A stretch of DNA of 64,000 bases from contig NZ_JASGBH010000011.1 of the NCBI RefSeq assembly GCF_030053395.1, forward strand, positions 1 to 64,000, read 5' to 3'. Source of the stretch: Limnohabitans lacus. Its GTDB lineage: Bacteria > Pseudomonadota > Gammaproteobacteria > Burkholderiales > Burkholderiaceae_C. Below the pieces are notes generated by a model. That model saw only the letters and a list, made by a program, of their open reading frames with translations, was not told the DNA's origin and made no database searches. Numbering within the stretch: the stretch's first letter is position 1; each line of letters starts with the position of its first letter. Made by a program: the position numbers and the translations under genes. Shown piece by piece: positions 1 through 64,000 of the stretch.

Positions 1-70
1 GCCGGAACATGCGTCCTGCCCACAGGTGCCGACGGTGTCGGCGTTGAGACCCTGTCCCCGATCAATTCAG

Positions 71-117
71 GTGGGGGAGTTTGAGGTGGCCATAAGTGGG
101 GGAATTTGGGTGGCCAT
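71..117. repeat. Two imperfect direct repeats, possible IS21-family end remnant
   Basis: Two G-rich copies (71-93 and 96-117) begin GTGGGGGA and end GGTGGCCAT, offset by 25 bp. Arrays of this kind are remembered from ends of IS21-type elements, but no transposase is visible, so this could only be an IS edge cut by the window or a relic. No convincing gene is seen in 1-259; the short open frames there have no recognisable content. Confidence 0.35.
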
Positions 118-259
118 CAGGGATCAGAGTCTTCCTGCAACCATCCAAATTTTCCGGCAAGCACTCACAAGTGAGTGGCTCAATGCATTCTTATCGGGCG
201 TAGCAGCAGTTTCGACAGCAGTGAAAAAATCTTGAGCATCACTTGCGTTTGTTAAAAAT

Positions 260-913
260 TCAGCATTCCGAAGAATTGAACTTTGCGATGGCTTGACGCT
301 GATTGGAAACGTTGAGCTTCCGGTACATGTTCCGGATGTGTGTTTGTATGGTGGAAAGTGATATGCGCATCTGGTCAGCGCAAGCTGCATAGCTGTTTCC
401 GATAGAGAGTAAGCGCAGCAGCTCCAATTCACGCGGCGTCAGATTCGATTTTTTTCTATCAGTTGCCGCTATCGGCGACCCTGCCAGCCGAAATAGATGC
501 CTTGTAAGTGATGAGCAGACTGGGTGTTGACCTTGCATCACTTGAATGATCGAGTCCTGAAGGAAGATCTCGTCTATGCCCTTGGTGAGGTAACCATGCG
601 CACCTGCTCGAATGGCGGATAGAAATTTCCCTTCATCGGTAACGCCGGTGATCACCAGGATTGGCAAGTTGGGAAAGTGTCTACTGGCCGCCGCGATCAG
701 CTCAATACCAGATAGGTCTGGCAGATCGATGTTTATCAGTGCAAGGCTGATGCACGGTCCTTGTTCGCTGAGGGCTGCCAATGCGCTCAATCCGTCTGGC
801 GTAGTGTTGAGCTGCCAAATGCCGTCCAAATTCCTCAGCACGCGTTCAATGGTTGCTCGGAAGAAGGCATCATCATCAATAAGCAAGACTGAATAAGAAT
901 CTGGGTTAGTCAC
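260..913 (-). CDS. LuxR/NarL-family response regulator (orphan)
   Basis: This is a two-domain DNA-binding response regulator of about 217 residues. The N-terminal receiver has the acidic pocket LLIDDD (10-15) and the likely phospho-acceptor Asp63 in NIDLPDLSG. The C-terminal helix-turn-helix is of LuxR/GerE type (LTPRELELLRLL, then STIQTHIRNMYRKL). The reading frame stays open to a GTG at 976, but the extra 21 residues are Lys/Asn-rich and unlike a receiver start. The GTG at 913, just before TNPDSYSVLLIDDD, is therefore preferred. No histidine kinase lies nearby, so partner and targets are unknown. The gene and its upstream DNA are more AT-rich than the genes to the right, which together with the nearby repeat hints at accessory DNA. 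Confidence 0.8.
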   Translation of the reverse strand: MTNPDSYSVLLIDDDAFFRATIERVLRNLDGIWQLNTTPDGLSALAALSEQGPCISLALINIDLPDLSGIELIAAASRHFPNLPILVITGVTDEGKFLSAIRAGAHGYLTKGIDEIFLQDSIIQVMQGQHPVCSSLTRHLFRLAGSPIAATDRKKSNLTPRELELLRLLSIGNSYAACADQMRISLSTIQTHIRNMYRKLNVSNQRQAIAKFNSSEC

Positions 914-1214
914 AAATTTCAGTGAATTATTTTTCTTATATTTATTATTTTTCAAAAGAATGAATTTGAAAATCACATGAAAATGCTACCCTGCAATTTT
1001 CGAAGGAGAAAATTGAAAAAATCGTTAAATTCTATTGCGTGGAAATGCCCTTTTTGCCTTGTAAAAAGGACCTGTCTGGTGGTTGCAAAGCAATGTGAGG
1101 TGCGGAAACTGTTTGCAGAGTGTCGAGCTACTTAATGGACGACCCGTATCTGTAATGCGGCTTCTCGATGACACTGCCAACATAAGAGCAAATGGTGGGG
1201 AAATCCCACCCAGT
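914..1214. other. Intergenic stretch, no gene seen
   Basis: About 300 bp lie between the response-regulator start and the end of the acyl-CoA dehydrogenase gene. The part up to about 1060 is AT-rich and must hold the regulator promoter. No clear hairpin plus T-run was found for the leftward catabolic operon that ends at 1215. Confidence 0.5.
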
Positions 1215-2372
1215 TCAGATGCCCATTTGTTTGGCCGCCAGCTCTTTCATGATCTCTTCGGCGCCGCCGCCAATCATCATCACCTTGACTTCGCGGTAAA
1301 CCCGCTCGCTCACGGTGCCCCGCATGAAGCCCATACCGCCCAGCATTTGCACAGCCGCATCGGCGCAAAACTGCATGGTTTGGGTGGCGTGGTTTTTCAA
1401 GAGACAGACTTGCGCCACCCACTCGGCACCGGTCTGCCCTGCATCGGCTTGCTGCGTCACGGCATCCACCCAGGCTTGGGTGGACGAGATGCGCATTTGC
1501 ATGTCCATGAGTTTGTGGCGGACCACTTGGCGCTCGACCAAGGCCGCGCCAAAGGTCTGCCGTTGGCGTGACCAATCCAATGCTTCGTCAAAGCAAGCCT
1601 GCGAAAAACCCAGGGCCATGGCCGACATGGCCAGGCGCTCGCCGTTGAAGTTGCCCATGATCATCTTGAAGCCTGCGCCTTCGTCGCCTAAGCGGTAACG
1701 CTGCGGCACGCGCACGCCCTCAAAGCGCAGCTGCGCCGTGTCCGAGCTGTGCCAGCCCATTTTGTGCAGTCGCGTGCGCGAGATGCCGGGCGTGTCACCC
1801 GGCACCACGACCATCGAGATGCCGCTCGCGCCCTTGCTGGCTGCATCGGTGCGCACGGCCAGCGTGATCCAGTCGGCACGCAGGCCCGAGGTGATGAAGA
1901 CCTTTTCGCCATCGATCACATAGTCGGCGCCGTCGGCACGCGCCGTCGTGCGCAAGCTGGCCACGTCCGAGCCGCCTCCCGGTTCGGTGATGGCCAAGGC
2001 CGCGATGCGCTCACCGCGCAGCACAGGCGGCACCACCTCGGCTTGCAACGCGTCACTGCCATGCGCCATGACGGGCGGCAAGCCGATGTTGTGTGAGAAC
2101 AGGCTGGCCATCACGCCACCGCTGCCGCCGTAGCGCGCCAGTGTTTGTGACAGCAGGTTGCGCGCACGCCAAGGCGCGGGCGTGCCGCCCAGGTGTTCGG
2201 GGTAGCCCAGGCCCAGCAAGCCCAGCTGCGCGGCTTGGGTGTACAGCGAGCGGTCAAATTGACCGGCTTCTTCCCAAGCCGCCACATGGGGCGCGATGGC
2301 CTGCTTGGCAAAACGCTCGACCGTGGTGTGCAGGCTTTGCAGGTCTTCGCTTGTGAAATCAGTGTCGTTCAT
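1215..2372 (-). CDS. Acyl-CoA dehydrogenase (last gene of catabolic operon)
   Basis: This is an FAD-dependent acyl-CoA dehydrogenase of 385 residues, expected to oxidise an acyl-CoA to the 2-enoyl-CoA and pass electrons to ETF. The family signature ITEPGGGSD is at 128-136. The C-terminal motif is IGGGAEEIM rather than the MCAD-type YEGT, so the usual catalytic Glu is absent there. A Glu in GERLA (Glu245) sits where isovaleryl- and long-chain-type enzymes carry their base. The start at 2372 is chosen because its ATG overlaps the TGA of the upstream carboxylase gene (ATGA) and has AGGAGG about 5 bp upstream; an ATG at 2385-2387 is less likely. The substrate is not readable from sequence; context suggests a branched or isoprenoid acyl-CoA. 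Confidence 0.9.
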   Translation of the reverse strand: MNDTDFTSEDLQSLHTTVERFAKQAIAPHVAAWEEAGQFDRSLYTQAAQLGLLGLGYPEHLGGTPAPWRARNLLSQTLARYGGSGGVMASLFSHNIGLPPVMAHGSDALQAEVVPPVLRGERIAALAITEPGGGSDVASLRTTARADGADYVIDGEKVFITSGLRADWITLAVRTDAASKGASGISMVVVPGDTPGISRTRLHKMGWHSSDTAQLRFEGVRVPQRYRLGDEGAGFKMIMGNFNGERLAMSAMALGFSQACFDEALDWSRQRQTFGAALVERQVVRHKLMDMQMRISSTQAWVDAVTQQADAGQTGAEWVAQVCLLKNHATQTMQFCADAAVQMLGGMGFMRGTVSERVYREVKVMMIGGGAEEIMKELAAKQMGI

Positions 2373-4366
2373 GTGGCCTCCTGCCATTGCACCAGCACCT
2401 GTCCGGGGCCCACTTGCTGGCCTGCCGACACCGGCACGCAGTGCACCACGGCGTCGCGTGCTGCGGTCAGGGTGTGTTCGAGCTTCATGGATTCGATGAC
2501 CAGCAGCGCGTCACCTTGTTTGACGCTGTCCCCCTCACGCACATGCAGCGCGATGAGCTTGCCATTGAAGGGCGCCCGCAGCATTGTGGCCGCTTGTGCG
2601 TTGGGGCCGCTGGCCGGGGCGCTGTGGCTTTGGTCGCTCAGCCAGAGCTCGGCGTGGTGTGGGCCTTGCACTTGCACATGCCAACGCTCAGGCGTGCCGC
2701 CTGTGTGGGCTGCTTGCACTTGCCAATGCTCACCGTTCAGGTTGATCCGCAGCGCGTGGTGAACCGAGCCACTTTGGTCTGTGGTGGGGGCATGTTGGAT
2801 CTGTGCTGTGTATGTGTCATCGCCTTGGTGCACCCGCACCTGACCTTGTCCAAGTTCATGCACCGCCGCTTGCCAAATGTTGGCCTGGCCCGCAAAGCCC
2901 AAACGCACCGGACGCGCAAAGGGGCTGGCCATGTGCTGCGCGGGCGGGTGTTGGGCATACAGCACCGCGAGCGCGGCCACGGTCTGTGCATCGGCGCTGG
3001 CATGCAAGCGCTCGCGCACGGTGTCGACCTGCTCGGCCAGGAAAGGAATCAAAGCATCACCGGCGCGGAATATCGGGTGCTGAATACACGCAGCCAAAAA
3101 AGCGCGGTTGGTGGGCAGGCCCAGCACGGCGGTCTGATTCAGGCCCGCGCACAGGCGGTCGATGGCTTCGGCGCGTGTGGGCGCGTGGGCGATCAGTTTG
3201 CCCAGCATCGAATCGTAGTGCGGCGTGACCACGCTGCCCATCTGCAAGGCGTGGTCAAAGCGCAAACCCTCAGGCGCTGCAAAGGCCAACACGGTGCCGG
3301 TTTGTGGCGTGAAGTGTTCGTCTTCGGCGCACAGCCGAACCTCGATGGCGTGGCCTTGACAGCGCACATCGGCTTGCGCCAGCGGCAGCGGCTCGCCACG
3401 TGCGATGCGCAGTTGCCACTCCACCAAGTCGAGCCCGGTGAGCATCTCGGTCACCGGGTGTTCCACCTGCAGCCGTGTGTTCATCTCCATCAAATAAAAA
3501 GGCTTGTCACTTTGCGCTTCGTCCAGCAAAAACTCCACCGTCCCCGCGCCCACATAGCCCGCTGACTGGGCCAGTGCCACGGCGGCCTGCCCGAGCTGCT
3601 CGCGCAGCGCAGCATCCACGGCCGGGCTGGGTGATTCTTCGATGATTTTTTGGTGACGGCGCTGCACCGAGCAATCGCGCTCACCCAGGTGGATGCAGTG
3701 GCCGTGGCTGTCGGCCATGATCTGCACCTCGATGTGACGGGGCCTGAGCAAGGCGCGTTCCACCAACAAGTCGCCGTTGCCAAACCCGGCCAGCGCTTCA
3801 GACCGCGCACTGTGCAGCGCGGGCAGCAGCTGCGCCATGTCGGTCACCAAGCGCATGCCGCGACCGCCGCCCCCGGCCACGGCTTTCACCATCAGCGGCA
3901 GGCCCAGCTGCTTGGCTTGTGCCGTGAAGGTGGCATCGCTTTGGTCCGCACCCAAGTAGCCCGGCAGGCAAGGCACGCCATGCCGCAGGGCCAGCGCTTT
4001 GGCGGCCGACTTACTGCCCAGGGCGCGGATGGCCTCGGGTGGAGGCCCGACCCAGGTCAGGCCTGCGTCGATCACGGCTTGCGCGAACTCGGCGTTCTCG
4101 CTCAGAAAACCATAACCCGGGTGCACCGCATCGGCACCCGTGTCGCGCGCCGCTTTCAGCAGCTTTTCGATGCGCAAATAGGAGTCGGCCGACAGCGTGC
4201 CGCCCAGGGCCACCGCGGTATCGGCTTCGTGCACATGCAGGGCGCCCTGGTCAGCGTCTGAATACACTGCCACCGTTGCAATGCCCATGCGCTGTGCGGT
4301 GCGGATCACGCGGCGGGCAATCTCGCCCCGGTTGGCGATCAGCAGGCGAGAGACCTGGGGGTTCAT
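2369..4366 (-). CDS. Acyl-CoA carboxylase alpha subunit (biotin carboxylase + biotin carrier), AtuF/LiuD-like
   Basis: The 665-residue subunit carries biotin carboxylase and BCCP in one chain, as in methylcrotonyl-, geranyl- and propionyl-CoA carboxylases. The N-terminus LLIANRGEIARRVIRTA starts the biotin carboxylase domain, the glycine-rich ATP loop AVAGGGGRGMRLV follows, and HIEVQIMAD and EMNTRLQVEHPVTEM are typical of the ATP-grasp fold. The C-terminus has the biotinylation motif ESMKLEHT. It charges biotin with bicarbonate and ATP for the beta subunit encoded at 6364-7974. The gene is joined by 4-bp ATGA overlaps to the hydratase before it and the dehydrogenase after it, so translation is probably coupled. 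Placement after a beta-dehydrogenase-hydratase series is the atuCDEF order; substrate assignment is inference. Confidence 0.92.
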   Translation of the reverse strand: MNPQVSRLLIANRGEIARRVIRTAQRMGIATVAVYSDADQGALHVHEADTAVALGGTLSADSYLRIEKLLKAARDTGADAVHPGYGFLSENAEFAQAVIDAGLTWVGPPPEAIRALGSKSAAKALALRHGVPCLPGYLGADQSDATFTAQAKQLGLPLMVKAVAGGGGRGMRLVTDMAQLLPALHSARSEALAGFGNGDLLVERALLRPRHIEVQIMADSHGHCIHLGERDCSVQRRHQKIIEESPSPAVDAALREQLGQAAVALAQSAGYVGAGTVEFLLDEAQSDKPFYLMEMNTRLQVEHPVTEMLTGLDLVEWQLRIARGEPLPLAQADVRCQGHAIEVRLCAEDEHFTPQTGTVLAFAAPEGLRFDHALQMGSVVTPHYDSMLGKLIAHAPTRAEAIDRLCAGLNQTAVLGLPTNRAFLAACIQHPIFRAGDALIPFLAEQVDTVRERLHASADAQTVAALAVLYAQHPPAQHMASPFARPVRLGFAGQANIWQAAVHELGQGQVRVHQGDDTYTAQIQHAPTTDQSGSVHHALRINLNGEHWQVQAAHTGGTPERWHVQVQGPHHAELWLSDQSHSAPASGPNAQAATMLRAPFNGKLIALHVREGDSVKQGDALLVIESMKLEHTLTAARDAVVHCVPVSAGQQVGPGQVLVQWQEAT

Positions 4367-5169
4367 GCCTTTTCCTTGTCAGAAAGTGTCCAGGGTGCAG
4401 GCTGCCTGCGCGCAAACGCGGCCAGGCCCTGCGCGGCCTCGGCGCTGCGCAGGCCTTGGGCAAACGCTTGGGCTGCGGCATCGCGCAGGTCGGGTACAGG
4501 GCCACGCAGTTGCCGAAGCAGTTGTTTGGTGCTGGCCACCGCGCCGGGTGCTGCGCGCATCAGGCGCGTGAGTGTTTTTCCCCACGCAGCATCGTTTTCC
4601 TCATCGATGACCTCGTTCACCAAGCCCACTTGCATCGCTTGCGCGGCGCTGTAGCTCAGGCCTTGCAGCAAGCATTGCCGCGCCGCGCTCTCGCCCAAGC
4701 GCTGCCACACAAAAGGCGCAATCTGCGCTGGTGGCAAGCCCAGTGTGACCTCGGGCGTGCCCAGCACCGAACGGGCTGTGGCCACCACATGGTCGGCGCA
4801 GCACACCAAACCAAAACCGCCGCCCATGGCCGCACCATCGACCCGGCACACCAACAGTTGGGGCATGGCGCACAGCGCGTGCAGCAGGTCCCCAAAGCGG
4901 CGGTTCATGGCCAGCAGCGGGTCGGTTTGCCCGTCTTGCAAGGGCTGGCCAATCAGGCTGGCAAAGCCGCCCAAACTGCCGCCCGCACAAAAGGCCCCGC
5001 CGGCACCGGTCAGCACCACAATCCGCAGCGAGGCGTCTTGTGCGGCCCGCGCACAGGCTTGGATCAAGCCGTCCACCACCGCATCGCTCAAGGCGTTGCG
5101 CGTGGCCGGGTCGTTCATCGTCCAGGTCTCGACAGCGCCCTGGCGCTCGATCAATAAAGTGCTGCTCAT
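4363..5169 (-). CDS. Enoyl-CoA hydratase/isomerase family protein (AtuE/LiuC-like)
   Basis: This crotonase-fold protein of 268 residues has the oxyanion-hole segment GAGGAFCAGGSLGGF and the second signature RVDGAAMGGGFGLVCCADHV. It is expected to add water to a 2-enoyl-CoA. In the operon it would hydrate the product of the carboxylase (methylglutaconyl-CoA or isohexenylglutaconyl-CoA). The frame is open further upstream, but the ATG at 5169 overlaps the TGA of the preceding dehydrogenase (ATGA) and gives the normal family length. Its own stop overlaps the carboxylase alpha start in the same way. Confidence 0.9.
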   Translation of the reverse strand: MSSTLLIERQGAVETWTMNDPATRNALSDAVVDGLIQACARAAQDASLRIVVLTGAGGAFCAGGSLGGFASLIGQPLQDGQTDPLLAMNRRFGDLLHALCAMPQLLVCRVDGAAMGGGFGLVCCADHVVATARSVLGTPEVTLGLPPAQIAPFVWQRLGESAARQCLLQGLSYSAAQAMQVGLVNEVIDEENDAAWGKTLTRLMRAAPGAVASTKQLLRQLRGPVPDLRDAAAQAFAQGLRSAEAAQGLAAFARRQPAPWTLSDKEKA

Positions 5170-6338
5170 TTTTGGGGCCGCTTGGCAATGCCCATCATCT
5201 TGGACAAGATGCCCAGCATGACTTCGTCCGCGCCGCCACCGATCGAGGCCAAGCGGCCATCGCGGTACATGCGCGAGACCTTGTTCTCCCAAGTGAAGCC
5301 CATGCCGCCCCAAAACTGCAGGCAGGTGTCGGGCACGGTGCGGTTCAGTCGTCCGGCTTTGAGTTTGGCCATGGTCGCCCATTCGGTCACGTCTTCGCCA
5401 GCGATGTAATGCTCGCAGGCCTGGTAGGTCAGGGCACGCAGGCATTCCACCTCGGCTTTGAGTTCGGCCAGCTTGAACTGCACCCACTGCTGGTCGGCCA
5501 GCGTGCTGCCAAACAACTTGCGCTCTTGCGCCCACTCCACCGTCCACTGGATGCAGTTGGTCAGTGACTGCAGCGTGCTGGCCGCGCACCACAGGCGCTC
5601 TTCTTGGAACTGCTGCATCTGGTAGATGAAGCCTTGGCCTTCAGCGCCGATGCGGTAGCGCTGCGGCACCCGCACTTCGTCGAAATAAATCAGGCCGGTG
5701 TCGCTGCTGTTCATGCCGATTTTTTTGATCTTCTTGCCCACCTCGATGCCGGGCAGCAGCTTGCCGTTTTCGCGCATGGGCACCATGACCAGGCTCTTGT
5801 TTTTGTGGATCGCCCCCTCGCCGGTGTTGACCAGCATGCACATCCAATCGGCCTGCAGGCTGTTGGTGATCCACATTTTTTGACCGCTGATCACGTAGTC
5901 GTCACCGTCCTTGCGCGCCACGGTTTTGATGCCTGCCACATCGCTGCCCGCGCCGGGCTCGCTCACGCCAATGCAGCCCACCATGTCGCCTGCAATGGCT
6001 GGGGCCAAAAATTGCGCGCGCAATTCGTCGCTGCCAAAGCGTGCCAAGGCGGGTGTGGCCATGTCGGTCTGCACGCCAATGGCCATGGGGATGCCGCCAC
6101 AGTCGATGTGCCCCAGCGCCTCGGCCATGGCCATGCTGTAGGAATAGTCCAGGCCCGCGCCGCCATAGGCCTCGGGCTTGGTCAGACCCAAGAGGCCCAA
6201 GTTGCCCATCTTCTTGAAGACCTCATGCGCAGGGAAAATCTCGGCCGCCTCCCACTCGTCCACATGGGGGTTGATCTCGGTCTCGATGAAACGCTTGAGC
6301 GTGTTCTGGATCTCGCGGTGCTCGTGGGTGTATTGCAT
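5166..6338 (-). CDS. Acyl-CoA dehydrogenase, AtuD (citronellyl-CoA dehydrogenase)-like
   Basis: The 390-residue acyl-CoA dehydrogenase has GVSEPGAGSDVAG and the C-terminal motif ASIGGGADEVM. As in the other dehydrogenases of this operon the MCAD-type Glu is replaced, and an ERL segment (EERLW) offers an alternative base. The start MQYTHEHREIQ at 6338 has GGAG upstream (CGGAGACACACC then ATG) and removes a 15-residue unlikely extension. It lies 25 bp after the carboxylase beta gene and overlaps the hydratase. Position between the beta subunit and the hydratase is that of atuD in Pseudomonas, which is the main reason for the specific suggestion; isovaleryl-CoA or another acyl-CoA remains possible. 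Confidence 0.9.
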   Translation of the reverse strand: MQYTHEHREIQNTLKRFIETEINPHVDEWEAAEIFPAHEVFKKMGNLGLLGLTKPEAYGGAGLDYSYSMAMAEALGHIDCGGIPMAIGVQTDMATPALARFGSDELRAQFLAPAIAGDMVGCIGVSEPGAGSDVAGIKTVARKDGDDYVISGQKMWITNSLQADWMCMLVNTGEGAIHKNKSLVMVPMRENGKLLPGIEVGKKIKKIGMNSSDTGLIYFDEVRVPQRYRIGAEGQGFIYQMQQFQEERLWCAASTLQSLTNCIQWTVEWAQERKLFGSTLADQQWVQFKLAELKAEVECLRALTYQACEHYIAGEDVTEWATMAKLKAGRLNRTVPDTCLQFWGGMGFTWENKVSRMYRDGRLASIGGGADEVMLGILSKMMGIAKRPQK

Positions 6339-6363
6339 GGTGTGTCTCCGAGGGGTTGATGTT

Positions 6364-7974
6364 TCACATGCGGGCCACGCCAAAGGGCATGGCGCGGGGC
6401 TGGCGGGCTGCGGCCTCGCTGCAGGTGTCGAGGCAAAAGCTCAGCACGCTGCGGGTGTCACGCGGGTCGATCACGCCGTCGTCCAGCACCAGGCCGCTGG
6501 TGTAGAAAGCGTCGGCTTGCGCTTCAAACAGGGCCACGATTTTGTCGAACTGGGCCTGCATCTTGTCGGGGTCGGGTGTGATGCCTTTGCGGGCCATGCC
6601 CGCCTCGGCCACGATCTGCATGGTGCGTGCGGCTTGCTCGCCGCCCATCACGGCGGTCTTGGCACCCGGCCAGCTGAACAGAAAGCGCGGTGCATAGCCG
6701 CGCCCGCACATGCCGTAGTTGCCCGCGCCAAACGAGGCCCCACACTGGATGGTGATTTGCGGCACGGTTGCACCGGTCACGGCCTGGATCATCTTGGAGC
6801 CGTGTTTGATCATGCCGCCTTGTTCGCTGTCTTTGCCCACCATGTAGCCGGTGGTGTTTTGCAAGTAAACGATGGGGTGGCCCAGCTGGCACATCCACTG
6901 GATGAAGTGTGTGGCCTTGTTGGCACCGGCCACGTCGATCGGCCCGTTGTTGCTGATGATACCTACCGCATGCCCGCCGATGCGGGCTTGCGCACACACC
7001 GTGGCCGCGCCAAACAATGGTTTAAATTCCAGAAAATCCGAATCGTCCACCAGCCGCAAGATGACTTCGCGCATGTCGATCGGTTCGCGGTGGTGGGCGG
7101 GCATCAGGCCCAGCAGCTCTTCGGCGTCCAGGCGCGGGGGCTTGCCTTGTCGTTGCGCTGTGCGCGCAGTCCAGTCCCAACGCGCCACCACATCACGAGC
7201 CGTGCCCAGCGCGTGGCGGTCGTCTTCGCACAGGTATTCACCGAGGCCCGACACGCTGGTGTGCATCTCGGCCCCGCCCAGTTCCTCTTCACTGGCCACT
7301 TCACCGGTGGCCGCTTTGAGCAGGGGCGGCCCCGCCAGAAAAGCCCGCGAGCGGCCACGCACCATGATCACTGTGTCAGACAGGCCCGGCATGTAGGCCC
7401 CGCCTGCGGTGCCCGAGCCGTGTTGCACGGTGAGCACTGGCAGGCCTGCTGCCGACAATCGGGCCAGGTTGCGGAACAGGCTGCCGCCCAGCACAAAGCC
7501 TTCGACCTTGTACTGCATCAAATTGGCCCCGGCGCTTTCGACCAGGTGCACAAAAGGGAGTTTGTTTTCCAGGGCCAGCTCTTGCACGCGCAAGATCTTT
7601 TCCAGGCCCCGCGCCTGAATGGCCCCGGCCTCGATGCCCGAGTCGCTGGCCACCACCATGCAGCGCACGCCGTTGATGAAACCGATGCCCGCGATCATGC
7701 CGCCGCCGGGCACCGACTTGGCTGGGTCAGGTGTGTCCTGCATGAAGCCTGCCAGCGCACACAGCGGCAAGAAGGGCGCACCCGGGTCCAGCAGCAAGGC
7801 CACACGCTCACGCGGCAGCAACTGCCCGCGTTTGTCGAACACGGGTTTGGATTGGGCTGAGGCCTGCGCGGCCCGCTCTTGCAAGGCCTGCCACTGCGCC
7901 AAGCGGGCCAGCGCCGCTTCTCGCCGCTGCTGGGCCACAGGGCTGTGCGGGTTCCAGGTGGATTCAAAAGTCAT
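6364..7974 (-). CDS. Acyl-CoA carboxylase beta subunit (carboxyltransferase), AtuC-like
   Basis: The 536-residue carboxyltransferase is of the methylcrotonyl/geranyl-CoA carboxylase type. Recognisable segments are ESAGANLMQYKVEGF, GTAGGAYMPGLSD, EELGGAEMH, NNGPIDVAGANKATHF and the C-terminal GAGNYGMCGRGYAPRF with MGGEQAARTM. In methylcrotonyl-CoA carboxylases the region after the ELGGA motif usually reads like SGVSDH.A; here it is SGLGEYLCEDD. From memory this is closer to geranyl-CoA carboxylase (AtuC), so I lean that way, but an alignment would decide. It receives carboxyl-biotin from the alpha subunit. The ATG at 7974 overlaps the SDR stop (ATGA). Confidence 0.92.
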   Translation of the reverse strand: MTFESTWNPHSPVAQQRREAALARLAQWQALQERAAQASAQSKPVFDKRGQLLPRERVALLLDPGAPFLPLCALAGFMQDTPDPAKSVPGGGMIAGIGFINGVRCMVVASDSGIEAGAIQARGLEKILRVQELALENKLPFVHLVESAGANLMQYKVEGFVLGGSLFRNLARLSAAGLPVLTVQHGSGTAGGAYMPGLSDTVIMVRGRSRAFLAGPPLLKAATGEVASEEELGGAEMHTSVSGLGEYLCEDDRHALGTARDVVARWDWTARTAQRQGKPPRLDAEELLGLMPAHHREPIDMREVILRLVDDSDFLEFKPLFGAATVCAQARIGGHAVGIISNNGPIDVAGANKATHFIQWMCQLGHPIVYLQNTTGYMVGKDSEQGGMIKHGSKMIQAVTGATVPQITIQCGASFGAGNYGMCGRGYAPRFLFSWPGAKTAVMGGEQAARTMQIVAEAGMARKGITPDPDKMQAQFDKIVALFEAQADAFYTSGLVLDDGVIDPRDTRSVLSFCLDTCSEAAARQPRAMPFGVARM

Positions 7975-8870
7975 TGGAAAACCTTGGGTGTGACGGCTCG
8001 GTGAAAGCCGTCAAAGGCTTTGACGGCGTCGCGTGTTTGCACATCGGGCTTGGCCACACCTTGTTGCCAGCCCATCCGCATTTGCGGGCGGGCACCGTCC
8101 ACACGCAGCACGGTGCCGCTGATGAAGCTGGCAGCGGGCGAGAGCAAGAACACAATCGCCGCCGAAGTCTCTGCTTCGGTGCCAAAGCGGCCTTGCGGCA
8201 CCGTGTTGCGCATTTCGCGCAGCATGTCTCCCGCTTCGGGTGGGTAGTGGTCCATGCCGCTGCTGGCGATGTAGCCCGGGGCCACGGCATTCACGCGCAC
8301 GCCCTTTGCGGCCCATTCCAGCGCGGCCGTTTCGGTGAAGCTGACCATGCCCGCCCGCGCGGCGCCGCTGTGGCCCATGCCGGGCATGGAGCCCCACATG
8401 TCGGCCACGATGTTGACCACCGCGCCGCCGTGTGTGTTCATGCTCTGGTTGAAGCATTCCCGCGCCACCAAAAAGCCACCCGTCAAGTTGGTGTCGATGA
8501 CCGCTTGCCAGCCTTTGGCGCTGGTGCTGGCCAGGGGTGAGATGTATTGCCCGCCTGCGTTGTTGACCAAGCCGTGGAGGCGGCCGTGCTGCTGCACGAT
8601 TTGCGCCACCATGGCTTGGACATCGTCTTCGCGCCGGATGTCGCAGCTGTGCCAACTCGCTTGGCCACCGTCGCCAGTGATCTCTTGCGCTGTGGCGGTC
8701 AGTTTGTCGGGGTTGCGGCCCACCAGCACGACGTGTGCGCCCAGGCTGGCCAGCTCGTGTGCGGTGCAGCGGCCAATGCCCGAGCCGCCACCGGTGACCA
8801 CGATCACTTGCCCTGCCAGCAAGCCGGGGGAGAAAACCGATTGGTAAGTGCTTGCAGGCGATGGGCTCAT
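7971..8870 (-). CDS. SDR-family oxidoreductase lacking the usual catalytic Tyr (AtuB/AtuG or dienoyl-CoA reductase-like)
   Basis: This short-chain dehydrogenase/reductase of 299 residues has the Rossmann motif TGGGSGIG at 26-33 and NNAGGQY further on. Where most SDRs have Y-x-x-x-K this protein reads GHSGAARAG, with no Tyr and Arg in place of Lys. A non-tyrosine site recalls 2,4-dienoyl-CoA reductases, so reduction or isomerisation of an unsaturated CoA ester is plausible. The ATG at 8870 overlaps the TetR stop and the stop overlaps the carboxylase beta start. Its position resembles that of atuB. Confidence 0.85.
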   Translation of the reverse strand: MSPSPASTYQSVFSPGLLAGQVIVVTGGGSGIGRCTAHELASLGAHVVLVGRNPDKLTATAQEITGDGGQASWHSCDIRREDDVQAMVAQIVQQHGRLHGLVNNAGGQYISPLASTSAKGWQAVIDTNLTGGFLVARECFNQSMNTHGGAVVNIVADMWGSMPGMGHSGAARAGMVSFTETAALEWAAKGVRVNAVAPGYIASSGMDHYPPEAGDMLREMRNTVPQGRFGTEAETSAAIVFLLSPAASFISGTVLRVDGARPQMRMGWQQGVAKPDVQTRDAVKAFDGFHRAVTPKVFQ

Positions 8871-9523
8871 GGTTTGTCTCGTAAAAAAAGTTGCAAGGCG
8901 GTGTCGGTCAACTCGTCCAGCGAGGCGCGTGTGGCCCGGCTGTTTTTGCGCGCAGGTTCGTACCACTGCACCGACCAGTTGAGGGCACCAAAAATCATCA
9001 AGCGCGCCAGGCCCACCGGTGCTTGCAGTTGCCCCGCGTCGTGCAGGGCTTGCAGCACCGGGATCCAGGCGGCCTCGTAGTCGTCTTTGAGTTCGGTGAT
9101 GGCTTTGCGTTGCGCGGGGGCGAGTGATCGCCACTCGTAGAGCATCACCGGAATGAAATCGCTGTCGGGGCCCAGCAGCACATCGAAGTGGTGGCGGATC
9201 AGTTGGCGCAGGCGCTCGCGGGCGCTCTGGCCGGGGCTGGCTTGCCCGCAGGCGGCCATTTGCCGCGCAATGGCTTGCTTCATGCCCTCGACCATCACGG
9301 CCAGCAAAAGGTCTTGTTTGTTGCCAAAGTGGTAGAATGGCGAGCCCGACTGCATGCCCACTTGCGTGGCGATCTCGCGGGTGCTGGTCGCGTCGTAACC
9401 TTGGCGCTTGAACAGCTGCGCCGCCGCCGAAATCAGCGCTTGGCGGCGGTTGCCGTCGTCTCGCTCGCCCTCGGTCTTTTTGGGGCGACCACGTGCGCGT
9501 TTGGGTTCGGCCAGTTCGCTCAT
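8867..9523 (-). CDS. TetR/AcrR-family transcriptional regulator (AtuR-like position)
   Basis: This is a 218-residue regulator. After a basic leader (KRARGRPKK) it has a TetR helix-turn-helix (ALISAAAQLFKRQGYD, then TSTREIATQVGMQSGSPFYHF), followed by a helical ligand-binding domain. The start at 9523 is 5 bp past the stop of the dehydrogenase gene upstream; longer upstream frames look spurious. It is encoded inside the catabolic operon and its stop overlaps the SDR start. It is probably a repressor relieved by an acyl-CoA intermediate, acting on the divergent region 10693-10813. Confidence 0.9.
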   Translation of the reverse strand: MSELAEPKRARGRPKKTEGERDDGNRRQALISAAAQLFKRQGYDATSTREIATQVGMQSGSPFYHFGNKQDLLLAVMVEGMKQAIARQMAACGQASPGQSARERLRQLIRHHFDVLLGPDSDFIPVMLYEWRSLAPAQRKAITELKDDYEAAWIPVLQALHDAGQLQAPVGLARLMIFGALNWSVQWYEPARKNSRATRASLDELTDTALQLFLRDKP

Positions 9524-9528
9524 GCGTT

Positions 9529-10692
9529 TCAGCGCCCCGCCAAACCCATGCTGCGCGAAATCACTTCTTTCATGATCTCGTTGGTGCCGCCGTAGATGCG
9601 TTGCACGCGGGCGTCGGCATAGGCGCGTGTGATGGGGTATTCCCACATGTAGCCATAGCCGCCGTGCAGTTGCACGCATTCGTCCATCACCTTGCATTGC
9701 AAATCCGAGCACCAGTACTTGGCCATGCTGGCCGTGGCGGTGTCGAGCTTGTCTTGCAGCAGCAGTTCAGAGCACTTGTCCACAAACACGCGGGCCACCT
9801 GCACCTCGGTCTGCAATTCGGCCAAGGTGTAGCGGGTGTTTTGGTAGTTGCCCACGGCTTGGCCAAACACCTTGCGGTCTTTCACGTATTGCACCGTCCA
9901 GTCGATCGCACCTTGCGCAGCGGCAATGCCGCCAATGGCGATTTGCAGGCGCTCCCAAGGCAGCTGCTCCATCAGACAAATAAAGCCCTTGCCCTGCATG
10001 GTCGTGCCGCCCAGCAGTTGGTCGGCGCTGACCTTGACGTTGTCAAAGAACAGCTCGGAGGTGTCTTGTGCTTTGAGGCCCAGTTTTTTCAAGCGCTTGC
10101 CTTTTTCAAAGCCGGGCATGCCGCGTTCAATAAGGAACAAGCTAGTGCCCTTGGCGCCTGCGGCCGGGTCGGTCTTGGCGACCAAGATCACCAAGTCGGC
10201 GTGCCAGCCGTTGGTGATGAAGGTCTTGCTGCCGTTGATCAAATACGTGCCGTCTGCTTGCAAGAGCGCCGTGGTTTTGACGCCCTGCAAGTCGGAGCCC
10301 GCCGCCGGCTCGCTCATGGCGATCGCGCCCACCATCTCGCCACTGGCCAGCTTGGACAGGTACTTTTGTTTTTGCGCTTCGGTGCCGTAATGCAGGATGT
10401 AAGGGGCGACGATTTCGCTGTGCAGGCCGTAGCCAATGCCGCTGAAACCAGCGCGTGAGAGTTCCTCCATCTGCACCACCGAATACAGCTTGTCGGCATC
10501 TGAGCCGCCATAGGCCTCGGGCAGGGTCATGCACAAAAAGCCGTTGTCACCGGCCTTGTTCCAGACGGCGCGGTCCACATAGCCTTGCTCTTCCCAAGCG
10601 TCGTGGTGGGGGGCGATTTCCTTGTCCATGAAGCGGCGAAAGCTGTCGCGGAAGGCTTCGTGGTCGGCGTTGAAAAGCGTGCGTTCGATCAT
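9529..10692 (-). CDS. Acyl-CoA dehydrogenase (first gene of catabolic operon)
   Basis: The 387-residue acyl-CoA dehydrogenase has AMSEPAAGSDLQG near residue 130 and ends with RIYGGTNEIMKEVISRSMG. The MCAD catalytic Glu in YEGT is Gly here, and WERL provides an ERL glutamate as in isovaleryl/long-chain types. The start MIERTLFNADHEAFRDSF at 10692 fits the family N-terminus; an open frame up to 10815 would run through the promoter region. It is the first gene of the leftward operon and divergent from a thiolase, so it may serve general beta-oxidation of the shortened product. Confidence 0.92.
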   Translation of the reverse strand: MIERTLFNADHEAFRDSFRRFMDKEIAPHHDAWEEQGYVDRAVWNKAGDNGFLCMTLPEAYGGSDADKLYSVVQMEELSRAGFSGIGYGLHSEIVAPYILHYGTEAQKQKYLSKLASGEMVGAIAMSEPAAGSDLQGVKTTALLQADGTYLINGSKTFITNGWHADLVILVAKTDPAAGAKGTSLFLIERGMPGFEKGKRLKKLGLKAQDTSELFFDNVKVSADQLLGGTTMQGKGFICLMEQLPWERLQIAIGGIAAAQGAIDWTVQYVKDRKVFGQAVGNYQNTRYTLAELQTEVQVARVFVDKCSELLLQDKLDTATASMAKYWCSDLQCKVMDECVQLHGGYGYMWEYPITRAYADARVQRIYGGTNEIMKEVISRSMGLAGR

Positions 10693-10728
10693 GGCTGTCA
10701 CCTGTTGGACTGAAGGGTTTGATTTATA

Positions 10729-10739
10729 CAAAGCGTTTG
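10729..10739. promoter_or_regulatory. Candidate TetR operator in divergent promoter region
   Basis: CAAAGCGTTTG is a short palindrome (CAAA-GCG-TTTG) between the divergent dehydrogenase and thiolase genes. It resembles the GAAAC/GTTTC-type sites of TetR fatty-acid regulators such as PsrA. TATACT at 10753-10758 could be the -10 for the thiolase, and TATAAA (reverse strand, 10722-10727) the -10 for the leftward operon. The palindrome lies between them, so one bound regulator could shut both. Confidence 0.4.
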
Positions 10740-10813
10740 CTTGGTAAAAGTCTATACTGATTGAAAACCCCCGCAACACAGGGCAAACCCCCTGATGACC
10801 CCCAGGAGACAGC

Positions 10814-12019
10814 ATGAGCGAAGCATTTGTTTATGACGCCATACGCACCCCGCGTGGCAAGGGCAAAAAAGACGGCAGCCTGCACGAAGTCAAACCGATC
10901 AGCCTCCTGAGCGGTGTGCTGCGCGAACTGCAAAGCCGCAACGACCTGGACACCGCTGCGGTGGACGATGTGGTCATGGGCGTGGTCTCGCCCATTGGCG
11001 AACAAGGCTCGGTCATCCCCAAAGTAGCCGCGCTGGCGGCGGGTTGGGACTGGCGCTGCTCGGGCGTGCAGCTCAACCGCTTTTGCGCCTCGGGTCTGGA
11101 GGCGGTCAACACCGCGGCCATGAAGGTGCGCAGTGGCTGGGAGGACCTGGTCGTGGCCGGTGGCCTGGAAAGCATGAGCCGCGTGCCGATTGGCTCGGAC
11201 GGCGGCGCTTGGGCACAAGACCCCGAGACCAACAGCGCCACGCTGTTTGTGCCCCAAGGCATCGGCGCCGACCTGATCGCCACCATGAGCGGTTTCAGCC
11301 GTCACGATGTGGATGCCTTTGCGGTGGAGTCACAAAAGCGTGCCACGGCCGCACGTGCGGCGGGCTACTTTGACCGCTCGGTCGTACCGGTCAAAGACAA
11401 GCTGGGCCAGGTCATCCTGGCGCAAGACGAATTCATCAAGCCGGGCACCACAGTGGAAACACTGGGCGGCCTCAAAGCCTCGTTTGAGCAACTGGGCGCC
11501 ATGGGCTTTGACGCGGTGGCCTTGCAGCGTTACCCGCAGGTCGAGCGCATCCACCATGTGCACCACGCGGGCAACTCGTCCGGCATTGTGGACGGTGCGG
11601 CGGCGGTGCTCATCGGTTCGGAAGCCGCAGGTAAAACACACGGCCTCACACCTCGCGCCCGCATCGTGTCGGTGGCCTTGTCGGGGGCTGACCCGACCAT
11701 CATGCTGACAGGCCCCATGCCCGCCGCGCGCAAGGCGCTGGCCAAGGCGGGTCTGACGATTGACCAGATCGATTTGTTCGAAGTGAACGAAGCCTTTGCC
11801 GCTGTGCCCATGAAGTTCATGCAAGAGATGGGTGTGCCGCACGACAAAGTGAACGTGAACGGTGGCGCGATCGCCATGGGCCACCCGCTTGGGGCTACGG
11901 GCGCGATGATTTTGGGCATCTTGATTGACGAGCTGCACCGCCGCAAGCTGCGCTACGGCTTGGCCACTTTGTGTGTGGGCGGCGGCATGGGCATTGCCAC
12001 CATCGTTGAACGCGTTTGA
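10814..12019 (+). CDS. Acetyl-CoA C-acyltransferase (thiolase)
   Basis: The 401-residue thiolase has nucleophilic Cys91 in [12 protein letters not shown], the C-terminal [15 protein letters not shown] (catalytic His) and LCVGGGMG (second Cys). It cleaves 3-ketoacyl-CoA with CoA to give acetyl-CoA and a shortened acyl-CoA. GGAGACAGC precedes the start. The next gene begins 16 bp downstream and encodes the hydratase/dehydrogenase, so the pair forms a complete beta-oxidation module transcribed away from the carboxylase operon. FadA- or FadI-type thiolase is the closest description. Confidence 0.93.
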
Positions 12020-12035
12020 CCGGGGAGACAGCACC

Positions 12036-14195
12036 ATGATTTTGAAAACACTGCGCTACGAACTGGCCGACGGCATCGCCACCATCACCTTTGACGAGCA
12101 GGGCTCGCCGGTCAACACCATGTGCCTGCAATGGCAGGCTGATCTGGCCCAGGCGGCCGAGCAAGTGGCCAAAGACAAGGCGGCATTGAAAGGCGTCATC
12201 CTGGCCTCTGCCAAGTCGACCTTTTTTGCGGGGGCCGACCTCAAGGGCGTGATGCGCTCCCAAGCCTCAGACGGCCCGCGTGTCTTTGCCGACATCGAAG
12301 GCATCAAGAAGGCTTTCCGCACCATTGAAACCTTGGGCGTGCCCGTGGTCAGCTGCCTCAATGGCTCGGCCCTGGGCGGCGGCTGGGAAGTGGCCTTGAT
12401 CGGCCACCACCGCATCGCCACCGCCAACCCCAAAACGCAGTTTGGTTTGCCCGAAGTCACGCTGGGTTTGATCCCTGGCGGTGGTGGCATCACCAAAATG
12501 ACGCGCCAGTTGGGTTTGCTGGCCGCGCAGCCCTATGTGCTGGAGAGCAAACTCTTTGGCCCCGAAGAGGCACAAGAGTTGGGCCTGGTGCACGAGATCG
12601 TGGCCAGTGACGACGAGTTGCGCCCCCGCGCTTTGGCGCACATTGCTGCAAGCCAAGGCCAGCCCGAAGCGGCCCAACACCTGTGGGACCGCAAGGACTA
12701 CAAAATGCCCGGCGGCACGCCCAGCAACCCCAAGATCGCGGGCATGCTGAGTGTGGCCCCGGCCGTGCTCAAGCAAAAAACACGCGGCCTTTATCCAGCA
12801 CCCGAAGCGGCGCTGGCCGCCATGGTCGAAGGCGCGATGGTGGACTTTGACACCGCCATGCGCATCGAAAGCCGTTACCTCGCAGGTCTGATGACCAGCC
12901 AGGTGGCGCGCAACATGATCAACACCTTCTTCTTCAACATGAACAGCATCAAGGGTGGCCAAAGCCGCCCCAAAGCTGCACCGCGCTACAAGCCCCAAAA
13001 AGTGGGCATCTTGGGCGCGGGCATGATGGGCTCGGGCATTGCGTATTCACAAGCCAGCCGGGGCATCGCCACGGTGCTCAAAGACGTGAGCTTGGAAGCC
13101 GCTGAAAAAGGCAAGGCCTACAGCCACAAGCTCACGCAAAAACGCGTGGACAAAGGCCGCATGGCGGCGGACAAACAAGCGGCTTTGTTGTCACTCATCC
13201 AGCCCACCGCCAGCGCCGCAGACCTCAAGGGCTGCGACCTGATCATCGAGGCCGTGTTTGAAAACCGCGAACTCAAAGCCCGTGTCACGCAAGAGGCCGA
13301 GCCCATGCTCGCCGAAGGTGGTTTCTTTGCCAGCAACACCTCCACCTTGCCCATCAGCGGCCTGGCCACGGCCAGCGCCAACGCGAATAAATTTGTCGGC
13401 ATCCACTTCTTCAGCCCGGTGGACAAGATGCAGCTGGTGGAGATCATTCGCGGTGCACAGACCGACGACGAAACCATCGCCCGTGCCTACGACTACGTGC
13501 AGGCGCTGGGCAAGCTGCCGATTGTGGTGAACGACTCGCGCGGCTTTTACACCAGCCGCACCTTTGGCACCTTTGTGATGGAAGGCGCGGCCATGCTGGG
13601 CGAGGGCATCCCCGCCCCCGTGATCGAAAACCTGGCCATGCAAGTGGGCATGCCCGTGGGCCCGCTGGCCGTGCTGGACGAAACGGCGCTGTCGTTGTCG
13701 GTGCATGTGCTGGACCAAACCCGCGAAGACTTCGCCAAAGAAGGCAAAACCCACACCGCCACACCCGGCGAGTTGCTGGTCGAGCGCATGGTCAAAGAGC
13801 TCAAGCGCCCCGGCCGCGCCGCAGGCGGTGGTTTTTACGACTACCCCGCAGGGCAGAAAAAAGTGCTGTGGCCCGAACTCAAAACCCGCTTTGAAAAAGC
13901 GGATGTGGCCTACAACCCGCAAGACATCAAAGACCGTCTGCTGTACCGCCAAGCCGTGGAGACCGCCCGCTGCCTGCAAGAGGGCGTGCTGACTTCGGTG
14001 CACGACGGCAACATCGGCTCCATCTTCGGCATTGGCTTTCCGGCCTGGACGGGTGGGGCGCTGCAGTTCATCTACGGCCAAGGGGTGGATGCGTTTGCCA
14101 AGCGGTGTGCTGAATTGGCGGCGTTGTATGGGGCGGGTTTTGCGTTGACAGCCGATGTGCTTGCCAGCTTGAAGCAGCACCAACCGGTGTATTGA
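12036..14195 (+). CDS. Bifunctional enoyl-CoA hydratase / 3-hydroxyacyl-CoA dehydrogenase (FadB/FadJ-like)
   Basis: The 719-residue trifunctional-type alpha subunit has an N-terminal crotonase domain (KSTFFAGADLKG, then NGSALGGGWEVALIGHHRIA) up to about residue 200. Next come a 3-hydroxyacyl-CoA dehydrogenase NAD domain starting near residue 325 (KVGILGAGMMGSGIAY), FASNTSTLPIS and the catalytic-His region GIHFFSPVDKMQLVEII, and then the C-terminal helical domain. The ATG at 12036 is preceded by GGGGAGA and gives a normal family N-terminus; the frame open from 11925 overlaps the thiolase gene and is not used. It works with the thiolase just upstream. Confidence 0.93.
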   Translation: MILKTLRYELADGIATITFDEQGSPVNTMCLQWQADLAQAAEQVAKDKAALKGVILASAKSTFFAGADLKGVMRSQASDGPRVFADIEGIKKAFRTIETLGVPVVSCLNGSALGGGWEVALIGHHRIATANPKTQFGLPEVTLGLIPGGGGITKMTRQLGLLAAQPYVLESKLFGPEEAQELGLVHEIVASDDELRPRALAHIAASQGQPEAAQHLWDRKDYKMPGGTPSNPKIAGMLSVAPAVLKQKTRGLYPAPEAALAAMVEGAMVDFDTAMRIESRYLAGLMTSQVARNMINTFFFNMNSIKGGQSRPKAAPRYKPQKVGILGAGMMGSGIAYSQASRGIATVLKDVSLEAAEKGKAYSHKLTQKRVDKGRMAADKQAALLSLIQPTASAADLKGCDLIIEAVFENRELKARVTQEAEPMLAEGGFFASNTSTLPISGLATASANANKFVGIHFFSPVDKMQLVEIIRGAQTDDETIARAYDYVQALGKLPIVVNDSRGFYTSRTFGTFVMEGAAMLGEGIPAPVIENLAMQVGMPVGPLAVLDETALSLSVHVLDQTREDFAKEGKTHTATPGELLVERMVKELKRPGRAAGGGFYDYPAGQKKVLWPELKTRFEKADVAYNPQDIKDRLLYRQAVETARCLQEGVLTSVHDGNIGSIFGIGFPAWTGGALQFIYGQGVDAFAKRCAELAALYGAGFALTADVLASLKQHQPVY

Positions 14196-14203
14196 AACCC
14201 TCC

Positions 14204-14230
14204 GAGCGCAGTGCCAGCGCTGCGCTCAGC
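14204..14230. terminator. Candidate bidirectional terminator hairpin
   Basis: GAGCGCAG (14204-14211) pairs with CTGCGCTC (14220-14227) around an 8-base loop, and a TTTT run follows at 14231-14234. It sits between two convergent genes and overlaps the end of the MarR-like gene. The T-run is short, so efficiency is uncertain. Confidence 0.5.
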
Positions 14231-14588
14231 TTTTCAAAGCCAGTGCCATCGCATCGCTCATGCGTTCGAAATGGGCGATGGTCAAAGGGGTGGCCGCCAG
14301 GTATTTGGTGCGGTGGTCCGAAGGGTGCTGCTCGAACCTGAGCAAGCCCCAATCGCGCAAGCGCTTGAGCCGTTTGTGCAAGGTGGCTGGTGAGCCCTGG
14401 TGTTGCAGTGCCAGTGCCTCGCTCACGGTGTAGGGGCGGGCTTCAAAGTGGCGCAGCGCCACGTCTTCCAGCAAATGCATCTCGGGCGGGGTCAGGTCTT
14501 TGCCGTTGGGGCTGATTTGCACACCTTGCACCAACTTCAAAAATCGGATGTACAACTGCGCGCCAGAGACGGTATCCATCGAGGTCAT
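14226..14588 (-). CDS. MarR-like winged-helix transcriptional regulator
   Basis: This 120-residue protein has a winged-helix layout: LTPPEMHLLEDVALRHF, then TVSEALALQHQGSPATLHKR as the likely recognition helix, then RLRDWGLLRFEQHPSDHRTKYL as the wing. Only one DNA-binding domain is visible, with little room for a ligand domain. It is translationally coupled (ATGA) to the XRE-type gene upstream, an uncommon pairing of two regulators. Targets are not evident. Confidence 0.75.
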   Translation of the reverse strand: MTSMDTVSGAQLYIRFLKLVQGVQISPNGKDLTPPEMHLLEDVALRHFEARPYTVSEALALQHQGSPATLHKRLKRLRDWGLLRFEQHPSDHRTKYLAATPLTIAHFERMSDAMALALKS

Positions 14589-14866
14589 TTTTTACGACCT
14601 GTAAGGGGTGGTGTGCGTTCAGCCAGCAAATCGGCCACACTCACATTGAGGTAGTTGGCCAATTTGAGCAAGGTGTCGAGGCTGGGATTGGTCTTGGCCC
14701 TTTCGATCTTGCTCATCATGGTCCGATCGATGCCTGCGGCCCATGCGCATCTTTCTTGCGACAGTGGTTTTTCAGGCGGGGGGACCTTCAATGCACGGTA
14801 ATGGCGGACGTTGTCCGCAAGCGCGTCGCGGAGTTGTTGGGGGGTGGTGTTTCGAACTGCAAACAT
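14585..14866 (-). CDS. XRE-family helix-turn-helix protein
   Basis: A small Cro/CI-type DNA-binding protein, with LSQERCAWAAGIDRTMMSKIERAKTN-like helices (key residues Q, A, S, R in the HTH) and SLDTLLKLANYLNVSVADLL. The ATG at 14866 gives 93 residues; a GTG at 14932 would add 22 residues with no family character. It lacks an obvious toxin partner, so a HipB-like antitoxin role is not supported. Upstream DNA has nested inverted repeats that may be its operator. Confidence 0.75.
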   Translation of the reverse strand: MFAVRNTTPQQLRDALADNVRHYRALKVPPPEKPLSQERCAWAAGIDRTMMSKIERAKTNPSLDTLLKLANYLNVSVADLLAERTPPLTGRKK

Positions 14867-14974
14867 GGTTTGAGTGTTCTTTTTAGTGGCTTCAAAAGCT
14901 ACAGTCCATTCATCAACGGGTATAGAAGCCACGGCTTTTGATCTGTTTCTTGTGGTTCACCTTCCTTAAGAATT

Positions 14975-14997
14975 ACTTGTCGTGAACAAGTGTGTTC
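14975..14997. promoter_or_regulatory. Nested inverted repeats upstream of XRE gene
   Basis: ACTTGT-N5-ACAAGT (14975-14991) overlaps GAACA-N4-TGTTC (14984-14997). Both are perfect dyads lying between the XRE/MarR operon and the small membrane-protein gene on the other strand, suitable as an operator for one of the two regulators. The rest of 14867-15134 shows no gene. Confidence 0.4.
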
Positions 14998-15134
14998 TGT
15001 CGTACGGTGATCGGTGAAGCTTCATTGAAAAATCCAACGCATCCCGAGAAACACGGGAGGTCATTTGACCGATGCGCGATCACCGGCATGCCATGGGGCA
15101 TGTGAGCGATGAGCCATCTGACCTGGAGATGGCG

Positions 15135-15491
15135 ATGAAACAACTTTGGATCGGCGCTTTGTGCGGTGCCATCGGCAGCTGTCAGGCCTATGACGGTTTG
15201 AGCAGTGAACTCAGCCATGCGGCAGGCGGCGCCTTGTTGGCAGGCGCCGTCACGAATTACGTCAGCGACTCCGAAAACCGTGCGTGGATCGGTTTTGCCC
15301 TCAGCACGGCAGGCATTGTGATTTCAGAAGCACACCAGATGTCCAAGGGGGCCAAGCACTCCAGCTCGATGCTCGACATCGCCTCGCACGCCGCCGGTGC
15401 GGCGCTGGGGGCATGGTGGACCGACAAATATTATTTGACGCCCATCATCGGCCGCCACTCTGTGGGGCTGGTGGTGTGGCATCCTTTTTGA
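15135..15491 (+). CDS. Small exported or membrane protein of unknown function (faint YfiM resemblance)
   Basis: A 118-residue protein with an N-terminal hydrophobic segment (MKQLWIGALCGAIGSCQAYD) that looks like a signal peptide with a possible lipobox-like Cys, followed by two Gly/Ala-rich segments (SHAAGGALLAGAVTNYV and [11 protein letters not shown]). The alternation of small residues with HxxxG and the closing AGAALG recall the YfiM/DUF2279 lipoproteins, but only faintly. GGAG at 15125-15128 favours the ATG at 15135. It is divergent from the regulator pair. No function is assigned. Confidence 0.55.
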   Translation: MKQLWIGALCGAIGSCQAYDGLSSELSHAAGGALLAGAVTNYVSDSENRAWIGFALSTAGIVISEAHQMSKGAKHSSSMLDIASHAAGAALGAWWTDKYYLTPIIGRHSVGLVVWHPF

Positions 15492-15528
15492 TGAAACGCT
15501 TGCAAACGGCACCCATGAAAGACCGATA

Positions 15529-16497
15529 TCAACCTCGCACCGGCTTGACCCGCACCCCAGCGATGACGCCCACCACCAGCAAGGCCATACCTGCCAGCGT
15601 CAGCGGTTCGGGCCAGTGGCCGCGCAGCGCAAAGGCGTAGGCCAGTGCCGCCAAAGTCTCGAACACGATGAGCTGCCCGGCCAAGGCCGTGGGCAGGCGC
15701 TGGCTGGCGGCGTTCCAGCACAGGGTGCCCAGCCAGGAGGCGAACAAACCGATGGCCAACATCAAGCCCACAAACGCCAGGGGCTGTGGGCCCAGCGGCA
15801 TGGGGAACGCCGAGCCGCTTTGCGCTTGCCAAAGCCAAAACACCCCATAACCCAGCAATGACAAAGGCAAAGTGGCCAGGCCTTGTGCGGTGGCCCACAC
15901 GCGCGGGTTGCGGTCGGGGTGGCTGCGCAGCCAGTCGGCGTTTTTGAGCGGGTACCAGGTCCAACAAGCCACCGCGCCCAAAGCCAACAACGCGCCGACG
16001 ATGTAGCGCTGCTTGTCGGCTTGCGGGTTTTGCACCAGGGCTTGCCACTCCACATGGTTCACGCAGGCGATGCCCAGCAAGATGAGCCCCAGCGCCGGCG
16101 TCAGTTGCCGCCATGGCAAACGCCCGTCGCGCTGCTGGTGGAGCACATTGGCCGAGACCGCGATCACCACTGGCAGTGTGCCGATGATCATGGTGGGCAA
16201 GGCCCCGCCTGCGCGCTGGATGGCGCTGGCCAAAAACAGGTAATACAGCACATTGCCGATGGCAGCCAGCCGCAAGGCGGCCAACCAGTCTGCACGCGTC
16301 AAGCGGCGCAGCTCAGCGCGGTCAAACCAGGCCAGGGGCAGGGCGATCACGCCAAAGGCCAGATAACGCCCAAAGGTGTGCAGGGCCGCAGGGTACTCGG
16401 GCAGCATCAGTGGGCCGACAAACACCAGGCCCCACATCAAGCCCGCAGCCAAGGCAAACAAAATGCCACTGAGCATGGCGGGTGAACGGTCGCGCAT
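15529..16497 (-). CDS. EamA/DMT-superfamily inner-membrane transporter
   Basis: A 322-residue protein with about ten hydrophobic segments arranged as two similar halves, typical of drug/metabolite transporters. The first half begins LFALAAGLMWGLVFVGPL and the second contains LASWLGTLCWNAASQRLPTALAGQLIVFETLAALAYA-type segments (two consecutive helices). The C-terminus ends in a basic tail. Substrate is unknown. It is followed within 20 bp upstream by another membrane protein gene on the same strand, so the two probably share a transcript. Confidence 0.85.
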   Translation of the reverse strand: MRDRSPAMLSGILFALAAGLMWGLVFVGPLMLPEYPAALHTFGRYLAFGVIALPLAWFDRAELRRLTRADWLAALRLAAIGNVLYYLFLASAIQRAGGALPTMIIGTLPVVIAVSANVLHQQRDGRLPWRQLTPALGLILLGIACVNHVEWQALVQNPQADKQRYIVGALLALGAVACWTWYPLKNADWLRSHPDRNPRVWATAQGLATLPLSLLGYGVFWLWQAQSGSAFPMPLGPQPLAFVGLMLAIGLFASWLGTLCWNAASQRLPTALAGQLIVFETLAALAYAFALRGHWPEPLTLAGMALLVVGVIAGVRVKPVRG

Positions 16498-16512
16498 GGC
16501 GGGCGGGCGTTG

Positions 16513-17151
16513 TCAGGTGCGCCAGGCGGGCAGCCGCCAGTTGCGCCAGACAGCCAACACGCGCAAACCCACCGTCACGGCCAAGCAGGCCAGCAGGGCC
16601 AGCCAGCCGGGTGCATCGATCTGCCACAAGCCCACATAGACCCAGCCGCCTGCAAAGGCGCAGACGGCATAAGGGCGGTGGTCCTTGAAGGCGGTGGGGA
16701 TCTCGTTGCACACCATGTCGCGCAACACACCGCCAAACACCCCGGTGATCAGACCCATGAGCACGGCCACCACAGCGGGCATGAGCGCTTGCAGCGCATG
16801 GTGTACACCGGTGGCGGTGAACAGACCCAAGCCCAGCGCATCGGGCCAGAGGATGGCTTTTTCGGTCACTTCAAAATGGCGCTGGCGCATGAACAGCATG
16901 GCCAGCACGCACAGGGCCATCACGCCCCACAGCACTTCGACGTGTTGCACCCAAAAGAAGGGCCGCTGGTCCAGCAGCAAGTCGCGCAAAGTGCCGCCGC
17001 CAAAGGCCGCTAAAAAAGCCACCACGCACACACCGACCGCGTCCAGCTGTTTGCGTGCAGCCTCCATCAGACCCGACAGCGCAAAGGCCGCGGTGGCGGC
17101 CAGCTCCACCAGCAAGATCAGGGTCGCGCCCCAAGGTTGAATTCCGTCCAT
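16513..17151 (-). CDS. YicG/UPF0126 (TRIC-type) membrane protein
   Basis: A 212-residue inner-membrane protein with two repeats of three helices. Each repeat has the family glycine motif: AFGGGTLRDLLLDQRPFFW in the first and GVFGGVLRDMVCNEIPTAF in the second. Bacterial homologues related to trimeric intracellular cation channels have this double GGxxRD pattern; ion or amino-acid permeation has been proposed. The length is normal for the family. It is divergent from the metal-efflux genes. Confidence 0.9.
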   Translation of the reverse strand: MDGIQPWGATLILLVELAATAAFALSGLMEAARKQLDAVGVCVVAFLAAFGGGTLRDLLLDQRPFFWVQHVEVLWGVMALCVLAMLFMRQRHFEVTEKAILWPDALGLGLFTATGVHHALQALMPAVVAVLMGLITGVFGGVLRDMVCNEIPTAFKDHRPYAVCAFAGGWVYVGLWQIDAPGWLALLACLAVTVGLRVLAVWRNWRLPAWRT

Positions 17152-17245
17152 CAGGCCATTATCCGTGAGCCCTCTGCCTTTCGGTGTGGTGGCGCCGCGC
17201 TCCAGGTGTATGGCGCCCAGCGTTTTCGCAAATTACAATGAAACC

Positions 17246-17659
17246 GTGCCCAACCACTCCCTCATCGCCAGCCTTCGCCAAGGGGTCGTGATCGTCCTCA
17301 TGGCTTTGCTCGCCCTCGCGCCCTTTTTGCATGGGCACTTGGGCGCCTCGCATGTGCGTGGTTTCCATGTGGATGGCATGGATGTGGCCCACAGCGCTTC
17401 GATGCAAGCGCCACCAGCATCGGCCTCGGTCCATGCGTGGGAGGACGAAGAGTCGCCTGCACTGGGGGTCTCGCTGTCTTTGCCGCACACGGGTGACGAT
17501 GGGCCTTGGGTCATGGGCCTGCTGGGCTGGGTGTTGTGGGCTTGCTTGGCCCGGCCCGCGCACCAGCGCCGACTTCGGCAGCGCCCACTTTTTGCAGGGC
17601 CAGCACCCTGTGCCTACGAATCGGGCTGGCCGCCACCGGCCTTGGCACCGCCGCGCTGA
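17246..17659 (+). CDS. Small His-rich protein preceding the metal efflux genes (unknown)
   Basis: From a GTG at 17246 the protein has 137 residues, beginning with a hydrophobic segment (GVVIVLMALLALAPFLHGHL) and then a His-containing stretch with HGH, SHVRGFHVDGMDVAHS. A second hydrophobic segment (VMGLLGWVLWACLA) and a Pro/Arg-rich tail follow. The frame is open from 17165, but the signal-like segment fits best from the GTG. It lies 87 bp before the RND adaptor gene on the same strand; a periplasmic or membrane metal-binding role is only an inference from the histidines and context. Confidence 0.5.
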   Translation: MPNHSLIASLRQGVVIVLMALLALAPFLHGHLGASHVRGFHVDGMDVAHSASMQAPPASASVHAWEDEESPALGVSLSLPHTGDDGPWVMGLLGWVLWACLARPAHQRRLRQRPLFAGPAPCAYESGWPPPALAPPR

Positions 17660-17746
17660 TTTTTCCAAAAGCCCTCGGCGCCACGCCGATGCCGCTCACC
17701 GCAAGCCGGTGATTTTTCCCTTTTCAGTTTTTCAGGAGAGTCGGCC

Positions 17747-18817
17747 ATGTCCAGACTGCTCAACACTTTCGTCTTCACCGCCCTCAGTGCGTCGTCCATG
17801 GCTTGGGCGCAAGCTGTGCCCACCGAGTTGTGGCTCGATGCCCAGCAAAAGGCCGCCCTTGGTGTACGTGTCGCGCCCGTGCAGGTGGCATCGTCGGGCG
17901 TCATGCTCGCCTCGGCCACGGTGTCGGTGCCACCGGGTCGCGAGGTCACGGTGGCCGCGCCTTATGCGGGCGTGATCACGCGCATCGATGCCGGTTTGGG
18001 CGATGCGGTCAAAGCCGGTGCGCCGCTGGCCCAGTGGCGCAGTCCGCAATTGGCCGATACCCGCCGCCAGCTGCGCGAAGCCCAGCTGGACCTGCAAAAC
18101 GCCCAAGCTGCGCTCTCGCGTGACCAGGCCATGCTGGCCGACGGCATCATCCCGGTGGCACGCTGGCAGCTCAGTCAAAACAAATTCTTGGCGGCCCAAT
18201 CGGCACTGCAAGCCAAACAGGCGGAGCTGCACTCCTCGGGAGCGCCTGCCGGCGGTGCCGACGACGCCGGCGCCAGTTTGACCTCGCCCTTGAGCGGCAG
18301 CTTGGTGCAGACGCTGGTCAGCGTGGGGCAACGGGTGGAGGCGGGCGCGCCCTTGTTCAAGGTGGCCGACACGCGCCAGTTGCAGCTCGATGTGGTGCTC
18401 TCGCCCGACAAGGCGGCGCAGCTGCAAGTCGGCGATGCGGTCAGTGTGCCCTCGCGCAACGCGCGGGCCGTCTTGATCGGCATCAGCCGCGCGGTCGATG
18501 CGGCGCAGCAGGCCCAAGCCCGTGCGCGGGTCACCACACCTGGCACCTTGAGCGCAGGTGAAGTGTTGCCGGTGCAGTTGCACCCGGCCCGCGCCAGTGC
18601 CCCAGCGGCCTGGCAAGTGCCCGCCCGTGCGGTCATCTCGCACCAGATGCAAAGCTGGGTCATGGTGGCCAGCGCCAAAGGTTTTGTGCCCACGCTGGTG
18701 AAGGTTTTGAGCAGCAACGACGACCAGTCGGTGGTGACAGGCAGCTTGAGCGCTAAAAACCAGGTGGCCGTCACGGGCCTGGCTTCGCTGCGCGCCTTGA
18801 TGCAAAAGGACGAATGA
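17747..18817 (+). CDS. RND efflux periplasmic adaptor (CzcB/CusB-like)
   Basis: A 356-residue membrane-fusion protein with a signal peptide (ending AQA near residue 23), a lipoyl-like half (PPGREVTVAAPYAGVITRID), a helical hairpin (RRQLREAQLDLQNAQAAL) and the second lipoyl half (TSPLSGSLVQTLVSVGQRV). It bridges the inner-membrane pump and the outer-membrane channel encoded just downstream; its stop overlaps the pump start by 4 bp. A good GGAG precedes the ATG. No His-rich N-terminus is present, unlike classical CzcB. Substrate is discussed under the pump gene. Confidence 0.9.
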   Translation: MSRLLNTFVFTALSASSMAWAQAVPTELWLDAQQKAALGVRVAPVQVASSGVMLASATVSVPPGREVTVAAPYAGVITRIDAGLGDAVKAGAPLAQWRSPQLADTRRQLREAQLDLQNAQAALSRDQAMLADGIIPVARWQLSQNKFLAAQSALQAKQAELHSSGAPAGGADDAGASLTSPLSGSLVQTLVSVGQRVEAGAPLFKVADTRQLQLDVVLSPDKAAQLQVGDAVSVPSRNARAVLIGISRAVDAAQQAQARARVTTPGTLSAGEVLPVQLHPARASAPAAWQVPARAVISHQMQSWVMVASAKGFVPTLVKVLSSNDDQSVVTGSLSAKNQVAVTGLASLRALMQKDE

Positions 18818-21800
18818 GCATGGACGCCTTGATCCGCTGGGCGCTGCGTTACCGCCACCTGAGCTTGTTGCTGGCCGCCATCTTGATGCTGGCCGGCGTG
18901 CAGGCCTGGCAGCAACTGCCGATTGACGCTTTCCCCGACATCTCGCCGACCCAGGCCAAGATCATCCTGAAGGTCCCGGGCATGACGCCCGAAGAGGTCG
19001 AGCAGCGCGTGGTCAAACCGATCGAGCAAGAGCTTTTGAGCATCCCCAAAAAGCGCATGGTGCGCTCGGTCTCCAAATACGGCATTGCCGACATCACACT
19101 CGACTTTGACGAAGGCGTGGACATTTACTGGGCGCGCCAGCAAGTGTCTGAACGCTTGAACGGCGTGATGGGCGACTTGCCTGCGGGCGTGAGCGGGGGG
19201 CTGGCGCCCATCACCACGCCGTTGTCCGAGCTGTACATGTTCACGGTGGAGGGCGAGAACTTTTCCTTGGCCGACAAGCGCCGTGTGCTGGACTGGACCA
19301 TCCGCCCCGAGCTGCGCACCATTGCGGGTGTGGCCGAAGTCAACGCCCTGGGCGGTGAGGTGCAGACCTTTGAGGTGCTGCCCAAAACCGAACGCATGGC
19401 CGCCTTGGGCGTGAGCATGGCCAGCTTGCGCGAAACGCTGGCGGACAACAACAGCAACGACGGCGCAGGCCGCATGACCGCCGGTGAAGAATCGTTGGTG
19501 GTGCGGGTCGAAGGCGCGGTGAAAACACTGGACGACTTGCGGGCCATCCGCATCGAGCAGCCGCGCTCGGGCCAGAAAATTTTGCTCGACGATGTGGCCG
19601 TGGTGCGCCAAGGCGCGCTCACCCGCTATGGCGCGGTCACGCAAGATGGGCGCGGCGAAGCGGTCGAAGGCCTGGTGTTGGGTCTGCGCGGCGTGAATGC
19701 ACGTGAGCTGGTCGATGCGATCGACCAAAAGATCAATGATCTGCAACAACGCCTGCCCGAGGGCATGTCGATCAAGACCTTCTACAACCGGGGCGAGCTG
19801 GTCTCGCGCGCGGCCAACACCGTGATCAAGGCTTTGGCCGAAGCCGCGGTGCTGGTCTGTGTGGTGCTTTATGTGTTCTTGGGTGGTTTGCGGCCCGCGC
19901 TGGTGGTGGCGGTGTCGCTGCCCTTGTCGCTGCTGGCCACTTTTTTGCTCATGCGCTACACCGGCATCACCGCCAACCTGATGAGCCTGGGCGGTTTGGC
20001 GATTGCGCTGGGCATGTTGGTGGACGCCTCGGTGGTGGTGGTGGAAAACGTGGAAACCCAGCTGGCCCATGCGCCGCAGGGCCACGATCTGACCCTCACC
20101 GAGCGGGTGCTCCACGCGGTGCGCGAAGTGCTCAAGCCGGTGGGGGCTGGGGTGCTCATCATCTGCGTGGTGTTCTTGCCGCTGCTCACGCTGCAAGGGC
20201 TGGAGGGCAAGTTGTTTTCACCGGTGGCGCTGACCATCATCATGGCTTTGTCGGCTTCCTTGCTTTTGGCTTTTACGGTGGTGCCAGCGCTGGCGTCTTT
20301 GGTGCTCAAGCCGCAAGCCGCGCACGAGCCGTGGGTGATGGTTCAGCTGCTGCGCACCTATGTGAAGTGGCGCGACGCCAGCTGGCGGCATCCGCGCTGG
20401 CTGGTGGGTGTGGCGCTGGCTTCGCTGGTGCTGGCCGCAGGTCTGTACACCCAGATCGGCAAGACCTTCATGCCCACGCTGGACGAAGGCGACATCCTGG
20501 TGCAGTTGCAAAAAACGGCGTCCATCTCGCTCGAGGCCTCGATGGACATCGACACCCGTGTGCAACAAGCGATTTTGGCCAAAGTGCCCGAGGTCAAGTC
20601 GGCCATCGCGCGGGTGGGCTCCGACGAGTTGGGCCTGGACCCGATGGGCCTGAACGAGACCGACACTTTCTTGGTGCTCCAAGCCAAAGACACCTGGCGC
20701 GGCAGCAAGGAAGACATCATCGCTGCGCTGCGCGAAGTGCTTGAAGGCTTTCCGGGCTTGGTCTATGGCTTCACCCAGCCGATCGAGATGCGGATCTCGG
20801 AGATGCTCACCGGCACGCGGGGCGATGTGGCGATCAAGCTGTTTGGGTCGGACTTGGCGCAGCTGTCCAAAACCGCGCAGCAGGTGGCCGAGGCGGTGCG
20901 CAAGACCCCAGGCGCTGCCGAGGTGATCGCGCCCAAAGCCGAAGGCATGCAGTACCTGAGCGTGCGCATGAACCGCCACACCGTGGGGCAGGCCGGCATG
21001 AGCGTGGCCCAGGTGCAGCAGGCCCTGCGCCAACAACTCGAAGGCGAGACCGTGGGCCATGTGCTGGACCGTGGCATCCGCACCGCGCTCACTTTGCGGG
21101 GCAACGACACGGTGCGCAGCAGCCCCGAGGCCTTGCGCAATTTGCCCATCACCGCGCCCGATGGCAAGGCTTGGCCAGCCAGTGCGTTGGCTGACATTCA
21201 GGCGGGGGACGGCCCGATCCGCATCGACCACGAGCTGAGCCAACGCTTGACGACGATTCAAGTCGCGGTCGAAGGCCGCGACCTGACCGGCTTTGTGGCC
21301 GATGCCCAGCAAGCCGTGGCGGCGCTGGGCTTGCCCAAAGACATCCAGGTGGTGTGGGGCGGTCAGTTTGAAAACCAGCAACGCGCAGCGGCCCGCTTGA
21401 GCGTGGTCATCCCCGCAGCCATGGGCCTGATCTTTTTGATCCTCACCTTCACCTTCGGCTCGGTGGTGCAGGCGGGCATCATCTTTTTGAACATCCCGTT
21501 TGCGCTGGTGGGCGGTGTGGTGGCCTTGGCGGTGTCGGGCCAGTACCTGTCGGTGCCGGCTTCGGTGGGCTTCATCGCTTTGCTGGGCATTGCGGTGCTC
21601 AACGGGGTGGTGATGGTCACCCATTTCAACGAACGCCTGCAAAACGGCGAGGCCTTGGCGCAAGTGGTGCGCCTGGGTGCCGAGCGCCGTTTGCGGCCTG
21701 TGCTGATGACGGCGCTGATCACCGCGCTGGGCATGATCCCTTTGCTGTTTGCCACGGGGCCAGGCTCGGAGATTCAAAAACCGCTGGCCATTGTGGTCAC

Positions 21801-21930
21801 GGGCGGCTTGATCAGTTCCACCGCTTTGACCTTGTTGCTCTTGCCCTTGATCTTTGAGCGTTGGGGCGCCTTGGGCAGCCTGGCCGATGTCTGGGCGCAA
21901 ATCCGCCAACCCCGAAGGAGTGCCGCATGA
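18814..21930 (+). CDS. Heavy-metal efflux RND pump (CzcA/CusA family)
   Basis: The 1038-residue inner-membrane proton antiporter has the family N-terminus with DAFPDISPTQAKI near residue 38 and VEQRVVKPIEQEL. Its TM4 segment GMLVDASVVVVEN, around residues 400-412, carries the acidic residue used for proton relay. ITALGMIPLLFATGPGSEIQKPLA marks the last helices (key residues G, P, E, K). Length and motifs fit the HME branch of RND pumps, which export Zn/Co/Cd or Cu/Ag. The TM4 motif is not identical to either classical CzcA or CusA, so the metal is undecided. It is the central gene of a three-gene operon with 4-bp overlaps on both sides. Confidence 0.93.
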   Translation: MSMDALIRWALRYRHLSLLLAAILMLAGVQAWQQLPIDAFPDISPTQAKIILKVPGMTPEEVEQRVVKPIEQELLSIPKKRMVRSVSKYGIADITLDFDEGVDIYWARQQVSERLNGVMGDLPAGVSGGLAPITTPLSELYMFTVEGENFSLADKRRVLDWTIRPELRTIAGVAEVNALGGEVQTFEVLPKTERMAALGVSMASLRETLADNNSNDGAGRMTAGEESLVVRVEGAVKTLDDLRAIRIEQPRSGQKILLDDVAVVRQGALTRYGAVTQDGRGEAVEGLVLGLRGVNARELVDAIDQKINDLQQRLPEGMSIKTFYNRGELVSRAANTVIKALAEAAVLVCVVLYVFLGGLRPALVVAVSLPLSLLATFLLMRYTGITANLMSLGGLAIALGMLVDASVVVVENVETQLAHAPQGHDLTLTERVLHAVREVLKPVGAGVLIICVVFLPLLTLQGLEGKLFSPVALTIIMALSASLLLAFTVVPALASLVLKPQAAHEPWVMVQLLRTYVKWRDASWRHPRWLVGVALASLVLAAGLYTQIGKTFMPTLDEGDILVQLQKTASISLEASMDIDTRVQQAILAKVPEVKSAIARVGSDELGLDPMGLNETDTFLVLQAKDTWRGSKEDIIAALREVLEGFPGLVYGFTQPIEMRISEMLTGTRGDVAIKLFGSDLAQLSKTAQQVAEAVRKTPGAAEVIAPKAEGMQYLSVRMNRHTVGQAGMSVAQVQQALRQQLEGETVGHVLDRGIRTALTLRGNDTVRSSPEALRNLPITAPDGKAWPASALADIQAGDGPIRIDHELSQRLTTIQVAVEGRDLTGFVADAQQAVAALGLPKDIQVVWGGQFENQQRAAARLSVVIPAAMGLIFLILTFTFGSVVQAGIIFLNIPFALVGGVVALAVSGQYLSVPASVGFIALLGIAVLNGVVMVTHFNERLQNGEALAQVVRLGAERRLRPVLMTALITALGMIPLLFATGPGSEIQKPLAIVVTGGLISSTALTLLLLPLIFERWGALGSLADVWAQIRQPRRSAA

Positions 21931-23165
21931 AACAGCTTTTGACGATGTGCCTTTGGGCTGCCGTCTGCCTGAGTGCGCAAGCGCAAGACGGCTTGGCGCT
22001 GTGGTTGCCACCGGCCGATCGGGTGCAGACCCTTGTGAAAAACAGCCACGGCATTTTGGCCGCGCAATCGCAGCAGGCGGCCCAGTTGCAAAAGGCCCGT
22101 GCCACCGAGGCGGGCGCTGGTGAGTTCAACCTGCGCATGAGCCAGCAAAGTCGCCGCGCCATCGACCCAGGAGGCCGCTTCAACGAACAGTTGCTGAGCC
22201 TGGAGCGCCCGGTGCGCTGGTGGGGCAAGGCGGGGCTGGATGCCGATCTGGCCGAACAAAGCCGCAAGGTGGCGGGCATTGGCTATGCCGACGCCTTGCA
22301 CGAGGCCAGCCGCGAGCTGATGCGCCAATGGTTTGCGCTGCACCAGCTGGCGCTGGCCCGCGATGGGGCTCAGGTGCAAGCGCAGTTGTCGCAAGCGCTG
22401 CACCGCCAAGCGCAGCTTCGTTTGAAGCAAGGCGACATCTCGCAACTGGACGCGAGCTTGGCGCAGGCCGAGCTGCAGCGGGCACAAGCCGCCCAGGCCG
22501 TGTCGCAAGCGCAGTGGACGGCCGCGTGGGCGCAAGCGCAAAAACGCTACCCCGGTTTGCCTGAGCCGGTCTGGCCCCAAGCGTCAAGCGAAGTGCCAGA
22601 TTTGCCCGCCCTGCAGCCGCTGCTGCAAGAGTTTTTGCAGAACCACCACGAACTGAATTTACACCGCGCCGAAGTGCAGCGCCTGCGCTTGCTGGCCGAG
22701 CGCTTGGGCCGCGACCGCCTGCCCGATCCGGTGCTGGGGGTGTACGCGGCGCGTGAGCGTGCTGGGGCCGAGCGCATCGTGGGCGTGTCGCTGGGCTTTG
22801 CCTTGCCGGGCACCGCCAGGCAGGCTCACGCCGCGGCGGCACTGGCCGAAGCGAACCAGCTCGAAGAGCAGGTGCAGCAGATGACGCTGGACTTGGGTTC
22901 GGCTTTTGAAGCGCGGTGGTGGAGCTTGAATTTGCAAAGGCAAGCCGTGACCGGCTTGCAGGCGGCGGCCGGCACCCAGGCCAAAGCCGTGCAGCAATCG
23001 ACCAAGGCCTTTGCCATGGGCGAGCACAGCATGACCGAGCTGATCCAGAACCGCCGATTGGCGCAAGAGAGCTTTCGCGAGAGTCAAAAACTGCAGCTGG
23101 AATTGGTCGAAAGCTGGGCCCTGATCAACCTGGACCTGCACCGGATCTGGGACTTCGACGAGTGA
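21927..23165 (+). CDS. TolC-family outer-membrane factor (CzcC-like)
   Basis: A 412-residue outer-membrane efflux protein with a signal peptide (MKQLLTMCLWAAVCLSAQAQ) and two long helical repeats with heptad-like Gln/Ala patterns (for example LKQGDISQLDASLAQAELQR and its C-terminal counterpart FAMGEHSMTELIQNRRLAQE). It should form the exit duct for the RND pump. The ATG at 21927 overlaps the pump stop (ATGA) with AAGGAG just upstream. It ends 10 bp before the convergent arsA gene. Confidence 0.88.
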   Translation: MKQLLTMCLWAAVCLSAQAQDGLALWLPPADRVQTLVKNSHGILAAQSQQAAQLQKARATEAGAGEFNLRMSQQSRRAIDPGGRFNEQLLSLERPVRWWGKAGLDADLAEQSRKVAGIGYADALHEASRELMRQWFALHQLALARDGAQVQAQLSQALHRQAQLRLKQGDISQLDASLAQAELQRAQAAQAVSQAQWTAAWAQAQKRYPGLPEPVWPQASSEVPDLPALQPLLQEFLQNHHELNLHRAEVQRLRLLAERLGRDRLPDPVLGVYAARERAGAERIVGVSLGFALPGTARQAHAAAALAEANQLEEQVQQMTLDLGSAFEARWWSLNLQRQAVTGLQAAAGTQAKAVQQSTKAFAMGEHSMTELIQNRRLAQESFRESQKLQLELVESWALINLDLHRIWDFDE

Positions 23166-23175
23166 GCCACTGAGC

Positions 23176-24930
23176 TCAGGTGTGCAAGATCGCCTGCAGG
23201 GCTGGCACACCCACCGGTGGGGTGGCTTGAAAGGGGATGGAAAACCATTGCTTGGCCAGCCCCTTGTCGATCCGCGCGATTTGCCGGACCTCGCCTTGCA
23301 CCCGTGCGGCCAGCAAAGGGTCTTGTGTGTGAGCGGCCCACACCGATCGGTTGAGTACCCAGGCATAGGGTTCGATGTGCGCACGGCGAAGGTCTTCTTG
23401 CAAGGCGGCCGCCTGCGACACGGGTGTCACTTCGGGCAGGGTGACCAAGATGATTTGGGTGTACTTGGGGTCTTGCATCCGCATCAAAGGTGTCACCACA
23501 TTCACCGAGGTGCCGGTCTGCTTTTCGAAGCTGCTCATCATCTGGCGGTGGTAGGCGCCTGCGGCATCCATGAGCAGCAAGGAGTGTCCGGTGGGGGCAG
23601 TGTCCAAGACCACAAAGCCACTGCGTGCCTGGGCCACGATGTGTGAGAAAGCATGGAACACCGCGACTTCTTCGGTGCAGGGTGACTGGAGGTCTTCCAG
23701 CAGCAAGGCCTTTTCATCGGCATCGAGTGCCGCGCCTTTACTGGCCATGATTTTGTCAATGTAGCGCTGGGTTTCCGCTTTGGGGTCGATGCGGCTGAGC
23801 TGCAGGTCTGGCACCTGTGCTTGCAAGGTTTGCGCCAGATGGGCCGCGGGGTCAGTGGTGCTCAGGTGCACCTTTTTGCCGCGCGCCACCAAGCCCAAAG
23901 CCAGTGCCGCTGCGACCGTGGTTTTGCCCACACCGCCTTTGCCCATGACCATGATCAGGCCATGGTCCTGACGGGACAGTTGATCTACCAAGGCGCTCAG
24001 CGGCGGCGCGGTCATCGGCTGCGTTGCGGTGTGGGTCGCGCTGGCCATGGGCGGTGCATGCGAGAGCAGGGCCCTCAAGGCGGGCAGGCCCACGTTGTCC
24101 AGCGCACGCAGTGGCACTTGGTCTTGTGGCAAGACCTTTAAAGCCTCGGGCATGAGGGCCAAGGCGTCTTGGCCTTGTGCTTGCACCGCCTGGGCCACCG
24201 CGTCACCGGGCATGCTGGCATGGAACACGCCATTGATGACCAAACGCTGGTGGGACAAACCCAGCGCTTGCAGTTCGGTGCTGGTTCTGGCGGCTTCGGC
24301 CAAGGCGCTGCTTTCAGGGCGGGCAACCAGCACCACGCAGGTCTGAGCGGGGTCGCTCAGGGCCACCAAGGCTTGGTTGAAGCGTGCTTCTTGCATCTTC
24401 AGGCCCGAGTGCGGCCCCAGGCACGAAGCGCCTTGGTCGTTGCCCGCCAAAAATCCGCTCCAGGCTTTGGGCAGGCTGAGCAAGCGCAGGGTGTGGCCAC
24501 TGGGCGCAGTGTCGAAAACAATGTGGTCGTAGGGGCTGTTTTTGTCGGCCAGCCAAGATGAAAACTCATCGAACGAGGCGATCTCGGTGGTGCATGCGCC
24601 CGACAGCTGCTCGGTCACCGTGGTGCGTTCCAAAGCGGTGGCATCAGGGCCCATCTGCGCGATCACGCGTTGGCGGTAGACCCTTGCCGCATCGTCGGGG
24701 TCGATGTTGATCAAGTCCAAGCCCTGCACACCAGGCACCGCCAGCGGTTGGTTGCTCAGCGTCATGTTCAGCATTTCATCCAGGTTCGATGCGGCATCCG
24801 TGCTCACCAGCAGGACCCGTCTGCCCGCATCCGCCAAGGCGATGGCGGTGGCCGTGGCGATCGATGTTTTGCCAACGCCCCCTTTGCCTGTGAAAAAAAG
24901 AAACCGGGTTGGGTGACTGAACCATGTCAT
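23176..24930 (-). CDS. arsA: Arsenite-stimulated pump ATPase ArsA (two-domain)
   Basis: The 584-residue protein has two deviant-Walker ATPase halves: GKGGVGKTS at 15-23 and GKGGVGKTT at 330-338, each with its DTAPxGH motif. The three metalloid-binding cysteines known from E. coli ArsA are conserved in context: Cys113 (GACTTEIASFDEF), Cys170 (GASCLGPHSGL) and Cys418 (QSPCTEEVAVF). It is therefore a genuine ArsA rather than a Get3-like tail-anchor factor. The ATG at 24930 gives the family N-terminus. It is divergent from arsR. No arsB, acr3 or arsD is in the window, so its membrane partner is unclear. Confidence 0.93.
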   Translation of the reverse strand: MTWFSHPTRFLFFTGKGGVGKTSIATATAIALADAGRRVLLVSTDAASNLDEMLNMTLSNQPLAVPGVQGLDLINIDPDDAARVYRQRVIAQMGPDATALERTTVTEQLSGACTTEIASFDEFSSWLADKNSPYDHIVFDTAPSGHTLRLLSLPKAWSGFLAGNDQGASCLGPHSGLKMQEARFNQALVALSDPAQTCVVLVARPESSALAEAARTSTELQALGLSHQRLVINGVFHASMPGDAVAQAVQAQGQDALALMPEALKVLPQDQVPLRALDNVGLPALRALLSHAPPMASATHTATQPMTAPPLSALVDQLSRQDHGLIMVMGKGGVGKTTVAAALALGLVARGKKVHLSTTDPAAHLAQTLQAQVPDLQLSRIDPKAETQRYIDKIMASKGAALDADEKALLLEDLQSPCTEEVAVFHAFSHIVAQARSGFVVLDTAPTGHSLLLMDAAGAYHRQMMSSFEKQTGTSVNVVTPLMRMQDPKYTQIILVTLPEVTPVSQAAALQEDLRRAHIEPYAWVLNRSVWAAHTQDPLLAARVQGEVRQIARIDKGLAKQWFSIPFQATPPVGVPALQAILHT

Positions 24931-25026
24931 GGCTGAACCTTTGAAAAATGCGGATACTTTTGACAATTTACGCGTGTGTTCGGCGTGCCACTGTGCGTTG
25001 CATCAAGCACGGTCATGAAACAGTCA

Positions 25027-25052
25027 CATATTTCCATTACAGTCGAAATATG
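25027..25052. promoter_or_regulatory. ArsR operator candidate
   Basis: CATATTTC and GAAATATG form a perfect 8-bp inverted repeat separated by 10 bp, running into the arsR start codon. This is the expected size and place for an ArsR/SmtB-family site and would let ArsR repress itself and possibly the divergent arsA, whose start is 97 bp away. Confidence 0.65.
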
Positions 25053-25376
25053 GAAGAAAAACACGTCATCCAAGCTTTGGCCGCCTTGGCGCAGCCCAAC
25101 CGCTTGCAGATCTTCAGGTCATTGGTCGTCAAAGGCCCTGATGGCCTGACCCCAGCCATGCTGGCCGAGTCCATGGGCTTGCCGGCCAACACGCTTTCGT
25201 TTCACCTCAAAGCGTTGATGCATGCGGACCTGATCACCCAGGAGCGCAGTGGGCGCCACCTGATCTACCGGGCCCAGTTCCACCGCATGCAGGCCGTGTT
25301 GGCCTTCCTGACCCAAAACTGCTGCCAAGGCGCTGACTGCGAAGTCTCGTCGGGCACGCTTTGCACCACTTGTTAA
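25050..25376 (+). CDS. arsR: ArsR-family metalloregulator
   Basis: A 108-residue winged-helix repressor: ALAQPNRLQIFRSLV, GLPANTLSFHLKALMHADLI (recognition helix) and RSGRHLIYRAQF (wing). The classical ELCVCDL metal site in the recognition helix is missing. Instead the C-terminus has Cys91, Cys92, Cys97, Cys105 and Cys108, recalling the C-terminal As(III) sites of the Acidithiobacillus-type ArsR. The frame is open upstream to 24948, but the ATG at 25050 gives the normal length. It is first in the arsR-arsC-aquaporin-arsH operon. Confidence 0.92.
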   Translation: MEEKHVIQALAALAQPNRLQIFRSLVVKGPDGLTPAMLAESMGLPANTLSFHLKALMHADLITQERSGRHLIYRAQFHRMQAVLAFLTQNCCQGADCEVSSGTLCTTC

Positions 25377-25393
25377 CCGAGAAAGAATCTGCC

Positions 25394-25897
25394 GTGAGCG
25401 ATCCCCAAACTTTGAACGTGCTTTTTTTGTGCACCCACAACTCTGCCCGCAGCATCTTGGCCGAGGCCATGCTCAACCACATGGGCCGTGGCCGCTTCAA
25501 GGCCTATTCGGCGGGCAGCAGCCCGCGTGAGAACCAAAGCCCCAACCCCCTGGCGCTGGCCACACTGCAAAAAGCAGGCGTCTCCATCGACGGCTTGAGC
25601 AGTAAGAGCTGGGATCACTTTGCCTTGCCCGATGCGCCGCAAATGGACCTGATCATCACGGTCTGCGACAACGCTGCCGGTGAAGTTTGCCCCATCTGGC
25701 CGGGCCATCCCGCCACCGCGCACTGGGGCTATGCAGACCCCTCAGAAAAGCAAGGCAGCGAAGCCGAAAAGCTCGAAGCCTTCATGCAAACCCTGCTGCA
25801 GATCAAGCGCCGCTTGGACATGTTCATCAACCTGCCCGCAGCCAGCTTGGACAAGATGGTGCTGCAAAACACGGCACGTGGCTTGGCCGCGTCATGA
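25394..25897 (+). CDS. arsC: Arsenate reductase ArsC, low-molecular-weight phosphatase type
   Basis: A 167-residue protein (GTG start at 25394, GAGAAAG upstream) with the CX5R phosphatase loop CTHNSARS at 13-20 and the paired redox cysteines Cys91 and Cys99 in CDNAAGEVCPIWPG. This is the thioredoxin-coupled family that reduces arsenate to arsenite. An ATG at 25361 would overlap arsR and is less likely. Its stop overlaps the aquaporin start by 4 bp. Confidence 0.93.
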   Translation: MSDPQTLNVLFLCTHNSARSILAEAMLNHMGRGRFKAYSAGSSPRENQSPNPLALATLQKAGVSIDGLSSKSWDHFALPDAPQMDLIITVCDNAAGEVCPIWPGHPATAHWGYADPSEKQGSEAEKLEAFMQTLLQIKRRLDMFINLPAASLDKMVLQNTARGLAAS

Positions 25898-26559
25898 GGG
25901 CTGGGCGTTCATTTCTCGCCGAGTGCTTGGGCACAGCGGCCTTGCTCTGCGCGGTCATTGGTTCGGGCGTCATGGCCGAGAACCTGTCGGCCGGCAACAC
26001 CGCGGTGGCTTTGATCGCCAACACGCTGGCCACGGTGTTTGCGCTGTATGTGTTGATCGAGGTCTTGGGCCCCGTCAGTGGTGCGCACTTCAATCCGGCG
26101 GTTTCTCTGGTGATGGCCTGGCGCCGTGAGCTGCCTGTCCAGCTGCTGCCGGGCTATGTGTTGGCCCAGTTGGCCGGTGCCGCCTTGGGGGCCTGGTTGG
26201 CGCACGCCATGTTTGGTCTGGACATCTTTCAGTGGTCGAGCAAGGTGCGCACGGGGGGCGGCCAATGGCTGGCCGAGGCGGTGGCCACGGCGGGCCTCTT
26301 GTTCGTGATCTTGCGTTCGCCTGCAGGCAAGGCCTCGGGCTTGGTGGCCTGCTACATCGGCGCTGCCTATTGGTTCACCGCCAGCACCTCCTTTGCCAAT
26401 CCTGCGGCGGTTTTTGGTCGCATGATGAGCAATACTTTTGCGGGCATCCGGCCTGCCGATGCGCCCGAGTTCATCGTGGCTGAGCTGGTGGGGGCCGGCG
26501 TGGGCTTGGGGCTGCATGCCCTGCTGACATCGCGGTCTACAGAAGAACACAAGAATTGA
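25894..26559 (+). CDS. MIP/aquaporin family channel in ars operon (AqpS-like)
   Basis: The 221-residue channel has six hydrophobic segments and the two pore motifs HFNPAV (Asn67-Pro-Ala) and [10 protein letters not shown] (Asn169-Pro-Ala, with the selectivity-filter Arg176). Coupling between arsC and arsH resembles the Sinorhizobium aqpS arrangement, where arsenite made by ArsC leaves the cell downhill through the channel. The start at 25894 is fixed by the ATGA overlap with arsC. Water or glycerol transport cannot be excluded from sequence. Confidence 0.9.
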
Positions 26560-26561
26560 TC

Positions 26562-27278
26562 ATGAGCACAGAATCGCTGCCACAAGTGGACAAGGCCAGC
26601 TGGCGCTTGCCAGAGCAAACTTTGCTGCGCCCCGCCACGGCATCCACGCACCCACCCAAAATACTGATGCTTTACGGCTCCTTGCGCGAGCGCTCGTACA
26701 GCAAGCTGTTGACGCTGGAGGCCGCACGCTTGCTTCAAGCCATGGGGGCCGAGGTCAAGGTCTTCGATCCGCTGGACCTGCCACAGCCCGATGCTTCGCC
26801 AGACAGCCATCCCAAGGTGCAAGAGCTGCGGGCTTTGGCTGCGTGGTCCGAAGGCATGGTCTGGTGTTCGCCTGAGCGCCACGGTGCGATGACGGGCATC
26901 ATGAAAAGCCAAATCGATTGGATCCCTTTGTCGGTGGGCGCGGTGCGACCCACACAAGGCAAAACCTTGGCTGTGATGGAAGTCAGTGGCGGTTCTCAAT
27001 CCTTCAATGCCGTCAACCAAATGCGCATCCTCGGGCGCTGGATGCGGATGCTGACCATCCCCAACCAAAGCTCTGTGGCCAAAGCATTTTTGGAGTTTGA
27101 CGAGGCTGGTCGCATGAAGCCCTCGGCGTATTTCGATCGGGTGGTGGATGTGATGGAAGAGTTGATCAAGTTCACCCTGCTGACGCGTGATGTCGCACCC
27201 TACTTGGTGGACCGTTACAGCGAGCGCAAAGAATCCGCCGAAGCCTTGTCTCAAAGGGTCAACCAAGCCACGCTTTGA
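26562..27278 (+). CDS. arsH: ArsH, NADPH-dependent FMN reductase / organoarsenical oxidase
   Basis: A 238-residue flavodoxin-fold protein. The FMN phosphate loop is [12 protein letters not shown], followed by [21 protein letters not shown] and [21 protein letters not shown] (split here by function), all typical of ArsH. ArsH oxidises trivalent organoarsenicals and reduces flavin or iron in some species. A TTG at 26556 overlapping the channel gene is possible, but the ATG at 26562 is preferred. It is the last gene of the arsR operon proper. Confidence 0.92.
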
Positions 27279-27337
27279 AGCAGGCGAGTCAGGCCCTGTT
27301 CACACGCCAGCTAAGATGCCCCATCTGAAAGCTTGCT

Positions 27338-28093
27338 GTGGACTTGCCCTTCAACACCGATCCCTTCTTCTACCTCGTGTCTGTGCCCGCCGTGCTTTTG
27401 CTGGGCATCAGCAAAAGTGGCTTCGGCGCAGGGCTGGGCTCTTTGGCCGTGCCCATGATGGCGCTGGCGGTTTCGGTGCCCCAGGCGGCGGCGATCTTGA
27501 TGCCGGTGCTCTTGCTCATGGATGTGCTGGGCATGGCCGCCTACAAAAATGACGTGGATCGCCGGCTGCTGGCCTTCATGCTGCCCTTTGGCTTGCTGGG
27601 CATTGCGCTGGGCACGCTCTTGTTCAAAGCCATGAACCCGCATTGGGTTGCGGGCTTGGTGGGTGGTTTCACTTTGCTGTTTTTAGCGCAGCGCTTGCTG
27701 TTTCCGCCCCAGCCAGACAGTGCGCCGCCGCCACGCTGGTGGGGCGCCATTTTGTTGACCGTCTCGGGCTTTACCAGCTTCATCGCCCATGCAGGCGGGC
27801 CACCGGTCAATGCCTACGCGATCCCACTCAAACTCAAGCCCGTGGTCTTTGCCGGCACGATGGCTTACTTGTTTTTCTACATCAACATGGCCAAGTGGCT
27901 GCCCTATGCATGGTTGGGTTTGCTGGACCTGAACAACCTGGCGACCTCCTTGGTGTTGCTGCCTTTAGCGCCCATGGGGGTGTGGCTGGGCGTGCGCATT
28001 GCCCGGCGCATCCAGCCGTTGATGTTTTACCGCCTGGTGTACGTAGGCATGTTCCTCACCGGCACCAAGTTGCTGTGGGACGGGTTTCATTGA
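27338..28093 (+). CDS. TSUP family permease (sulfite exporter TauE/SafE type)
   Basis: From a GTG at 27338 the protein has 251 residues and about eight hydrophobic segments. It has the family GxSKSGFGAGLGSLAVPMM-like N-terminal motif (seen as GISKSGFGAG) and GFTSFIAHAGGPPVNAYAIP at mid-protein. TSUP proteins export small anions such as sulfite, sulfoacetate or thiosulfate. It lies 59 bp after arsH on the same strand, so co-transcription is possible; a role in arsenic handling is speculative. Confidence 0.87.
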   Translation: MDLPFNTDPFFYLVSVPAVLLLGISKSGFGAGLGSLAVPMMALAVSVPQAAAILMPVLLLMDVLGMAAYKNDVDRRLLAFMLPFGLLGIALGTLLFKAMNPHWVAGLVGGFTLLFLAQRLLFPPQPDSAPPPRWWGAILLTVSGFTSFIAHAGGPPVNAYAIPLKLKPVVFAGTMAYLFFYINMAKWLPYAWLGLLDLNNLATSLVLLPLAPMGVWLGVRIARRIQPLMFYRLVYVGMFLTGTKLLWDGFH

Positions 28094-28163
28094 GCTGGAT
28101 GGTCCAGGCGATCAAGCATCAAAATTTTTCTTTACTCAGTGAGTGTGAAAGCTGTGTGAAACA

Positions 28164-28198
28164 GGCCCGATTAACCCTAGAAACAACGGCCCGATTAA
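28164..28198. repeat. Direct repeat upstream of porin
   Basis: GGCCCGATTAA occurs twice (28164-28174 and 28188-28198), 24 bp apart, in the 236-bp gap before the porin gene. The spacing is close to two helical turns and a bit, so it may be a regulator site; no regulator is suggested. Nothing else is seen in the gap. Confidence 0.35.
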
Positions 28199-28329
28199 TT
28201 CACAGAATTGTCACCTTTCATCGTTTCAATAGAGCCACTTCCAATCAGGAAGCTCGATTGAACCCACAGAAGTTTGCAAGACAAATTCTCACGTGTGTTC
28301 AGTTTTTGAAACAACTGGAAATACTCACC

Positions 28330-29388
28330 ATGAAAAAAACTCTCCTGGCCTTGGCCGTTCTGGCCGCCACCACAGCACAAGCTCAAAGCTCCGTGACTTT
28401 GTACGGCATCGCTGACGTGGCCTACAACAAATCCGTCGTCACCAGCAGCGCCGGTGTCAAAACTGAGACCAACGATTTCATCACCAATGGCCTGTCTGCC
28501 AGCCGCGTAGGCTTCAAAGGCGACCGTGAAATCGCCCCCGGTTTGAAAGCCAATTTCGTGATGGAATTTGAGGTCGATCCCAGCACAGAAACACAAACCA
28601 TCAAAACACGCACAGGCACTGTGGGCTTGAGCGGTGGTCTGGGTGGCGCAACGTTTGGTCGCCGCAACACATTGATCAAAGACATCGAATACACCTTTGA
28701 CGTCAACATGGACCCCACCGCTGCAGGTTACTTGGGCAACTACGCCCGTGACTCCCGCCGCGATGACGTGGTGACCTACACCACACCCGTTTTCAACGGT
28801 TTCTCGGCGGATGTGCAAATTGGCTTGGGTTCCACCACCAAAGTAACCAATGCCGCTGGTGTTGTCGATGCCACCAACAACGGTAAAACGGGCGATTCGA
28901 CGGCTTTTGGCTTGAACTACAGCAACGGACCTCTGGCTGTGAAGTTCGGTACCGAAACCGTCAAGAACACCGTCAAAGACATCAAAGTGGCGGGCTACAC
29001 CGTGGCCAAAGCGACGGCTGTCGATGACTTCAAGAACGATGCTTTGGGCGCTTCCTACGACCTGGGCATGGCCAAGTTGTTCTTTGTGAACACCAAGTCC
29101 AAGCAAGGCACAGAAGCCACCAAAGTCACGTTTGACACCAACAACGTCGGTGTTCGCGTACCCGTGGGTGCTTTCACCTTCAACGCCAACATCAGCGAAG
29201 GCAAGGCCAAGCTGACCAACTCCGCCACCAAGGCCGACATGAGTGGTGTGCAGTTGAGCGTTTGGTACGCCCTGAACAAGGACACAACCCTGTATGGCAT
29301 CTATGGCAACGAGAAAATCAAGCACCCGACTTTGACCACATCGCCTGAGCAAAAGAGCATGTTGTTCGGTCTGCGCTACACCTTCTGA
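28330..29388 (+). CDS. Gram-negative general porin (OmpC-like, Porin_4)
   Basis: A 352-residue outer-membrane beta-barrel with a clear signal peptide (MKKTLLALAVLAATTAQAQ) and the betaproteobacterial porin opening SSVTLYGIADVAYN. Other porin marks are SRVGFKGDREIAPGLKANF and the C-terminal aromatic FGLRYTF. It forms a diffusion channel for small solutes. The frame is open from 27643 but only the ATG at 28330 starts a signal peptide. It is monocistronic, ending in a strong terminator. Proximity to phosphate genes could suggest an anion porin but nothing in the sequence proves it. Confidence 0.93.
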   Translation: MKKTLLALAVLAATTAQAQSSVTLYGIADVAYNKSVVTSSAGVKTETNDFITNGLSASRVGFKGDREIAPGLKANFVMEFEVDPSTETQTIKTRTGTVGLSGGLGGATFGRRNTLIKDIEYTFDVNMDPTAAGYLGNYARDSRRDDVVTYTTPVFNGFSADVQIGLGSTTKVTNAAGVVDATNNGKTGDSTAFGLNYSNGPLAVKFGTETVKNTVKDIKVAGYTVAKATAVDDFKNDALGASYDLGMAKLFFVNTKSKQGTEATKVTFDTNNVGVRVPVGAFTFNANISEGKAKLTNSATKADMSGVQLSVWYALNKDTTLYGIYGNEKIKHPTLTTSPEQKSMLFGLRYTF

Positions 29389-29409
29389 TCGAACAGATCT
29401 CCAAGGTGG

Positions 29410-29440
29410 AAAGGGCCCGTTGCAAGCGGGCCCTTTTTCA
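29410..29440 (+). terminator. Rho-independent terminator of porin gene
   Basis: AAAGGGCCCG (29410-29419) pairs perfectly with CGGGCCCTTT (29427-29436) around a 7-base loop, followed by further Ts. It lies 21 bp after the porin stop. Confidence 0.9.
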
Positions 29441-29507
29441 TGGCGGGCTTGTCCTCTTGCTTGCCTGTCCTGAAAACCCAGTCTTTGATGCATGCGCGCC
29501 GATCAAG

Positions 29508-29525
29508 ACGTCACGAAACTTTCAT
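29508..29525 (+). promoter_or_regulatory. Candidate Pho box before olsB-plcP-agt
   Basis: ACGTCACGAAACTTTCAT matches 13 of 18 positions of the PhoB consensus CTGTCATAWAWCTGTCAY, with the two TCA-type half-sites 11 bp apart. It is 66 bp before the first gene of the lipid operon. Confidence 0.5.
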
Positions 29526-29591
29526 GCATCCGACTTTGGGTTGTCACGCACGCCTTGGATCATTGACGCACAGATCCAAAGGAGTGTTCTC

Positions 29592-30434
29592 ATGAAAGAG
29601 TTGCCCAACCCCACCTTCGCACTGTCCCCCTTGAATTTGCCCAGGGGGTCACTTCATCCGGCGCAGTCGAACGCCGCTGTGGATTTCATGCCTCGCCGCG
29701 CCCAAAGCGCTATTGAGGTCAGTTGGGCAAAGCATCAAGACGAAGTCCGCGAAGCACAGCGTCTGAGGTTTGACATTTTTGGCACCGAGATGGGTGCCCG
29801 TTTGTCCACCAAGGTGCCCGGCCATGACATCGATTTGTTCGATGACTATTGCGAGCATTTGTTGGTGCGCGAAACCGAAACCGGTCAGGTGATTGGCACC
29901 TACCGCGTGTTGACGCCCGAGCAAGCCAAGCGCGCAGGCAGTACCTACAGCGATACCGAATTTGACCTGACCCGTCTGCGTGACATGCGCAGCCGCATGG
30001 TGGAGCTGGGCCGCAGCTGTGTGCATGCGGATCACCGCCAAGGCGGCGTGATCATGGCCCTGTGGGGTGCCTTGTTTGAATTCATGGAGCGCAATCGCCT
30101 GGATGTGATGATTGGCTGCGCCAGCATCCCGATGCTGCACAACGGCATCGTCACCGGCAACGCGGCGGCCAGCATTTGGCACCAATTGCGCGAGACCCAC
30201 TTGGCGCCTATTCAGCACCATGTTCGCCCCCGTTTGCCACTGCCTGTGGACCAGCTGGAACACGATTTGTCGATTGCCCCCCCCGCGCTGATCAAAGGCT
30301 ATTTGCGCTTGGGGGCCAAAATTTTGGGTGCACCCGCCTGGGACCCCGACTTCAACACGGCCGATCTGCCCATGCTGATGCAAACCGCAGACATTCCTGC
30401 GCGTTACCGCCGCCACTTTGCAGGGAATGCCTGA
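29592..30434 (+). CDS. olsB: OlsB-like L-ornithine N-alpha-acyltransferase (hemolysin-like GNAT)
   Basis: A 280-residue acyltransferase of the Acetyltransf_5/OlsB group, with AQRLRFDIFGTEMGARL as the typical first motif, LLVRETETGQVIGTYRVL, and ELGRSCVHADHR. OlsB transfers a 3-hydroxy fatty acid from ACP to ornithine, the first step to the phosphorus-free ornithine lipid; OlsA, needed for the second acylation, is not in the window. AAAGGAG lies 7 bp before the ATG at 29592. The stop overlaps the plcP start (TGATG), so it is the first gene of a three-gene operon behind a candidate Pho box. Another N-acyl amino acid synthase activity remains possible. Confidence 0.8.
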   Translation: MKELPNPTFALSPLNLPRGSLHPAQSNAAVDFMPRRAQSAIEVSWAKHQDEVREAQRLRFDIFGTEMGARLSTKVPGHDIDLFDDYCEHLLVRETETGQVIGTYRVLTPEQAKRAGSTYSDTEFDLTRLRDMRSRMVELGRSCVHADHRQGGVIMALWGALFEFMERNRLDVMIGCASIPMLHNGIVTGNAAASIWHQLRETHLAPIQHHVRPRLPLPVDQLEHDLSIAPPALIKGYLRLGAKILGAPAWDPDFNTADLPMLMQTADIPARYRRHFAGNA

Positions 30435-31330
30435 TGCGTGTGCCCACCGCAGACCTGCAAACGACCATGTTGTTTGAGGCGTCACCGATCAAGGCACGCT
30501 CGACGGGGGATGCCCCTCAATCCATGGACGATGACGAGACGCCCGCAGGCCGAACCCGCTTGCGGGCGATTTTCATTTCGGACCTGCACATCGGCACACC
30601 GGGCTTCCAGGCCGATGCCTTGCTGGACTTCTTGAAGCACCACCCCAGCGACACCTTGTACCTGGTGGGGGACATCGTCGATGGCTGGCAGTTGCGCCGC
30701 CGTTGGTTTTGGCCGCAAAGTCACAACGATGTGGTGCAAAAGTTGCTCCGCCGTGCGCGCAAAGGCTGCCGCGTGATTTATGTGCCGGGCAACCACGACG
30801 AGTTCGCGCGCCACTTTGCGGGCCATGCCTTTGGCGGTATCGAGGTGGTTCACGACACGGTTCACACCACGGCCACGGGCCAAAATTTGTGGGTCATCCA
30901 CGGCGACCATTTCGATGGCGTGATCCAGTGTGCCAAATGGCTCGCCTATGTGGGTGACTGCTTGTACGAGTTGACGCTCAAGCTCAACCGCCACCTGAAC
31001 ACCGGGCGCGCTCGCATGGGCTTGGGTTACTGGTCTTTGTCGGCTTACCTCAAATTGAAGGTGAAAAAAGCCGTCAACTTCATCAGCGACTTTGAAGTCG
31101 CGGTGGCGCAAGAGGCCAAGCGCCGTGGTTTCGACGGCGCGGTGTGTGGGCACATCCACCACGCCGAGATTCGCGACATCAACGGCATCTTGTATTGCAA
31201 CGATGGCGATTGGGTCGAGAGCCGCAGCGCCTTGGTCGAGCACATGGATGGCCGTTTGGAGATCATCCATTGGGGCGAAGGCGCGGTCATGACGGTGCGC
31301 GAGATGAACGCTGTGGAGGCTTTGGTATGA
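30434..31330 (+). CDS. plcP: PlcP-like phospholipase C, calcineurin-type metallophosphoesterase
   Basis: The 298-residue metallophosphoesterase has all metal ligands in order: FISDLHIG, LVGDIVDGW, YVPGNHDEF, IHGDHFD and CGHIHHAEI. It would usually be labelled LpxH-like, but WFWPQSHNDVVQKLLRRARK and the long insert before the last His motif match my memory of the Sinorhizobium PlcP family, which cuts phospholipids to diacylglycerol during phosphate starvation. Coupling to an Agt-type glycosyltransferase downstream (ATGA) is the signature arrangement for that pathway. The first 40 residues precede the catalytic fold and are unconserved-looking. True LpxH (lipid A synthesis) is the alternative, less favoured because of the neighbours. 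Confidence 0.82.
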   Translation: MRVPTADLQTTMLFEASPIKARSTGDAPQSMDDDETPAGRTRLRAIFISDLHIGTPGFQADALLDFLKHHPSDTLYLVGDIVDGWQLRRRWFWPQSHNDVVQKLLRRARKGCRVIYVPGNHDEFARHFAGHAFGGIEVVHDTVHTTATGQNLWVIHGDHFDGVIQCAKWLAYVGDCLYELTLKLNRHLNTGRARMGLGYWSLSAYLKLKVKKAVNFISDFEVAVAQEAKRRGFDGAVCGHIHHAEIRDINGILYCNDGDWVESRSALVEHMDGRLEIIHWGEGAVMTVREMNAVEALV

Positions 31331-32415
31331 AACTGGCACTGATCACCGATGCCTGGCATCCGCAAGTCAATGGCGTGGTCACCACGCTGCACGAGCTGGT
31401 GGCCGCTTTGGCTCCACTGGGTGTGCAGGTCGAGGTGATCCACCCCGGTCTTTTTGAAAACAAACCCTGCCCAGGCTACAAAGGCATTGATTTGGCGGTG
31501 CGCCCGGCCAAGCGTTTGACCGAGATGCTCGATGCCATGCAGCCCGATGCCATCCACTTGGCCACCGAAGGCCCGTTGGGCTGGGCGGGTCGCCGCTATG
31601 GCCTCAAGCGCCGCTTGGCATTCACCACAGCGTTTCACACCAAGTTCCCTGAAATCTTGCATGCCGCTTTGCGTGTGCCCCTGTCGTGGGGCTATGCCTT
31701 GTTCCGTCACTTTCACCGTCCTTCGTCGGGGGTGATGGTGCCCACCCAGGGCGTGCTGGACATGCTCAAAGGCCGAGGCTTTGAAAATCTCAAGCCTTGG
31801 ACGCATGGCGTGGACCTGGGCTTGTTCGCGTACCACGACAAACCGCTGGACTTGCCTGCACTGGCGCATTTGCCCAGACCTTTGTCTTTGTTCGTGGGCC
31901 GTGTGTCTTACGAAAAAAACATCGAAGCCTTCTTGTCCATGAAGCTGCCGGGCACCCGTATCGTGTGCGGGGTGGGACCTTTGGAAGACAGTTTGCGCCA
32001 GCGCTTTCCCAGTGTGGTCTGGATGGGCGTTTTGCCTCGCCATGAATTGGCGCAGATATATGCCGCCAGTGATGTGTTTGTGTTCCCTTCGAAAAACGAG
32101 ACCTTTGGCTTGGTCATGCTTGAAGCCATGGCTTGCGGCACGCCTGTGGCTGCCTACCCCGTCGATGGCCCCTTGCAGGTCTTGGGGGCAGACACAGTCG
32201 GCGTGATGGGGGGTGTTTTGCACGAAGACCTTCAGCAAGCCGTGACCCAAGCCCTGCGCATTCCGCGAGCCCAGGCGCGGCGACGGGCCATGCACTTTGA
32301 CTGGCCTCAGACGGCGCAAAGCTTTGCTTCTCATCTGGTGGATGTGCGCCAGCGTACCGAGTGTGACGCGAACGCTTCACATAATGGTCATCAAATTGAC
32401 TTGAATGGTTCTTAG
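31327..32415 (+). CDS. agt: GT4 glycosyltransferase, Agt-like (diacylglycerol glycosyltransferase)
   Basis: The 362-residue GT-B fold enzyme begins KLALITDAWHPQVNGVVTTL and has the donor-binding segment SLFVGRVSYEKNIEAFL. The E-x7-E motif appears in SKNETFGLVMLEAMACGTPV. Together with PlcP, Agt-type enzymes convert the diacylglycerol released from phospholipids into glycolipids, replacing phospholipid in P-starved cells. The start overlaps the plcP stop. The sugar donor cannot be read. A mannosyltransferase of another pathway is the alternative. The end of the gene contains the candidate Pho box of ppk1. Confidence 0.82.
   Translation: MKLALITDAWHPQVNGVVTTLHELVAALAPLGVQVEVIHPGLFENKPCPGYKGIDLAVRPAKRLTEMLDAMQPDAIHLATEGPLGWAGRRYGLKRRLAFTTAFHTKFPEILHAALRVPLSWGYALFRHFHRPSSGVMVPTQGVLDMLKGRGFENLKPWTHGVDLGLFAYHDKPLDLPALAHLPRPLSLFVGRVSYEKNIEAFLSMKLPGTRIVCGVGPLEDSLRQRFPSVVWMGVLPRHELAQIYAASDVFVFPSKNETFGLVMLEAMACGTPVAAYPVDGPLQVLGADTVGVMGGVLHEDLQQAVTQALRIPRAQARRRAMHFDWPQTAQSFASHLVDVRQRTECDANASHNGHQIDLNGS
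32374..32391 (+). promoter_or_regulatory. Candidate Pho box before ppk1
   Basis: GCTTCACATAATGGTCAT fits 12 of 18 positions of the PhoB consensus, with TTCA and GTCA half-sites 11 bp apart. It overlaps the 3' end of the glycosyltransferase gene, 58 bp before ppk1, giving ppk1 a possible own promoter. Confidence 0.45.
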
Positions 32416-32448
32416 GATCAGAACGCAACGAGACGAAAACCAAAAACC

Positions 32449-34533
32449 ATGAGTTCTGAATCCTCCAAAAGTCACAGTGACAAAGCGCCATCGCACCTGT
32501 TGGACCGCGACTTGAGCATTCTGGCTTTCAATGAGCGGGTGCTCGATTGGGCGCACCGCCCAGATGTGCCCTTGCTGGAGCGCTTGCGCTATTTGTGCAT
32601 CGTCTCGTCCAACCTCGACGAATTTTTCGAGGTCCGCGCCGAGCCCCACGTGATGGGCGCTTTGCAAGGCCTGCGCACCGGGCCCTACACACAAGACAGT
32701 TGGTCGGCCATCACCGAGCAGGCCAACGCCATGGTGGCTCGTCAGTACACGCTGTACAACGACGATTTGTTGCCCGCTTTGGAGCGCCAAGGCTTTCGCA
32801 TCCTCTCGCACGGCGAACGCAACGCCGAGCAGCGCCGCTGGGTGCGCAGTTATTTCCAGCGCGAAGTCCAGCCCTTGCTGGTGCCGGTGGGGCTCGATCC
32901 CGCACACCCTTTTCCGCAGGTGGCCAACAAGTCTTTGAACTTCATTGTTCAGCTCTCAGGCAAAGACGCCTTTGGCCGCTCCAATGAAATCGCCATCGTC
33001 AAAGTGCCACGCGTTTTGCCGCGCTTGATCCCGCTGCCGGCCAAACTGTGTGGCGGCGCGACCTCGTTCGTGCTGCTGTCGAGCGTGATCCGTGCGCATC
33101 TGGCCGAATTGTTCCCGGGGCGTGGGGTGGGGCAGTTCTCCCAGTTCCGTGTGACGCGCCATTCCGACTTGGCGGTGGACGAGGACGACGTGGGCAACCT
33201 GCGCACCGCTTTGCGCCAGGGCCTGCAACACCGCAACTACGGCCAAGCCGTTCGCCTGGAGGTGTCTTCGGACTGCTCCTTGCGCTTGGCCGAGTATTTG
33301 CGCAAAGAATTTCAACTGCCCGAGTTGTCGGTGTTCCGTGTCAACGGGCCGGTGAACTTGGTGCGACTGATGCAGCTGATCGATCTGGCGCAAGCCCCTC
33401 ATTTGCTGTTTCCGCCTTACAAGGCCAGCTATCCGCAGCAATTGCCTGCGCACGGCTCGATCCTGTCGCGCTTGCGCGAAGGTGATGTGCTGATCCATCA
33501 ACCCTTTGAAAGCTTTGACGGCGTGCTGGCCTTTTTGCGCGAAGCGGTGTCCGACCCGAACGTGCTGGCCATCAAGCAAACCATCTACCGCACCGGCAGC
33601 GATCCGGCCATGATCGATCTGCTGCGCGAGGCGGTGCGTCAGGGCAAAGAGGTCACGGCGGTGGTCGAGCTCAAGGCCCGGTTTGACGAAGAGGCCAACA
33701 TCAACTGGGCCGAGCAACTTGAATCGATCGGTGCGCAGGTGGTGTATGGCGTGGTGGGGCTCAAAACCCACGCCAAAATGCTGTTGGTCACGCGCCGCGA
33801 AGGCCGCAGCTTGCGCCGGTATGGTCACTTGTCCACGGGCAACTACAACCCTCGCACGGCCAGGCTTTACACCGACATCAGCTACCTGACGGCCGACCCC
33901 GCCATCACCCTGGACATGGACCAGTTGTTTGGTCACTTGGCCAGTCAAAGCAGTTTGCCCAAGATGAAGCGTTTGCTGGTGGCACCGTTCACGCTGCACA
34001 CCGACATGCTCTCGCGCATCCGCGCCGCAGGCACAGCAGCGGCTGCAGGTCGGGGCGGTCGCATTGTTTTGAAGATGAATTCGCTGACCGATGTGCCCAT
34101 GGTGGAAGCCCTGATGGCCGCAGGTCAGCAAGGTGCCCAGATCGACTTGGTCATCCGCGGGGCCTGCATATTGCCCGCCGGTGTGCCCGGCGTGAGCGAA
34201 AACATCCGGGTGCGCTCGGTCATTGGCCGCTTTTTGGAGCATTCGCGCGTGTTTTATTTCCGGGCCGGTGAGACCGAGTCTTTGTACCTGTCGAGTGCCG
34301 ACTGGATGAGCCGCAACATGATGCGCCGTGTCGAGTTGGCTTGGCCCGTGGACGACCCGGCGCTGCGCCAGCGCATCATCGATGAATGCTTGCTGGCCTA
34401 TTTACACGACAGCAAAGACGCTTGGGACTTGGCCCCCGATGGTCGTTATCACCGCGTAGGACTGCATGCAAAGGGTCACGGCGCACAAAACGCTTTGATG
34501 GCGCGTTACACCGCCGCACCTTCGCAGGCGTGA
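32449..34533 (+). CDS. ppk1: Polyphosphate kinase 1
   Basis: The 694-residue PPK1 makes long-chain polyphosphate from ATP. It has the N-terminal RDLSILAFNERVLDWA, SNLDEFFEVRA, the autophosphorylated His441 in GLKTHAKMLLV, and a second conserved His598 in FLEHSRVFYF; YGHLSTGNYNP is also typical. Length is normal for the family. It follows the lipid operon after 33 bp and is followed 2 bp later by a SixA-type phosphatase gene. A possible Pho box upstream suggests induction by phosphate starvation. Confidence 0.96.
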   Translation: MSSESSKSHSDKAPSHLLDRDLSILAFNERVLDWAHRPDVPLLERLRYLCIVSSNLDEFFEVRAEPHVMGALQGLRTGPYTQDSWSAITEQANAMVARQYTLYNDDLLPALERQGFRILSHGERNAEQRRWVRSYFQREVQPLLVPVGLDPAHPFPQVANKSLNFIVQLSGKDAFGRSNEIAIVKVPRVLPRLIPLPAKLCGGATSFVLLSSVIRAHLAELFPGRGVGQFSQFRVTRHSDLAVDEDDVGNLRTALRQGLQHRNYGQAVRLEVSSDCSLRLAEYLRKEFQLPELSVFRVNGPVNLVRLMQLIDLAQAPHLLFPPYKASYPQQLPAHGSILSRLREGDVLIHQPFESFDGVLAFLREAVSDPNVLAIKQTIYRTGSDPAMIDLLREAVRQGKEVTAVVELKARFDEEANINWAEQLESIGAQVVYGVVGLKTHAKMLLVTRREGRSLRRYGHLSTGNYNPRTARLYTDISYLTADPAITLDMDQLFGHLASQSSLPKMKRLLVAPFTLHTDMLSRIRAAGTAAAAGRGGRIVLKMNSLTDVPMVEALMAAGQQGAQIDLVIRGACILPAGVPGVSENIRVRSVIGRFLEHSRVFYFRAGETESLYLSSADWMSRNMMRRVELAWPVDDPALRQRIIDECLLAYLHDSKDAWDLAPDGRYHRVGLHAKGHGAQNALMARYTAAPSQA

Positions 34534-34535
34534 GC

Positions 34536-34997
34536 ATGGACTTGATCTTGTGGCGACATGCGGAAGCCCACGATGCCGAACCGGGGCAAGACGATTTGCG
34601 AAGGGTCTTGACCCCCCGAGGTGAAAAACACGCCACGCGCATGGCGGTGTGGCTGGACCGCCAATTGCCCGAAGGCGTGCGCATTTTGACCAGCCCCGCG
34701 CTTCGGGCCGAGCAAACCGTGAAAGCCTTGGGCCGCAAATACAAAGTGCGCGATGCATTGTCACCCGGTGCGTCGGTGGACGACCTGCTGGAAGCGGCCG
34801 GTTGGCCCGACGCCAAGTGTCCCGTGGTCTTGGTGGGCCACCAGCCCACCTTGGGCGAGTTGGCGGCCAAGCTGCTCAAGATGGGGGAGGGCACTTGCCC
34901 CATCCGCAAAGGCGCTGTCTGGTGGTTGCGCAGCCGCCAGCGCGAGGACAGCGAGCAAACGGTGATCGTGTCGGTCACCACGCCTGAGCGGCTTTAG
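34536..34997 (+). CDS. sixA: SixA-type histidine phosphatase
   Basis: A 153-residue histidine-phosphatase-superfamily protein with the RHG-type motif LWRHAEAHDAE at the N-terminus and VVLVGHQPTLGELA carrying the second catalytic His. SixA removes phosphate from phospho-His proteins such as PTS or ArcB-type components; beside ppk1 it could also act on another phospho-compound. The ATG at 34536 follows the ppk1 stop by 2 bp; a longer frame overlapping ppk1 is not used. Confidence 0.88.
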   Translation: MDLILWRHAEAHDAEPGQDDLRRVLTPRGEKHATRMAVWLDRQLPEGVRILTSPALRAEQTVKALGRKYKVRDALSPGASVDDLLEAAGWPDAKCPVVLVGHQPTLGELAAKLLKMGEGTCPIRKGAVWWLRSRQREDSEQTVIVSVTTPERL

Positions 34998-35007
34998 TGC
35001 CCTCAAT

Positions 35008-35043
35008 GCCCTAAAGGCCCTAAAGGCCTTAAAGGCCTTAAAG
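35008..35043. repeat. Four tandem 9-bp repeats
   Basis: GCCCTAAAG, GCCCTAAAG, GCCTTAAAG, GCCTTAAAG follow one another exactly, between convergent sixA and the basic-protein gene. The third and fourth copies create AAGGCCTT palindromes. It might be a slippage-prone minisatellite or part of a terminator. Confidence 0.85.
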
Positions 35044-35047
35044 CGTT

Positions 35048-35548
35048 TTAGACCTTGCTGGGGCGGCCTGTTTTCAGGGTGGGGACGGCCGCCAAAGCCT
35101 TCTTGAAACCGGCATCGGGCAAGGCAAAGATGGCTTGCAGGCCGGCGCGGATCAGTTCGCTTTTCTTGATGTCCACGCCCAAAGCCATGGCGCGTTTTTT
35201 CATGTCGGCGATTTGTGCGAACTCGGCTTTGGGAATGGTGAAGCTGTCGCGCACGACTTTGACTTTTTTCTCTTTGACGGCCTTGGCCTTGGGGGTTGCA
35301 GGCGCGTTCACCACAGGCTTGACGGGCTTGGTCACAGGCTTGGCGCTGACTGGGGCTTGGGTTTTGGCTGGCGCTGCCTTTTCAGGCGCTGCTTTGCGCA
35401 CAGGTTTGACCACGGTCTTCGCTTTCAAGGGGTCTTTTTTGACCGTGGCGGTGCGTTTTTTGGCAGGCGCTTTGGCCACAGGCTGGCTGGCTTTGGCGGT
35501 GGTTCCGGCGCTGGAGGGTGCGATGCTTTTTGCTTGGGCTTTGCTCAT
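35048..35548 (-). CDS. Lys/Ala/Pro-rich basic protein with C-terminal ribbon-helix-helix-like domain
   Basis: A 166-residue protein. Residues 1-100 are a low-complexity Lys/Ala/Pro/Val tail like histone H1 or AlgP, with repeated KPV and APAK units. The remainder (RDSFTIPKAEFAQIADMKKR, then KKSELIRAGLQAIFAL) has the beta-helix-helix spacing of a ribbon-helix-helix DNA-binding domain. The ATG at 35548 has AGGAG upstream. It sits between sixA and ppx within the polyphosphate genes. Nucleoid or polyphosphate binding through the basic tail is inference only. Confidence 0.65.
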   Translation of the reverse strand: MSKAQAKSIAPSSAGTTAKASQPVAKAPAKKRTATVKKDPLKAKTVVKPVRKAAPEKAAPAKTQAPVSAKPVTKPVKPVVNAPATPKAKAVKEKKVKVVRDSFTIPKAEFAQIADMKKRAMALGVDIKKSELIRAGLQAIFALPDAGFKKALAAVPTLKTGRPSKV

Positions 35549-35648
35549 GTGGGCTCCTGTTAAAAAACGATGCATACAGTTTATACCGTTCGTTTTTTAA
35601 AATCAACACAGCCCGCACGGACTAGACCCTTGGGTCTCTACCCTCAGA

Positions 35649-37145
35649 TCAATTGAATTGAACTTTGAGTTCCCAGCCGGTTTTGAACCAGGCAATGGTT
35701 TCTTCGCGCAAGAGGTGTGCGGACTGCGGCCATTGCTCTGCCCAGGCCGTGCTCAGCTTGAGTTTGGCCACCTTGCGCGAGGTATCCACGTTCAACTCAA
35801 AAGCGCTGGTGTCCGGGTCCCGGCGGGCATGGCACAAGATGACCGCCATGCGCAAGGCCATCAGCTGCTGGACAAACAAGGGGTCTTGCAGGGGTTCGTC
35901 GAGTTTGCGCAACTTACCCCGGTGGCCCAGCACCAGCTGGCTCAGTCGGTGCAATTCGTCGATGGTGAAGCCCGGCAAGTCGGTGTTGTCCAAGATGTAG
36001 GCGCCGTGCTTGTGGTAATCACTGTGCGAGATGCGCATGCCCACTTCGTGCAGTTGCGCTGCCCAATGCAATTTGCGCAAATGCCTGGGGGCTTCTTCGT
36101 CGGCGGCTTTGCCCAGCATGGCCGACAGCAAGGTCTGCGCGGTGCGCGAGACGCGTTCGGCTTGCGTCAGGTCCGAGCCAAAACGGTGTGTGAGCCAGGA
36201 CACCATCTGGGTGCGCACATCGTCGTGGGGGCTTTCACGGTCCAGCAGGTCGTACAAAGCGCCATGGCGCAAGGCGCCTTGGGCGGCATGCATTTCATCG
36301 ATCTGCAGCAAATCGAAAACCGCCCGCAACACCGCCAGGCCACCGCCGATGACGGGACGGCGGTCTTCCTTGACACCTTCGAGCTTGAGGTACTCGGGCT
36401 TTTGTGCTTTGAGTAATTTGTCTTTGAGCCAGTCCAGCCCACTGCGGGTGATCAGGCCTTCGGGCCAGCCGGCCAAGGTGAGCACATCGGCCACCGCGCC
36501 CACCGTGCCCGATGAGCCATAGCAGGTGTCCCAGTTTTGACGCGGATATTGAATTTGGGCTTCGTCCAGCACCGCTTTGGCGGCAATTTCCGCGGCTTTG
36601 AAGGCCGAATGGGTCCAAACACCATCGGGGAAATATTTCATGGACCAGGCCACGCTGCCCACACGGTAAGACTCCAGGGTTTTGGCCTGGGCGTTTTTGC
36701 CCAAAATCAATTCGGTCGAACGCCCACCGATGTCCACCACCAAGCGACGCTCGGGCGATTGGGGCAAAAGGTGCGATACCCCCATGTAAATCAGGCGGGC
36801 TTCTTCACGGCCGGCGATGACCTCGATCGGGTAGCCCAAGATGCTTTTGGCTTTGGCCAAAAAGACCTCGCGATTGCGCGCTTCGCGCAGCGTCTGGGTG
36901 GCCACTGCGCGCACTTGACTGGGCTTGAAGCCTGCGATCCGTTCGGCAAACCGTGCCAGGCAGTCCCAGCCGCGTTGCATGGCTTCGTCGCTCAGGTTGC
37001 GCTCGGCATCCAGGCCATTGCCTTGGCGCACGGTTTCCTTGATGTACTCCATGCGCCGCAGATGCCCCGCCTCGAGTTGACCGATTTCCAGGCGAAAGCT
37101 GTTGGAGCCAAGGTCAATGGCGGCGAAAAGGGACTTGGTGAGCAT
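35649..37145 (-). CDS. ppx: Exopolyphosphatase Ppx/GppA
   Basis: The 498-residue protein has an actin-like ATPase fold at the N-terminus (AAIDLGSNSFRLEIG, VVDIGGRSTELILG, and SSGTVGAVAD) and a C-terminal HD-type helical domain (HWAAQLHEVGMRISHSDYHK). It hydrolyses polyphosphate from the end, opposing the PPK1 encoded 1.1 kb away; GppA activity on pppGpp is an alternative. Its transcription runs toward sixA, and CHAD and PPK2 genes lie upstream on the same strand. Confidence 0.94.
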   Translation of the reverse strand: MLTKSLFAAIDLGSNSFRLEIGQLEAGHLRRMEYIKETVRQGNGLDAERNLSDEAMQRGWDCLARFAERIAGFKPSQVRAVATQTLREARNREVFLAKAKSILGYPIEVIAGREEARLIYMGVSHLLPQSPERRLVVDIGGRSTELILGKNAQAKTLESYRVGSVAWSMKYFPDGVWTHSAFKAAEIAAKAVLDEAQIQYPRQNWDTCYGSSGTVGAVADVLTLAGWPEGLITRSGLDWLKDKLLKAQKPEYLKLEGVKEDRRPVIGGGLAVLRAVFDLLQIDEMHAAQGALRHGALYDLLDRESPHDDVRTQMVSWLTHRFGSDLTQAERVSRTAQTLLSAMLGKAADEEAPRHLRKLHWAAQLHEVGMRISHSDYHKHGAYILDNTDLPGFTIDELHRLSQLVLGHRGKLRKLDEPLQDPLFVQQLMALRMAVILCHARRDPDTSAFELNVDTSRKVAKLKLSTAWAEQWPQSAHLLREETIAWFKTGWELKVQFN

Positions 37146-37232
37146 GAGCGAGTCTGAGACAGGGGTGCCACAGATTATGTGACGGTTCTTTGAAGATTTG
37201 ATGACGGTTGGAGGCGCTACGCATCGAGTGCC

Positions 37233-38048
37233 TCAAAGCGATGCACGCCATGCCTGCGTCAAGACCGGAAACTGACCGGACTGCTCGATCAAAGCCAGTG
37301 TGGCCCTTTGGTCTTGATCCTGGCCAAGCGTGCGCTGCGCTTGCCGCAAGCGCTTGAGCCGCCTGCGCAAGGTTTGGCCGAGTTTTTCTGGCACCAGCCC
37401 TTCGAGCACATAGCGCTCTTGTTTCATCAAGATGCGGCAAGCGTGTTGTGGCTCTGGCTTTGTAGCCTTGAGCCCATGCTTGATTTTTTGGTGCAGCTTG
37501 CGCAAGCGCTGCCCCGTCCAGACTTGCCAATCTTTTGGGCTGCAAGTCTTGGCGCAGTGGGCTTGTTGCAGCCACCTGCGCCAGGCCCGCCAGCCCGCCT
37601 GTGTTTCGGGTTGTTTCAGGGCTTGGTAGAGGTGGCGCCGCGTGGTTCGGCGTTGGCTTTGCAGTTGGCGAATCAATTGAGGCCATTCTTGGGGTGCGAT
37701 GTCCGGATGCTTTTGTCGCCAAACCGGCAAGGTGCTGCCCAGGGCGACATCGAGATTTCGAAGCGCACCGCTGCACCGCCAGAGGTCTTGAAGCACAGCG
37801 CGATGTGCTTGTGGGGGTTTGGGCAACATGGGGCGGTAAAAGCAGCGCAAGCCTTTGAAGCGCCGCCAAGCCACGCGGGCTTGGTGCAAGGCTTCTGGGT
37901 GCGGAGCGTTTGTCCAAGCCTTGAGCCCATGCGCGGTGTCGCGCAGTGAGGTTTGCATCAACCGCAGCAGGCCTGCATGAGGATGGACCGGCCCACCGAA
38001 ACCAGGTCCCGTGTTGTGCGAAGCCCCTTTTTTGGATCGCTTGTGCAT
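37233..38048 (-). CDS. CHAD-domain protein (polyphosphate-binding)
   Basis: A 271-residue very basic helical protein. Two CHAD signatures are visible: HQARVAWRRFKGLRCFYRPM in the first half and HACRILMKQERYVLEGL in the second. CHAD domains bind polyphosphate and target proteins to polyP granules. It lies 3 bp after the PPK2 gene and before ppx on the same strand, which fits a role on granules. No catalytic domain accompanies it. Confidence 0.85.
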   Translation of the reverse strand: MHKRSKKGASHNTGPGFGGPVHPHAGLLRLMQTSLRDTAHGLKAWTNAPHPEALHQARVAWRRFKGLRCFYRPMLPKPPQAHRAVLQDLWRCSGALRNLDVALGSTLPVWRQKHPDIAPQEWPQLIRQLQSQRRTTRRHLYQALKQPETQAGWRAWRRWLQQAHCAKTCSPKDWQVWTGQRLRKLHQKIKHGLKATKPEPQHACRILMKQERYVLEGLVPEKLGQTLRRRLKRLRQAQRTLGQDQDQRATLALIEQSGQFPVLTQAWRASL

Positions 38049-38051
38049 GGC

Positions 38052-38876
38052 TCACTTCATTTTGAAGTCGCGCACGTCCAAGGTGGGCCTGGGCATGCAC
38101 AAGGTCATGGACTGCAGGGTGTGCACCAACAGTTCGGCCACCATCAGGTCGCGGTAGGCCTTGGAATCGGCGGGAACGACGAACCAAGGCGATGTGTCGC
38201 TGCTGGTGGCTTGGATGGCCTGGGCATAGGCATGCATGTAGGCCCGCCAGTGCCTGCGGTCTTCAAAGTCCGAGGCCTGCACTTTCCAGTGTTTCAGCGG
38301 GTCGTCCAAGCGAGCTTGTAATCGTTTCTTTTGTTCGTCCTTGGAGATGTGCAAATAGCATTTGACGATGGCGATGCCGCTGTCACTCAGCAAGGACTCA
38401 AAGTGGCGGATGTGGTGCCATCTTTTTTCGCACTCGGCGTGCTTGATTTGCCCTTTGACCACGGGCACCAGCACATCCTCGTAATGGCTGCGGTTGAAGA
38501 TCACCATCTCGCCCAAGGCGGGTGTTTTGCCATGGATGCGCCACAAAAAGTCGTGCCTTTGCTCCAGCGCCTGCGGCACGCCAAAGGCCTCGGCACGCAC
38601 CCCCAAGGGGCTGATGTGTGCAAACACCGTGCGGATGCAGCCATCCTTGCCCGAGGTGTCCATGCCTTGCAAAACCAGCAGCAAGCCACGCGTCTTGCTG
38701 GCGTACAGCATGGCTTGCAAGCGGTTGAGCTCTTCGGCCAGCACGGTCATGCGTGCAGGCCACTGCAGCTTGTCTGTTTCTGAGGATGCTTTGGGCAAGG
38801 TGGGCAGGCGCGACAAGTCAAGGGCCTTGCCATCCGGGATGCGCCAGTCGGACCAGTTGATGGCATTCATGGGCAT
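38052..38876 (-). CDS. Polyphosphate kinase 2 family protein (polyP:nucleotide phosphotransferase)
   Basis: A 274-residue PPK2 with the Walker A loop QGMDTSGKDG, the Walker B region FNRSHYEDVLVP, the lid segment HISKDEQKKRLQARL and FEDRRHWRAYM. PPK2 enzymes use polyphosphate to phosphorylate nucleotides. The size and the GMDTSGKDG loop look most like the class III type that acts on AMP/ADP. The start is ambiguous between ATGs at 38870 and 38876; neither has a strong Shine-Dalgarno. It is in a leftward group with the CHAD and ppx genes. Confidence 0.9.
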   Translation of the reverse strand: MPMNAINWSDWRIPDGKALDLSRLPTLPKASSETDKLQWPARMTVLAEELNRLQAMLYASKTRGLLLVLQGMDTSGKDGCIRTVFAHISPLGVRAEAFGVPQALEQRHDFLWRIHGKTPALGEMVIFNRSHYEDVLVPVVKGQIKHAECEKRWHHIRHFESLLSDSGIAIVKCYLHISKDEQKKRLQARLDDPLKHWKVQASDFEDRRHWRAYMHAYAQAIQATSSDTSPWFVVPADSKAYRDLMVAELLVHTLQSMTLCMPRPTLDVRDFKMK

Positions 38877-38883
38877 GGGATGT

Positions 38884-40149
38884 TCACAAAGCCAAGGCCG
38901 CGCTGGCCCAAGCGCCAAGCCAGACCGCCGCCATGACCAGCATGAGCCCGGGCAGGATCAAGATCGCAAACGAGCGCCCACCAGCACCGATGGCCACCGC
39001 CGACTTGCTCAGGGTGTTGGTGCTCACCGCCAGCAAGATGGCCATTTGGGCTTGTGACAGGGATGCTTGGCCTTTGTTCACCAGGCTGCTCATCGAGGCC
39101 ACGCTGGCATGCGCGTCCACAAGGCCAGCCAACATGCTGGCGATCACCACGCCCAGCTCGCCGATCCAATGGTTCAAGGCCGCGGTCATGACCGTGACGC
39201 TCAGCACCGCCAGACTCAGGATCAAGGTGGTTTTGTGTTCAAAGGCATGGCCTTTGAGTTCCATGCCCTGTGTCTCCACATCGATCTGATGGCGCTGGAA
39301 CAACCAGGTGGCATACAGGCCTGCTGCGCTGCAACCCAGGCCGATGGGCAGAGCCATCCAGGTCAAGCTGCCGGGCAGCAGCAGGGACACCAGCAAACCC
39401 AACTGGACCATGGTGGACACGGTGGACAGCACGGCACCCATCGCGGCGGCGGCCATCATCTGGGGCTGCTGCCTGGCCGCCTGGCCCATGGCCAAAATGG
39501 TGGCAGTGCTGGAGACGAAGCCGCCGGCAAAACCGGTCAGCGCCATGCCTGCGCGCAAGCCTAAAGTCCTTTTGGCCATGTAGCCCACGGCGCTGATGCT
39601 CATGACCGCCACCACAAAACGGGCCAGGTCGTGCGGGTTGACCGCCTGGTAGGGGCCGGTGTAACGGTCGGGGCTCAGTGGCAAGAGGATCAAGGCCGCC
39701 GCCAAGAAGACGATCACGTCCTTGAGTTCTTGGGCGGTGATGACCTGGTGCACAAAGCGGTGCATTTCCTCGCGGGCGGCCAGCATGGCGGCCAAGGCGA
39801 TGCCCATGATGGCGGCCAACTCGGGCGAGGGCAGGGCAAGCGCCCCGAGCAGGCAAGTCAGCAAAATCGCCACCTCGGAGGTCAGGCCGGGGTCGTGTTG
39901 CCTGGACTGTTGGTAGGCGGTGACCGTCAAAGCCCCCAAGGCCAGCACGCTGGCACTGAGCAAAAAGGCCGCTTGCAGACTCTGTGCGGCAAAGCCCAGC
40001 AAGGCGGCACCACCAAAAGTGCGAATGCCCGCCGAACGCCTGTGGGGGCCAAAGCCTTTGTGCCGTTCACGTTCCGCGCCCACCAGCAGGCCGATGCCCA
40101 TGGCGACAGACAGCGGGATCAAGGCCGCAGGATCGGCGAGTGTCAACAT
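38884..40149 (-). CDS. MgtC/SapB + DUF4010 membrane protein
   Basis: A 421-residue membrane protein. The N-terminal MgtC-like half has MGIGLLVGAERERH, AGIRTFGGAALLG and later GLTSEVAILLTCLLGAL; the C-terminal half has many small-residue helices like DUF4010. The function of this family is unknown; MgtC itself affects magnesium and phosphate homeostasis and ATP synthase. It lies 7 bp before the PPK2 gene and divergent from pstS, so a link to phosphate or cation balance for polyP is reasonable inference. The ATG at 40149 is chosen over a longer frame crossing the pst promoter. Confidence 0.87.
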   Translation of the reverse strand: MLTLADPAALIPLSVAMGIGLLVGAERERHKGFGPHRRSAGIRTFGGAALLGFAAQSLQAAFLLSASVLALGALTVTAYQQSRQHDPGLTSEVAILLTCLLGALALPSPELAAIMGIALAAMLAAREEMHRFVHQVITAQELKDVIVFLAAALILLPLSPDRYTGPYQAVNPHDLARFVVAVMSISAVGYMAKRTLGLRAGMALTGFAGGFVSSTATILAMGQAARQQPQMMAAAAMGAVLSTVSTMVQLGLLVSLLLPGSLTWMALPIGLGCSAAGLYATWLFQRHQIDVETQGMELKGHAFEHKTTLILSLAVLSVTVMTAALNHWIGELGVVIASMLAGLVDAHASVASMSSLVNKGQASLSQAQMAILLAVSTNTLSKSAVAIGAGGRSFAILILPGLMLVMAAVWLGAWASAALAL

Positions 40150-40279
40150 GGTGCTTGAAAAATGTAGAGAAAGTGATTCATGGGTTGGCTTTGACCCCCA
40201 GCACCTGCTGGACAACGGTCTGCCATCATCGCGGCCATGCCCAGGGAGCTCTGTGCGTTGAAACACAGCGGTTTTTTGT

Positions 40280-40297
40280 TTGACACATTCTTGTCAC
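40280..40297 (+). promoter_or_regulatory. Pho box upstream of pstS
   Basis: TTGACACATTCTTGTCAC matches 12 of 18 PhoB consensus positions, including a perfect TGTCAC second half. It lies 88 bp before pstS in the 236-bp gap shared with the divergent MgtC-like gene; no other gene is seen in the gap. Confidence 0.6.
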
Positions 40298-40385
40298 AAT
40301 TGGGTTTTACAGTCGAACACATGTTTGAACAGGCGGTCAATGTCTGACCTTCTGACCCTTTGAAAACCCTGAACCAGGAGTTGAC

Positions 40386-41402
40386 ATGTTGAAAATGAAA
40401 TCCGTGATCGCCGCCGTCGGCCTGAGCGTTTTGGCCGCCACCAGCTGGGCCGCCGACATCACTGGCGCTGGCGCCACCTTCCCCTATCCCATGTATGCCA
40501 AGTGGGCTGAAGCCTACAAAGCAGCCACTGGCGTGGGCCTGAACTACCAGTCCATCGGTTCTTCGGGTGGTTTGAAGCAAATCCGCGCCAAGACCGTGAC
40601 TTTTGGCGCCTCTGACGCCCCAGTCTCGGGTGCTGACTTGGACAAAGACGGCATGGTGCAATTTCCAGCCATCATCGGCGGCACCGTCCCCGTGGTGAAC
40701 CTGGAAGGTTTCAAGCCCGGTGAGTTGCGCATCAGCGGCCCCGTGTTGGCTGAGGTTTACATGGGCACCATCACCAAGTGGAACGATGCCAAACTGGCCG
40801 CTTTGAACCCCGGCAAAAAATTGCCTGACCAAGCCATCACCGTGGTGCACCGCGCTGACGGCTCTGGCACCACCTTCAACTTCACCGACTACCTGAGTGC
40901 CGTCAGCAAAGACTGGGCCGACAAAGTGGGCAAGGGCGCAGCGGTCAAGTGGCCTGCGAACTCCTCCGTCGGTGGCAAAGGTAACGAAGGCGTGGCCGCC
41001 AACGTGAACCGCGTCAAAGGCGCTGTGGGTTACGTCGAATACGCCTACGTCAAGAAAAACAACATGAACTTCTTGCAGTTGCTCAACGCTTCTGGCAAGT
41101 ACGTCAGCCCCGATGACCTGACCTTTGCCGCAGCCGCTGCTGGCGCCGATTGGTTCAGCGTGCCCGGCATGGGTGTGTCCATGGTCAACGCCAAGGGCAA
41201 TGACAGCTGGCCCATCAGCACTGCATCGTTCATCTTGATGTACAAAAAGCCGGCCGACAAAGCTTCTTCGGACGAAGTCTTGAAGTTCTTTGACTGGGCT
41301 TTCAAGAACGGCAAGAAAATGGCGGCAGATCTGGACTATGTCCCACTGCCAGATGCTTTGACCGCACAGATCCGCACCAAAGTCTGGTCCGAGATCAAGT
41401 GA
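40386..41402 (+). CDS. pstS: Phosphate ABC transporter substrate-binding protein PstS
   Basis: A 338-residue periplasmic protein with a signal peptide (ending SWAA) and DITGAGATFPYPMYAKWAEA, YQSIGSSGGLKQI, FGASDAPVS and HRADGSGTTFNFTDYLS, the residues that bind phosphate. It feeds PstCAB. A Pho box upstream and a hairpin just downstream fit high, PhoB-dependent expression of pstS relative to the membrane genes. Confidence 0.96.
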   Translation: MLKMKSVIAAVGLSVLAATSWAADITGAGATFPYPMYAKWAEAYKAATGVGLNYQSIGSSGGLKQIRAKTVTFGASDAPVSGADLDKDGMVQFPAIIGGTVPVVNLEGFKPGELRISGPVLAEVYMGTITKWNDAKLAALNPGKKLPDQAITVVHRADGSGTTFNFTDYLSAVSKDWADKVGKGAAVKWPANSSVGGKGNEGVAANVNRVKGAVGYVEYAYVKKNNMNFLQLLNASGKYVSPDDLTFAAAAAGADWFSVPGMGVSMVNAKGNDSWPISTASFILMYKKPADKASSDEVLKFFDWAFKNGKKMAADLDYVPLPDALTAQIRTKVWSEIK

Positions 41403-41432
41403 TGGTTTGAGCGAAGTCATCGAGGACTTCCT

Positions 41433-41466
41433 GGCCTCTCATCCGCAAGGGTGAGGGGTCTTTTTT
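41433..41466 (+). terminator. Attenuating terminator between pstS and pstC
   Basis: GGCCTCTCATCC (41433-41444) pairs with GGGTGAGGGGTC (41449-41460) through a GCAA tetraloop with a few G-U pairs, followed by six Ts. It is placed inside the pst operon, so part of transcription probably stops after pstS. Confidence 0.8.
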
Positions 41467-41481
41467 AAAGATTGCAAGGAT

Positions 41482-42492
41482 ATGCAGTTGTCACAAGGAA
41501 TGAATATGGGATCGATCGATCAGCCCAGCCAAGCGCCCGATCAAAACATGCTGGCGGTCGTCAAACGCCAACGTATTCAGGACTTCTTTTTTCACAAGGT
41601 CACCCTGAGCTTTTCGCTCTTGGTCTTGTTTGCCCTCTTGGGCATCATCATTTCCTTGCTGATCAATGCTTGGCCCTCATTGGCCAAGTTTGGTTTTCAG
41701 TTCATTTGGCGTGTCGAGTGGGACATCGTCAACGAAGAATTTGGTGCGGCCATTGCCATTTTTGGCACCTTGGTCAGCGCCCTGATTGCACTCTTGATCG
41801 CCGTGCCATTGTCTTTTGGCATTGCCCTGTTTTTGACCGAGACCTGCCCCACCGCCTTGCGCCGCCCCTTGGGCACGGCCATTGAATTGTTGGCGGCGGT
41901 GCCCTCCATCATTTACGGCATGTTCGGCCTGTTCATCTTCGCGCCCTTGTTTGCAGAATATGGTCAGCCCGCTTTGCAGTCGACCTTGGGCCAGATGCCC
42001 CTCATTGGCAGCTTGTTTGGTGGCGCCATGAATGGTGTGGGCATTTTGGCTGCAGGCATTGTGCTGGCCTTCATGATCGTGCCCTTCATTGCCGCGGTCA
42101 TGCGCGATGTGTTCGAGATCGTGCCCCCCATCTTGCGCGAGTCGGCCTATGGCCTGGGGTGCACCACCTGGGAGGTGGTCCGCAGCATCGTCTTGCCCTA
42201 CACACAAAAGGGCGTGATTGGCGGCGTCATGTTGGGCCTGGGGCGTGCGCTGGGTGAGACCATGGCGGTCACTTTTGTCATTGGCAACTCGCAGCGTTTG
42301 AGTGCCTCGCTGTTTTCGCCCGGCACCACCATCGCTTCGACTTTGGCCAACGAGTTTGGCGAAGCGGCCGACTTTCACTTGTCCACCTTGTTTGCATTGG
42401 GCTTCTTGCTGTTCGTGATCACTTTCATCGTCTTGAGCCTGGCCAAGATCATGTTGATCCGCGCAGAAAATGCCAAGGGCTCCAAAACTTGA
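41482..42492 (+). CDS. pstC: Phosphate ABC transporter permease PstC
   Basis: A 336-residue inner-membrane permease with six hydrophobic segments, the [12 protein letters not shown] segment and the ABC-coupling loop [20 protein letters not shown]. It pairs with PstA to form the phosphate channel. ATGs at 41482 and 41500 or 41506 are possible; the N-terminal tail is hydrophilic, so the choice is soft. It is followed by pstA after 22 bp. Confidence 0.95.
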
Positions 42493-42514
42493 TGCCCCGC
42501 ACCGGAGAAATACG

Positions 42515-43363
42515 ATGGATTTGAAAATTTACAAACGCAGACAGTTGGCCAACCGCATTGGCTTGACCTTGTCCATGTCGGCGATGGGCTTGGGTCTGTT
42601 CGTCTTGCTGTGGATCTTGTTCGTGCTGCTGTCCAACGGCTTGGCCGCCCTTGACTGGGCGATGTTCACCCAATCGACCCCAGCCCCTGGTTCTGAAGGC
42701 GGTGGCTTAGCCAATGCCATTGTGGGCAGCTTGATGATGGTTTTGGTGACGGCTTTTGTGAGCACGCCCATCGGCATTTTTGCGGGCGTGTACCTGGCCG
42801 AATACGGTGATCAAAGCAAAACGGCCGAACTGACCCGCTTTGTCACCGACATCATGCTGTCGGCGCCTTCCATCGTGCTGGGTTTGTTTGTGTATGCGGT
42901 GCTGGTGGCGCAGGTGCAGCACTTCTCGGGTTGGGCAGGTTCTTTGGCGCTGTCTTTGATCGCGGTGCCTGTGGTTGTGCGCACCACCGAAAACATGCTG
43001 CGCTTGGTGCCTGGCAGCTTGCGCGAAGCGGCTTTTGCCTTGGGCGCGCCCCGCTGGAAAGTGGCCACCTTCATCACCTTGCGTGCGGCCAAATCGGGCG
43101 TGATGACCGGCTTGCTGCTGGCGCTGGCCCGCATCAGCGGGGAGACAGCGCCCTTGCTGTTCACCGCTCTGAACAACCAGTTCTTCTCGACCAACATGAA
43201 CGCCCCCATGGCGAACTTGCCGGTGGTGATCTTCCAGTTCGCCATGAGCCCTTACGACAACTGGGTGCGACTGGCTTGGGGTGGAGCCCTCTTGATCACC
43301 TTGACCGTGCTGATCCTGAACATCTTGGCGCGCGTGTTTTTCCGCGAAAAAGCCCAAGGCTAA
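42515..43363 (+). CDS. pstA: Phosphate ABC transporter permease PstA
   Basis: A 282-residue permease with six hydrophobic segments, [29 protein letters not shown] and the EAA-like loop [20 protein letters not shown]. The ATG at 42515 has CCGGAG just upstream; a frame open from 42470 overlaps pstC and is unlikely. It acts with PstC and PstB. Confidence 0.95.
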
Positions 43364-43376
43364 ATTTTTTGAATGG

Positions 43377-44168
43377 ATGGAATTTCCAATGCCTACAACG
43401 CAAAACCTGCCATTGAAAAACGCGATCGAAATTCGCAACCTGAATTTCTTTTACGGCACTTTTAAAGGTCTGAAGAACGTCAACCTCGACATCGCCGAAA
43501 ACAAGGTCACCGCCTTCATTGGCCCATCGGGCTGCGGCAAGTCCACACTGCTGCGCACGCTCAACCGCATGTACAGCCTGTATCCCGGGCAGCGCGCTGA
43601 GGGCGAGATCAACTTTTATGGCCAGAACATCCTGGACAGCAAGCAAGACCTGAACTTGCTGCGCGCCCGTGTGGGCATGGTTTTCCAAAAGCCCACGCCT
43701 TTCCCGATGTCGATTTACGACAACATCGCATTTGGCATCCGCTTGTACGAGAACCTGAGCCGCTCCGAGATGGACGAGCGCGTGGAATGGGCCCTGAGCA
43801 AAGCGGCGATCTGGAACGAAGTCAAAGACAAACTGGGCCAAAGCGGCCTGTCATTGTCCGGTGGTCAGCAGCAGCGTTTGTGCATCGCACGCACGGTGGC
43901 GGTCAAGCCCAAAGTCATTTTGCTGGACGAGCCCACTTCGGCACTCGATCCGATTTCGACCGCCAAAGTCGAAGAATTGGTGACCGAGTTGAAGAAAGAC
44001 CACACCGTGGCCATCGTCACCCACAACATGCAGCAAGCTGCGCGTGTGTCGGACTTCACGGCCTACATGTACCTGGGCGAGTTGGTCGAGTTTGGTCAAA
44101 CCGAGCAGATCTTCATGAAGCCCGCCCGCCAGGAAACCGAAGACTACATCACAGGCCGTTTCGGCTGA
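43377..44168 (+). CDS. pstB: Phosphate ABC transporter ATP-binding protein PstB
   Basis: A 263-residue ATPase with Walker [11 protein letters not shown], the Q-loop [15 protein letters not shown] typical of PstB, the signature [14 protein letters not shown] and Walker [13 protein letters not shown]. It drives phosphate import. A second ATG at 43389 is possible. It lies 13 bp after pstA and is followed by phoU after 13 bp. Confidence 0.97.
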
Positions 44169-44181
44169 TCAGGAGCACACC

Positions 44182-44880
44182 ATGGACAAACACATTTCAA
44201 GCCAATTCGATGCCGACCTGACCAACGTGTCTTCACGCGTTTTGGAGCTGGGCGGTTTGGTCGAGTCGCAAACCCGCCATGCGGTCTATGCCCTGGCCCA
44301 ATTCAGTGCCGAAGTCGCTGACCAGGTGATTGCTGCTGAAAAGCAAGTCAACACCATGGAAGTCGAGATCGATGCTGAGCTGGCATCGATCATCGCCCGC
44401 CGCCAGCCCACGGCCCGCGATTTGCGATTGCTGATGGCGATCTCCAAGATCACCGGCAACCTCGAACGCGTGGGCGACGAGGCCGATCGCATTGCCCGCA
44501 TGGTCAAACAAATCCTGCAACAGGGCAGCCCCCGCAATTTGCCATCGTCTGAATTGCGCATCGCTTCTGACCTGGCCTCGGGTTTGCTGCGCAAGTCTTT
44601 GGACGCCTTTGCCCGTCTGGATGTGAACACCGCCTTGGTGATTTTGAAAGAAGACGATTTGATCGATGCCGAGTTCAACGGGTTCGTGCGCAAATTGGTC
44701 ACCTACATGATGGAAGACCCCCGCACGATTTCGGCCAGCTTGGACTTGCTCTTCGTGGCCAAAGCCATTGAGCGCATTGGTGACCACGCCAAGAACATCG
44801 CCGAATTTGTGATCTATGTGGTCAAGGGGGCCGATGTGCGCCACACCGCTTTGTCTGACATTGAGCAAGCCGTCAAATGA
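44182..44880 (+). CDS. phoU: Phosphate signalling regulator PhoU
   Basis: A 232-residue all-helical protein with the two PhoU repeats: QVNTMEVEIDAELASIIARR (first) and LFVAKAIERIGDHAKNIAEF (second), each with the E/DxxxD metal-binding pattern. It links Pst transport to the PhoR kinase so that the regulon is off when phosphate is plentiful. Its stop overlaps phoB by 4 bp, so signalling parts are translated together. Confidence 0.96.
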   Translation: MDKHISSQFDADLTNVSSRVLELGGLVESQTRHAVYALAQFSAEVADQVIAAEKQVNTMEVEIDAELASIIARRQPTARDLRLLMAISKITGNLERVGDEADRIARMVKQILQQGSPRNLPSSELRIASDLASGLLRKSLDAFARLDVNTALVILKEDDLIDAEFNGFVRKLVTYMMEDPRTISASLDLLFVAKAIERIGDHAKNIAEFVIYVVKGADVRHTALSDIEQAVK

Positions 44881-45572
44881 GAAGCCTGCCTCGGATTCTG
44901 ATTGTCGAAGACGAGTCGGCTATCGCCGAACTCATCTCGGTCAACCTGCGCCACAACGGGTTTCAGCCCGTGTGGGCGATGGATGCCGAGTCTGCGCAAC
45001 GTGAACTCGATGAAATCTTGCCCGATGTGATCTTGCTGGACTGGATGCTGCCCGGTGAAAGCGGTTTGGCGCTGGCACGGCGCTGGCGCTCTGCTGCGCG
45101 GACCAAGGCTGTGCCCATCTTGATGCTGACGGCTCGAGGCGATGAAGCCGACCGCGTGGCGGGTCTCGATGCCGGCGCCGACGATTACATCGTCAAACCG
45201 TTTTCGCCCCGTGAGTTGTTGGCCCGCATCCGTGCGGTCTTGCGCCGTCGTGTGCCGGAGTCTGCGGGCGGTTTGGTGAAAATTGCCGAGCTGCAACTCG
45301 ATGCCGACACCTACCGCGTCAGCTGGCAAGACAAGCCTTTGAAGGTGGGCCCCACCGAGTTCAAGCTTTTGCAGTATTTGATGCGTCACCCTGAGCGCGT
45401 GCACACACGCGGCATGTTGCTGGACAAAATTTGGGGTGACCATGTCTACATCGAAGAGCGCACGGTGGATGTCCATGTCAAGCGCCTGCGCGAGTCCTTG
45501 GGCGAAGCGGGCACCATGATCGAGACGGTACGCGGTGCCGGCTACCGTTTGACCGGATCGCCTGCGCCCTGA
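44877..45572 (+). CDS. phoB: Phosphate regulon response regulator PhoB
   Basis: A 231-residue OmpR-type regulator. The receiver has ILIVEDE and phospho-acceptor Asp55 in LLDWMLPGESG; the C-terminal winged helix has GPTEFKLLQYLMRHPERVHT and ERTVDVHVKRLRESL. It binds Pho boxes, of which three candidates occur in this window. The start is fixed by ATGA overlap with phoU. Confidence 0.96.
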   Translation: MRSLPRILIVEDESAIAELISVNLRHNGFQPVWAMDAESAQRELDEILPDVILLDWMLPGESGLALARRWRSAARTKAVPILMLTARGDEADRVAGLDAGADDYIVKPFSPRELLARIRAVLRRRVPESAGGLVKIAELQLDADTYRVSWQDKPLKVGPTEFKLLQYLMRHPERVHTRGMLLDKIWGDHVYIEERTVDVHVKRLRESLGEAGTMIETVRGAGYRLTGSPAP

Positions 45573-45587
45573 CGGACAATCGACGGC

Positions 45588-46922
45588 ATGTTTTCTTCGA
45601 TTTTCGTGTTCCTTTTCTCGACCGCCTCGATGGCGCTGTTGGGTTGGTGGTTGGCAGGACCGATGCTGGCTCTTGCATTGGCCTTGGCTTGCGCCCTGTG
45701 GGCCGCATTGGCCATGCTCTGGAAAATCCACCGTCTGGAGCGCTGGATCTCGGGTTCAGACCTGATGCGCGATGTGCCCTGGAAGGGTGTGTGGCTGGAG
45801 ACCGCCCAGCGCATGCAACGGTTGCTCAAACAGCGTGACAAGCTGGCCAAGGACCATGAAAAACGCCTGAACGATTTTTTGTCGGCGATCCAGGCTTCAC
45901 CCAATGGTGTGACCTTGCTCGATGAGCAAGGCCGCATCGAATGGTTCAACGACACCGCAGCCACGCACTTGGGTTTGGACATTGTCCGAGACCGCATGCA
46001 GCATGTGGTGCACTTGGTGCGTGATCCTGTTTTTTCACGTTATTTTGCGCAAGCAGAACACCACAGCGATGTGGTCATCGATGGCCGGTCTTTGACGGTG
46101 GCACAAAACACCAAGCTGTCGGTGCAGTTGCATTCGTATGACGAGGGCCGTCAATTGCTGCTGACCCGCGACATCACTTTGATGACCATGGCCGATGCCA
46201 TGCGCCGTGATTTCGTGGCCAACGTCTCTCACGAAATCAGAACCCCATTGACAGTGCTCAGTGGCTTTGTGGAAACTTTGCAGATGATCCCGCTGGCGGA
46301 GTCAGAGCGCAAGGAATACCTGGACTTGATGGCCGTGCAAGCCGGCCGCATGCAAAGTCTGGTGGCCGACTTGTTGACCCTGTCGCAGTTGGAAGGCAGC
46401 CTCCCGCCGGGCACGTCCGAAAAAGTGTCCGTCAAAGACCTGATGGCGCAGGTGGCCTCTGATGCGGCGGCACTGTCAGCGGTGCTGGGCGACAAAGACC
46501 CCGAGCAAAGGCATGTGGTGCACGACATCGTGTTTGAGCCGGCACCCGAATGGGCCATCTTGGGGGGGCGCTCAGAGTTGCACAGTGCAATCTCCAACTT
46601 GGTCAGCAATGCCATTCGCTACACACCTGCGGGCGGGCGGGTCCATGTGTCGTGGTCGCGCGACCCAGAACATGTGATCTTGTCGGTGAAAGACTCGGGG
46701 CCAGGCATTGCGCCCGAACACTTGCCCCGCTTGTCCGAGCGCTTTTACCGCGTCGATCGCAGCCGTTCCCGCGAGACCGGTGGCACGGGACTGGGCTTGG
46801 CCATCACCAAACACGTGGCGCAACGCCATGGGGGCGAGCTGCGCGTCGAAAGTCAACTGGGCAAAGGCTCCAACTTCATGTTGGTGTTGCCCATCAGCCG
46901 CGTGGAGCCCCTCTCGGATTGA
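45588..46922 (+). CDS. phoR: Phosphate regulon sensor histidine kinase PhoR
   Basis: A 444-residue kinase with two N-terminal hydrophobic segments and almost no periplasmic loop, a PAS-like region (FLSAIQASPNGVTLLDEQGR), His215 in the H-box ANVSHEIRTPLTVL and the ATP-binding N, D and G boxes (NLVSNAIRYTPAGG, SVKDSGPGIAPEHL, GGTGLGLAITKH). It phosphorylates PhoB when Pst/PhoU signal low phosphate. It ends the pst-pho operon. The 236 bp that follow show no gene and no strong terminator. Confidence 0.95.
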   Translation: MFSSIFVFLFSTASMALLGWWLAGPMLALALALACALWAALAMLWKIHRLERWISGSDLMRDVPWKGVWLETAQRMQRLLKQRDKLAKDHEKRLNDFLSAIQASPNGVTLLDEQGRIEWFNDTAATHLGLDIVRDRMQHVVHLVRDPVFSRYFAQAEHHSDVVIDGRSLTVAQNTKLSVQLHSYDEGRQLLLTRDITLMTMADAMRRDFVANVSHEIRTPLTVLSGFVETLQMIPLAESERKEYLDLMAVQAGRMQSLVADLLTLSQLEGSLPPGTSEKVSVKDLMAQVASDAAALSAVLGDKDPEQRHVVHDIVFEPAPEWAILGGRSELHSAISNLVSNAIRYTPAGGRVHVSWSRDPEHVILSVKDSGPGIAPEHLPRLSERFYRVDRSRSRETGGTGLGLAITKHVAQRHGGELRVESQLGKGSNFMLVLPISRVEPLSD

Positions 46923-47158
46923 TGGGTGTCCCGCTCCGGTGATGCGTTAGTTCTACGGGACTTCACGAGGCTTGGTCTATCAGCCACTGTGCCAGTGCTC
47001 ATGGTTTCATGGCCTGCCTTCGCTTATTCGGGGCAGTCTCGCATTTGTCAGTCACGCGGGGATTACCCCCATAGCCCGGTGGCATGGGTTTGGGTATCTT
47101 TCTTGAATCTGGAAATCAAAACTATAGGTTTCGAGAAACAATTAATAGGAGATCCCCG

Positions 47159-48043
47159 ATGAATGCCGCGCAGTTTCAAAATGCGATGATCGTTTGCATG
47201 ATCGTCGGCTTTGCCGTGATGGAGTGGGCCACCCGGCGCTACAAAACCAATGTCCACGCCACCAGCAACGACACCAAGCTGGAATTGCTGATGTTCCTCA
47301 GTTTGCTGGCCGTCACCCAGCCCTTGGCCATTTTGGCCACCTCCAAACTGGGCGCCGCATTTTTCCCGGACGCCAAAGGCATGCTGGCCGACTTGCCCTG
47401 GTGGGGCATGGTGGGTGTGCTCTTGTTGGCCGATGACATGACCCAGTATTGGTGGCACCGTCTGTCGCACTCGCCTCTGCTGTGGCCCTTGCACCGTGCT
47501 CACCATTCGGCCGAATACATGAGCATCCGGGTGACCTTCCGCAACAATTTCTTTTATTACCTGATGATGCCGGGCCTGTGGTTTGGCGGCGCTTTGTTGT
47601 ACTTGGGTTTTGGCGGCATGGTTTACGCCTCTTACATCATCGTCAAGCTCTTTGTCATTTTGGGCGCCCACTGCGCTTGGCGCTGGGACGAACCGCTGTA
47701 CCGCATTCGCGCTTTGCATCCCCTCATGTGGGTGCTGGAACGCACCATCTCGACCCCAGCCACGCACTGGGCGCACCACGCCATCACCAACCAAGACGGT
47801 GTGGGCCACTACAAAGGCAACTTTGGCAACTTGCTCTTCTTTTGGGACATCCTGTTTGGCAGCGCACATATCACGCGCCAATACCCGGCCAAGGTGGGTC
47901 TGATCGATGACAAGCTGTTTGGCCAGGAGCGCTGGTACCACCAGATGTTTTTCCCCGTGCTGCAGTCGCGCCGTGAACATTCGGCCCTGAAATTTGGCGG
48001 CACGATTTACGCCGAGCCTGAAGAGGCGACCAAAGCCTCCTGA
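47159..48043 (+). CDS. Fatty acid hydroxylase / sterol desaturase superfamily protein
   Basis: A 294-residue integral membrane di-iron protein with about four hydrophobic segments and the His clusters HRLSHS, HRAHHS and HWAHHA that hold the metal. The family hydroxylates lipids or carotenoids. OlsE of Rhizobium, an ornithine-lipid hydroxylase, belongs to this superfamily, so with an olsB-like gene nearby a lipid-modifying role is attractive but unproven. The ATG at 47159 has TAGGAG 7 bp upstream; the longer frame from 47084 has no good start. It is 236 bp after phoR, perhaps separately transcribed. Confidence 0.85.
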   Translation: MNAAQFQNAMIVCMIVGFAVMEWATRRYKTNVHATSNDTKLELLMFLSLLAVTQPLAILATSKLGAAFFPDAKGMLADLPWWGMVGVLLLADDMTQYWWHRLSHSPLLWPLHRAHHSAEYMSIRVTFRNNFFYYLMMPGLWFGGALLYLGFGGMVYASYIIVKLFVILGAHCAWRWDEPLYRIRALHPLMWVLERTISTPATHWAHHAITNQDGVGHYKGNFGNLLFFWDILFGSAHITRQYPAKVGLIDDKLFGQERWYHQMFFPVLQSRREHSALKFGGTIYAEPEEATKAS

Positions 48044-48142
48044 AGTGTTAAGGTGCTCTGGTGCCCTTCGGTGCGGCACAGAGCAGGCCTTGCGGTGAAT
48101 GACGCCCAAGGTGTTGTCCTGCTCATCAATTGGAGGTGAGCC

Positions 48143-49249
48143 ATGGACGACAAAATGACAGCGTTTTTAGAGCGCATTGGGCAACTGGAGGCGCAGCTGG
48201 AGGCTGAGTTTCAGCGCAAGCGCCAGGCGCTGGAGGCTGATTTTGAAGCGCGCAAGGTCCGCTTTGAGGTCGAGGTGTTGGCGCAGCAAAGGCGCTTCAA
48301 AGAAGGTGTTCTGCGCTATGTGTGGACCGCCGACTGGCGGCACCTGCTGACGGTGCCTTTCATCTACCCCGTGATCTTGCCCATGCTGCTGCTCGACGTG
48401 TTTGTGACGCTGTACCAGTGGCTGTGTTTTCCGCTGTACCGCATGCCGCGCGTCAAGCGTTCGGACTATTTTGTGTTTGACCGCACCCACCTGGCTTATT
48501 TGAATGTGGTCGAGAAAATCAACTGCGCCTATTGCTCGTACGGCAATGGTTTGATCGCCTATGCCCGCGAGGTCGTAGGCCTGACGGAAAAGTTCTGGTG
48601 CCCCATCAAGCATGCGCGGCGGGTTTTGCAGGCGCACCCGCATTACAGCGGCTTTGTGGACTATGGCGATGCACAAAACTACCGCGACCAGCTCAACCAG
48701 TTGCGCCAGCAGTTGCAGCAGATTCAACCGGCATCCACAGCCGCGCTGTCGCAGTCTGGACAGCTTGATGCGGGCGGCCTGACTAAAGTGGACGGCATGA
48801 AAAACTTTCAAACTTTGGCCGATCTGGCCGCATGCGTCGGCCAGGACGTGGCCACTACCGAGTGGGTGCAGATCACCCAGGAACAGGTCAACCAGTTCGC
48901 TGAAGCCACGGGGGACCACCAGTGGATCCACGTCGATGTGGAGCGCGCCAAGAAGGGCCCGTTTGGTGGACCGATTGCACACGGTTTTTTGACCTTGTCT
49001 TTGCTGCCCCAGTTTTTTGACAAGACCGTCAATGTGGTCGAGAAAAGCATGGGCGTGAACTATGGCTTGAACAAGGTGCGCTTCATGGCGCCGGTGCTGG
49101 TGGGCAGCCGTTTGCGCGGCCATTTGCACCTGCATTCGGCCACGCCCATCGAAGGCGGCTTGCAGATCCAGTGGAATGTGACGGTAGAGCGCGAGGGCAG
49201 TGACAAGCCCGTGTGCGTGGCCGAGTCGCTGGCGCGAATTTACGCTTGA
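48143..49249 (+). CDS. Fusion of an uncharacterised Cys-containing membrane-associated domain with a MaoC-like hydratase
   Basis: One uninterrupted 368-residue frame. Residues 5-55 are a predicted coiled coil, 66-97 a hydrophobic hairpin, and 106-180 an uncharacterised conserved-looking region with FDRTHLAYLN, NCAYCSYGNG (Cys128, Cys131) and FWCPIKHARR (Cys153). Residues 219-368 form a hot-dog MaoC domain with the hydratase motif FAEATGDHQWIHVD (252-265) and GGPIAHGFLTLSL. The MaoC part should hydrate (R)-enoyl-CoAs or handle a thioester. An internal ATG at the junction (residue 219) lacks a good ribosome-binding site, so a true fusion is favoured. Good AGGTGAG precedes the first ATG. The 3' end overlaps the convergent trmL by 10 bp. 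Confidence 0.8.
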   Translation: MDDKMTAFLERIGQLEAQLEAEFQRKRQALEADFEARKVRFEVEVLAQQRRFKEGVLRYVWTADWRHLLTVPFIYPVILPMLLLDVFVTLYQWLCFPLYRMPRVKRSDYFVFDRTHLAYLNVVEKINCAYCSYGNGLIAYAREVVGLTEKFWCPIKHARRVLQAHPHYSGFVDYGDAQNYRDQLNQLRQQLQQIQPASTAALSQSGQLDAGGLTKVDGMKNFQTLADLAACVGQDVATTEWVQITQEQVNQFAEATGDHQWIHVDVERAKKGPFGGPIAHGFLTLSLLPQFFDKTVNVVEKSMGVNYGLNKVRFMAPVLVGSRLRGHLHLHSATPIEGGLQIQWNVTVEREGSDKPVCVAESLARIYA

Positions 49250-49728
49250 AGCGCGTCTGCGCTGGCGCCGCCAAAACCGTTTTGGCGCCAAGCTTCAAAC
49301 ACGGTGACCGCCACCGCGTTGGACAGGTTCAGGCTGCGCTGGCCTTCGCGCATCGGCAGCTTGATCCGTTGTGCGGGCGCAAAGGTCTCGCGCAGCTCGG
49401 GTGAGAGGCCGCGCGTTTCGGCGCCAAACACCAACCAGTCGCCCGGCTGAAAAGCCACGGTGTGCGCCACGCGGCTGCCCTTGGTGGTCAGCGCAAACAT
49501 GCGCTCAGAGGCCGGCTTTTCTTGCGCCAGAAAAGTGTCCCAGTTTTCGTGGCGGCGCAAAGCGGCGTACTCGTGGTAATCCAGACCTGCGCGGCGCATG
49601 TGCTTGTCGTCCATCGAAAAACCCAAGGGTTCGATCAAATGCAAGGTGCAGCCGGTGTTGGCAGCCAAGCGGATGACGTTGCCCGTGTTGGGCGGGATCT
49701 CGGGTTCGACCAGGACGATATGAAACAT
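49240..49728 (-). CDS. trmL: tRNA (cytidine/uridine-2'-O-)-methyltransferase TrmL
   Basis: A 162-residue SPOUT-fold methyltransferase with VLVEPEIPPNTGNVIRLAAN, the SAM-knot segments LVFGAETRGL and MREGQRSLNLSNAVAVTVFE. It methylates the wobble base of tRNA-Leu isoacceptors. The start at 49728 gives the family N-terminus; a longer frame to 49857 overlaps the comF-like gene. It ends within the convergent fusion gene. Confidence 0.93.
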   Translation of the reverse strand: MFHIVLVEPEIPPNTGNVIRLAANTGCTLHLIEPLGFSMDDKHMRRAGLDYHEYAALRRHENWDTFLAQEKPASERMFALTTKGSRVAHTVAFQPGDWLVFGAETRGLSPELRETFAPAQRIKLPMREGQRSLNLSNAVAVTVFEAWRQNGFGGASADALQA

Positions 49729-49756
49729 GGCCGGTATTGTGCCCTGTGCGCGGGGC

Positions 49757-50509
49757 TCATTCGCCGCCGGCTTCGGTGCGGGCCAGCACCACGGCGCTGA
49801 TGTGGCTGGCCCCCGCTGCCCGCAAGGCCAACGCGGCGGTGTGCAGCGATGCGCCACTGGTCATCACATCGTCCACCAACACGATGCGGCGTCCGCGAAT
49901 TTCGGCCGCTCGCAGGGGGTCGATGGCAAAGGCCCCATTCAAATTGGCCAGGCGCTCGGCTCGGGGTAGCGTTCTTTGTGCTGGGGTGTGGCGCGTGCGC
50001 AGCAGCAGTTCGGCTTGGGTTTTGGCGGCGCAAAGCTCACGCGCCAATAGCAAGGATTGGTTGTAACCCCGCTCAGCCAAGCGCTCGGCCGACAAGGGAA
50101 TGGGCAAGATGCCATCGGCCATCGCCACCGCGTCTTCGACCCATGGGGCATGGCGCATCAAGCTGCCCAAAGGCCCAGCCCAGCCCGGCTGCTGGTGAAA
50201 TTTCAATTGCGCAATCAAGTCGATCCAGGGCCAGGCGTAGGCCGTGGCGGTCAGGCACAGGTCCAGTGGCGGAGGGGACTTGATGCAGGCCCCGCAGCGC
50301 TTGGGCCCCAGATTGGATGCCGGCAAGGGCAGGGCGCAGGTGCTGCACCGTGCAATGGGTTGGGCAAAACAGCGGATGCATGCTTCGCACAAGGGCGCTT
50401 GGGGCCAGTCCCGACAGACGGCACAGCGGCTGGGCAGCCAACGCCAAAAGCCGCCGGGTCGCTCAAAGACTGGCGGTTTGGCCATCCCCCTGAACAGCGT
50501 CCATCCCAT
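49757..50509 (-). CDS. ComF family phosphoribosyltransferase-like protein
   Basis: A 250-residue protein with an N-terminal zinc-ribbon-like set of Cys (CAVC, CEAC, CSTC, CGAC pairs) and a C-terminal PRPP-binding motif VLVDDVMTSGAS. ERGYNQSLLLAREL is also typical. ComF proteins aid DNA uptake or recombination in competent bacteria, but the exact reaction is unclear. Starts at 50509 or 50485 are both possible. It is 28 bp before trmL on the same strand. Confidence 0.88.
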   Translation of the reverse strand: MGWTLFRGMAKPPVFERPGGFWRWLPSRCAVCRDWPQAPLCEACIRCFAQPIARCSTCALPLPASNLGPKRCGACIKSPPPLDLCLTATAYAWPWIDLIAQLKFHQQPGWAGPLGSLMRHAPWVEDAVAMADGILPIPLSAERLAERGYNQSLLLARELCAAKTQAELLLRTRHTPAQRTLPRAERLANLNGAFAIDPLRAAEIRGRRIVLVDDVMTSGASLHTAALALRAAGASHISAVVLARTEAGGE

Positions 50510-50601
50510 GGGGTCAATATACTTCCGTCACCGTCCTGACCACAAGCGCACCGGCATGGCCTGTGTTTGTGACCCAGTTCAGCCACCTGTTTGCTTTGGC
50601 C

Positions 50602-51495
50602 ATGTCTGCACCCGAACGTCCTCCTTCTCTTGACCCCATTGCCGCAGCCCGTTGGGCCGCCCTCCCTGCGGCGGGCCGCGCATCGCCTTGGCTGCATGAA
50701 GAAGTGGCCTCACGCATGCAAGACCGTTTGGACTTCATCAAGCTGCAGCCTCAGCAATGGGCGCATTGGGAGCCTGTGCGGGGCGGGCTGCAAGCGCACC
50801 AAGCCTTGCAAAAGCGTTACCCGCAAGCCCAGGTGTGGCTCACCAGTGCCCAACAGGCCGAGGCCGAGGCGGCCGACAAAGTATTGAAAGCCGCTTGGTG
50901 GCAGCCCGCCAGGTGGACGGGCCCGCGTGTGCAAACCGGTGTGCCGCCCGAAGGCACGGTCCAGATGCTGTGGGCCAATATGCAGTTGCACGCTTCGGCC
51001 CAGCCGCAAGCTTTGCTCCAAAGCTGGCACCGGGCGTTGGCAGTCGATGGGTTTTTGATGTTCTCCTGCTTCGGTCCTGACACCTTGCGTGAATTGCGCA
51101 CGGTGTACGCACAACTGGGTTGGCCCGCACCGGCCCATGAATTCACCGACATGCACGATTGGGGCGACATGTTGGTGCAAGCCGGGTTTGCCGAGCCGGT
51201 GATGGATATGGAGCGCATCACGCTGACGTTTGAAACCCCCGAGCGTTTGCTCGCGGAGTTGCGTGAGTTGGGCCGCAACCTGAACATCCAGCGCTTTGCC
51301 GGTTTGCGCGGTCGCCAATGGCTTGCCCAATTGCATGCGGCGCTGTTGACTTTGGCCCAGCCGCAAGAAGGTGGGCGCATGGCACTGAGCTTTGAAATTG
51401 TGTACGGTCATGCCCTCAAACCGAAGCCACGCGCCAAAGTGGCGGCCGAAACCGAAATCGGTCTGGCCCAGATGCGGCAGATGCTCAAGCGCTGA
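50602..51495 (+). CDS. BioC-like class I methyltransferase with degenerate SAM site
   Basis: A 297-residue protein laid out like malonyl-ACP O-methyltransferase BioC: an N-terminal ARWAALPAAGRASPWLHEEV segment, MQDRLDFIKLQPQQWAHWEP where motif I should be, WANMQLH before the motif-IV Pro/Leu region, and FSCFGPDTLRELR. The expected GxGxG of motif I is replaced by EPVRGGLQAHQAL, so SAM binding may be altered or lost. The ATG at 50602 is preferred to a GTG at 50563. It is divergent from comF. Biotin genes are not in the window. Confidence 0.7.
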   Translation: MSAPERPPSLDPIAAARWAALPAAGRASPWLHEEVASRMQDRLDFIKLQPQQWAHWEPVRGGLQAHQALQKRYPQAQVWLTSAQQAEAEAADKVLKAAWWQPARWTGPRVQTGVPPEGTVQMLWANMQLHASAQPQALLQSWHRALAVDGFLMFSCFGPDTLRELRTVYAQLGWPAPAHEFTDMHDWGDMLVQAGFAEPVMDMERITLTFETPERLLAELRELGRNLNIQRFAGLRGRQWLAQLHAALLTLAQPQEGGRMALSFEIVYGHALKPKPRAKVAAETEIGLAQMRQMLKR

Positions 51496-51515
51496 TGCGC
51501 CCGATCCAATAAGCT

Positions 51516-51529
51516 TTGATTTTTATCAA
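51516..51529 (+). promoter_or_regulatory. FNR/Anr (CRP-FNR type) box
   Basis: TTGATTTTTATCAA is a perfect TTGAT-N4-ATCAA site. A -10-like TAAAAT lies at 51549-51554, which would put the box centre near -40, the spacing of a class II activated promoter, although overlap with the -35 could equally repress. The gene downstream is DUF2244, then the cytochrome oxidase cluster. Confidence 0.7.
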
Positions 51530-51614
51530 AACCCCCTTGTAACTCGGGTAAAATCCCGCCACATTTGGCCAAAGTGCGCGCTCTTGAGCGCGTTAGGTTA
51601 TTGAAAGTTGACGC

Positions 51615-52091
51615 GTGTCAAATCCGTCTTACCAGTTCGCACAGGTGTCCGGTCCCTCCATTGATTGGCGGCTCAGACGCAATTGCTCGGTAACACCATC
51701 CCAACTGGGGTGGTTTTACGGTTCTCTGTGTGCGCTCTCATTGGGCATTGGCTTATTCTTCTGGTTTCAGGGGGCGACGCTGGTGCTGACGTTTGCCGGT
51801 TTGGAGTTGGCTTTGGTGGGGGTGGCCTTTTTGGCCTATGCCCGCCACGCCACCGACGGTGAGTGGATTTCCCTGCAAGGACCGCATTTGGTGGTGGAGC
51901 TGGAAACCGCTGGCCGCCGTGAGCGGGCTGAATTTGCGCGTCAATGGGTAAGGGTCGAGCCAAAGTCGGGTGACCACAGTCTGATCGAGTTGTCAGGCCA
52001 GGGTCGTTCGGTTGAGGTGGGGCGCTTTGTGCGTCCTGAGCTCCGGCAAGCGCTGGCGCGAGAAATCAGAAGGGCTTTGCGTTCAGCGTGA
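51615..52091 (+). CDS. DUF2244 domain protein next to cytochrome oxidase genes
   Basis: A 158-residue protein (GTG start) with two hydrophobic segments (YGSLCALSLGIGLFFWF and LVLTFAGLELALVGVAFLAY) and the DUF2244 C-terminal pattern WVRVEPKSGD and GRFVRPELRQALAREIRRAL. Its function is not known, but it is often found beside aa3 oxidase genes; assembly help is plausible. It lies 79 bp before coxB and behind the FNR box. Confidence 0.8.
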   Translation: MSNPSYQFAQVSGPSIDWRLRRNCSVTPSQLGWFYGSLCALSLGIGLFFWFQGATLVLTFAGLELALVGVAFLAYARHATDGEWISLQGPHLVVELETAGRRERAEFARQWVRVEPKSGDHSLIELSGQGRSVEVGRFVRPELRQALAREIRRALRSA

Positions 52092-52170
52092 TGCCATGGC
52101 GGCAAAGGGGGTTTGGCCCTCATTTGCCAAAGGTGTGAGTTCAACAGAGTCTTGGAAGTTAGTGAGAACC

Positions 52171-53343
52171 ATGAAGAATATTTCCAACCAATTAGCATCG
52201 CTGCTATCCCGCGCAGGCATTTTTGCAGGCGCATGGCTGGCCACTTCTGCTTACGCGGTCAACGATTTGCCCGGTGGTCCCGCCGTCAATCAGCTCAACT
52301 TTGCGCCGCCAGTGACCAAAATCGCTGAAGAGCAGCATTGGCTGCATTGGATGATGTTGATCATCTGCACGGTGGTGTTCATTGCTGTTTTTGCAGTGAT
52401 GTTCTATTCCATCTGGAAGCACCGCAAGTCGGTGGGTCACAAGCCTGCGACCTTCAGCGAATCCGTGACGGTCGAAATCTTGTGGACCGCAGCGCCTTTC
52501 CTGATCGTGATCTTGATGGCTTTGCCTGCAACCAAGGTGCTCGTGGCTCAAAAGGACACCACCAACGCCGACTTGACCGTCAAGGTCACAGGCTACCAGT
52601 GGAAATGGGGCTATGACTACATCAAAGGTCAAGGCGAAGGCCTGAGCTACATCTCCACACTGGACTCGAGCCAACGCGCAATGTCCAATGCAGGCAAGCC
52701 TGAAGGCGACAACTACCTGCTCAAAGTGGACAATCCTCTGGTTGTGCCCGTCGGTCAAAAAGTGCGTGTGATCACCACCGCCAACGACGTGATCCACGCT
52801 TTCATGGTGCCCGCCTTCGGCATCAAGCAAGACGCGATCCCTGGTTTTGTGCGTGACACGTGGTTCCGCGCTGAAAAGACGGGCGATTTCTATGGCCAGT
52901 GCGCAGAACTGTGTGGCAAAGAACACGCTTACATGCCCATCCATGTGAAAGTGTTGTCTGCACAAGACTACACCGCCTGGGTGGATGCTGAGAAGAAAAA
53001 GCAAGCAGCCTTGGCCGATGATCCAGCCAAAGTGTGGGCCTTGGACGACTTGTCCAAGCGTGGTGAGAAGGTCTATGCCGCCAATTGCGCTGCCTGCCAC
53101 CAAGCCAACGGCAAGGGCGCTGGCCCGATCAAAGCACTCGACGGCGCTGCTGTTGTGCTCGATGCCAACAAATCCAAGCAAATCGCGGTTTTGCTCAACG
53201 GTCAAAACAACGGCACCATGCCTGCATGGAAACAGTTGTCCGACACCGAAATCGCGGCTGTGATCACCTACACCAAGAACAACTGGTCCAACAAGACCGG
53301 GCAGATCGTGCAACCAGCCGAAGTGCTGGCCGCACGCAAGTAA
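52171..53343 (+). CDS. coxB: Cytochrome c oxidase subunit II with fused cytochrome c domain
   Basis: A 390-residue protein with a signal peptide, two membrane helices, and the CuA site: CAELCGKEHAYM (Cys244, Cys248 plus His/Met ligands). A C-terminal extension has a heme c motif CAACH (Cys306, Cys309, His310), which is common in betaproteobacterial oxidases and passes electrons directly to CuA. The ATG at 52171 gives the signal peptide; the frame open upstream is not used. It is followed by coxA after 32 bp. Confidence 0.95.
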   Translation: MKNISNQLASLLSRAGIFAGAWLATSAYAVNDLPGGPAVNQLNFAPPVTKIAEEQHWLHWMMLIICTVVFIAVFAVMFYSIWKHRKSVGHKPATFSESVTVEILWTAAPFLIVILMALPATKVLVAQKDTTNADLTVKVTGYQWKWGYDYIKGQGEGLSYISTLDSSQRAMSNAGKPEGDNYLLKVDNPLVVPVGQKVRVITTANDVIHAFMVPAFGIKQDAIPGFVRDTWFRAEKTGDFYGQCAELCGKEHAYMPIHVKVLSAQDYTAWVDAEKKKQAALADDPAKVWALDDLSKRGEKVYAANCAACHQANGKGAGPIKALDGAAVVLDANKSKQIAVLLNGQNNGTMPAWKQLSDTEIAAVITYTKNNWSNKTGQIVQPAEVLAARK

Positions 53344-53375
53344 GTCAGTACCGCATTAAGTAAGAGGAAATCAAG

Positions 53376-54992
53376 ATGAGTGCCGTTCTCGACCATCACG
53401 ATCATGCCCACGACGACCACGGGCACGCACCTGCGGGCTGGCGTCGTTGGGTCTACGCGACCAACCACAAAGACATTGGTACCTTGTACCTCTTGTTCAG
53501 CTTTGCCATGTTGATGGTGGGCGGTGTCTTGGCTTTGCTGATCCGCGCTGAGCTGTTCCAGCCGGGCCTGCAGATCGTCAACCCCGAGTTGTTCAACCAA
53601 TTCACCACCATGCACGGCATCATCATGGTGTTCGGTGCGATCATGCCCGCCTTCGTGGGCTTTGCAAACTGGATGCTGCCTTTGCAAGTGGGCGCTTCGG
53701 ACATGGCCTTTGCCCGCATGAACAACTTCAGCTTCTGGCTGATGATCCCCGCCGCTTTGATGCTGGTGGGTTCGTTCTTCATGCCTGGTGGCGCACCCGC
53801 TGCCGGTTGGACCCTGTACGCACCGTTGACCCTGCAAATGGGTCCTTCCATGGATGCTGGTATTTTTGCCATGCACATCTTGGGTGCTTCGTCCATCATG
53901 GGCTCGATCAACATCATCGTGACCATCTTGAACATGCGCGCCCCTGGCATGACCTTGATGAAGATGCCCATGTTCGCATGGACTTGGTTGATCACCGCTT
54001 ACCTGCTGATCGCTGTGATGCCTGTGTTGGCTGGCGCGATCACCATGACGCTGACTGACCGCCACTTTGGCACCAGCTTCTTCAACCCCGCCGGTGGCGG
54101 TGACCCCGTGATGTACCAGCACATCTTCTGGTTCTTCGGTCACCCTGAGGTGTACATCATGATCTTGCCGGCCTTCGGCATCATCAGCCAGATCGTGCCC
54201 GCCTTCTCGCGCAAGAAACTGTTCGGTTACGCCTCCATGGTGTATGCCACTTCCTCCATCGCGATTTTGTCCTTCATCGTGTGGGCTCACCACATGTTCA
54301 CGACCGGCATGCCTGTGACTGGCCAGCTGTTCTTCATGTACGCCACGATGCTGATTGCCGTGCCCACTGCTGTGAAGATCTTCAACTGGATCGCCACCAT
54401 GTGGCGCGGTTCGATGACGTTTGAAACCCCCATGCTGTTTGCGGTGGGCTTCATCTTCGTGTTCACGATGGGTGGTTTCACCGGTCTGATTTTGTCCATG
54501 GCCCCCATCGACATCCAGATGCAAGACACCTACTACGTGGTGGCCCACTTCCACTATGTGTTGGTGGCCGGTTCCTTGTTTGCCTTGTTCGCAGGTTTTT
54601 ACTACTGGGCTCCTAAGTGGACCGGTGTGATGTACAGCGAAGGCCGTGGCAAGTTTCACTTCTGGTGGTCGCTGATTTCTTTCAACGTCACCTTCTTCCC
54701 GATGCACTTCTTGGGTCTGGCCGGTATGCCACGTCGCTATGCCGACTACCCTATGCAGTTCACCGACTTCAACATGATCGCATCCGTGGGTGCCTTCTTC
54801 TTCGGTTTTGCTCAGGTTTACTTCTTCTTGTTCATCGTGGTGCCTGCCATGCGTGGTCAAGGCGAGAAAGCGCCACAGAAGCCTTGGGAAGCCGCCGAAG
54901 GCCTGGAGTGGGAAGTTCCCTCGCCAGCACCTTTCCACACTTTTGAAAATCCGCCCAAGCTGGACGCGACTGCGACCCGTGTGATCGGTTGA
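53376..54992 (+). CDS. coxA: Cytochrome c oxidase subunit I
   Basis: The 538-residue heme-copper subunit has twelve hydrophobic segments, [19 protein letters not shown], the CuB/heme region [30 protein letters not shown] and the final heme His pair in [10 protein letters not shown]. The Y of GHPEVY is the cross-linked Tyr of type A oxidases. It is the catalytic core for oxygen reduction. AGAGGAAAT precedes the ATG. The TGA overlaps the next small gene. Confidence 0.97.
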
Positions 54993-55003
54993 TGATTGTG
55001 GCC

Positions 55004-55114
55004 ATGACACCCGAGCAAAAGAAAAGCAATGTGCGCCTGGGCCTGATTTTGGCCTCGGTGGCACTGGCCATCCTGGTCGGTTTCGTGGCCAAGTTGCTCC
55101 TGTTGCAGCGTTGA
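55004..55114 (+). CDS. Cytochrome oxidase small assembly protein
   Basis: A 36-residue single-helix membrane protein (MTPEQKKSNVRLGLILASVA opens it, and LAILVGFVAKLLLLQR closes it) between coxA and cox11. The small assembly proteins of Burkholderiales cox clusters, as I remember them, share this MTPEQKK opening and place. A start at 54992 overlapping the coxA stop would add four residues (MIVA) and give translational coupling. It is easily missed by gene finders because of its length. Confidence 0.8.
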   Translation: MTPEQKKSNVRLGLILASVALAILVGFVAKLLLLQR

Positions 55115-55123
55115 GTTGACAAG

Positions 55124-55735
55124 ATGAATCTGCGCGGCGAAAACCTGAAGATGGTGGGCAAACTGGCGGTGGTGACCGCCGGTATGTTCTGCTTTGGGTA
55201 CGCGCTGATTCCGATCTACAAGCACATTTGCGAAATGACCGGGATCAACATCTTGTCGATTTCCGAGCGTTTGGTGCCCGGCAACGGCACAGCAGGTGCG
55301 CAAGTCAAATTGCCATCCAATACGCAAATTGACAAGAGCCGTGTCATCACAGTCGAGTTCGATGCCAATGCACGCGGACCATGGGACTTCAAGCCTGAAA
55401 AGCGTTCGATCCAGGTGCACCCTGGCGAACTCAACACGGTCATGTACGAGTTCCAAAATGTCCAGAACCGTCGCATGGCGGCGCAGGCCATTCCCAGCTA
55501 CGCGCCGAACCAGGCTGCCAGTCACTTCAACAAGCTCGAGTGTTTCTGTTTCAACCAGTACACCCTCGAGCCCGGGGAAAAGAAACGTTGGCCCGTGGCT
55601 TTCGTGATCGACCCCAAGTTGTCCAAGGACGTGACCACGATCACTTTGTCGTACACCTTCTTTGAAGTCGGTGGCAAAACACCCGCAGCACCCGTTGCCG
55701 TTGTGTTGGACAAGCAGCCAGGAGCGGGTTCATGA
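55124..55735 (+). CDS. ctaG: Cytochrome c oxidase assembly protein CtaG/Cox11
   Basis: A 203-residue copper chaperone with one N-terminal membrane helix (LAVVTAGMFCFGYALIPIYK) and a periplasmic beta-sandwich containing ECFCFNQYTL, the Cu(I)-binding Cys pair. It inserts CuB into subunit I. Its stop overlaps the next gene by 4 bp, in the order typical of betaproteobacteria. Confidence 0.95.
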   Translation: MNLRGENLKMVGKLAVVTAGMFCFGYALIPIYKHICEMTGINILSISERLVPGNGTAGAQVKLPSNTQIDKSRVITVEFDANARGPWDFKPEKRSIQVHPGELNTVMYEFQNVQNRRMAAQAIPSYAPNQAASHFNKLECFCFNQYTLEPGEKKRWPVAFVIDPKLSKDVTTITLSYTFFEVGGKTPAAPVAVVLDKQPGAGS

Positions 55736-55944
55736 GTGAACAGCGCCAAGGCTCTTTGATCCGCACCGTTCAAGCCGTGCTGTGGTCATTCATCGGTATT
55801 CGCAAAAATGCGGACTACCAAAAAGACATTGAAAAGCTCAATCCCTTCCACATCCTGGGAGTGGGCATTGCAGCCGCTTTGTTGTTTGTGCTGGGGCTGA
55901 TTGCCCTGGTCAATTGGGTCGTGGTTCAACCCACGGGTCTGTAA
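55732..55944 (+). CDS. DUF2970 membrane protein
   Basis: A 70-residue protein with the DUF2970 opening VQAVLWSFIGIRKNADYQKD and one hydrophobic helix. It is regularly found between cox11 and coxC; function unknown, probably an oxidase accessory. ATGA overlap with the gene before. Confidence 0.88.
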   Translation: MSEQRQGSLIRTVQAVLWSFIGIRKNADYQKDIEKLNPFHILGVGIAAALLFVLGLIALVNWVVVQPTGL

Positions 55945-55983
55945 ACCCCAAGATTCGATTTAGAAAAGAGAGCAGGAGTCAGT

Positions 55984-56865
55984 ATGAGTTCCACCGCACA
56001 CGGCACTACGCCTTATTACTTCGTACCCCATGAGTCCCGTCACCCCGTGATGGCCGCCATTGGTTTGTTCTTCGTGATCTTGGGCGCAGGCCAGTGGATC
56101 AACGGCGAAAGCTGGGGCATGTATTCATTGTTCTTTGGCTTGATCTGGTGGCTGACGGTTTTGTACCAATGGTTCAAAGAGTCCATCGCTGAAAGTGAAG
56201 GCGGTCAATACGGCCGCAAGATCGATCTGTCCTACCGCTGGAGCATGACTTGGTTTATCTTCTCCGAAGTCATGTTCTTCGGTGCCTTCTTCACGGCTTT
56301 GTGGTGGGCGCGCTCCCACTCGGTGCCCGCATTGGGCAGCCTCGAAAACGCACTGTTGTGGCCTGATTTCAAGGCCGTGTGGCCCACATTGGCTGCAGGC
56401 GCTACAACATCGCCTGCTGGCATCATCGAGCCCTTCCAGACCATGACGCCTTTCTGGTTGCCCACCATCAACACCGCTTTGTTGTTGACATCGGGTGTGA
56501 CCTTGACCGTGGCTCACCACGCCATGCAGCACGGTGACCGCAGCAAGACCATCAAATTCATGTGGATGACCGTCTTGTTGGGTGTGATCTTCTTGTTCGT
56601 GCAAGGCTATGAATACGCCCACGCTTGGAGCGATATGAACCTGAAGATGTCTTCGGGCGTGTACGGTTCGACCTTTTACATGCTGACCGGCTTCCACGGT
56701 TTCCACGTGTTTGTGGGCATGTTGATGCTCTTGTTCATCACATTGCGTTTGCAAAAAGGCCACTTCACGCCTGAGCGTCACTTCGGTTTCGAAGGTGCTG
56801 CTTGGTACTGGCACTTTGTGGACGTGGTTTGGTTGGGTCTGTACATCCTGGTTTACTGGATGTAA
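55984..56865 (+). CDS. coxC: Cytochrome c oxidase subunit III
   Basis: A 293-residue membrane protein with seven hydrophobic segments and the family motifs WFIFSEVMFFGAFF, FYMLTGFHGFHVFVGM and WYWHFVDVVWLGLY. It stabilises subunit I and proton uptake. AGCAGGAG precedes the start. It is the last structural gene before a strong hairpin terminator. Confidence 0.96.
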   Translation: MSSTAHGTTPYYFVPHESRHPVMAAIGLFFVILGAGQWINGESWGMYSLFFGLIWWLTVLYQWFKESIAESEGGQYGRKIDLSYRWSMTWFIFSEVMFFGAFFTALWWARSHSVPALGSLENALLWPDFKAVWPTLAAGATTSPAGIIEPFQTMTPFWLPTINTALLLTSGVTLTVAHHAMQHGDRSKTIKFMWMTVLLGVIFLFVQGYEYAHAWSDMNLKMSSGVYGSTFYMLTGFHGFHVFVGMLMLLFITLRLQKGHFTPERHFGFEGAAWYWHFVDVVWLGLYILVYWM

Positions 56866-56882
56866 GGTCTGCCCGCCCTAAC

Positions 56883-56908
56883 AAAAAAGCGCCCAAGGGC
56901 GCTTTTTT
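56883..56908. terminator. Bidirectional Rho-independent terminator after coxC
   Basis: AAAAAAGCGCCC pairs with GGGCGCTTTTTT through a two-base loop as written, giving T-runs on both strands. It ends coxC and the convergent small membrane gene. Confidence 0.92.
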
Positions 56909-56926
56909 GTTGTTGATACAAAGCGT

Positions 56927-57160
56927 TCAGGCGCCAGCTGGGATGCCAGTCGGTTGGATCCAGCCCATCTTCCAGGAAATCAGGACGCAGATAAAGAGGA
57001 CAATCGACAAGCCCACACGCAAAGCCAAGGCCGTGGCCATGCTGCCTTTGCGAGGCGCGGTGCCTTCACTTCGTGGAGCGCCGCTGCGCATCATGTAGAT
57101 CAAAGCCCAAACGAGGCTGGCCAAGATGGCCAAAAAAGCAATTGCAACCAGTATTTTCAT
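56927..57160 (-). CDS. Twin-transmembrane protein (DUF2909-type)
   Basis: A 77-residue protein with two hydrophobic helices (ILVAIAFLAILASLVWALIY and a second with IVLFICVLISWKMG) joined by a basic loop (RSGAPRSEGTAPRKG). Such proteins are typical near cox genes of Burkholderiales; function unknown. A start at 57169 would add three residues. Its start is only 15 bp from the SURF1 start on the other strand. Confidence 0.75.
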   Translation of the reverse strand: MKILVAIAFLAILASLVWALIYMMRSGAPRSEGTAPRKGSMATALALRVGLSIVLFICVLISWKMGWIQPTGIPAGA

Positions 57161-57175
57161 GAGCCACATTATCCG

Positions 57176-57907
57176 ATGAGTCTGTCCCGTCCATCATTGC
57201 AGGGTATCTTGATCTTTGCAGCCGCCGCGCTGGGGATGGCCGTGACCTTTTCACTGGGCCTGTGGCAAGTTGGCCGAGGTGCGGAGAAATTGGCGCTGCA
57301 AGCTGCCAAAACGGAACGGATGACCAAGCCCGTGCTGGAAGGGCGCAGCTTACAGACGGCCATGTCAGCCGCCGACATACAGGGCTTGCTGTACCGCGCC
57401 ATGGCTCTTCAAGGCCAGTGGCTGCCGCAGCACACGGTCTATCTGGAAAACCGACAGATGAACGGCCGCGCTGGCTTTTATGTGGTCACGCCCATGCGCA
57501 TGGAGGCCACGGGACAAGTGCTGCTGGTGCAGCGCGGATGGGCGCCTCGCGCCTTCAATGACCGCATGGCATTGCCACCGGTTGACACGCCAGAGGGTCT
57601 GGTCGAAGTCATGGGTACATTAGCCCCTTGGCCATCGCGGCTGTACGATTTTGGCGGGGTGGAGGACGGCGCGATACGGCAAAATCTCGACTTGGATGCT
57701 TTCCAACACCAGACGGGTTTGACGTTTGCAAACCTCAGTCTGATGCAGGCTGGATCGCCCTCAGAGGGCTTGTTGCGCGAATGGCCCCAGGTGGCCTCGG
57801 GTGTGGAAAAGCACCAAGGATATGCATTTCAATGGTTCGGGCTTTGCGCCCTGATCGCACTACTTTATGTCTGGTTTCAAATTGTCCAAGCACGCCGAAA
57901 AAAATGA
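57176..57907 (+). CDS. SURF1 family cytochrome oxidase assembly protein
   Basis: A 243-residue protein with a helix at each end (LIFAAAALGMAVTFSLGLWQ and FGLCALIALLYVWFQIV) and the SURF1 motifs LGLWQVGRGAEK, VYLENRQMNGRAGFYVVTP, LLVQRGWAP and the closing HQGYAFQWFG. It aids heme a insertion into subunit I. The ATG at 57176 is chosen over a long spurious extension. The next gene starts 41 bp before its stop. Confidence 0.93.
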   Translation: MSLSRPSLQGILIFAAAALGMAVTFSLGLWQVGRGAEKLALQAAKTERMTKPVLEGRSLQTAMSAADIQGLLYRAMALQGQWLPQHTVYLENRQMNGRAGFYVVTPMRMEATGQVLLVQRGWAPRAFNDRMALPPVDTPEGLVEVMGTLAPWPSRLYDFGGVEDGAIRQNLDLDAFQHQTGLTFANLSLMQAGSPSEGLLREWPQVASGVEKHQGYAFQWFGLCALIALLYVWFQIVQARRKK

Positions 57908-58580
57908 TCTGACCGATGCACCGTTGGGCATGACGGTGCACGACTTGCCGCAGCCTGGCGAAGTTGCCCAGGCGGATGAGCAGCGGACCAACACAGGCCG
58001 CTGGAAAATGCTGGCCCTCTTGCTCGTGTGTGCAGCGCCCGTCATCGCTTCTTATTTCACCTATTACGTGGTGCGTCCCGAAGCGCGTCGACATTACGGC
58101 GAGTTGGTCACCCCCCAGGTGGATTTGCCCGCCAGCACAGCACTCAATTTGCAAGGTCAGCCTGTGGACTTGAAGAGCCTCAAAGGTCAATGGCTCTTGG
58201 TGGCTGTGGGCTCAGGTGACTGCCAAGATGCCTGCAAGGAAAACTTGTACTTTCAGCGCCAATTGCGCGAAATCATGGGCAAGGGCAAAGACCGCATGGA
58301 CCGCGTCTGGGTGCTGACCGATCAGGCCCCTGTGGATGCGGCCTTGTTGCCCGCATTGCACCAAGCCCATGTTTTGAGGGTGGATCCGCAAGTGATTCAA
58401 GCCTGGTTGAGTCCTGCCGCAGGCCAGGCGGTGCAAGACCATCTGTATGTGATCGACCCGATGGGCCACTTCATGATGCGATTTCCTGCGCACATGAATG
58501 TGGAGGGCGCATCCAAAGCCAAGAAAGACCTGGACCGTCTGCTGCGCGCATCGGCTTCCTGGGACGAGGCCGGACGCTGA
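57867..58580 (+). CDS. Membrane-anchored Sco-like thioredoxin-fold protein
   Basis: A 237-residue protein with a cytoplasmic head, one membrane helix (MLALLLVCAAPVIASYFTYY) and a periplasmic thioredoxin-like domain. It keeps CxxxC in GDCQDACKENL (Cys119, Cys123), the spacing used by Sco copper chaperones, but lacks the CPDVCP prolines, and HLYVIDPMGHFMMRF replaces the usual His loop. It begins 41 bp inside the SURF1 gene and its last base is the first of ctaA. An oxidase thiol or copper role is inferred. A real Sco is encoded at 60635. Confidence 0.75.
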   Translation: MSGFKLSKHAEKNDLTDAPLGMTVHDLPQPGEVAQADEQRTNTGRWKMLALLLVCAAPVIASYFTYYVVRPEARRHYGELVTPQVDLPASTALNLQGQPVDLKSLKGQWLLVAVGSGDCQDACKENLYFQRQLREIMGKGKDRMDRVWVLTDQAPVDAALLPALHQAHVLRVDPQVIQAWLSPAAGQAVQDHLYVIDPMGHFMMRFPAHMNVEGASKAKKDLDRLLRASASWDEAGR

Positions 58581-59746
58581 TGGCCATGACCACGGTCGAC
58601 CTGTACAACCTCAACCCCATCTTGCAAGTGATGGGCGCGGGGTTGGCGTTTGCCTTGTTGCCGCTGATTTGGTGGGTCTGGCGGCATCGTCACGCGCCGA
58701 GTGGACGGCGCTTGCAGGCCTTGACCGTCTTGACCCTGTTCCTCACCTTTGATCTGATTTTGTTTGGCGCCTTCACGCGCCTGACCGATTCAGGCTTGGG
58801 CTGCCCTGATTGGCCGGGTTGCTACGGCAGTGCCACGCCCATGGGCGCACAGCAGCACATCGATGCCGCGCAGTCGGCCATGCCCACAGGCCCCGTCACG
58901 CATGGCAAGGCCTGGATCGAGATGGTGCACCGTTACTTGGCCACGGGTGTGGGCGTGTTGATCTTGATTTTGTCGGTCATGACCTGGCGTCTGCGCCGAA
59001 AGAACCCTGCCCATGCTGTCAGTTCTTGGTGGCCGACCTTCACCTTGTTGTGGGTGTGCATGCAAGGTGCTTTTGGCGCCTTGACGGTGACCATGAAACT
59101 CTTTCCGGCCATCGTGACCTTGCACTTGTTGTTCGGCATCGGCTTGTTGGCGCTGTTGGCTGCGCAGGCAGTGCGTTACGAAGGCTGGCAAAGCCGACTT
59201 GTGCCGTCAGGCTGGCGCAAAGGTTTGTGGTTGGCCTATGCCCTGCTGTGGCTGCAGATCGCCTTGGGTGGCTGGGTCAGCACCAATTACGCGGTGCTCG
59301 CCTGCACCGGCTTTCCATCGTGCAACGGCTCTTGGCTGCCCACTTTGGATTGGCAGGGCTTTGCGCTTTGGCGTGACCTGGGCCACACCGTCCATGGCGA
59401 GGTCTTGCCTTTTGTGGCGTTGACCACCATCCATTTCGTCCACCGCAGTGCGGCTTGGATGGTGTTGGCGGCTTTGGTGGCAGTGGCTTGGGGTTTGCGA
59501 CGGGTGCCCAGCATGCAAAAGTTGGCCCATGCGGTGTGGGCCTTGGCCGCTTTGCAATTGGCCACGGGCCTGAGCAATGTGGTGCTGGACTGGCCCTTGG
59601 TGGCGGCCGTGTTGCACACCGGCGGCGCCTCGGCCCTGGTGTTGGTATTGACCTGGGCGCTGTGCATCAGCCGCTCAGATTCTGTGAGTTCATCGGGTCC
59701 TGTTGTCCGTGAACGTTCTTCTTTTGATTCAAGGCCTGCTGCATGA
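58580..59746 (+). CDS. ctaA: Heme A synthase CtaA/COX15
   Basis: A 388-residue membrane enzyme with eight hydrophobic segments, [20 protein letters not shown] with its paired Cys, [12 protein letters not shown] with a heme-ligand His, and the later [12 protein letters not shown]. It oxidises heme O to heme A for the aa3 oxidase. The ORF shares one base with the preceding gene (TGATG) and overlaps ctaB by 4 bp. Confidence 0.94.
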
Positions 59747-60627
59747 CTGCTGCGACTTCTTCTCCTTGGCGCCAGTATTACGCGCTGACCAAACCCCGTG
59801 TGGTTCAACTGATCGTGTTTTGTGCATTGATCGGCATGGTGTTGGCCGTTCCCGGCGCACCCCGCGTGCCTGAGCTGGTCTTGGGCCTGTGGGCTTGCGT
59901 TGGCATCTGGTTGGTGGCCGGTGCTGCGGCGGCTTTCAACTGTCTGGTCGAAAAAACGATCGACTCCAAAATGAAACGCACCGCCTGGCGTCCCACGGCC
60001 AAGGGCGAGTTGAGCGACCGTCAAGCCCTCCTGTTTTCGGCCGCTTTGTGTGCGGTTGGCTCGGCCATTTTGTACGTGTTGGTCAACCCGCTGACCATGT
60101 GGCTGACCTTTGCCACTTTTGTGGGCTACGCCATCATTTACACCGTCATCTTGAAGCCCCTCACGCCCCAGAACATCGTGATCGGTGGCGCCAGTGGGGC
60201 CATGCCCCCTGTGTTGGGCTGGGCCGCCATGACGGGCGATGTGGGGCCTGAGGCGTTGATCCTGTTTTTGATCATCTTCTTGTGGACGCCACCGCACTTT
60301 TGGGCTTTGGCCTTGTACCGCGTCGAGGACTACCGCAAGTCGGGCCTGCCCATGCTGCCCGTGACCCACGGCAATGCCTTCACCCGCTTGCAAATTTTGC
60401 TGTACACCGTGGTGCTCATGGCCGCTTGCCTGATGCCCTTTGTGTACGGCATGAGCTCCTGGCTTTACTTGAGTGTGGCAGTGGTCCTGAGCATCGGCTT
60501 CATCGCCTATGCCGTGGCCTTGTTTCGCGCCTATTCGGACGAGTTGGCGCGCAAGACCTTCCGCTTTTCACTGATCCACCTGAGTGCCTTGTTTGCCGCG
60601 CTCTTGGTGGACCATTACCTTTTTTGA
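59743..60627 (+). CDS. ctaB: Protoheme IX farnesyltransferase CtaB
   Basis: A 294-residue UbiA-family enzyme with nine hydrophobic segments. The prenyl-diphosphate site is [19 protein letters not shown], and the second Asp-rich loop is [20 protein letters not shown]. It adds the farnesyl tail to heme B giving heme O, the substrate of CtaA next door (4-bp overlap). Length fits the family. Confidence 0.95.
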
Positions 60628-60634
60628 GAACGCC

Positions 60635-61225
60635 ATGAACAAACGTCATTGGCTCGGTGGTCTTGGTTTGGCAGCCCTGCTGGCGCTTGTGGGCTGCGGC
60701 CAAGACAAACCGGCTTTTCGCGGTGTTGACATCACGGGCGCCACGTACGCCCAAGGCTGGGAGTTGGCCGACCAAAACGGCCAAGTGCGGACACTCAAAG
60801 ACTTTGCTGGCAAAGCGGTGGTGGTTTTCTTTGGCTACACCCAATGCCCGGATGTGTGCCCCACTTCGATGCAAGAGCTGGCCGAGGTCAAGCGCTTGCT
60901 GGGCAAAGACGGCGAGCGCTTGCAAGGCGTGTTCATCACCGTGGACCCTGAGCGCGACACGGCCGAGCTGCTCCAGTCCTACATGGCGAACTTTGACCCC
61001 AGCTTTGTGGCTTTGCGGGCCAGCACACCCGAGCAGTTGGACAAGGTCACCAAAGACTTCAAGATTTATTTCAAAAAGGTCGAGGGTAAAACGCCCACCA
61101 GCTACACCATGGACCATTCTGCGGGCAGCTACACCTTTGACGCGCAAGGCCGCGTGCGCTTGTACAACCGCTATGGCAGCGGAGCCCCCGCGCTGGCCGA
61201 GGACCTGAAAATCCTGCTCAAGTGA
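60635..61225 (+). CDS. SCO1/SenC family copper chaperone (lipoprotein)
   Basis: A 196-residue protein with a lipoprotein signal (LLALVGC, Cys21) and the copper-binding motif GYTQCPDVCPTSM (Cys71, Cys75) plus a downstream His in YTMDHSAGSY. It delivers copper to CuA of subunit II. The ATG at 60635 is 7 bp after the ctaB stop. It ends the cox/cta gene series and is convergent with a Bug-type gene. Confidence 0.94.
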   Translation: MNKRHWLGGLGLAALLALVGCGQDKPAFRGVDITGATYAQGWELADQNGQVRTLKDFAGKAVVVFFGYTQCPDVCPTSMQELAEVKRLLGKDGERLQGVFITVDPERDTAELLQSYMANFDPSFVALRASTPEQLDKVTKDFKIYFKKVEGKTPTSYTMDHSAGSYTFDAQGRVRLYNRYGSGAPALAEDLKILLK

Positions 61226-61241
61226 GCAGGACGCCTCGGGT

Positions 61242-62231
61242 TCAGTTCACCTGAATCTTCTGGCCCACGATGATGTCGCCCAAGGCCTTGGTGTCGGATT
61301 GAATCCGGTTGCGCAAACCTTCGGGTGAAGAGCCCACCACCTGCCAGCCCTGCTGAAACAGGCGGGCGCGCATCTCAGGCGATCGCACGATGTCGCTCAC
61401 CGTGGCCGAGAGTTTGTTCAGCACCGCTGGCGGCATGGCGGCCGGAGCGGCCACCCCATTCCAGATTTCCAGTTGGTAGTTCTGGATGCCGATTTCCGAC
61501 AGGCTGCCCACCTCGGGGGCCAGCGAGCTGCGGCCGGCGCTGGTGGTGCCGATGGCACGCAGCTTGCCCGCGCGCACCTGTGTCAAGGCCATGGCCGGTG
61601 GCAGCAGCGCCAGCTGGATTTGCCCGCCCATCATGGCGTTCATGATTTGCGGGTTGCCAGGGTAGGGCACATGCACGGGGTCGATGCCGGCCTTGGCCTT
61701 GAGCAGCTCCATGCCCAAATGCGCCACCGTGCCCACGCCAGGCGAGCCGTAACTGAGCTTGTTGCCACTTTGACGTGCTTGGGCTAGCCATTGGGCCGGC
61801 GTGCTTCCTGCAGCGTCCGCAGGGGCCGTCAACAACAAAGGGGCTGTTCCGATCAGGCTGACGGGAGCCAGATCCTTCAAAGGGTCATAGTTCACCTTGG
61901 GGTTGAGGATGCGGGCGATCGTCATGTTGCCGTTGATCATCAAGCCCAAGGTGTGGCCATCGGTGGACTTGGCCACAAAGTCGGCCGCGATGTTGCCGCC
62001 TGCGCCCACCTTGTTGTCCACCACCACGGTTTGACCCAAGGCTTTGCCCAAGGGCTCCGCCAAAGCGCGGGCGGTCAAGTCGGGGCTGGAGCCGGCGGGA
62101 AAGCCGACCACCAGCTTGATCGTTTGGCTGGGCCAGACAGGATCGGCTGCATGGGCCAGACCCACTGTGCAAGCCAGGCCGGTGGCCAGCACCAGTGCGC
62201 GGCGCGTCAAAGGGGGAGTGAACAAGGGCAT
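61242..62231 (-). CDS. Bug-family tripartite tricarboxylate transporter substrate-binding protein
   Basis: A 329-residue periplasmic protein with a signal peptide (ends GLAHA), VWPSQTIKLVVGFPAGSSPD (the family start), DNKVGAGGNIAADFVAKS and PGVGTVAHLGMELLKA. Bug proteins bind small organic acids; many are encoded alone, as here, without the membrane subunits. Ligand cannot be inferred. Confidence 0.92.
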   Translation of the reverse strand: MPLFTPPLTRRALVLATGLACTVGLAHAADPVWPSQTIKLVVGFPAGSSPDLTARALAEPLGKALGQTVVVDNKVGAGGNIAADFVAKSTDGHTLGLMINGNMTIARILNPKVNYDPLKDLAPVSLIGTAPLLLTAPADAAGSTPAQWLAQARQSGNKLSYGSPGVGTVAHLGMELLKAKAGIDPVHVPYPGNPQIMNAMMGGQIQLALLPPAMALTQVRAGKLRAIGTTSAGRSSLAPEVGSLSEIGIQNYQLEIWNGVAAPAAMPPAVLNKLSATVSDIVRSPEMRARLFQQGWQVVGSSPEGLRNRIQSDTKALGDIIVGQKIQVN

Positions 62232-62295
62232 GGGGAATCTCCAAAAACTGCGCCCACTTTAGCGCAGGCGAATGAACGGGGCGATGCGCGCGAGA

Positions 62296-62324
62296 CAAAA
62301 AAATACCCAGCCTCAGCTGGGTAT
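62296..62324 (-). terminator. Rho-independent terminator of rpoH
   Basis: ATACCCAGC (62303-62311) pairs perfectly with GCTGGGTAT (62316-62324) around CTCA, and on the reverse strand is followed by a run of Ts (62296-62302). It lies about 20 bp after the rpoH stop. Confidence 0.9.
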
Positions 62325-62342
62325 GTTCAGAAATTGAAAAGC

Positions 62343-63275
62343 TCAAGCGAATTCGACGAGTGCTTTTTTCATTTTCTTCATGGCCGCGACTTCGATTTGG
62401 CGGATGCGCTCGGCGCTCACGCCGTATTCGGCCGCCAAGTCGTGCAGCGTCATGCCGCCCGAGCCGTTGTCGTTGACCTTGAGCCAGCGCTCTTCCACGA
62501 TGCGGCGGCTGCGTTCGTCCAAGGCGTTCAGCGCGGTCGCCAGGCCATCGCTGGCCATCACATCGCGCTGGTGCGCTTCGATCATGGCGGTGGGCTCATG
62601 GTTGGCATCGGCCAGGTAGGCGATCGGGCCAAAGGCCTGTTCACCATCGTCCGAGGGGGCTGGGTCGAGCAGCACATCGCCGCCGGACATGCGCATTTCC
62701 ATCTCGATGACCTCTTCGCGCTTGACGTTCAGGTCATGCGCCATCACGTCGATCTGGTCGGGCGTCAAGGTGTCGCGGTGGGTGCCGCTTTGGGCTTCGG
62801 CCTTGAAGCCTTGCTTCATCGAGCGCAGGTTGAAAAACAGCTTGCGCTGGGCCTTGGTCGTGGCGACCTTTACCATGCGCCAGTTTTTCAGGATGTACTC
62901 GTGGATCTCGGCCTTGATCCAGTGCAGCGCGTAGCTGACCAGACGCACGCCTTGATCGGGGTCGAAACGTTTGACAGCCTTCATCAGGCCGACATTGCCT
63001 TCTTGGATCAGGTCGCCGTGCGGCAGGCCATAGCCCAGGTATTGGCGCGACACCGACACCACCAAGCGCAGGTGCGAGAGCACCAGCTTGCGGGCGGCTT
63101 CCAGGTCGTCGTTGGCTTTGAGTTGGCGGGCGGCTTCTTGCTCTTCCTCGAGGGTGAGCATGGGCATGCGGTTGACCGCAGAGATGTACGCGTCCAAATG
63201 ACCCAGCGAGGGCACCACGGCCCAAGGGTTGCTCAGAGTCATCGCGCTGGCCGGGGAAATGGTTTGATTGGTCAT
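62343..63275 (-). CDS. rpoH: RNA polymerase sigma-32 factor RpoH
   Basis: A 310-residue heat-shock sigma factor. Region 2 has HLRLVVSVSRQYLGYGLPHG, DLIQEGNVGLMKAVKRFDP, and YALHWIKAEIHEYILKNWRM; the RpoH box region has QRKLFFNLR. Region 4 ends LHDLAAEYGVSAERIRQIE. It directs transcription of chaperone and protease genes. AGGAG lies before the ATG. A perfect CIRCE element upstream indicates HrcA repression of the sigma factor gene. Confidence 0.96.
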   Translation of the reverse strand: MTNQTISPASAMTLSNPWAVVPSLGHLDAYISAVNRMPMLTLEEEQEAARQLKANDDLEAARKLVLSHLRLVVSVSRQYLGYGLPHGDLIQEGNVGLMKAVKRFDPDQGVRLVSYALHWIKAEIHEYILKNWRMVKVATTKAQRKLFFNLRSMKQGFKAEAQSGTHRDTLTPDQIDVMAHDLNVKREEVIEMEMRMSGGDVLLDPAPSDDGEQAFGPIAYLADANHEPTAMIEAHQRDVMASDGLATALNALDERSRRIVEERWLKVNDNGSGGMTLHDLAAEYGVSAERIRQIEVAAMKKMKKALVEFA

Positions 63276-63302
63276 ACCAGAACTCCTTTCAATGGCGCAA
63301 TA

Positions 63303-63329
63303 TTAGCACTCTCGTTGGGTGAGTGCTAA
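63303..63329. promoter_or_regulatory. CIRCE element (HrcA operator) upstream of rpoH
   Basis: TTAGCACTC-N9-GAGTGCTAA is an exact match to the CIRCE consensus, 28 bp upstream of the rpoH start. HrcA binding here would couple rpoH to the groE/dnaK-type repressor circuit. Confidence 0.93.
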
Positions 63330-63409
63330 TACCCGGAGTCAAGAAGCCGTGTTCAGGTGTAACCGGTAGCCCACCATGGGGCATGAGGGGCTTGGCTCAG
63401 GCCCGGCCA

Positions 63410-64000
63410 TCAGCCGGCGATCACCAGTCCTGCTGGGCCCTCTTGGATCTGGCCGACCACGCTGGCCTGCTCAAAACCATGCCGTTTGAAGGTGGCCAGC
63501 ACCGCATCCACCGTGTCGGGGCTGCAGGCCACCAGCAGGCCGCCGCTGGTTTGCGGGTCGGTCAGCAGGGCTTTATCCCTCTCGTCAAATTGGGCCGGCA
63601 AAGCCACATCGTGGCCATAACCGGCCCAATTGCGGCCAGAAGCGCCGGTGACCATGCCTTGGGCGGCCAAATCACGCACGCCGTCCAGCAAGGGCACGCT
63701 CGGCCAGTCGATGCGCACGGTGCAGCCGCTGCCACGGGCCATCTCGAGGGCGTGGCCTGCCAGGCCAAAGCCTGTCACGTCGGTGAGCGCATGCACACCC
63801 GGCAAGGCGGCCAGTTCGGGGCCTGGGGTGTTCAACCGGGTGGTGGTGGCGATCATGCGGGCATAGCCCTGGGGGGGCAGGGCGTTCTTTTTGAGGGCCG
63901 CCGACAGCACGCCGACCCCCAGTGGTTTGCCCAGCACCAACACATCACCAGCGCGGGCGTCGGCGTTGCGTTTGATGCGGCTGGGGTGCACCAGGCCCAA
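63410..64000 (-). CDS. selD: Selenide, water dikinase SelD (C-terminal part, cut by window edge)
   Basis: About 196 residues of the C-terminal part are seen: GLVHPSRIKRNADARAGDVL, ALTDVTGFGLAGHALEMARG and LLTDPQTSGGLLVACSPD are standard SelD motifs. The N-terminal catalytic Cys/Sec and ATP loop lie beyond position 64000. SelD makes selenophosphate for selenocysteine or selenouridine. The frame has no internal break. Confidence 0.93.
   Translation of the reverse strand: MGLVHPSRIKRNADARAGDVLVLGKPLGVGVLSAALKKNALPPQGYARMIATTTRLNTPGPELAALPGVHALTDVTGFGLAGHALEMARGSGCTVRIDWPSVPLLDGVRDLAAQGMVTGASGRNWAGYGHDVALPAQFDERDKALLTDPQTSGGLLVACSPDTVDAVLATFKRHGFEQASVVGQIQEGPAGLVIAG

What the first reader, a model, noticed from the sequence alone, without database searches (positions are those of the whole stretch)
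29508..32415. olsB-plcP-agt operon: phosphorus-free membrane lipid remodelling beside the Pho regulon
Seen: three overlapping genes encode an OlsB-type acyltransferase, a PlcP-like metallophosphoesterase and a GT4 glycosyltransferase, behind a Pho-box-like site. Known: in alphaproteobacteria PlcP and Agt swap phospholipids for glycolipids when phosphate is scarce, and OlsB starts ornithine-lipid synthesis. Inference: this freshwater-type betaproteobacterium joins both branches in one PhoB-controlled operon next to polyphosphate and pst genes. I do not know of this exact combination being described.
Basis: partly seen in the sequence, partly recalled or inferred. Interest (0 to 1): 0.85.

Follow-up and report, generated by a model that had tools for sequence, protein, structure and literature searches.

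The report
Phosphate-saving membrane lipid operon
A freshwater bacterium carries, behind one predicted phosphate-starvation switch, three genes that look able to replace phosphate-containing membrane lipids with two phosphate-free kinds; each enzyme is of a known type, but I found no description of both lipid routes in one gene unit next to phosphate storage genes.

Summary
olsB (29592-30434), plcP (30434-31330) and agt (31327-32415) overlap by 1 and 4 bases behind a Pho-box-like site at 29508. The nearest named genomes are Limnohabitans. The esterase is a PlcP, not LpxH: 52.5% identical to a Sinorhizobium meliloti homologue, on the PlcP side of a 100/100 branch, with lpxH elsewhere in the genome. 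A candidate olsA also lies elsewhere. PhoB control is backed by comparison: Pho-like sites scoring 12 or more precede olsB in 47 of 80 named relatives and ppk1 in 58 of 62, but the inner genes plcP in 1 of 61 and agt in 2 of 40. In a family sample, plcP behind olsB has such a site in 0 of 50, plcP without olsB upstream in 4 of 27. The layout is not special to this genome: of 77 family genomes I sampled among the better PlcP matches, 50 have olsB directly before plcP and 31 have olsB-plcP-agt-ppk1. No nucleotide-sugar dehydrogenase was found, so the predicted glycolipid is a hexosyl-diacylglycerol, not glucuronosyl. PlcP-Agt, OlsBA and their PhoB control are known; the joint operon beside ppk1 did not turn up in my searches. 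No lipid or expression data exist here.

The parts
29410..29436 (+). likely intrinsic terminator of the upstream porin gene, which would separate it from the operon
   Evidence: 10-bp stem 29410-29419/29427-29436 with 7-base loop and T run, read by eye from the sequence; the consensus scan did not list it
29508..29547 (+). predicted PhoB binding region: site 29508-29525 and a further TGTCAC at 29542-29547, half-sites about 11 bases apart
   Evidence: score 14.9, rank 2 in the window; similar blocks in 16 of 17 relatives aligned, with substitutions
29592..30434 (+). olsB: predicted ornithine:acyl-ACP N-acyltransferase (280 aa)
   Evidence: PF13444 118 bits; NCBIfam OlsB models 165 and 152 bits, below cut-offs 350 and 320; 29.4% to a S. 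meliloti OlsB homologue, E 9e-35
30434..31330 (+). plcP: predicted intracellular phospholipase C (298 aa)
   Evidence: 52.5% to a S. meliloti PlcP homologue; 53.2% to a P. aeruginosa homologue; PlcP side of a 100/100 branch and metal motifs
31327..32415 (+). agt: predicted GT4 diacylglycerol glycosyltransferase (362 aa)
   Evidence: PF00534/PF13439; 47.9% to the glycosyltransferase directly downstream of the P. aeruginosa plcP homologue
32374..32402 (+). predicted tandem Pho box of ppk1, inside the 3' end of agt
   Evidence: scores 11.1 and 11.7 at 11-bp offset; 58 of 62 named relatives have a site of 12 or more upstream of ppk1
32449..34533 (+). ppk1, polyphosphate kinase 1, 33 bases behind agt
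   Evidence: NF003918 1053 bits; same-strand neighbour in many relatives
34536..34997 (+). sixA-like histidine phosphatase, follows ppk1 (start uncertain)
   Evidence: PF00300 30.6 bits; recurrent order
35649..37145 (-). ppx, Ppx/GppA phosphatase, with Pho-like sites at 37179 and 37190 (minus strand)
   Evidence: scores 12.1 and 12.3; 32 of 47 named relatives have a site of 12 or more, 4 of 14 in the first family set
40386..46922 (+). pstS-pstC-pstA-pstB-phoU-phoB-phoR, the presumed sensor and regulator
   Evidence: NCBIfam matches

Best explanation
This is a PhoB-controlled lipid-remodelling operon. At low phosphate PhoB binds upstream of olsB and drives olsB-plcP-agt (predicted). PlcP cuts membrane phospholipids to diacylglycerol and a phosphorylated head group (inferred from characterised homologues). 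Agt adds a sugar to that diacylglycerol; glucose is most likely, because the genome appears unable to make UDP-glucuronate and the homologue Agt1 of P. aeruginosa uses only UDP-glucose (inferred). In parallel OlsB acylates ornithine, and an unlinked OlsA behind pyrC adds the second acyl chain to give ornithine lipid (inferred). The next unit, ppk1-sixA, has its own predicted PhoB site and may also receive read-through, so remodelling and polyphosphate handling would switch together (promoters predicted, co-expression not shown).
For: PlcP identity: tree of 34 proteins with a 100/100 branch between PlcP and LpxH, GNHD instead of LpxH's GNRD, and a separate lpxH. Agt: 47.9% to the P. aeruginosa PA3218-like enzyme; PMC8528852 (passages) reports glycolipid synthesis through PA3219, PA3218 and PA0842, with Agt1 (PA3218) taking UDP-glucose only. 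OlsB: OlsB models 165 and 152 bits against 20.4 for glycine-lipid GlsB. OlsA candidate: OlsA model 131 bits against 98.9 for the lysophosphatidate acyltransferase model; 94 bits to a S. meliloti OlsA homologue against 53 to E. coli PlsC; a second, PlsC-like gene is present. Regulation, named set: sites of 12 or more upstream of olsB 47/80, ppk1 58/62, ppx 32/47, against plcP 1/61, agt 2/40, sixA 0/60, random windows 28/480; twelve column-permuted matrices gave 0-7 of 80 for olsB and 0-7 of 62 for ppk1. plcP behind olsB 0/50, plcP without olsB upstream 4/27. Coupling: olsB and plcP within 10 kb in 16 of the 60 genomes with both among 140 drawn across the order, in ten families. Donor limit: no nucleotide-sugar dehydrogenase at 1e-10, same search positive in 13 of 14 controls. 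A betaproteobacterial precedent: P. xenovorans replaced PE with ornithine lipids at low phosphate (stated as data not shown in PMC7814305, passages).
Against: No expression, binding, enzyme or lipid data. OlsB and OlsA score below the curated NCBIfam cut-offs. 33 of 80 named loci have no olsB site of 12 or more, and the best site is on the minus strand in 17 of the 47 that do. With shuffles, 16 of 77 plcP upstream regions also reach p<=0.05, and single permuted matrices reach 7 of 61 for plcP and 12 of 40 for agt. A terminator-like stem with a T-rich tail lies at 30540-30568, inside the start of plcP (10 such sites in the region against 7.0 expected). agt is often absent beside plcP and plcP is sometimes absent, so the three-gene set is not obligatory. 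NCBIfam's best, far sub-cut-off match for Agt is a GlcN-phosphatidylglycerol synthase (86 of 480 bits), so the acceptor is not certain.
Confidence: 0.8

Rival explanations
1. OlsB acylates another amino acid or amine (for example glutamine, glycine or lysine), so the amino-lipid is not ornithine lipid.
For: Below the OlsB equivalog cut-offs and only 29% identical to the S. meliloti homologue; olsA is unlinked; related N-acyltransferases with other substrates exist (glutamine lipid, PMC6298996: title, start of abstract and one passage seen).
Against: OlsB models score 152-165 bits, OlsF 38.7 and GlsB 20.4; Burkholderia s.l. with OlsB homologues make ornithine lipid (PMC7814305, passages); OlsA-like genes sit within about 3 kb of olsB in six loci from four other families of the order.
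Confidence: 0.1
2. PlcP and Agt do not serve membrane replacement; the glycosyltransferase acts on phosphatidylglycerol or another acceptor and PlcP only recycles diacylglycerol.
For: Best NCBIfam match is GlcN-PG synthase (86 bits). Among 20 genomes lacking agt beside plcP, one has a 49% homologue elsewhere, five a 36-37% one and 14 none at 1e-40, so plcP often works without agt. In the S. meliloti record plcP has no glycosyltransferase beside it.
Against: 48% identity to the enzyme downstream of the P. aeruginosa plcP homologue, and a glycosyltransferase directly behind plcP also in Sphingomonas, Roseomonas and P. aeruginosa records.
Confidence: 0.07
3. The esterase is a second LpxH (lipid A synthesis) and the neighbourhood is incidental.
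For: Same superfamily; weak matches to LpxH models, 38.6 and 33.9 bits; database records name its homologues UDP-2,3-diacylglucosamine diphosphatase.
Against: 100/100 separation from LpxH and different metal-site motifs; another gene scores as lpxH (218 bits against cut-off 134).
Confidence: 0.02
4. The Pho boxes are chance AT-rich matches and the operon is constitutive.
For: The matrix was hand-set from the recalled consensus and the threshold of 12 chosen after the first scan; random windows reach 12 in 28 of 480 and 18 of 491.
Against: Enrichment at first genes only, permuted-matrix control and the aligned upstream regions.
Confidence: 0.04

Closest known systems
PlcP-Agt glycolipid pathway (Phaeobacter and SAR11, P. 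aeruginosa PA3219-PA3218, Methylosinus trichosporium)
   Same: plcP followed by a GT4 agt (in SAR11, Erythrobacter, P. aeruginosa, Methylosinus), Pho box upstream in P. aeruginosa, homologous enzymes (PMC4796936, PMC8528852, PMC9239053: passages)
   Different: In the passages seen olsB is not reported in the same operon; here olsB is the first gene and the ppk1 unit follows; glucuronosyl-DAG is not expected here
OlsBA ornithine-lipid pathway (S. meliloti, Burkholderia s.l.)
   Same: OlsB homologue with an upstream Pho box, as predicted in 21 of 43 Burkholderia s.l. genomes, and in all 43 with a refined matrix (PMC7814305, passages)
   Different: olsA is not beside olsB; olsB is in one operon with plcP-agt
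PhoBR-dependent co-expression of PlcP and OlsAB in Pseudomonas putida BIRD-1
   Same: Both branches raised at low phosphate and absent in the phoBR mutant (PMC5082522, passages)
   Different: There plcP and olsA/olsB have distant locus tags (1390 and 0974/0975); here one operon

Membership tests
PlcP (lipid-remodelling phospholipase C) | Groups with PlcP homologues and apart from LpxH | tested here: met
   100/100 branch; 34 rows: 9 PlcP, 20 LpxH, 5 ungrouped
PlcP (lipid-remodelling phospholipase C) | Di-metal phosphoesterase motifs DxH, GDxxD, GNHD, HGD, GHxH | tested here: met
   motif table; motif names recalled
PlcP (lipid-remodelling phospholipase C) | Hydrolyses phospholipid to diacylglycerol | not testable with these tools
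   needs enzyme assay or mutant lipidomics
LpxH | Score over the curated LpxH cut-off | tested here: not met
   38.6 against 134 and 33.9 against 190.35 bits
LpxH | GNRD metal motif and HGHTH | tested here: not met
   window has GNHD and CGHIH; the 20 LpxH rows have GNRD and HGHTH
OlsB | Score over the NCBIfam equivalog cut-off | tested here: not met
   165 against 350, 152 against 320; best family is still OlsB. The model names suggest that they were built on alphaproteobacterial members, so I call it OlsB-like rather than proven OlsB
OlsB | Genome also encodes an OlsA distinct from PlsC | tested here: met
   candidate at C24 and PlsC-like gene at C4; the OlsA score is itself below its cut-off (131 of 300)
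OlsB | Makes lyso-ornithine lipid | not testable with these tools
   needs assay
Agt-type DAG glycosyltransferase | GT4 family, close to a characterised Agt, next to plcP | tested here: met
   that the comparator is Agt1 is inferred from its place behind the plcP homologue
Agt-type DAG glycosyltransferase | DAG acceptor and UDP-sugar donor | not testable with these tools
   donor narrowed only by the missing nucleotide-sugar dehydrogenase
Pho regulon member | Pho box at the operon head, recurring in relatives | tested here: met
Pho regulon member | PhoB-dependent induction | not testable with these tools
   needs expression data

The most novel reading that the evidence does not exclude
Burkholderiales keep a phosphorus-economy island in which two phosphate-free lipid routes and polyphosphate metabolism are wired to PhoB side by side, so that phosphate set free from membrane lipids can be passed into polyphosphate or ATP supply; this freshwater lineage does it with a hexosyl-DAG and ornithine lipid only, and many relatives have dropped agt and rely on ornithine lipid.
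Probability: 0.35. Interest if true: 0.6.

Novelty: new variant of a known kind. Interest (0 to 1): 0.45.

Why it matters
Limnohabitans is an abundant freshwater group, and phosphorus limits many lakes (both recalled). If these cells swap phospholipids for glycolipids and ornithine lipids, their phosphorus demand changes, and perhaps their fate as prey, as reported for a marine bacterium (PMC9457565, title and start of abstract in the listing only). The natural variants, with and without agt in isolates of one genus, give a ready comparison.

Tried and rejected
LpxH2 reading: rejected by tree, motifs and a separate lpxH. Glucuronosyl-DAG as product: unlikely, no nucleotide-sugar dehydrogenase at 1e-10. 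Uniqueness to this genome: rejected. PDB sequence search gave nothing useful for PlcP (2 weak matches, E 0.27 and 0.51) and none for Agt at 1e-10. The sigma-70 scan found no promoter in 29380-35100. PHROGs gave only weak phosphoesterase matches. Structure prediction was not run, because homology was already clear. The query labelled 'porin' in the scripts was read in a wrong frame and no result of it was used. The S. meliloti sequences are homologues in strain Ak57 found by similarity or place; that they are the characterised PlcP, OlsB and OlsA is inferred from similarity and recalled gene context. That the P. aeruginosa plasmid pair corresponds to PA3219-PA3218 is likewise inferred (53%, order, and a cyclase gene beside it that I recall as PA3217).

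Limits of counts: the 77 family loci (window not counted) were picked by me from the PlcP matches listed, which lists only the better part of 222 positive genomes; they hold one to four per genus. The 17 relatives were chosen by me among them. Some contigs end inside the locus, so absences are upper limits. Related genomes are not independent events.
Full report
Observation. The window lies on contig C3 of a 3.15-Mb genome. The nearest named relatives are Limnohabitans; the OlsB of Limnohabitans sp. Jir72 is 95% identical. Three genes follow each other on the plus strand: olsB 29592-30434, plcP 30434-31330 and agt 31327-32415, overlapping by 1 and 4 bases. ppk1 begins after 33 bases and a sixA-like gene follows. 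On the other strand come ppx, a CHAD-domain gene and a ppk2-type gene, and then pstSCAB-phoU-phoB-phoR on the plus strand. A stem-loop with a T run behind the upstream porin (29410-29436, read by eye, not listed by the scan) suggests that transcription of the operon starts after it.

Identity of the parts. PlcP: the protein is 52.5% identical to a S. meliloti homologue and only 24-25% over about 120 residues to E. coli LpxH and the genome's own LpxH. In a maximum-likelihood tree of 34 proteins, 9 PlcP rows and 20 LpxH rows lie on opposite sides of a 100/100 branch. The window protein has GNHD and CGHIH where the 20 LpxH rows have GNRD and HGHTH. plcP is single-copy and an lpxH lies on C21 (173.6 bits to TIGR01854, slightly below its cut-off of 190.35, but 218 bits to NF003743 against 134). 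Agt: a GT4 enzyme 47.9% identical to the glycosyltransferase directly downstream of the P. aeruginosa plcP homologue. In P. aeruginosa, Agt1 makes monoglucosyl-DAG and takes only UDP-glucose (PMC8528852, passages). OlsB: the best NCBIfam families are the two OlsB models, but at 165 and 152 bits they stay below the cut-offs of 350 and 320; 29.4% identity to the S. meliloti homologue. OlsA: of three PlsC-type acyltransferases in the genome, the one on C24 behind pyrC prefers OlsA over PlsC by model (131 against 98.9 bits) and by sequence (94 bits to the S. meliloti OlsA homologue, 53 to E. coli PlsC), while the one on C4 prefers PlsC. By longest reading frames 27 bases separate it from pyrC, so it probably has no Pho promoter of its own (inference).

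Product. No member of the nucleotide-sugar dehydrogenase family was found in this genome at 1e-10, although the same search was positive in 13 of 14 control genomes. Glucuronosyl-DAG, one of the two products reported for Agt enzymes (PMC4796936, PMC8528852, passages), is therefore not expected; a hexosyl-DAG is.

Regulation. With a hand-set matrix for the recalled consensus, the site at 29508 scores second in the window. In the first family set (window included), 35 of 51 olsB upstream regions beat their shuffles at p<0.05 (34 of 51 at p<=0.05 with dinucleotide shuffles). Scores of 12 or more occur in 24 of 51 for olsB, 34 of 52 for ppk1, 4 of 14 for ppx, 4 of 77 for plcP, 2 of 47 for agt, 0 of 30 for sixA and 18 of 491 random windows; by shuffles 16 of 77 plcP regions also reach p<=0.05. 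In the 80 named loci the numbers are 47/80 olsB, 58/62 ppk1, 32/47 ppx, 1/61 plcP, 2/40 agt, 0/60 sixA, 28/480 random. Twelve column-permuted matrices gave 0-7 of 80 for olsB, 0-7 of 62 for ppk1 and 0-3 of 47 for ppx; for plcP they gave 0-7 of 61 and for agt 0-12 of 40, so the low counts of these two are at the level of noise. The box tends to go with the gene that heads the operon: plcP behind olsB has a site of 10 or more in 0 of 50, plcP without olsB upstream in 8 of 27 (4 of 27 at 12 or more). Aligned upstream regions of the window and 17 relatives show blocks GTCA, TTCA, ACTTT and TGTCA at about 11-base spacing. They vary: TTAA for TTCA in six rows, ACAT for ACTT and TGACA for TGTCA in five each, GACA for GTCA in one, and Curvibacter L131 does not align.

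Distribution. PlcP is found in 222 of 299 family genomes. In 77 that I sampled, 31 have olsB-plcP-agt-ppk1, 7 olsB-plcP-agt, 8 olsB-plcP-ppk1, 4 olsB-plcP, and 27 lack olsB directly upstream. In one of these 27 olsB lies 3.6 kb upstream (L082); of the other 26, 24 have an OlsB match elsewhere. Of 20 genomes without PlcP, 11 have OlsB. In the 80 named loci, olsB and plcP are adjacent in 56 of the 74 with room, plcP and agt in 38 of 74, and ppk1 is on the same strand in 59 of 67 (in 2 of these it lies upstream of olsB). In 140 genomes drawn across the order, 71 have PlcP, 100 OlsB, 60 both, and in 16 of the 60 (window included) the two lie within 10 kb, in ten families. By my own rough arithmetic random placement would give about 0.3. 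Orders vary: olsB-plcP-agt in L240, plcP-agt-olsB in L244, plcP-agt then olsB beside a divergent olsA-like gene in L245 and L246, olsB-plcP-pstS in L242, and a cluster with agt, plcP, ppk1, ppx, olsA-like, olsB, sixA and pstS genes in L254. The link seems to have been kept or re-made several times. Where agt is missing beside plcP it is mostly missing from the genome: among 20 such genomes one has a 49% homologue, five a 36-37% one (a kind that agt-bearing G242 also has) and 14 none at 1e-40.

Mechanism. Shown: gene families by homology, order, and Pho-like sites enriched at the heads of units. Inferred: PhoB binding, lipid products, coupling to polyphosphate.

Compared with what is known. PlcP-Agt remodelling and its Pho control are known in alpha- and gammaproteobacteria (PMC4796936, PMC8528852, PMC9239053, passages). 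A Pho box upstream of olsB is known in Burkholderia s.l., and P. xenovorans is said to shift to ornithine lipids at low phosphate (PMC7814305, passages). Joint PhoBR control of PlcP and OlsAB from separate loci is known in P. putida (PMC5082522, passages). I found no paper that reports olsB, plcP and agt in one operon or beside ppk1. The searches were made, in open-licence PMC papers only, and their listings were capped. Of the nine papers that hold both 'olsB' and 'plcP' I saw passages of five (PMC9239053, PMC9804370, PMC7779409, PMC6298996, PMC5082522). PMC7814305 says that the olsB context is conserved in Burkholderia s.l. but shows no data, so partial earlier knowledge is possible.

Verdict.

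Noticed in passing
window 25010-25027 (+): The best Pho-like site in the window (score 17.5) lies by the divergent arsA-type gene (23176-24966, minus) and an HTH (ArsR-like) gene (24948-25376), ahead of MIP channel and arsH genes; arsenic genes may be tied to phosphate starvation.
   Followed up: partly
window 28330-29388: A general porin just upstream of olsB has Pho-like sites at 28197 (+) and 28145 (-); it could be a phosphate-starvation porin.
   Followed up: no
window 37233-38048 (-): A CHAD-domain gene sits between ppx and a ppk2-type gene; CHAD is recalled as a polyphosphate-binding domain.
   Followed up: no
L116 (CALQKH020000017.1): A record titled Akkermansia muciniphila carries a Limnohabitans-like olsB (80%); the title or bin is probably wrong.
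   Followed up: no
L095, L096 (CP090106.1): A S. meliloti record named plasmid pSymB carries hrcA, rpoN, mutS and other typically chromosomal genes; it looks like a mislabelled chromosome.
   Followed up: no
L232 (NZ_CP137508.1): A P. aeruginosa plasmid record holds a plcP-agt pair beside a cyclase gene, resembling what I recall of the chromosomal PA3219-PA3217 stretch.
   Followed up: no
L043, L045, L048, L059: Four relatives without agt beside plcP have a different GT4-like match (30-31%) about 2-4 kb upstream of plcP.
   Followed up: no
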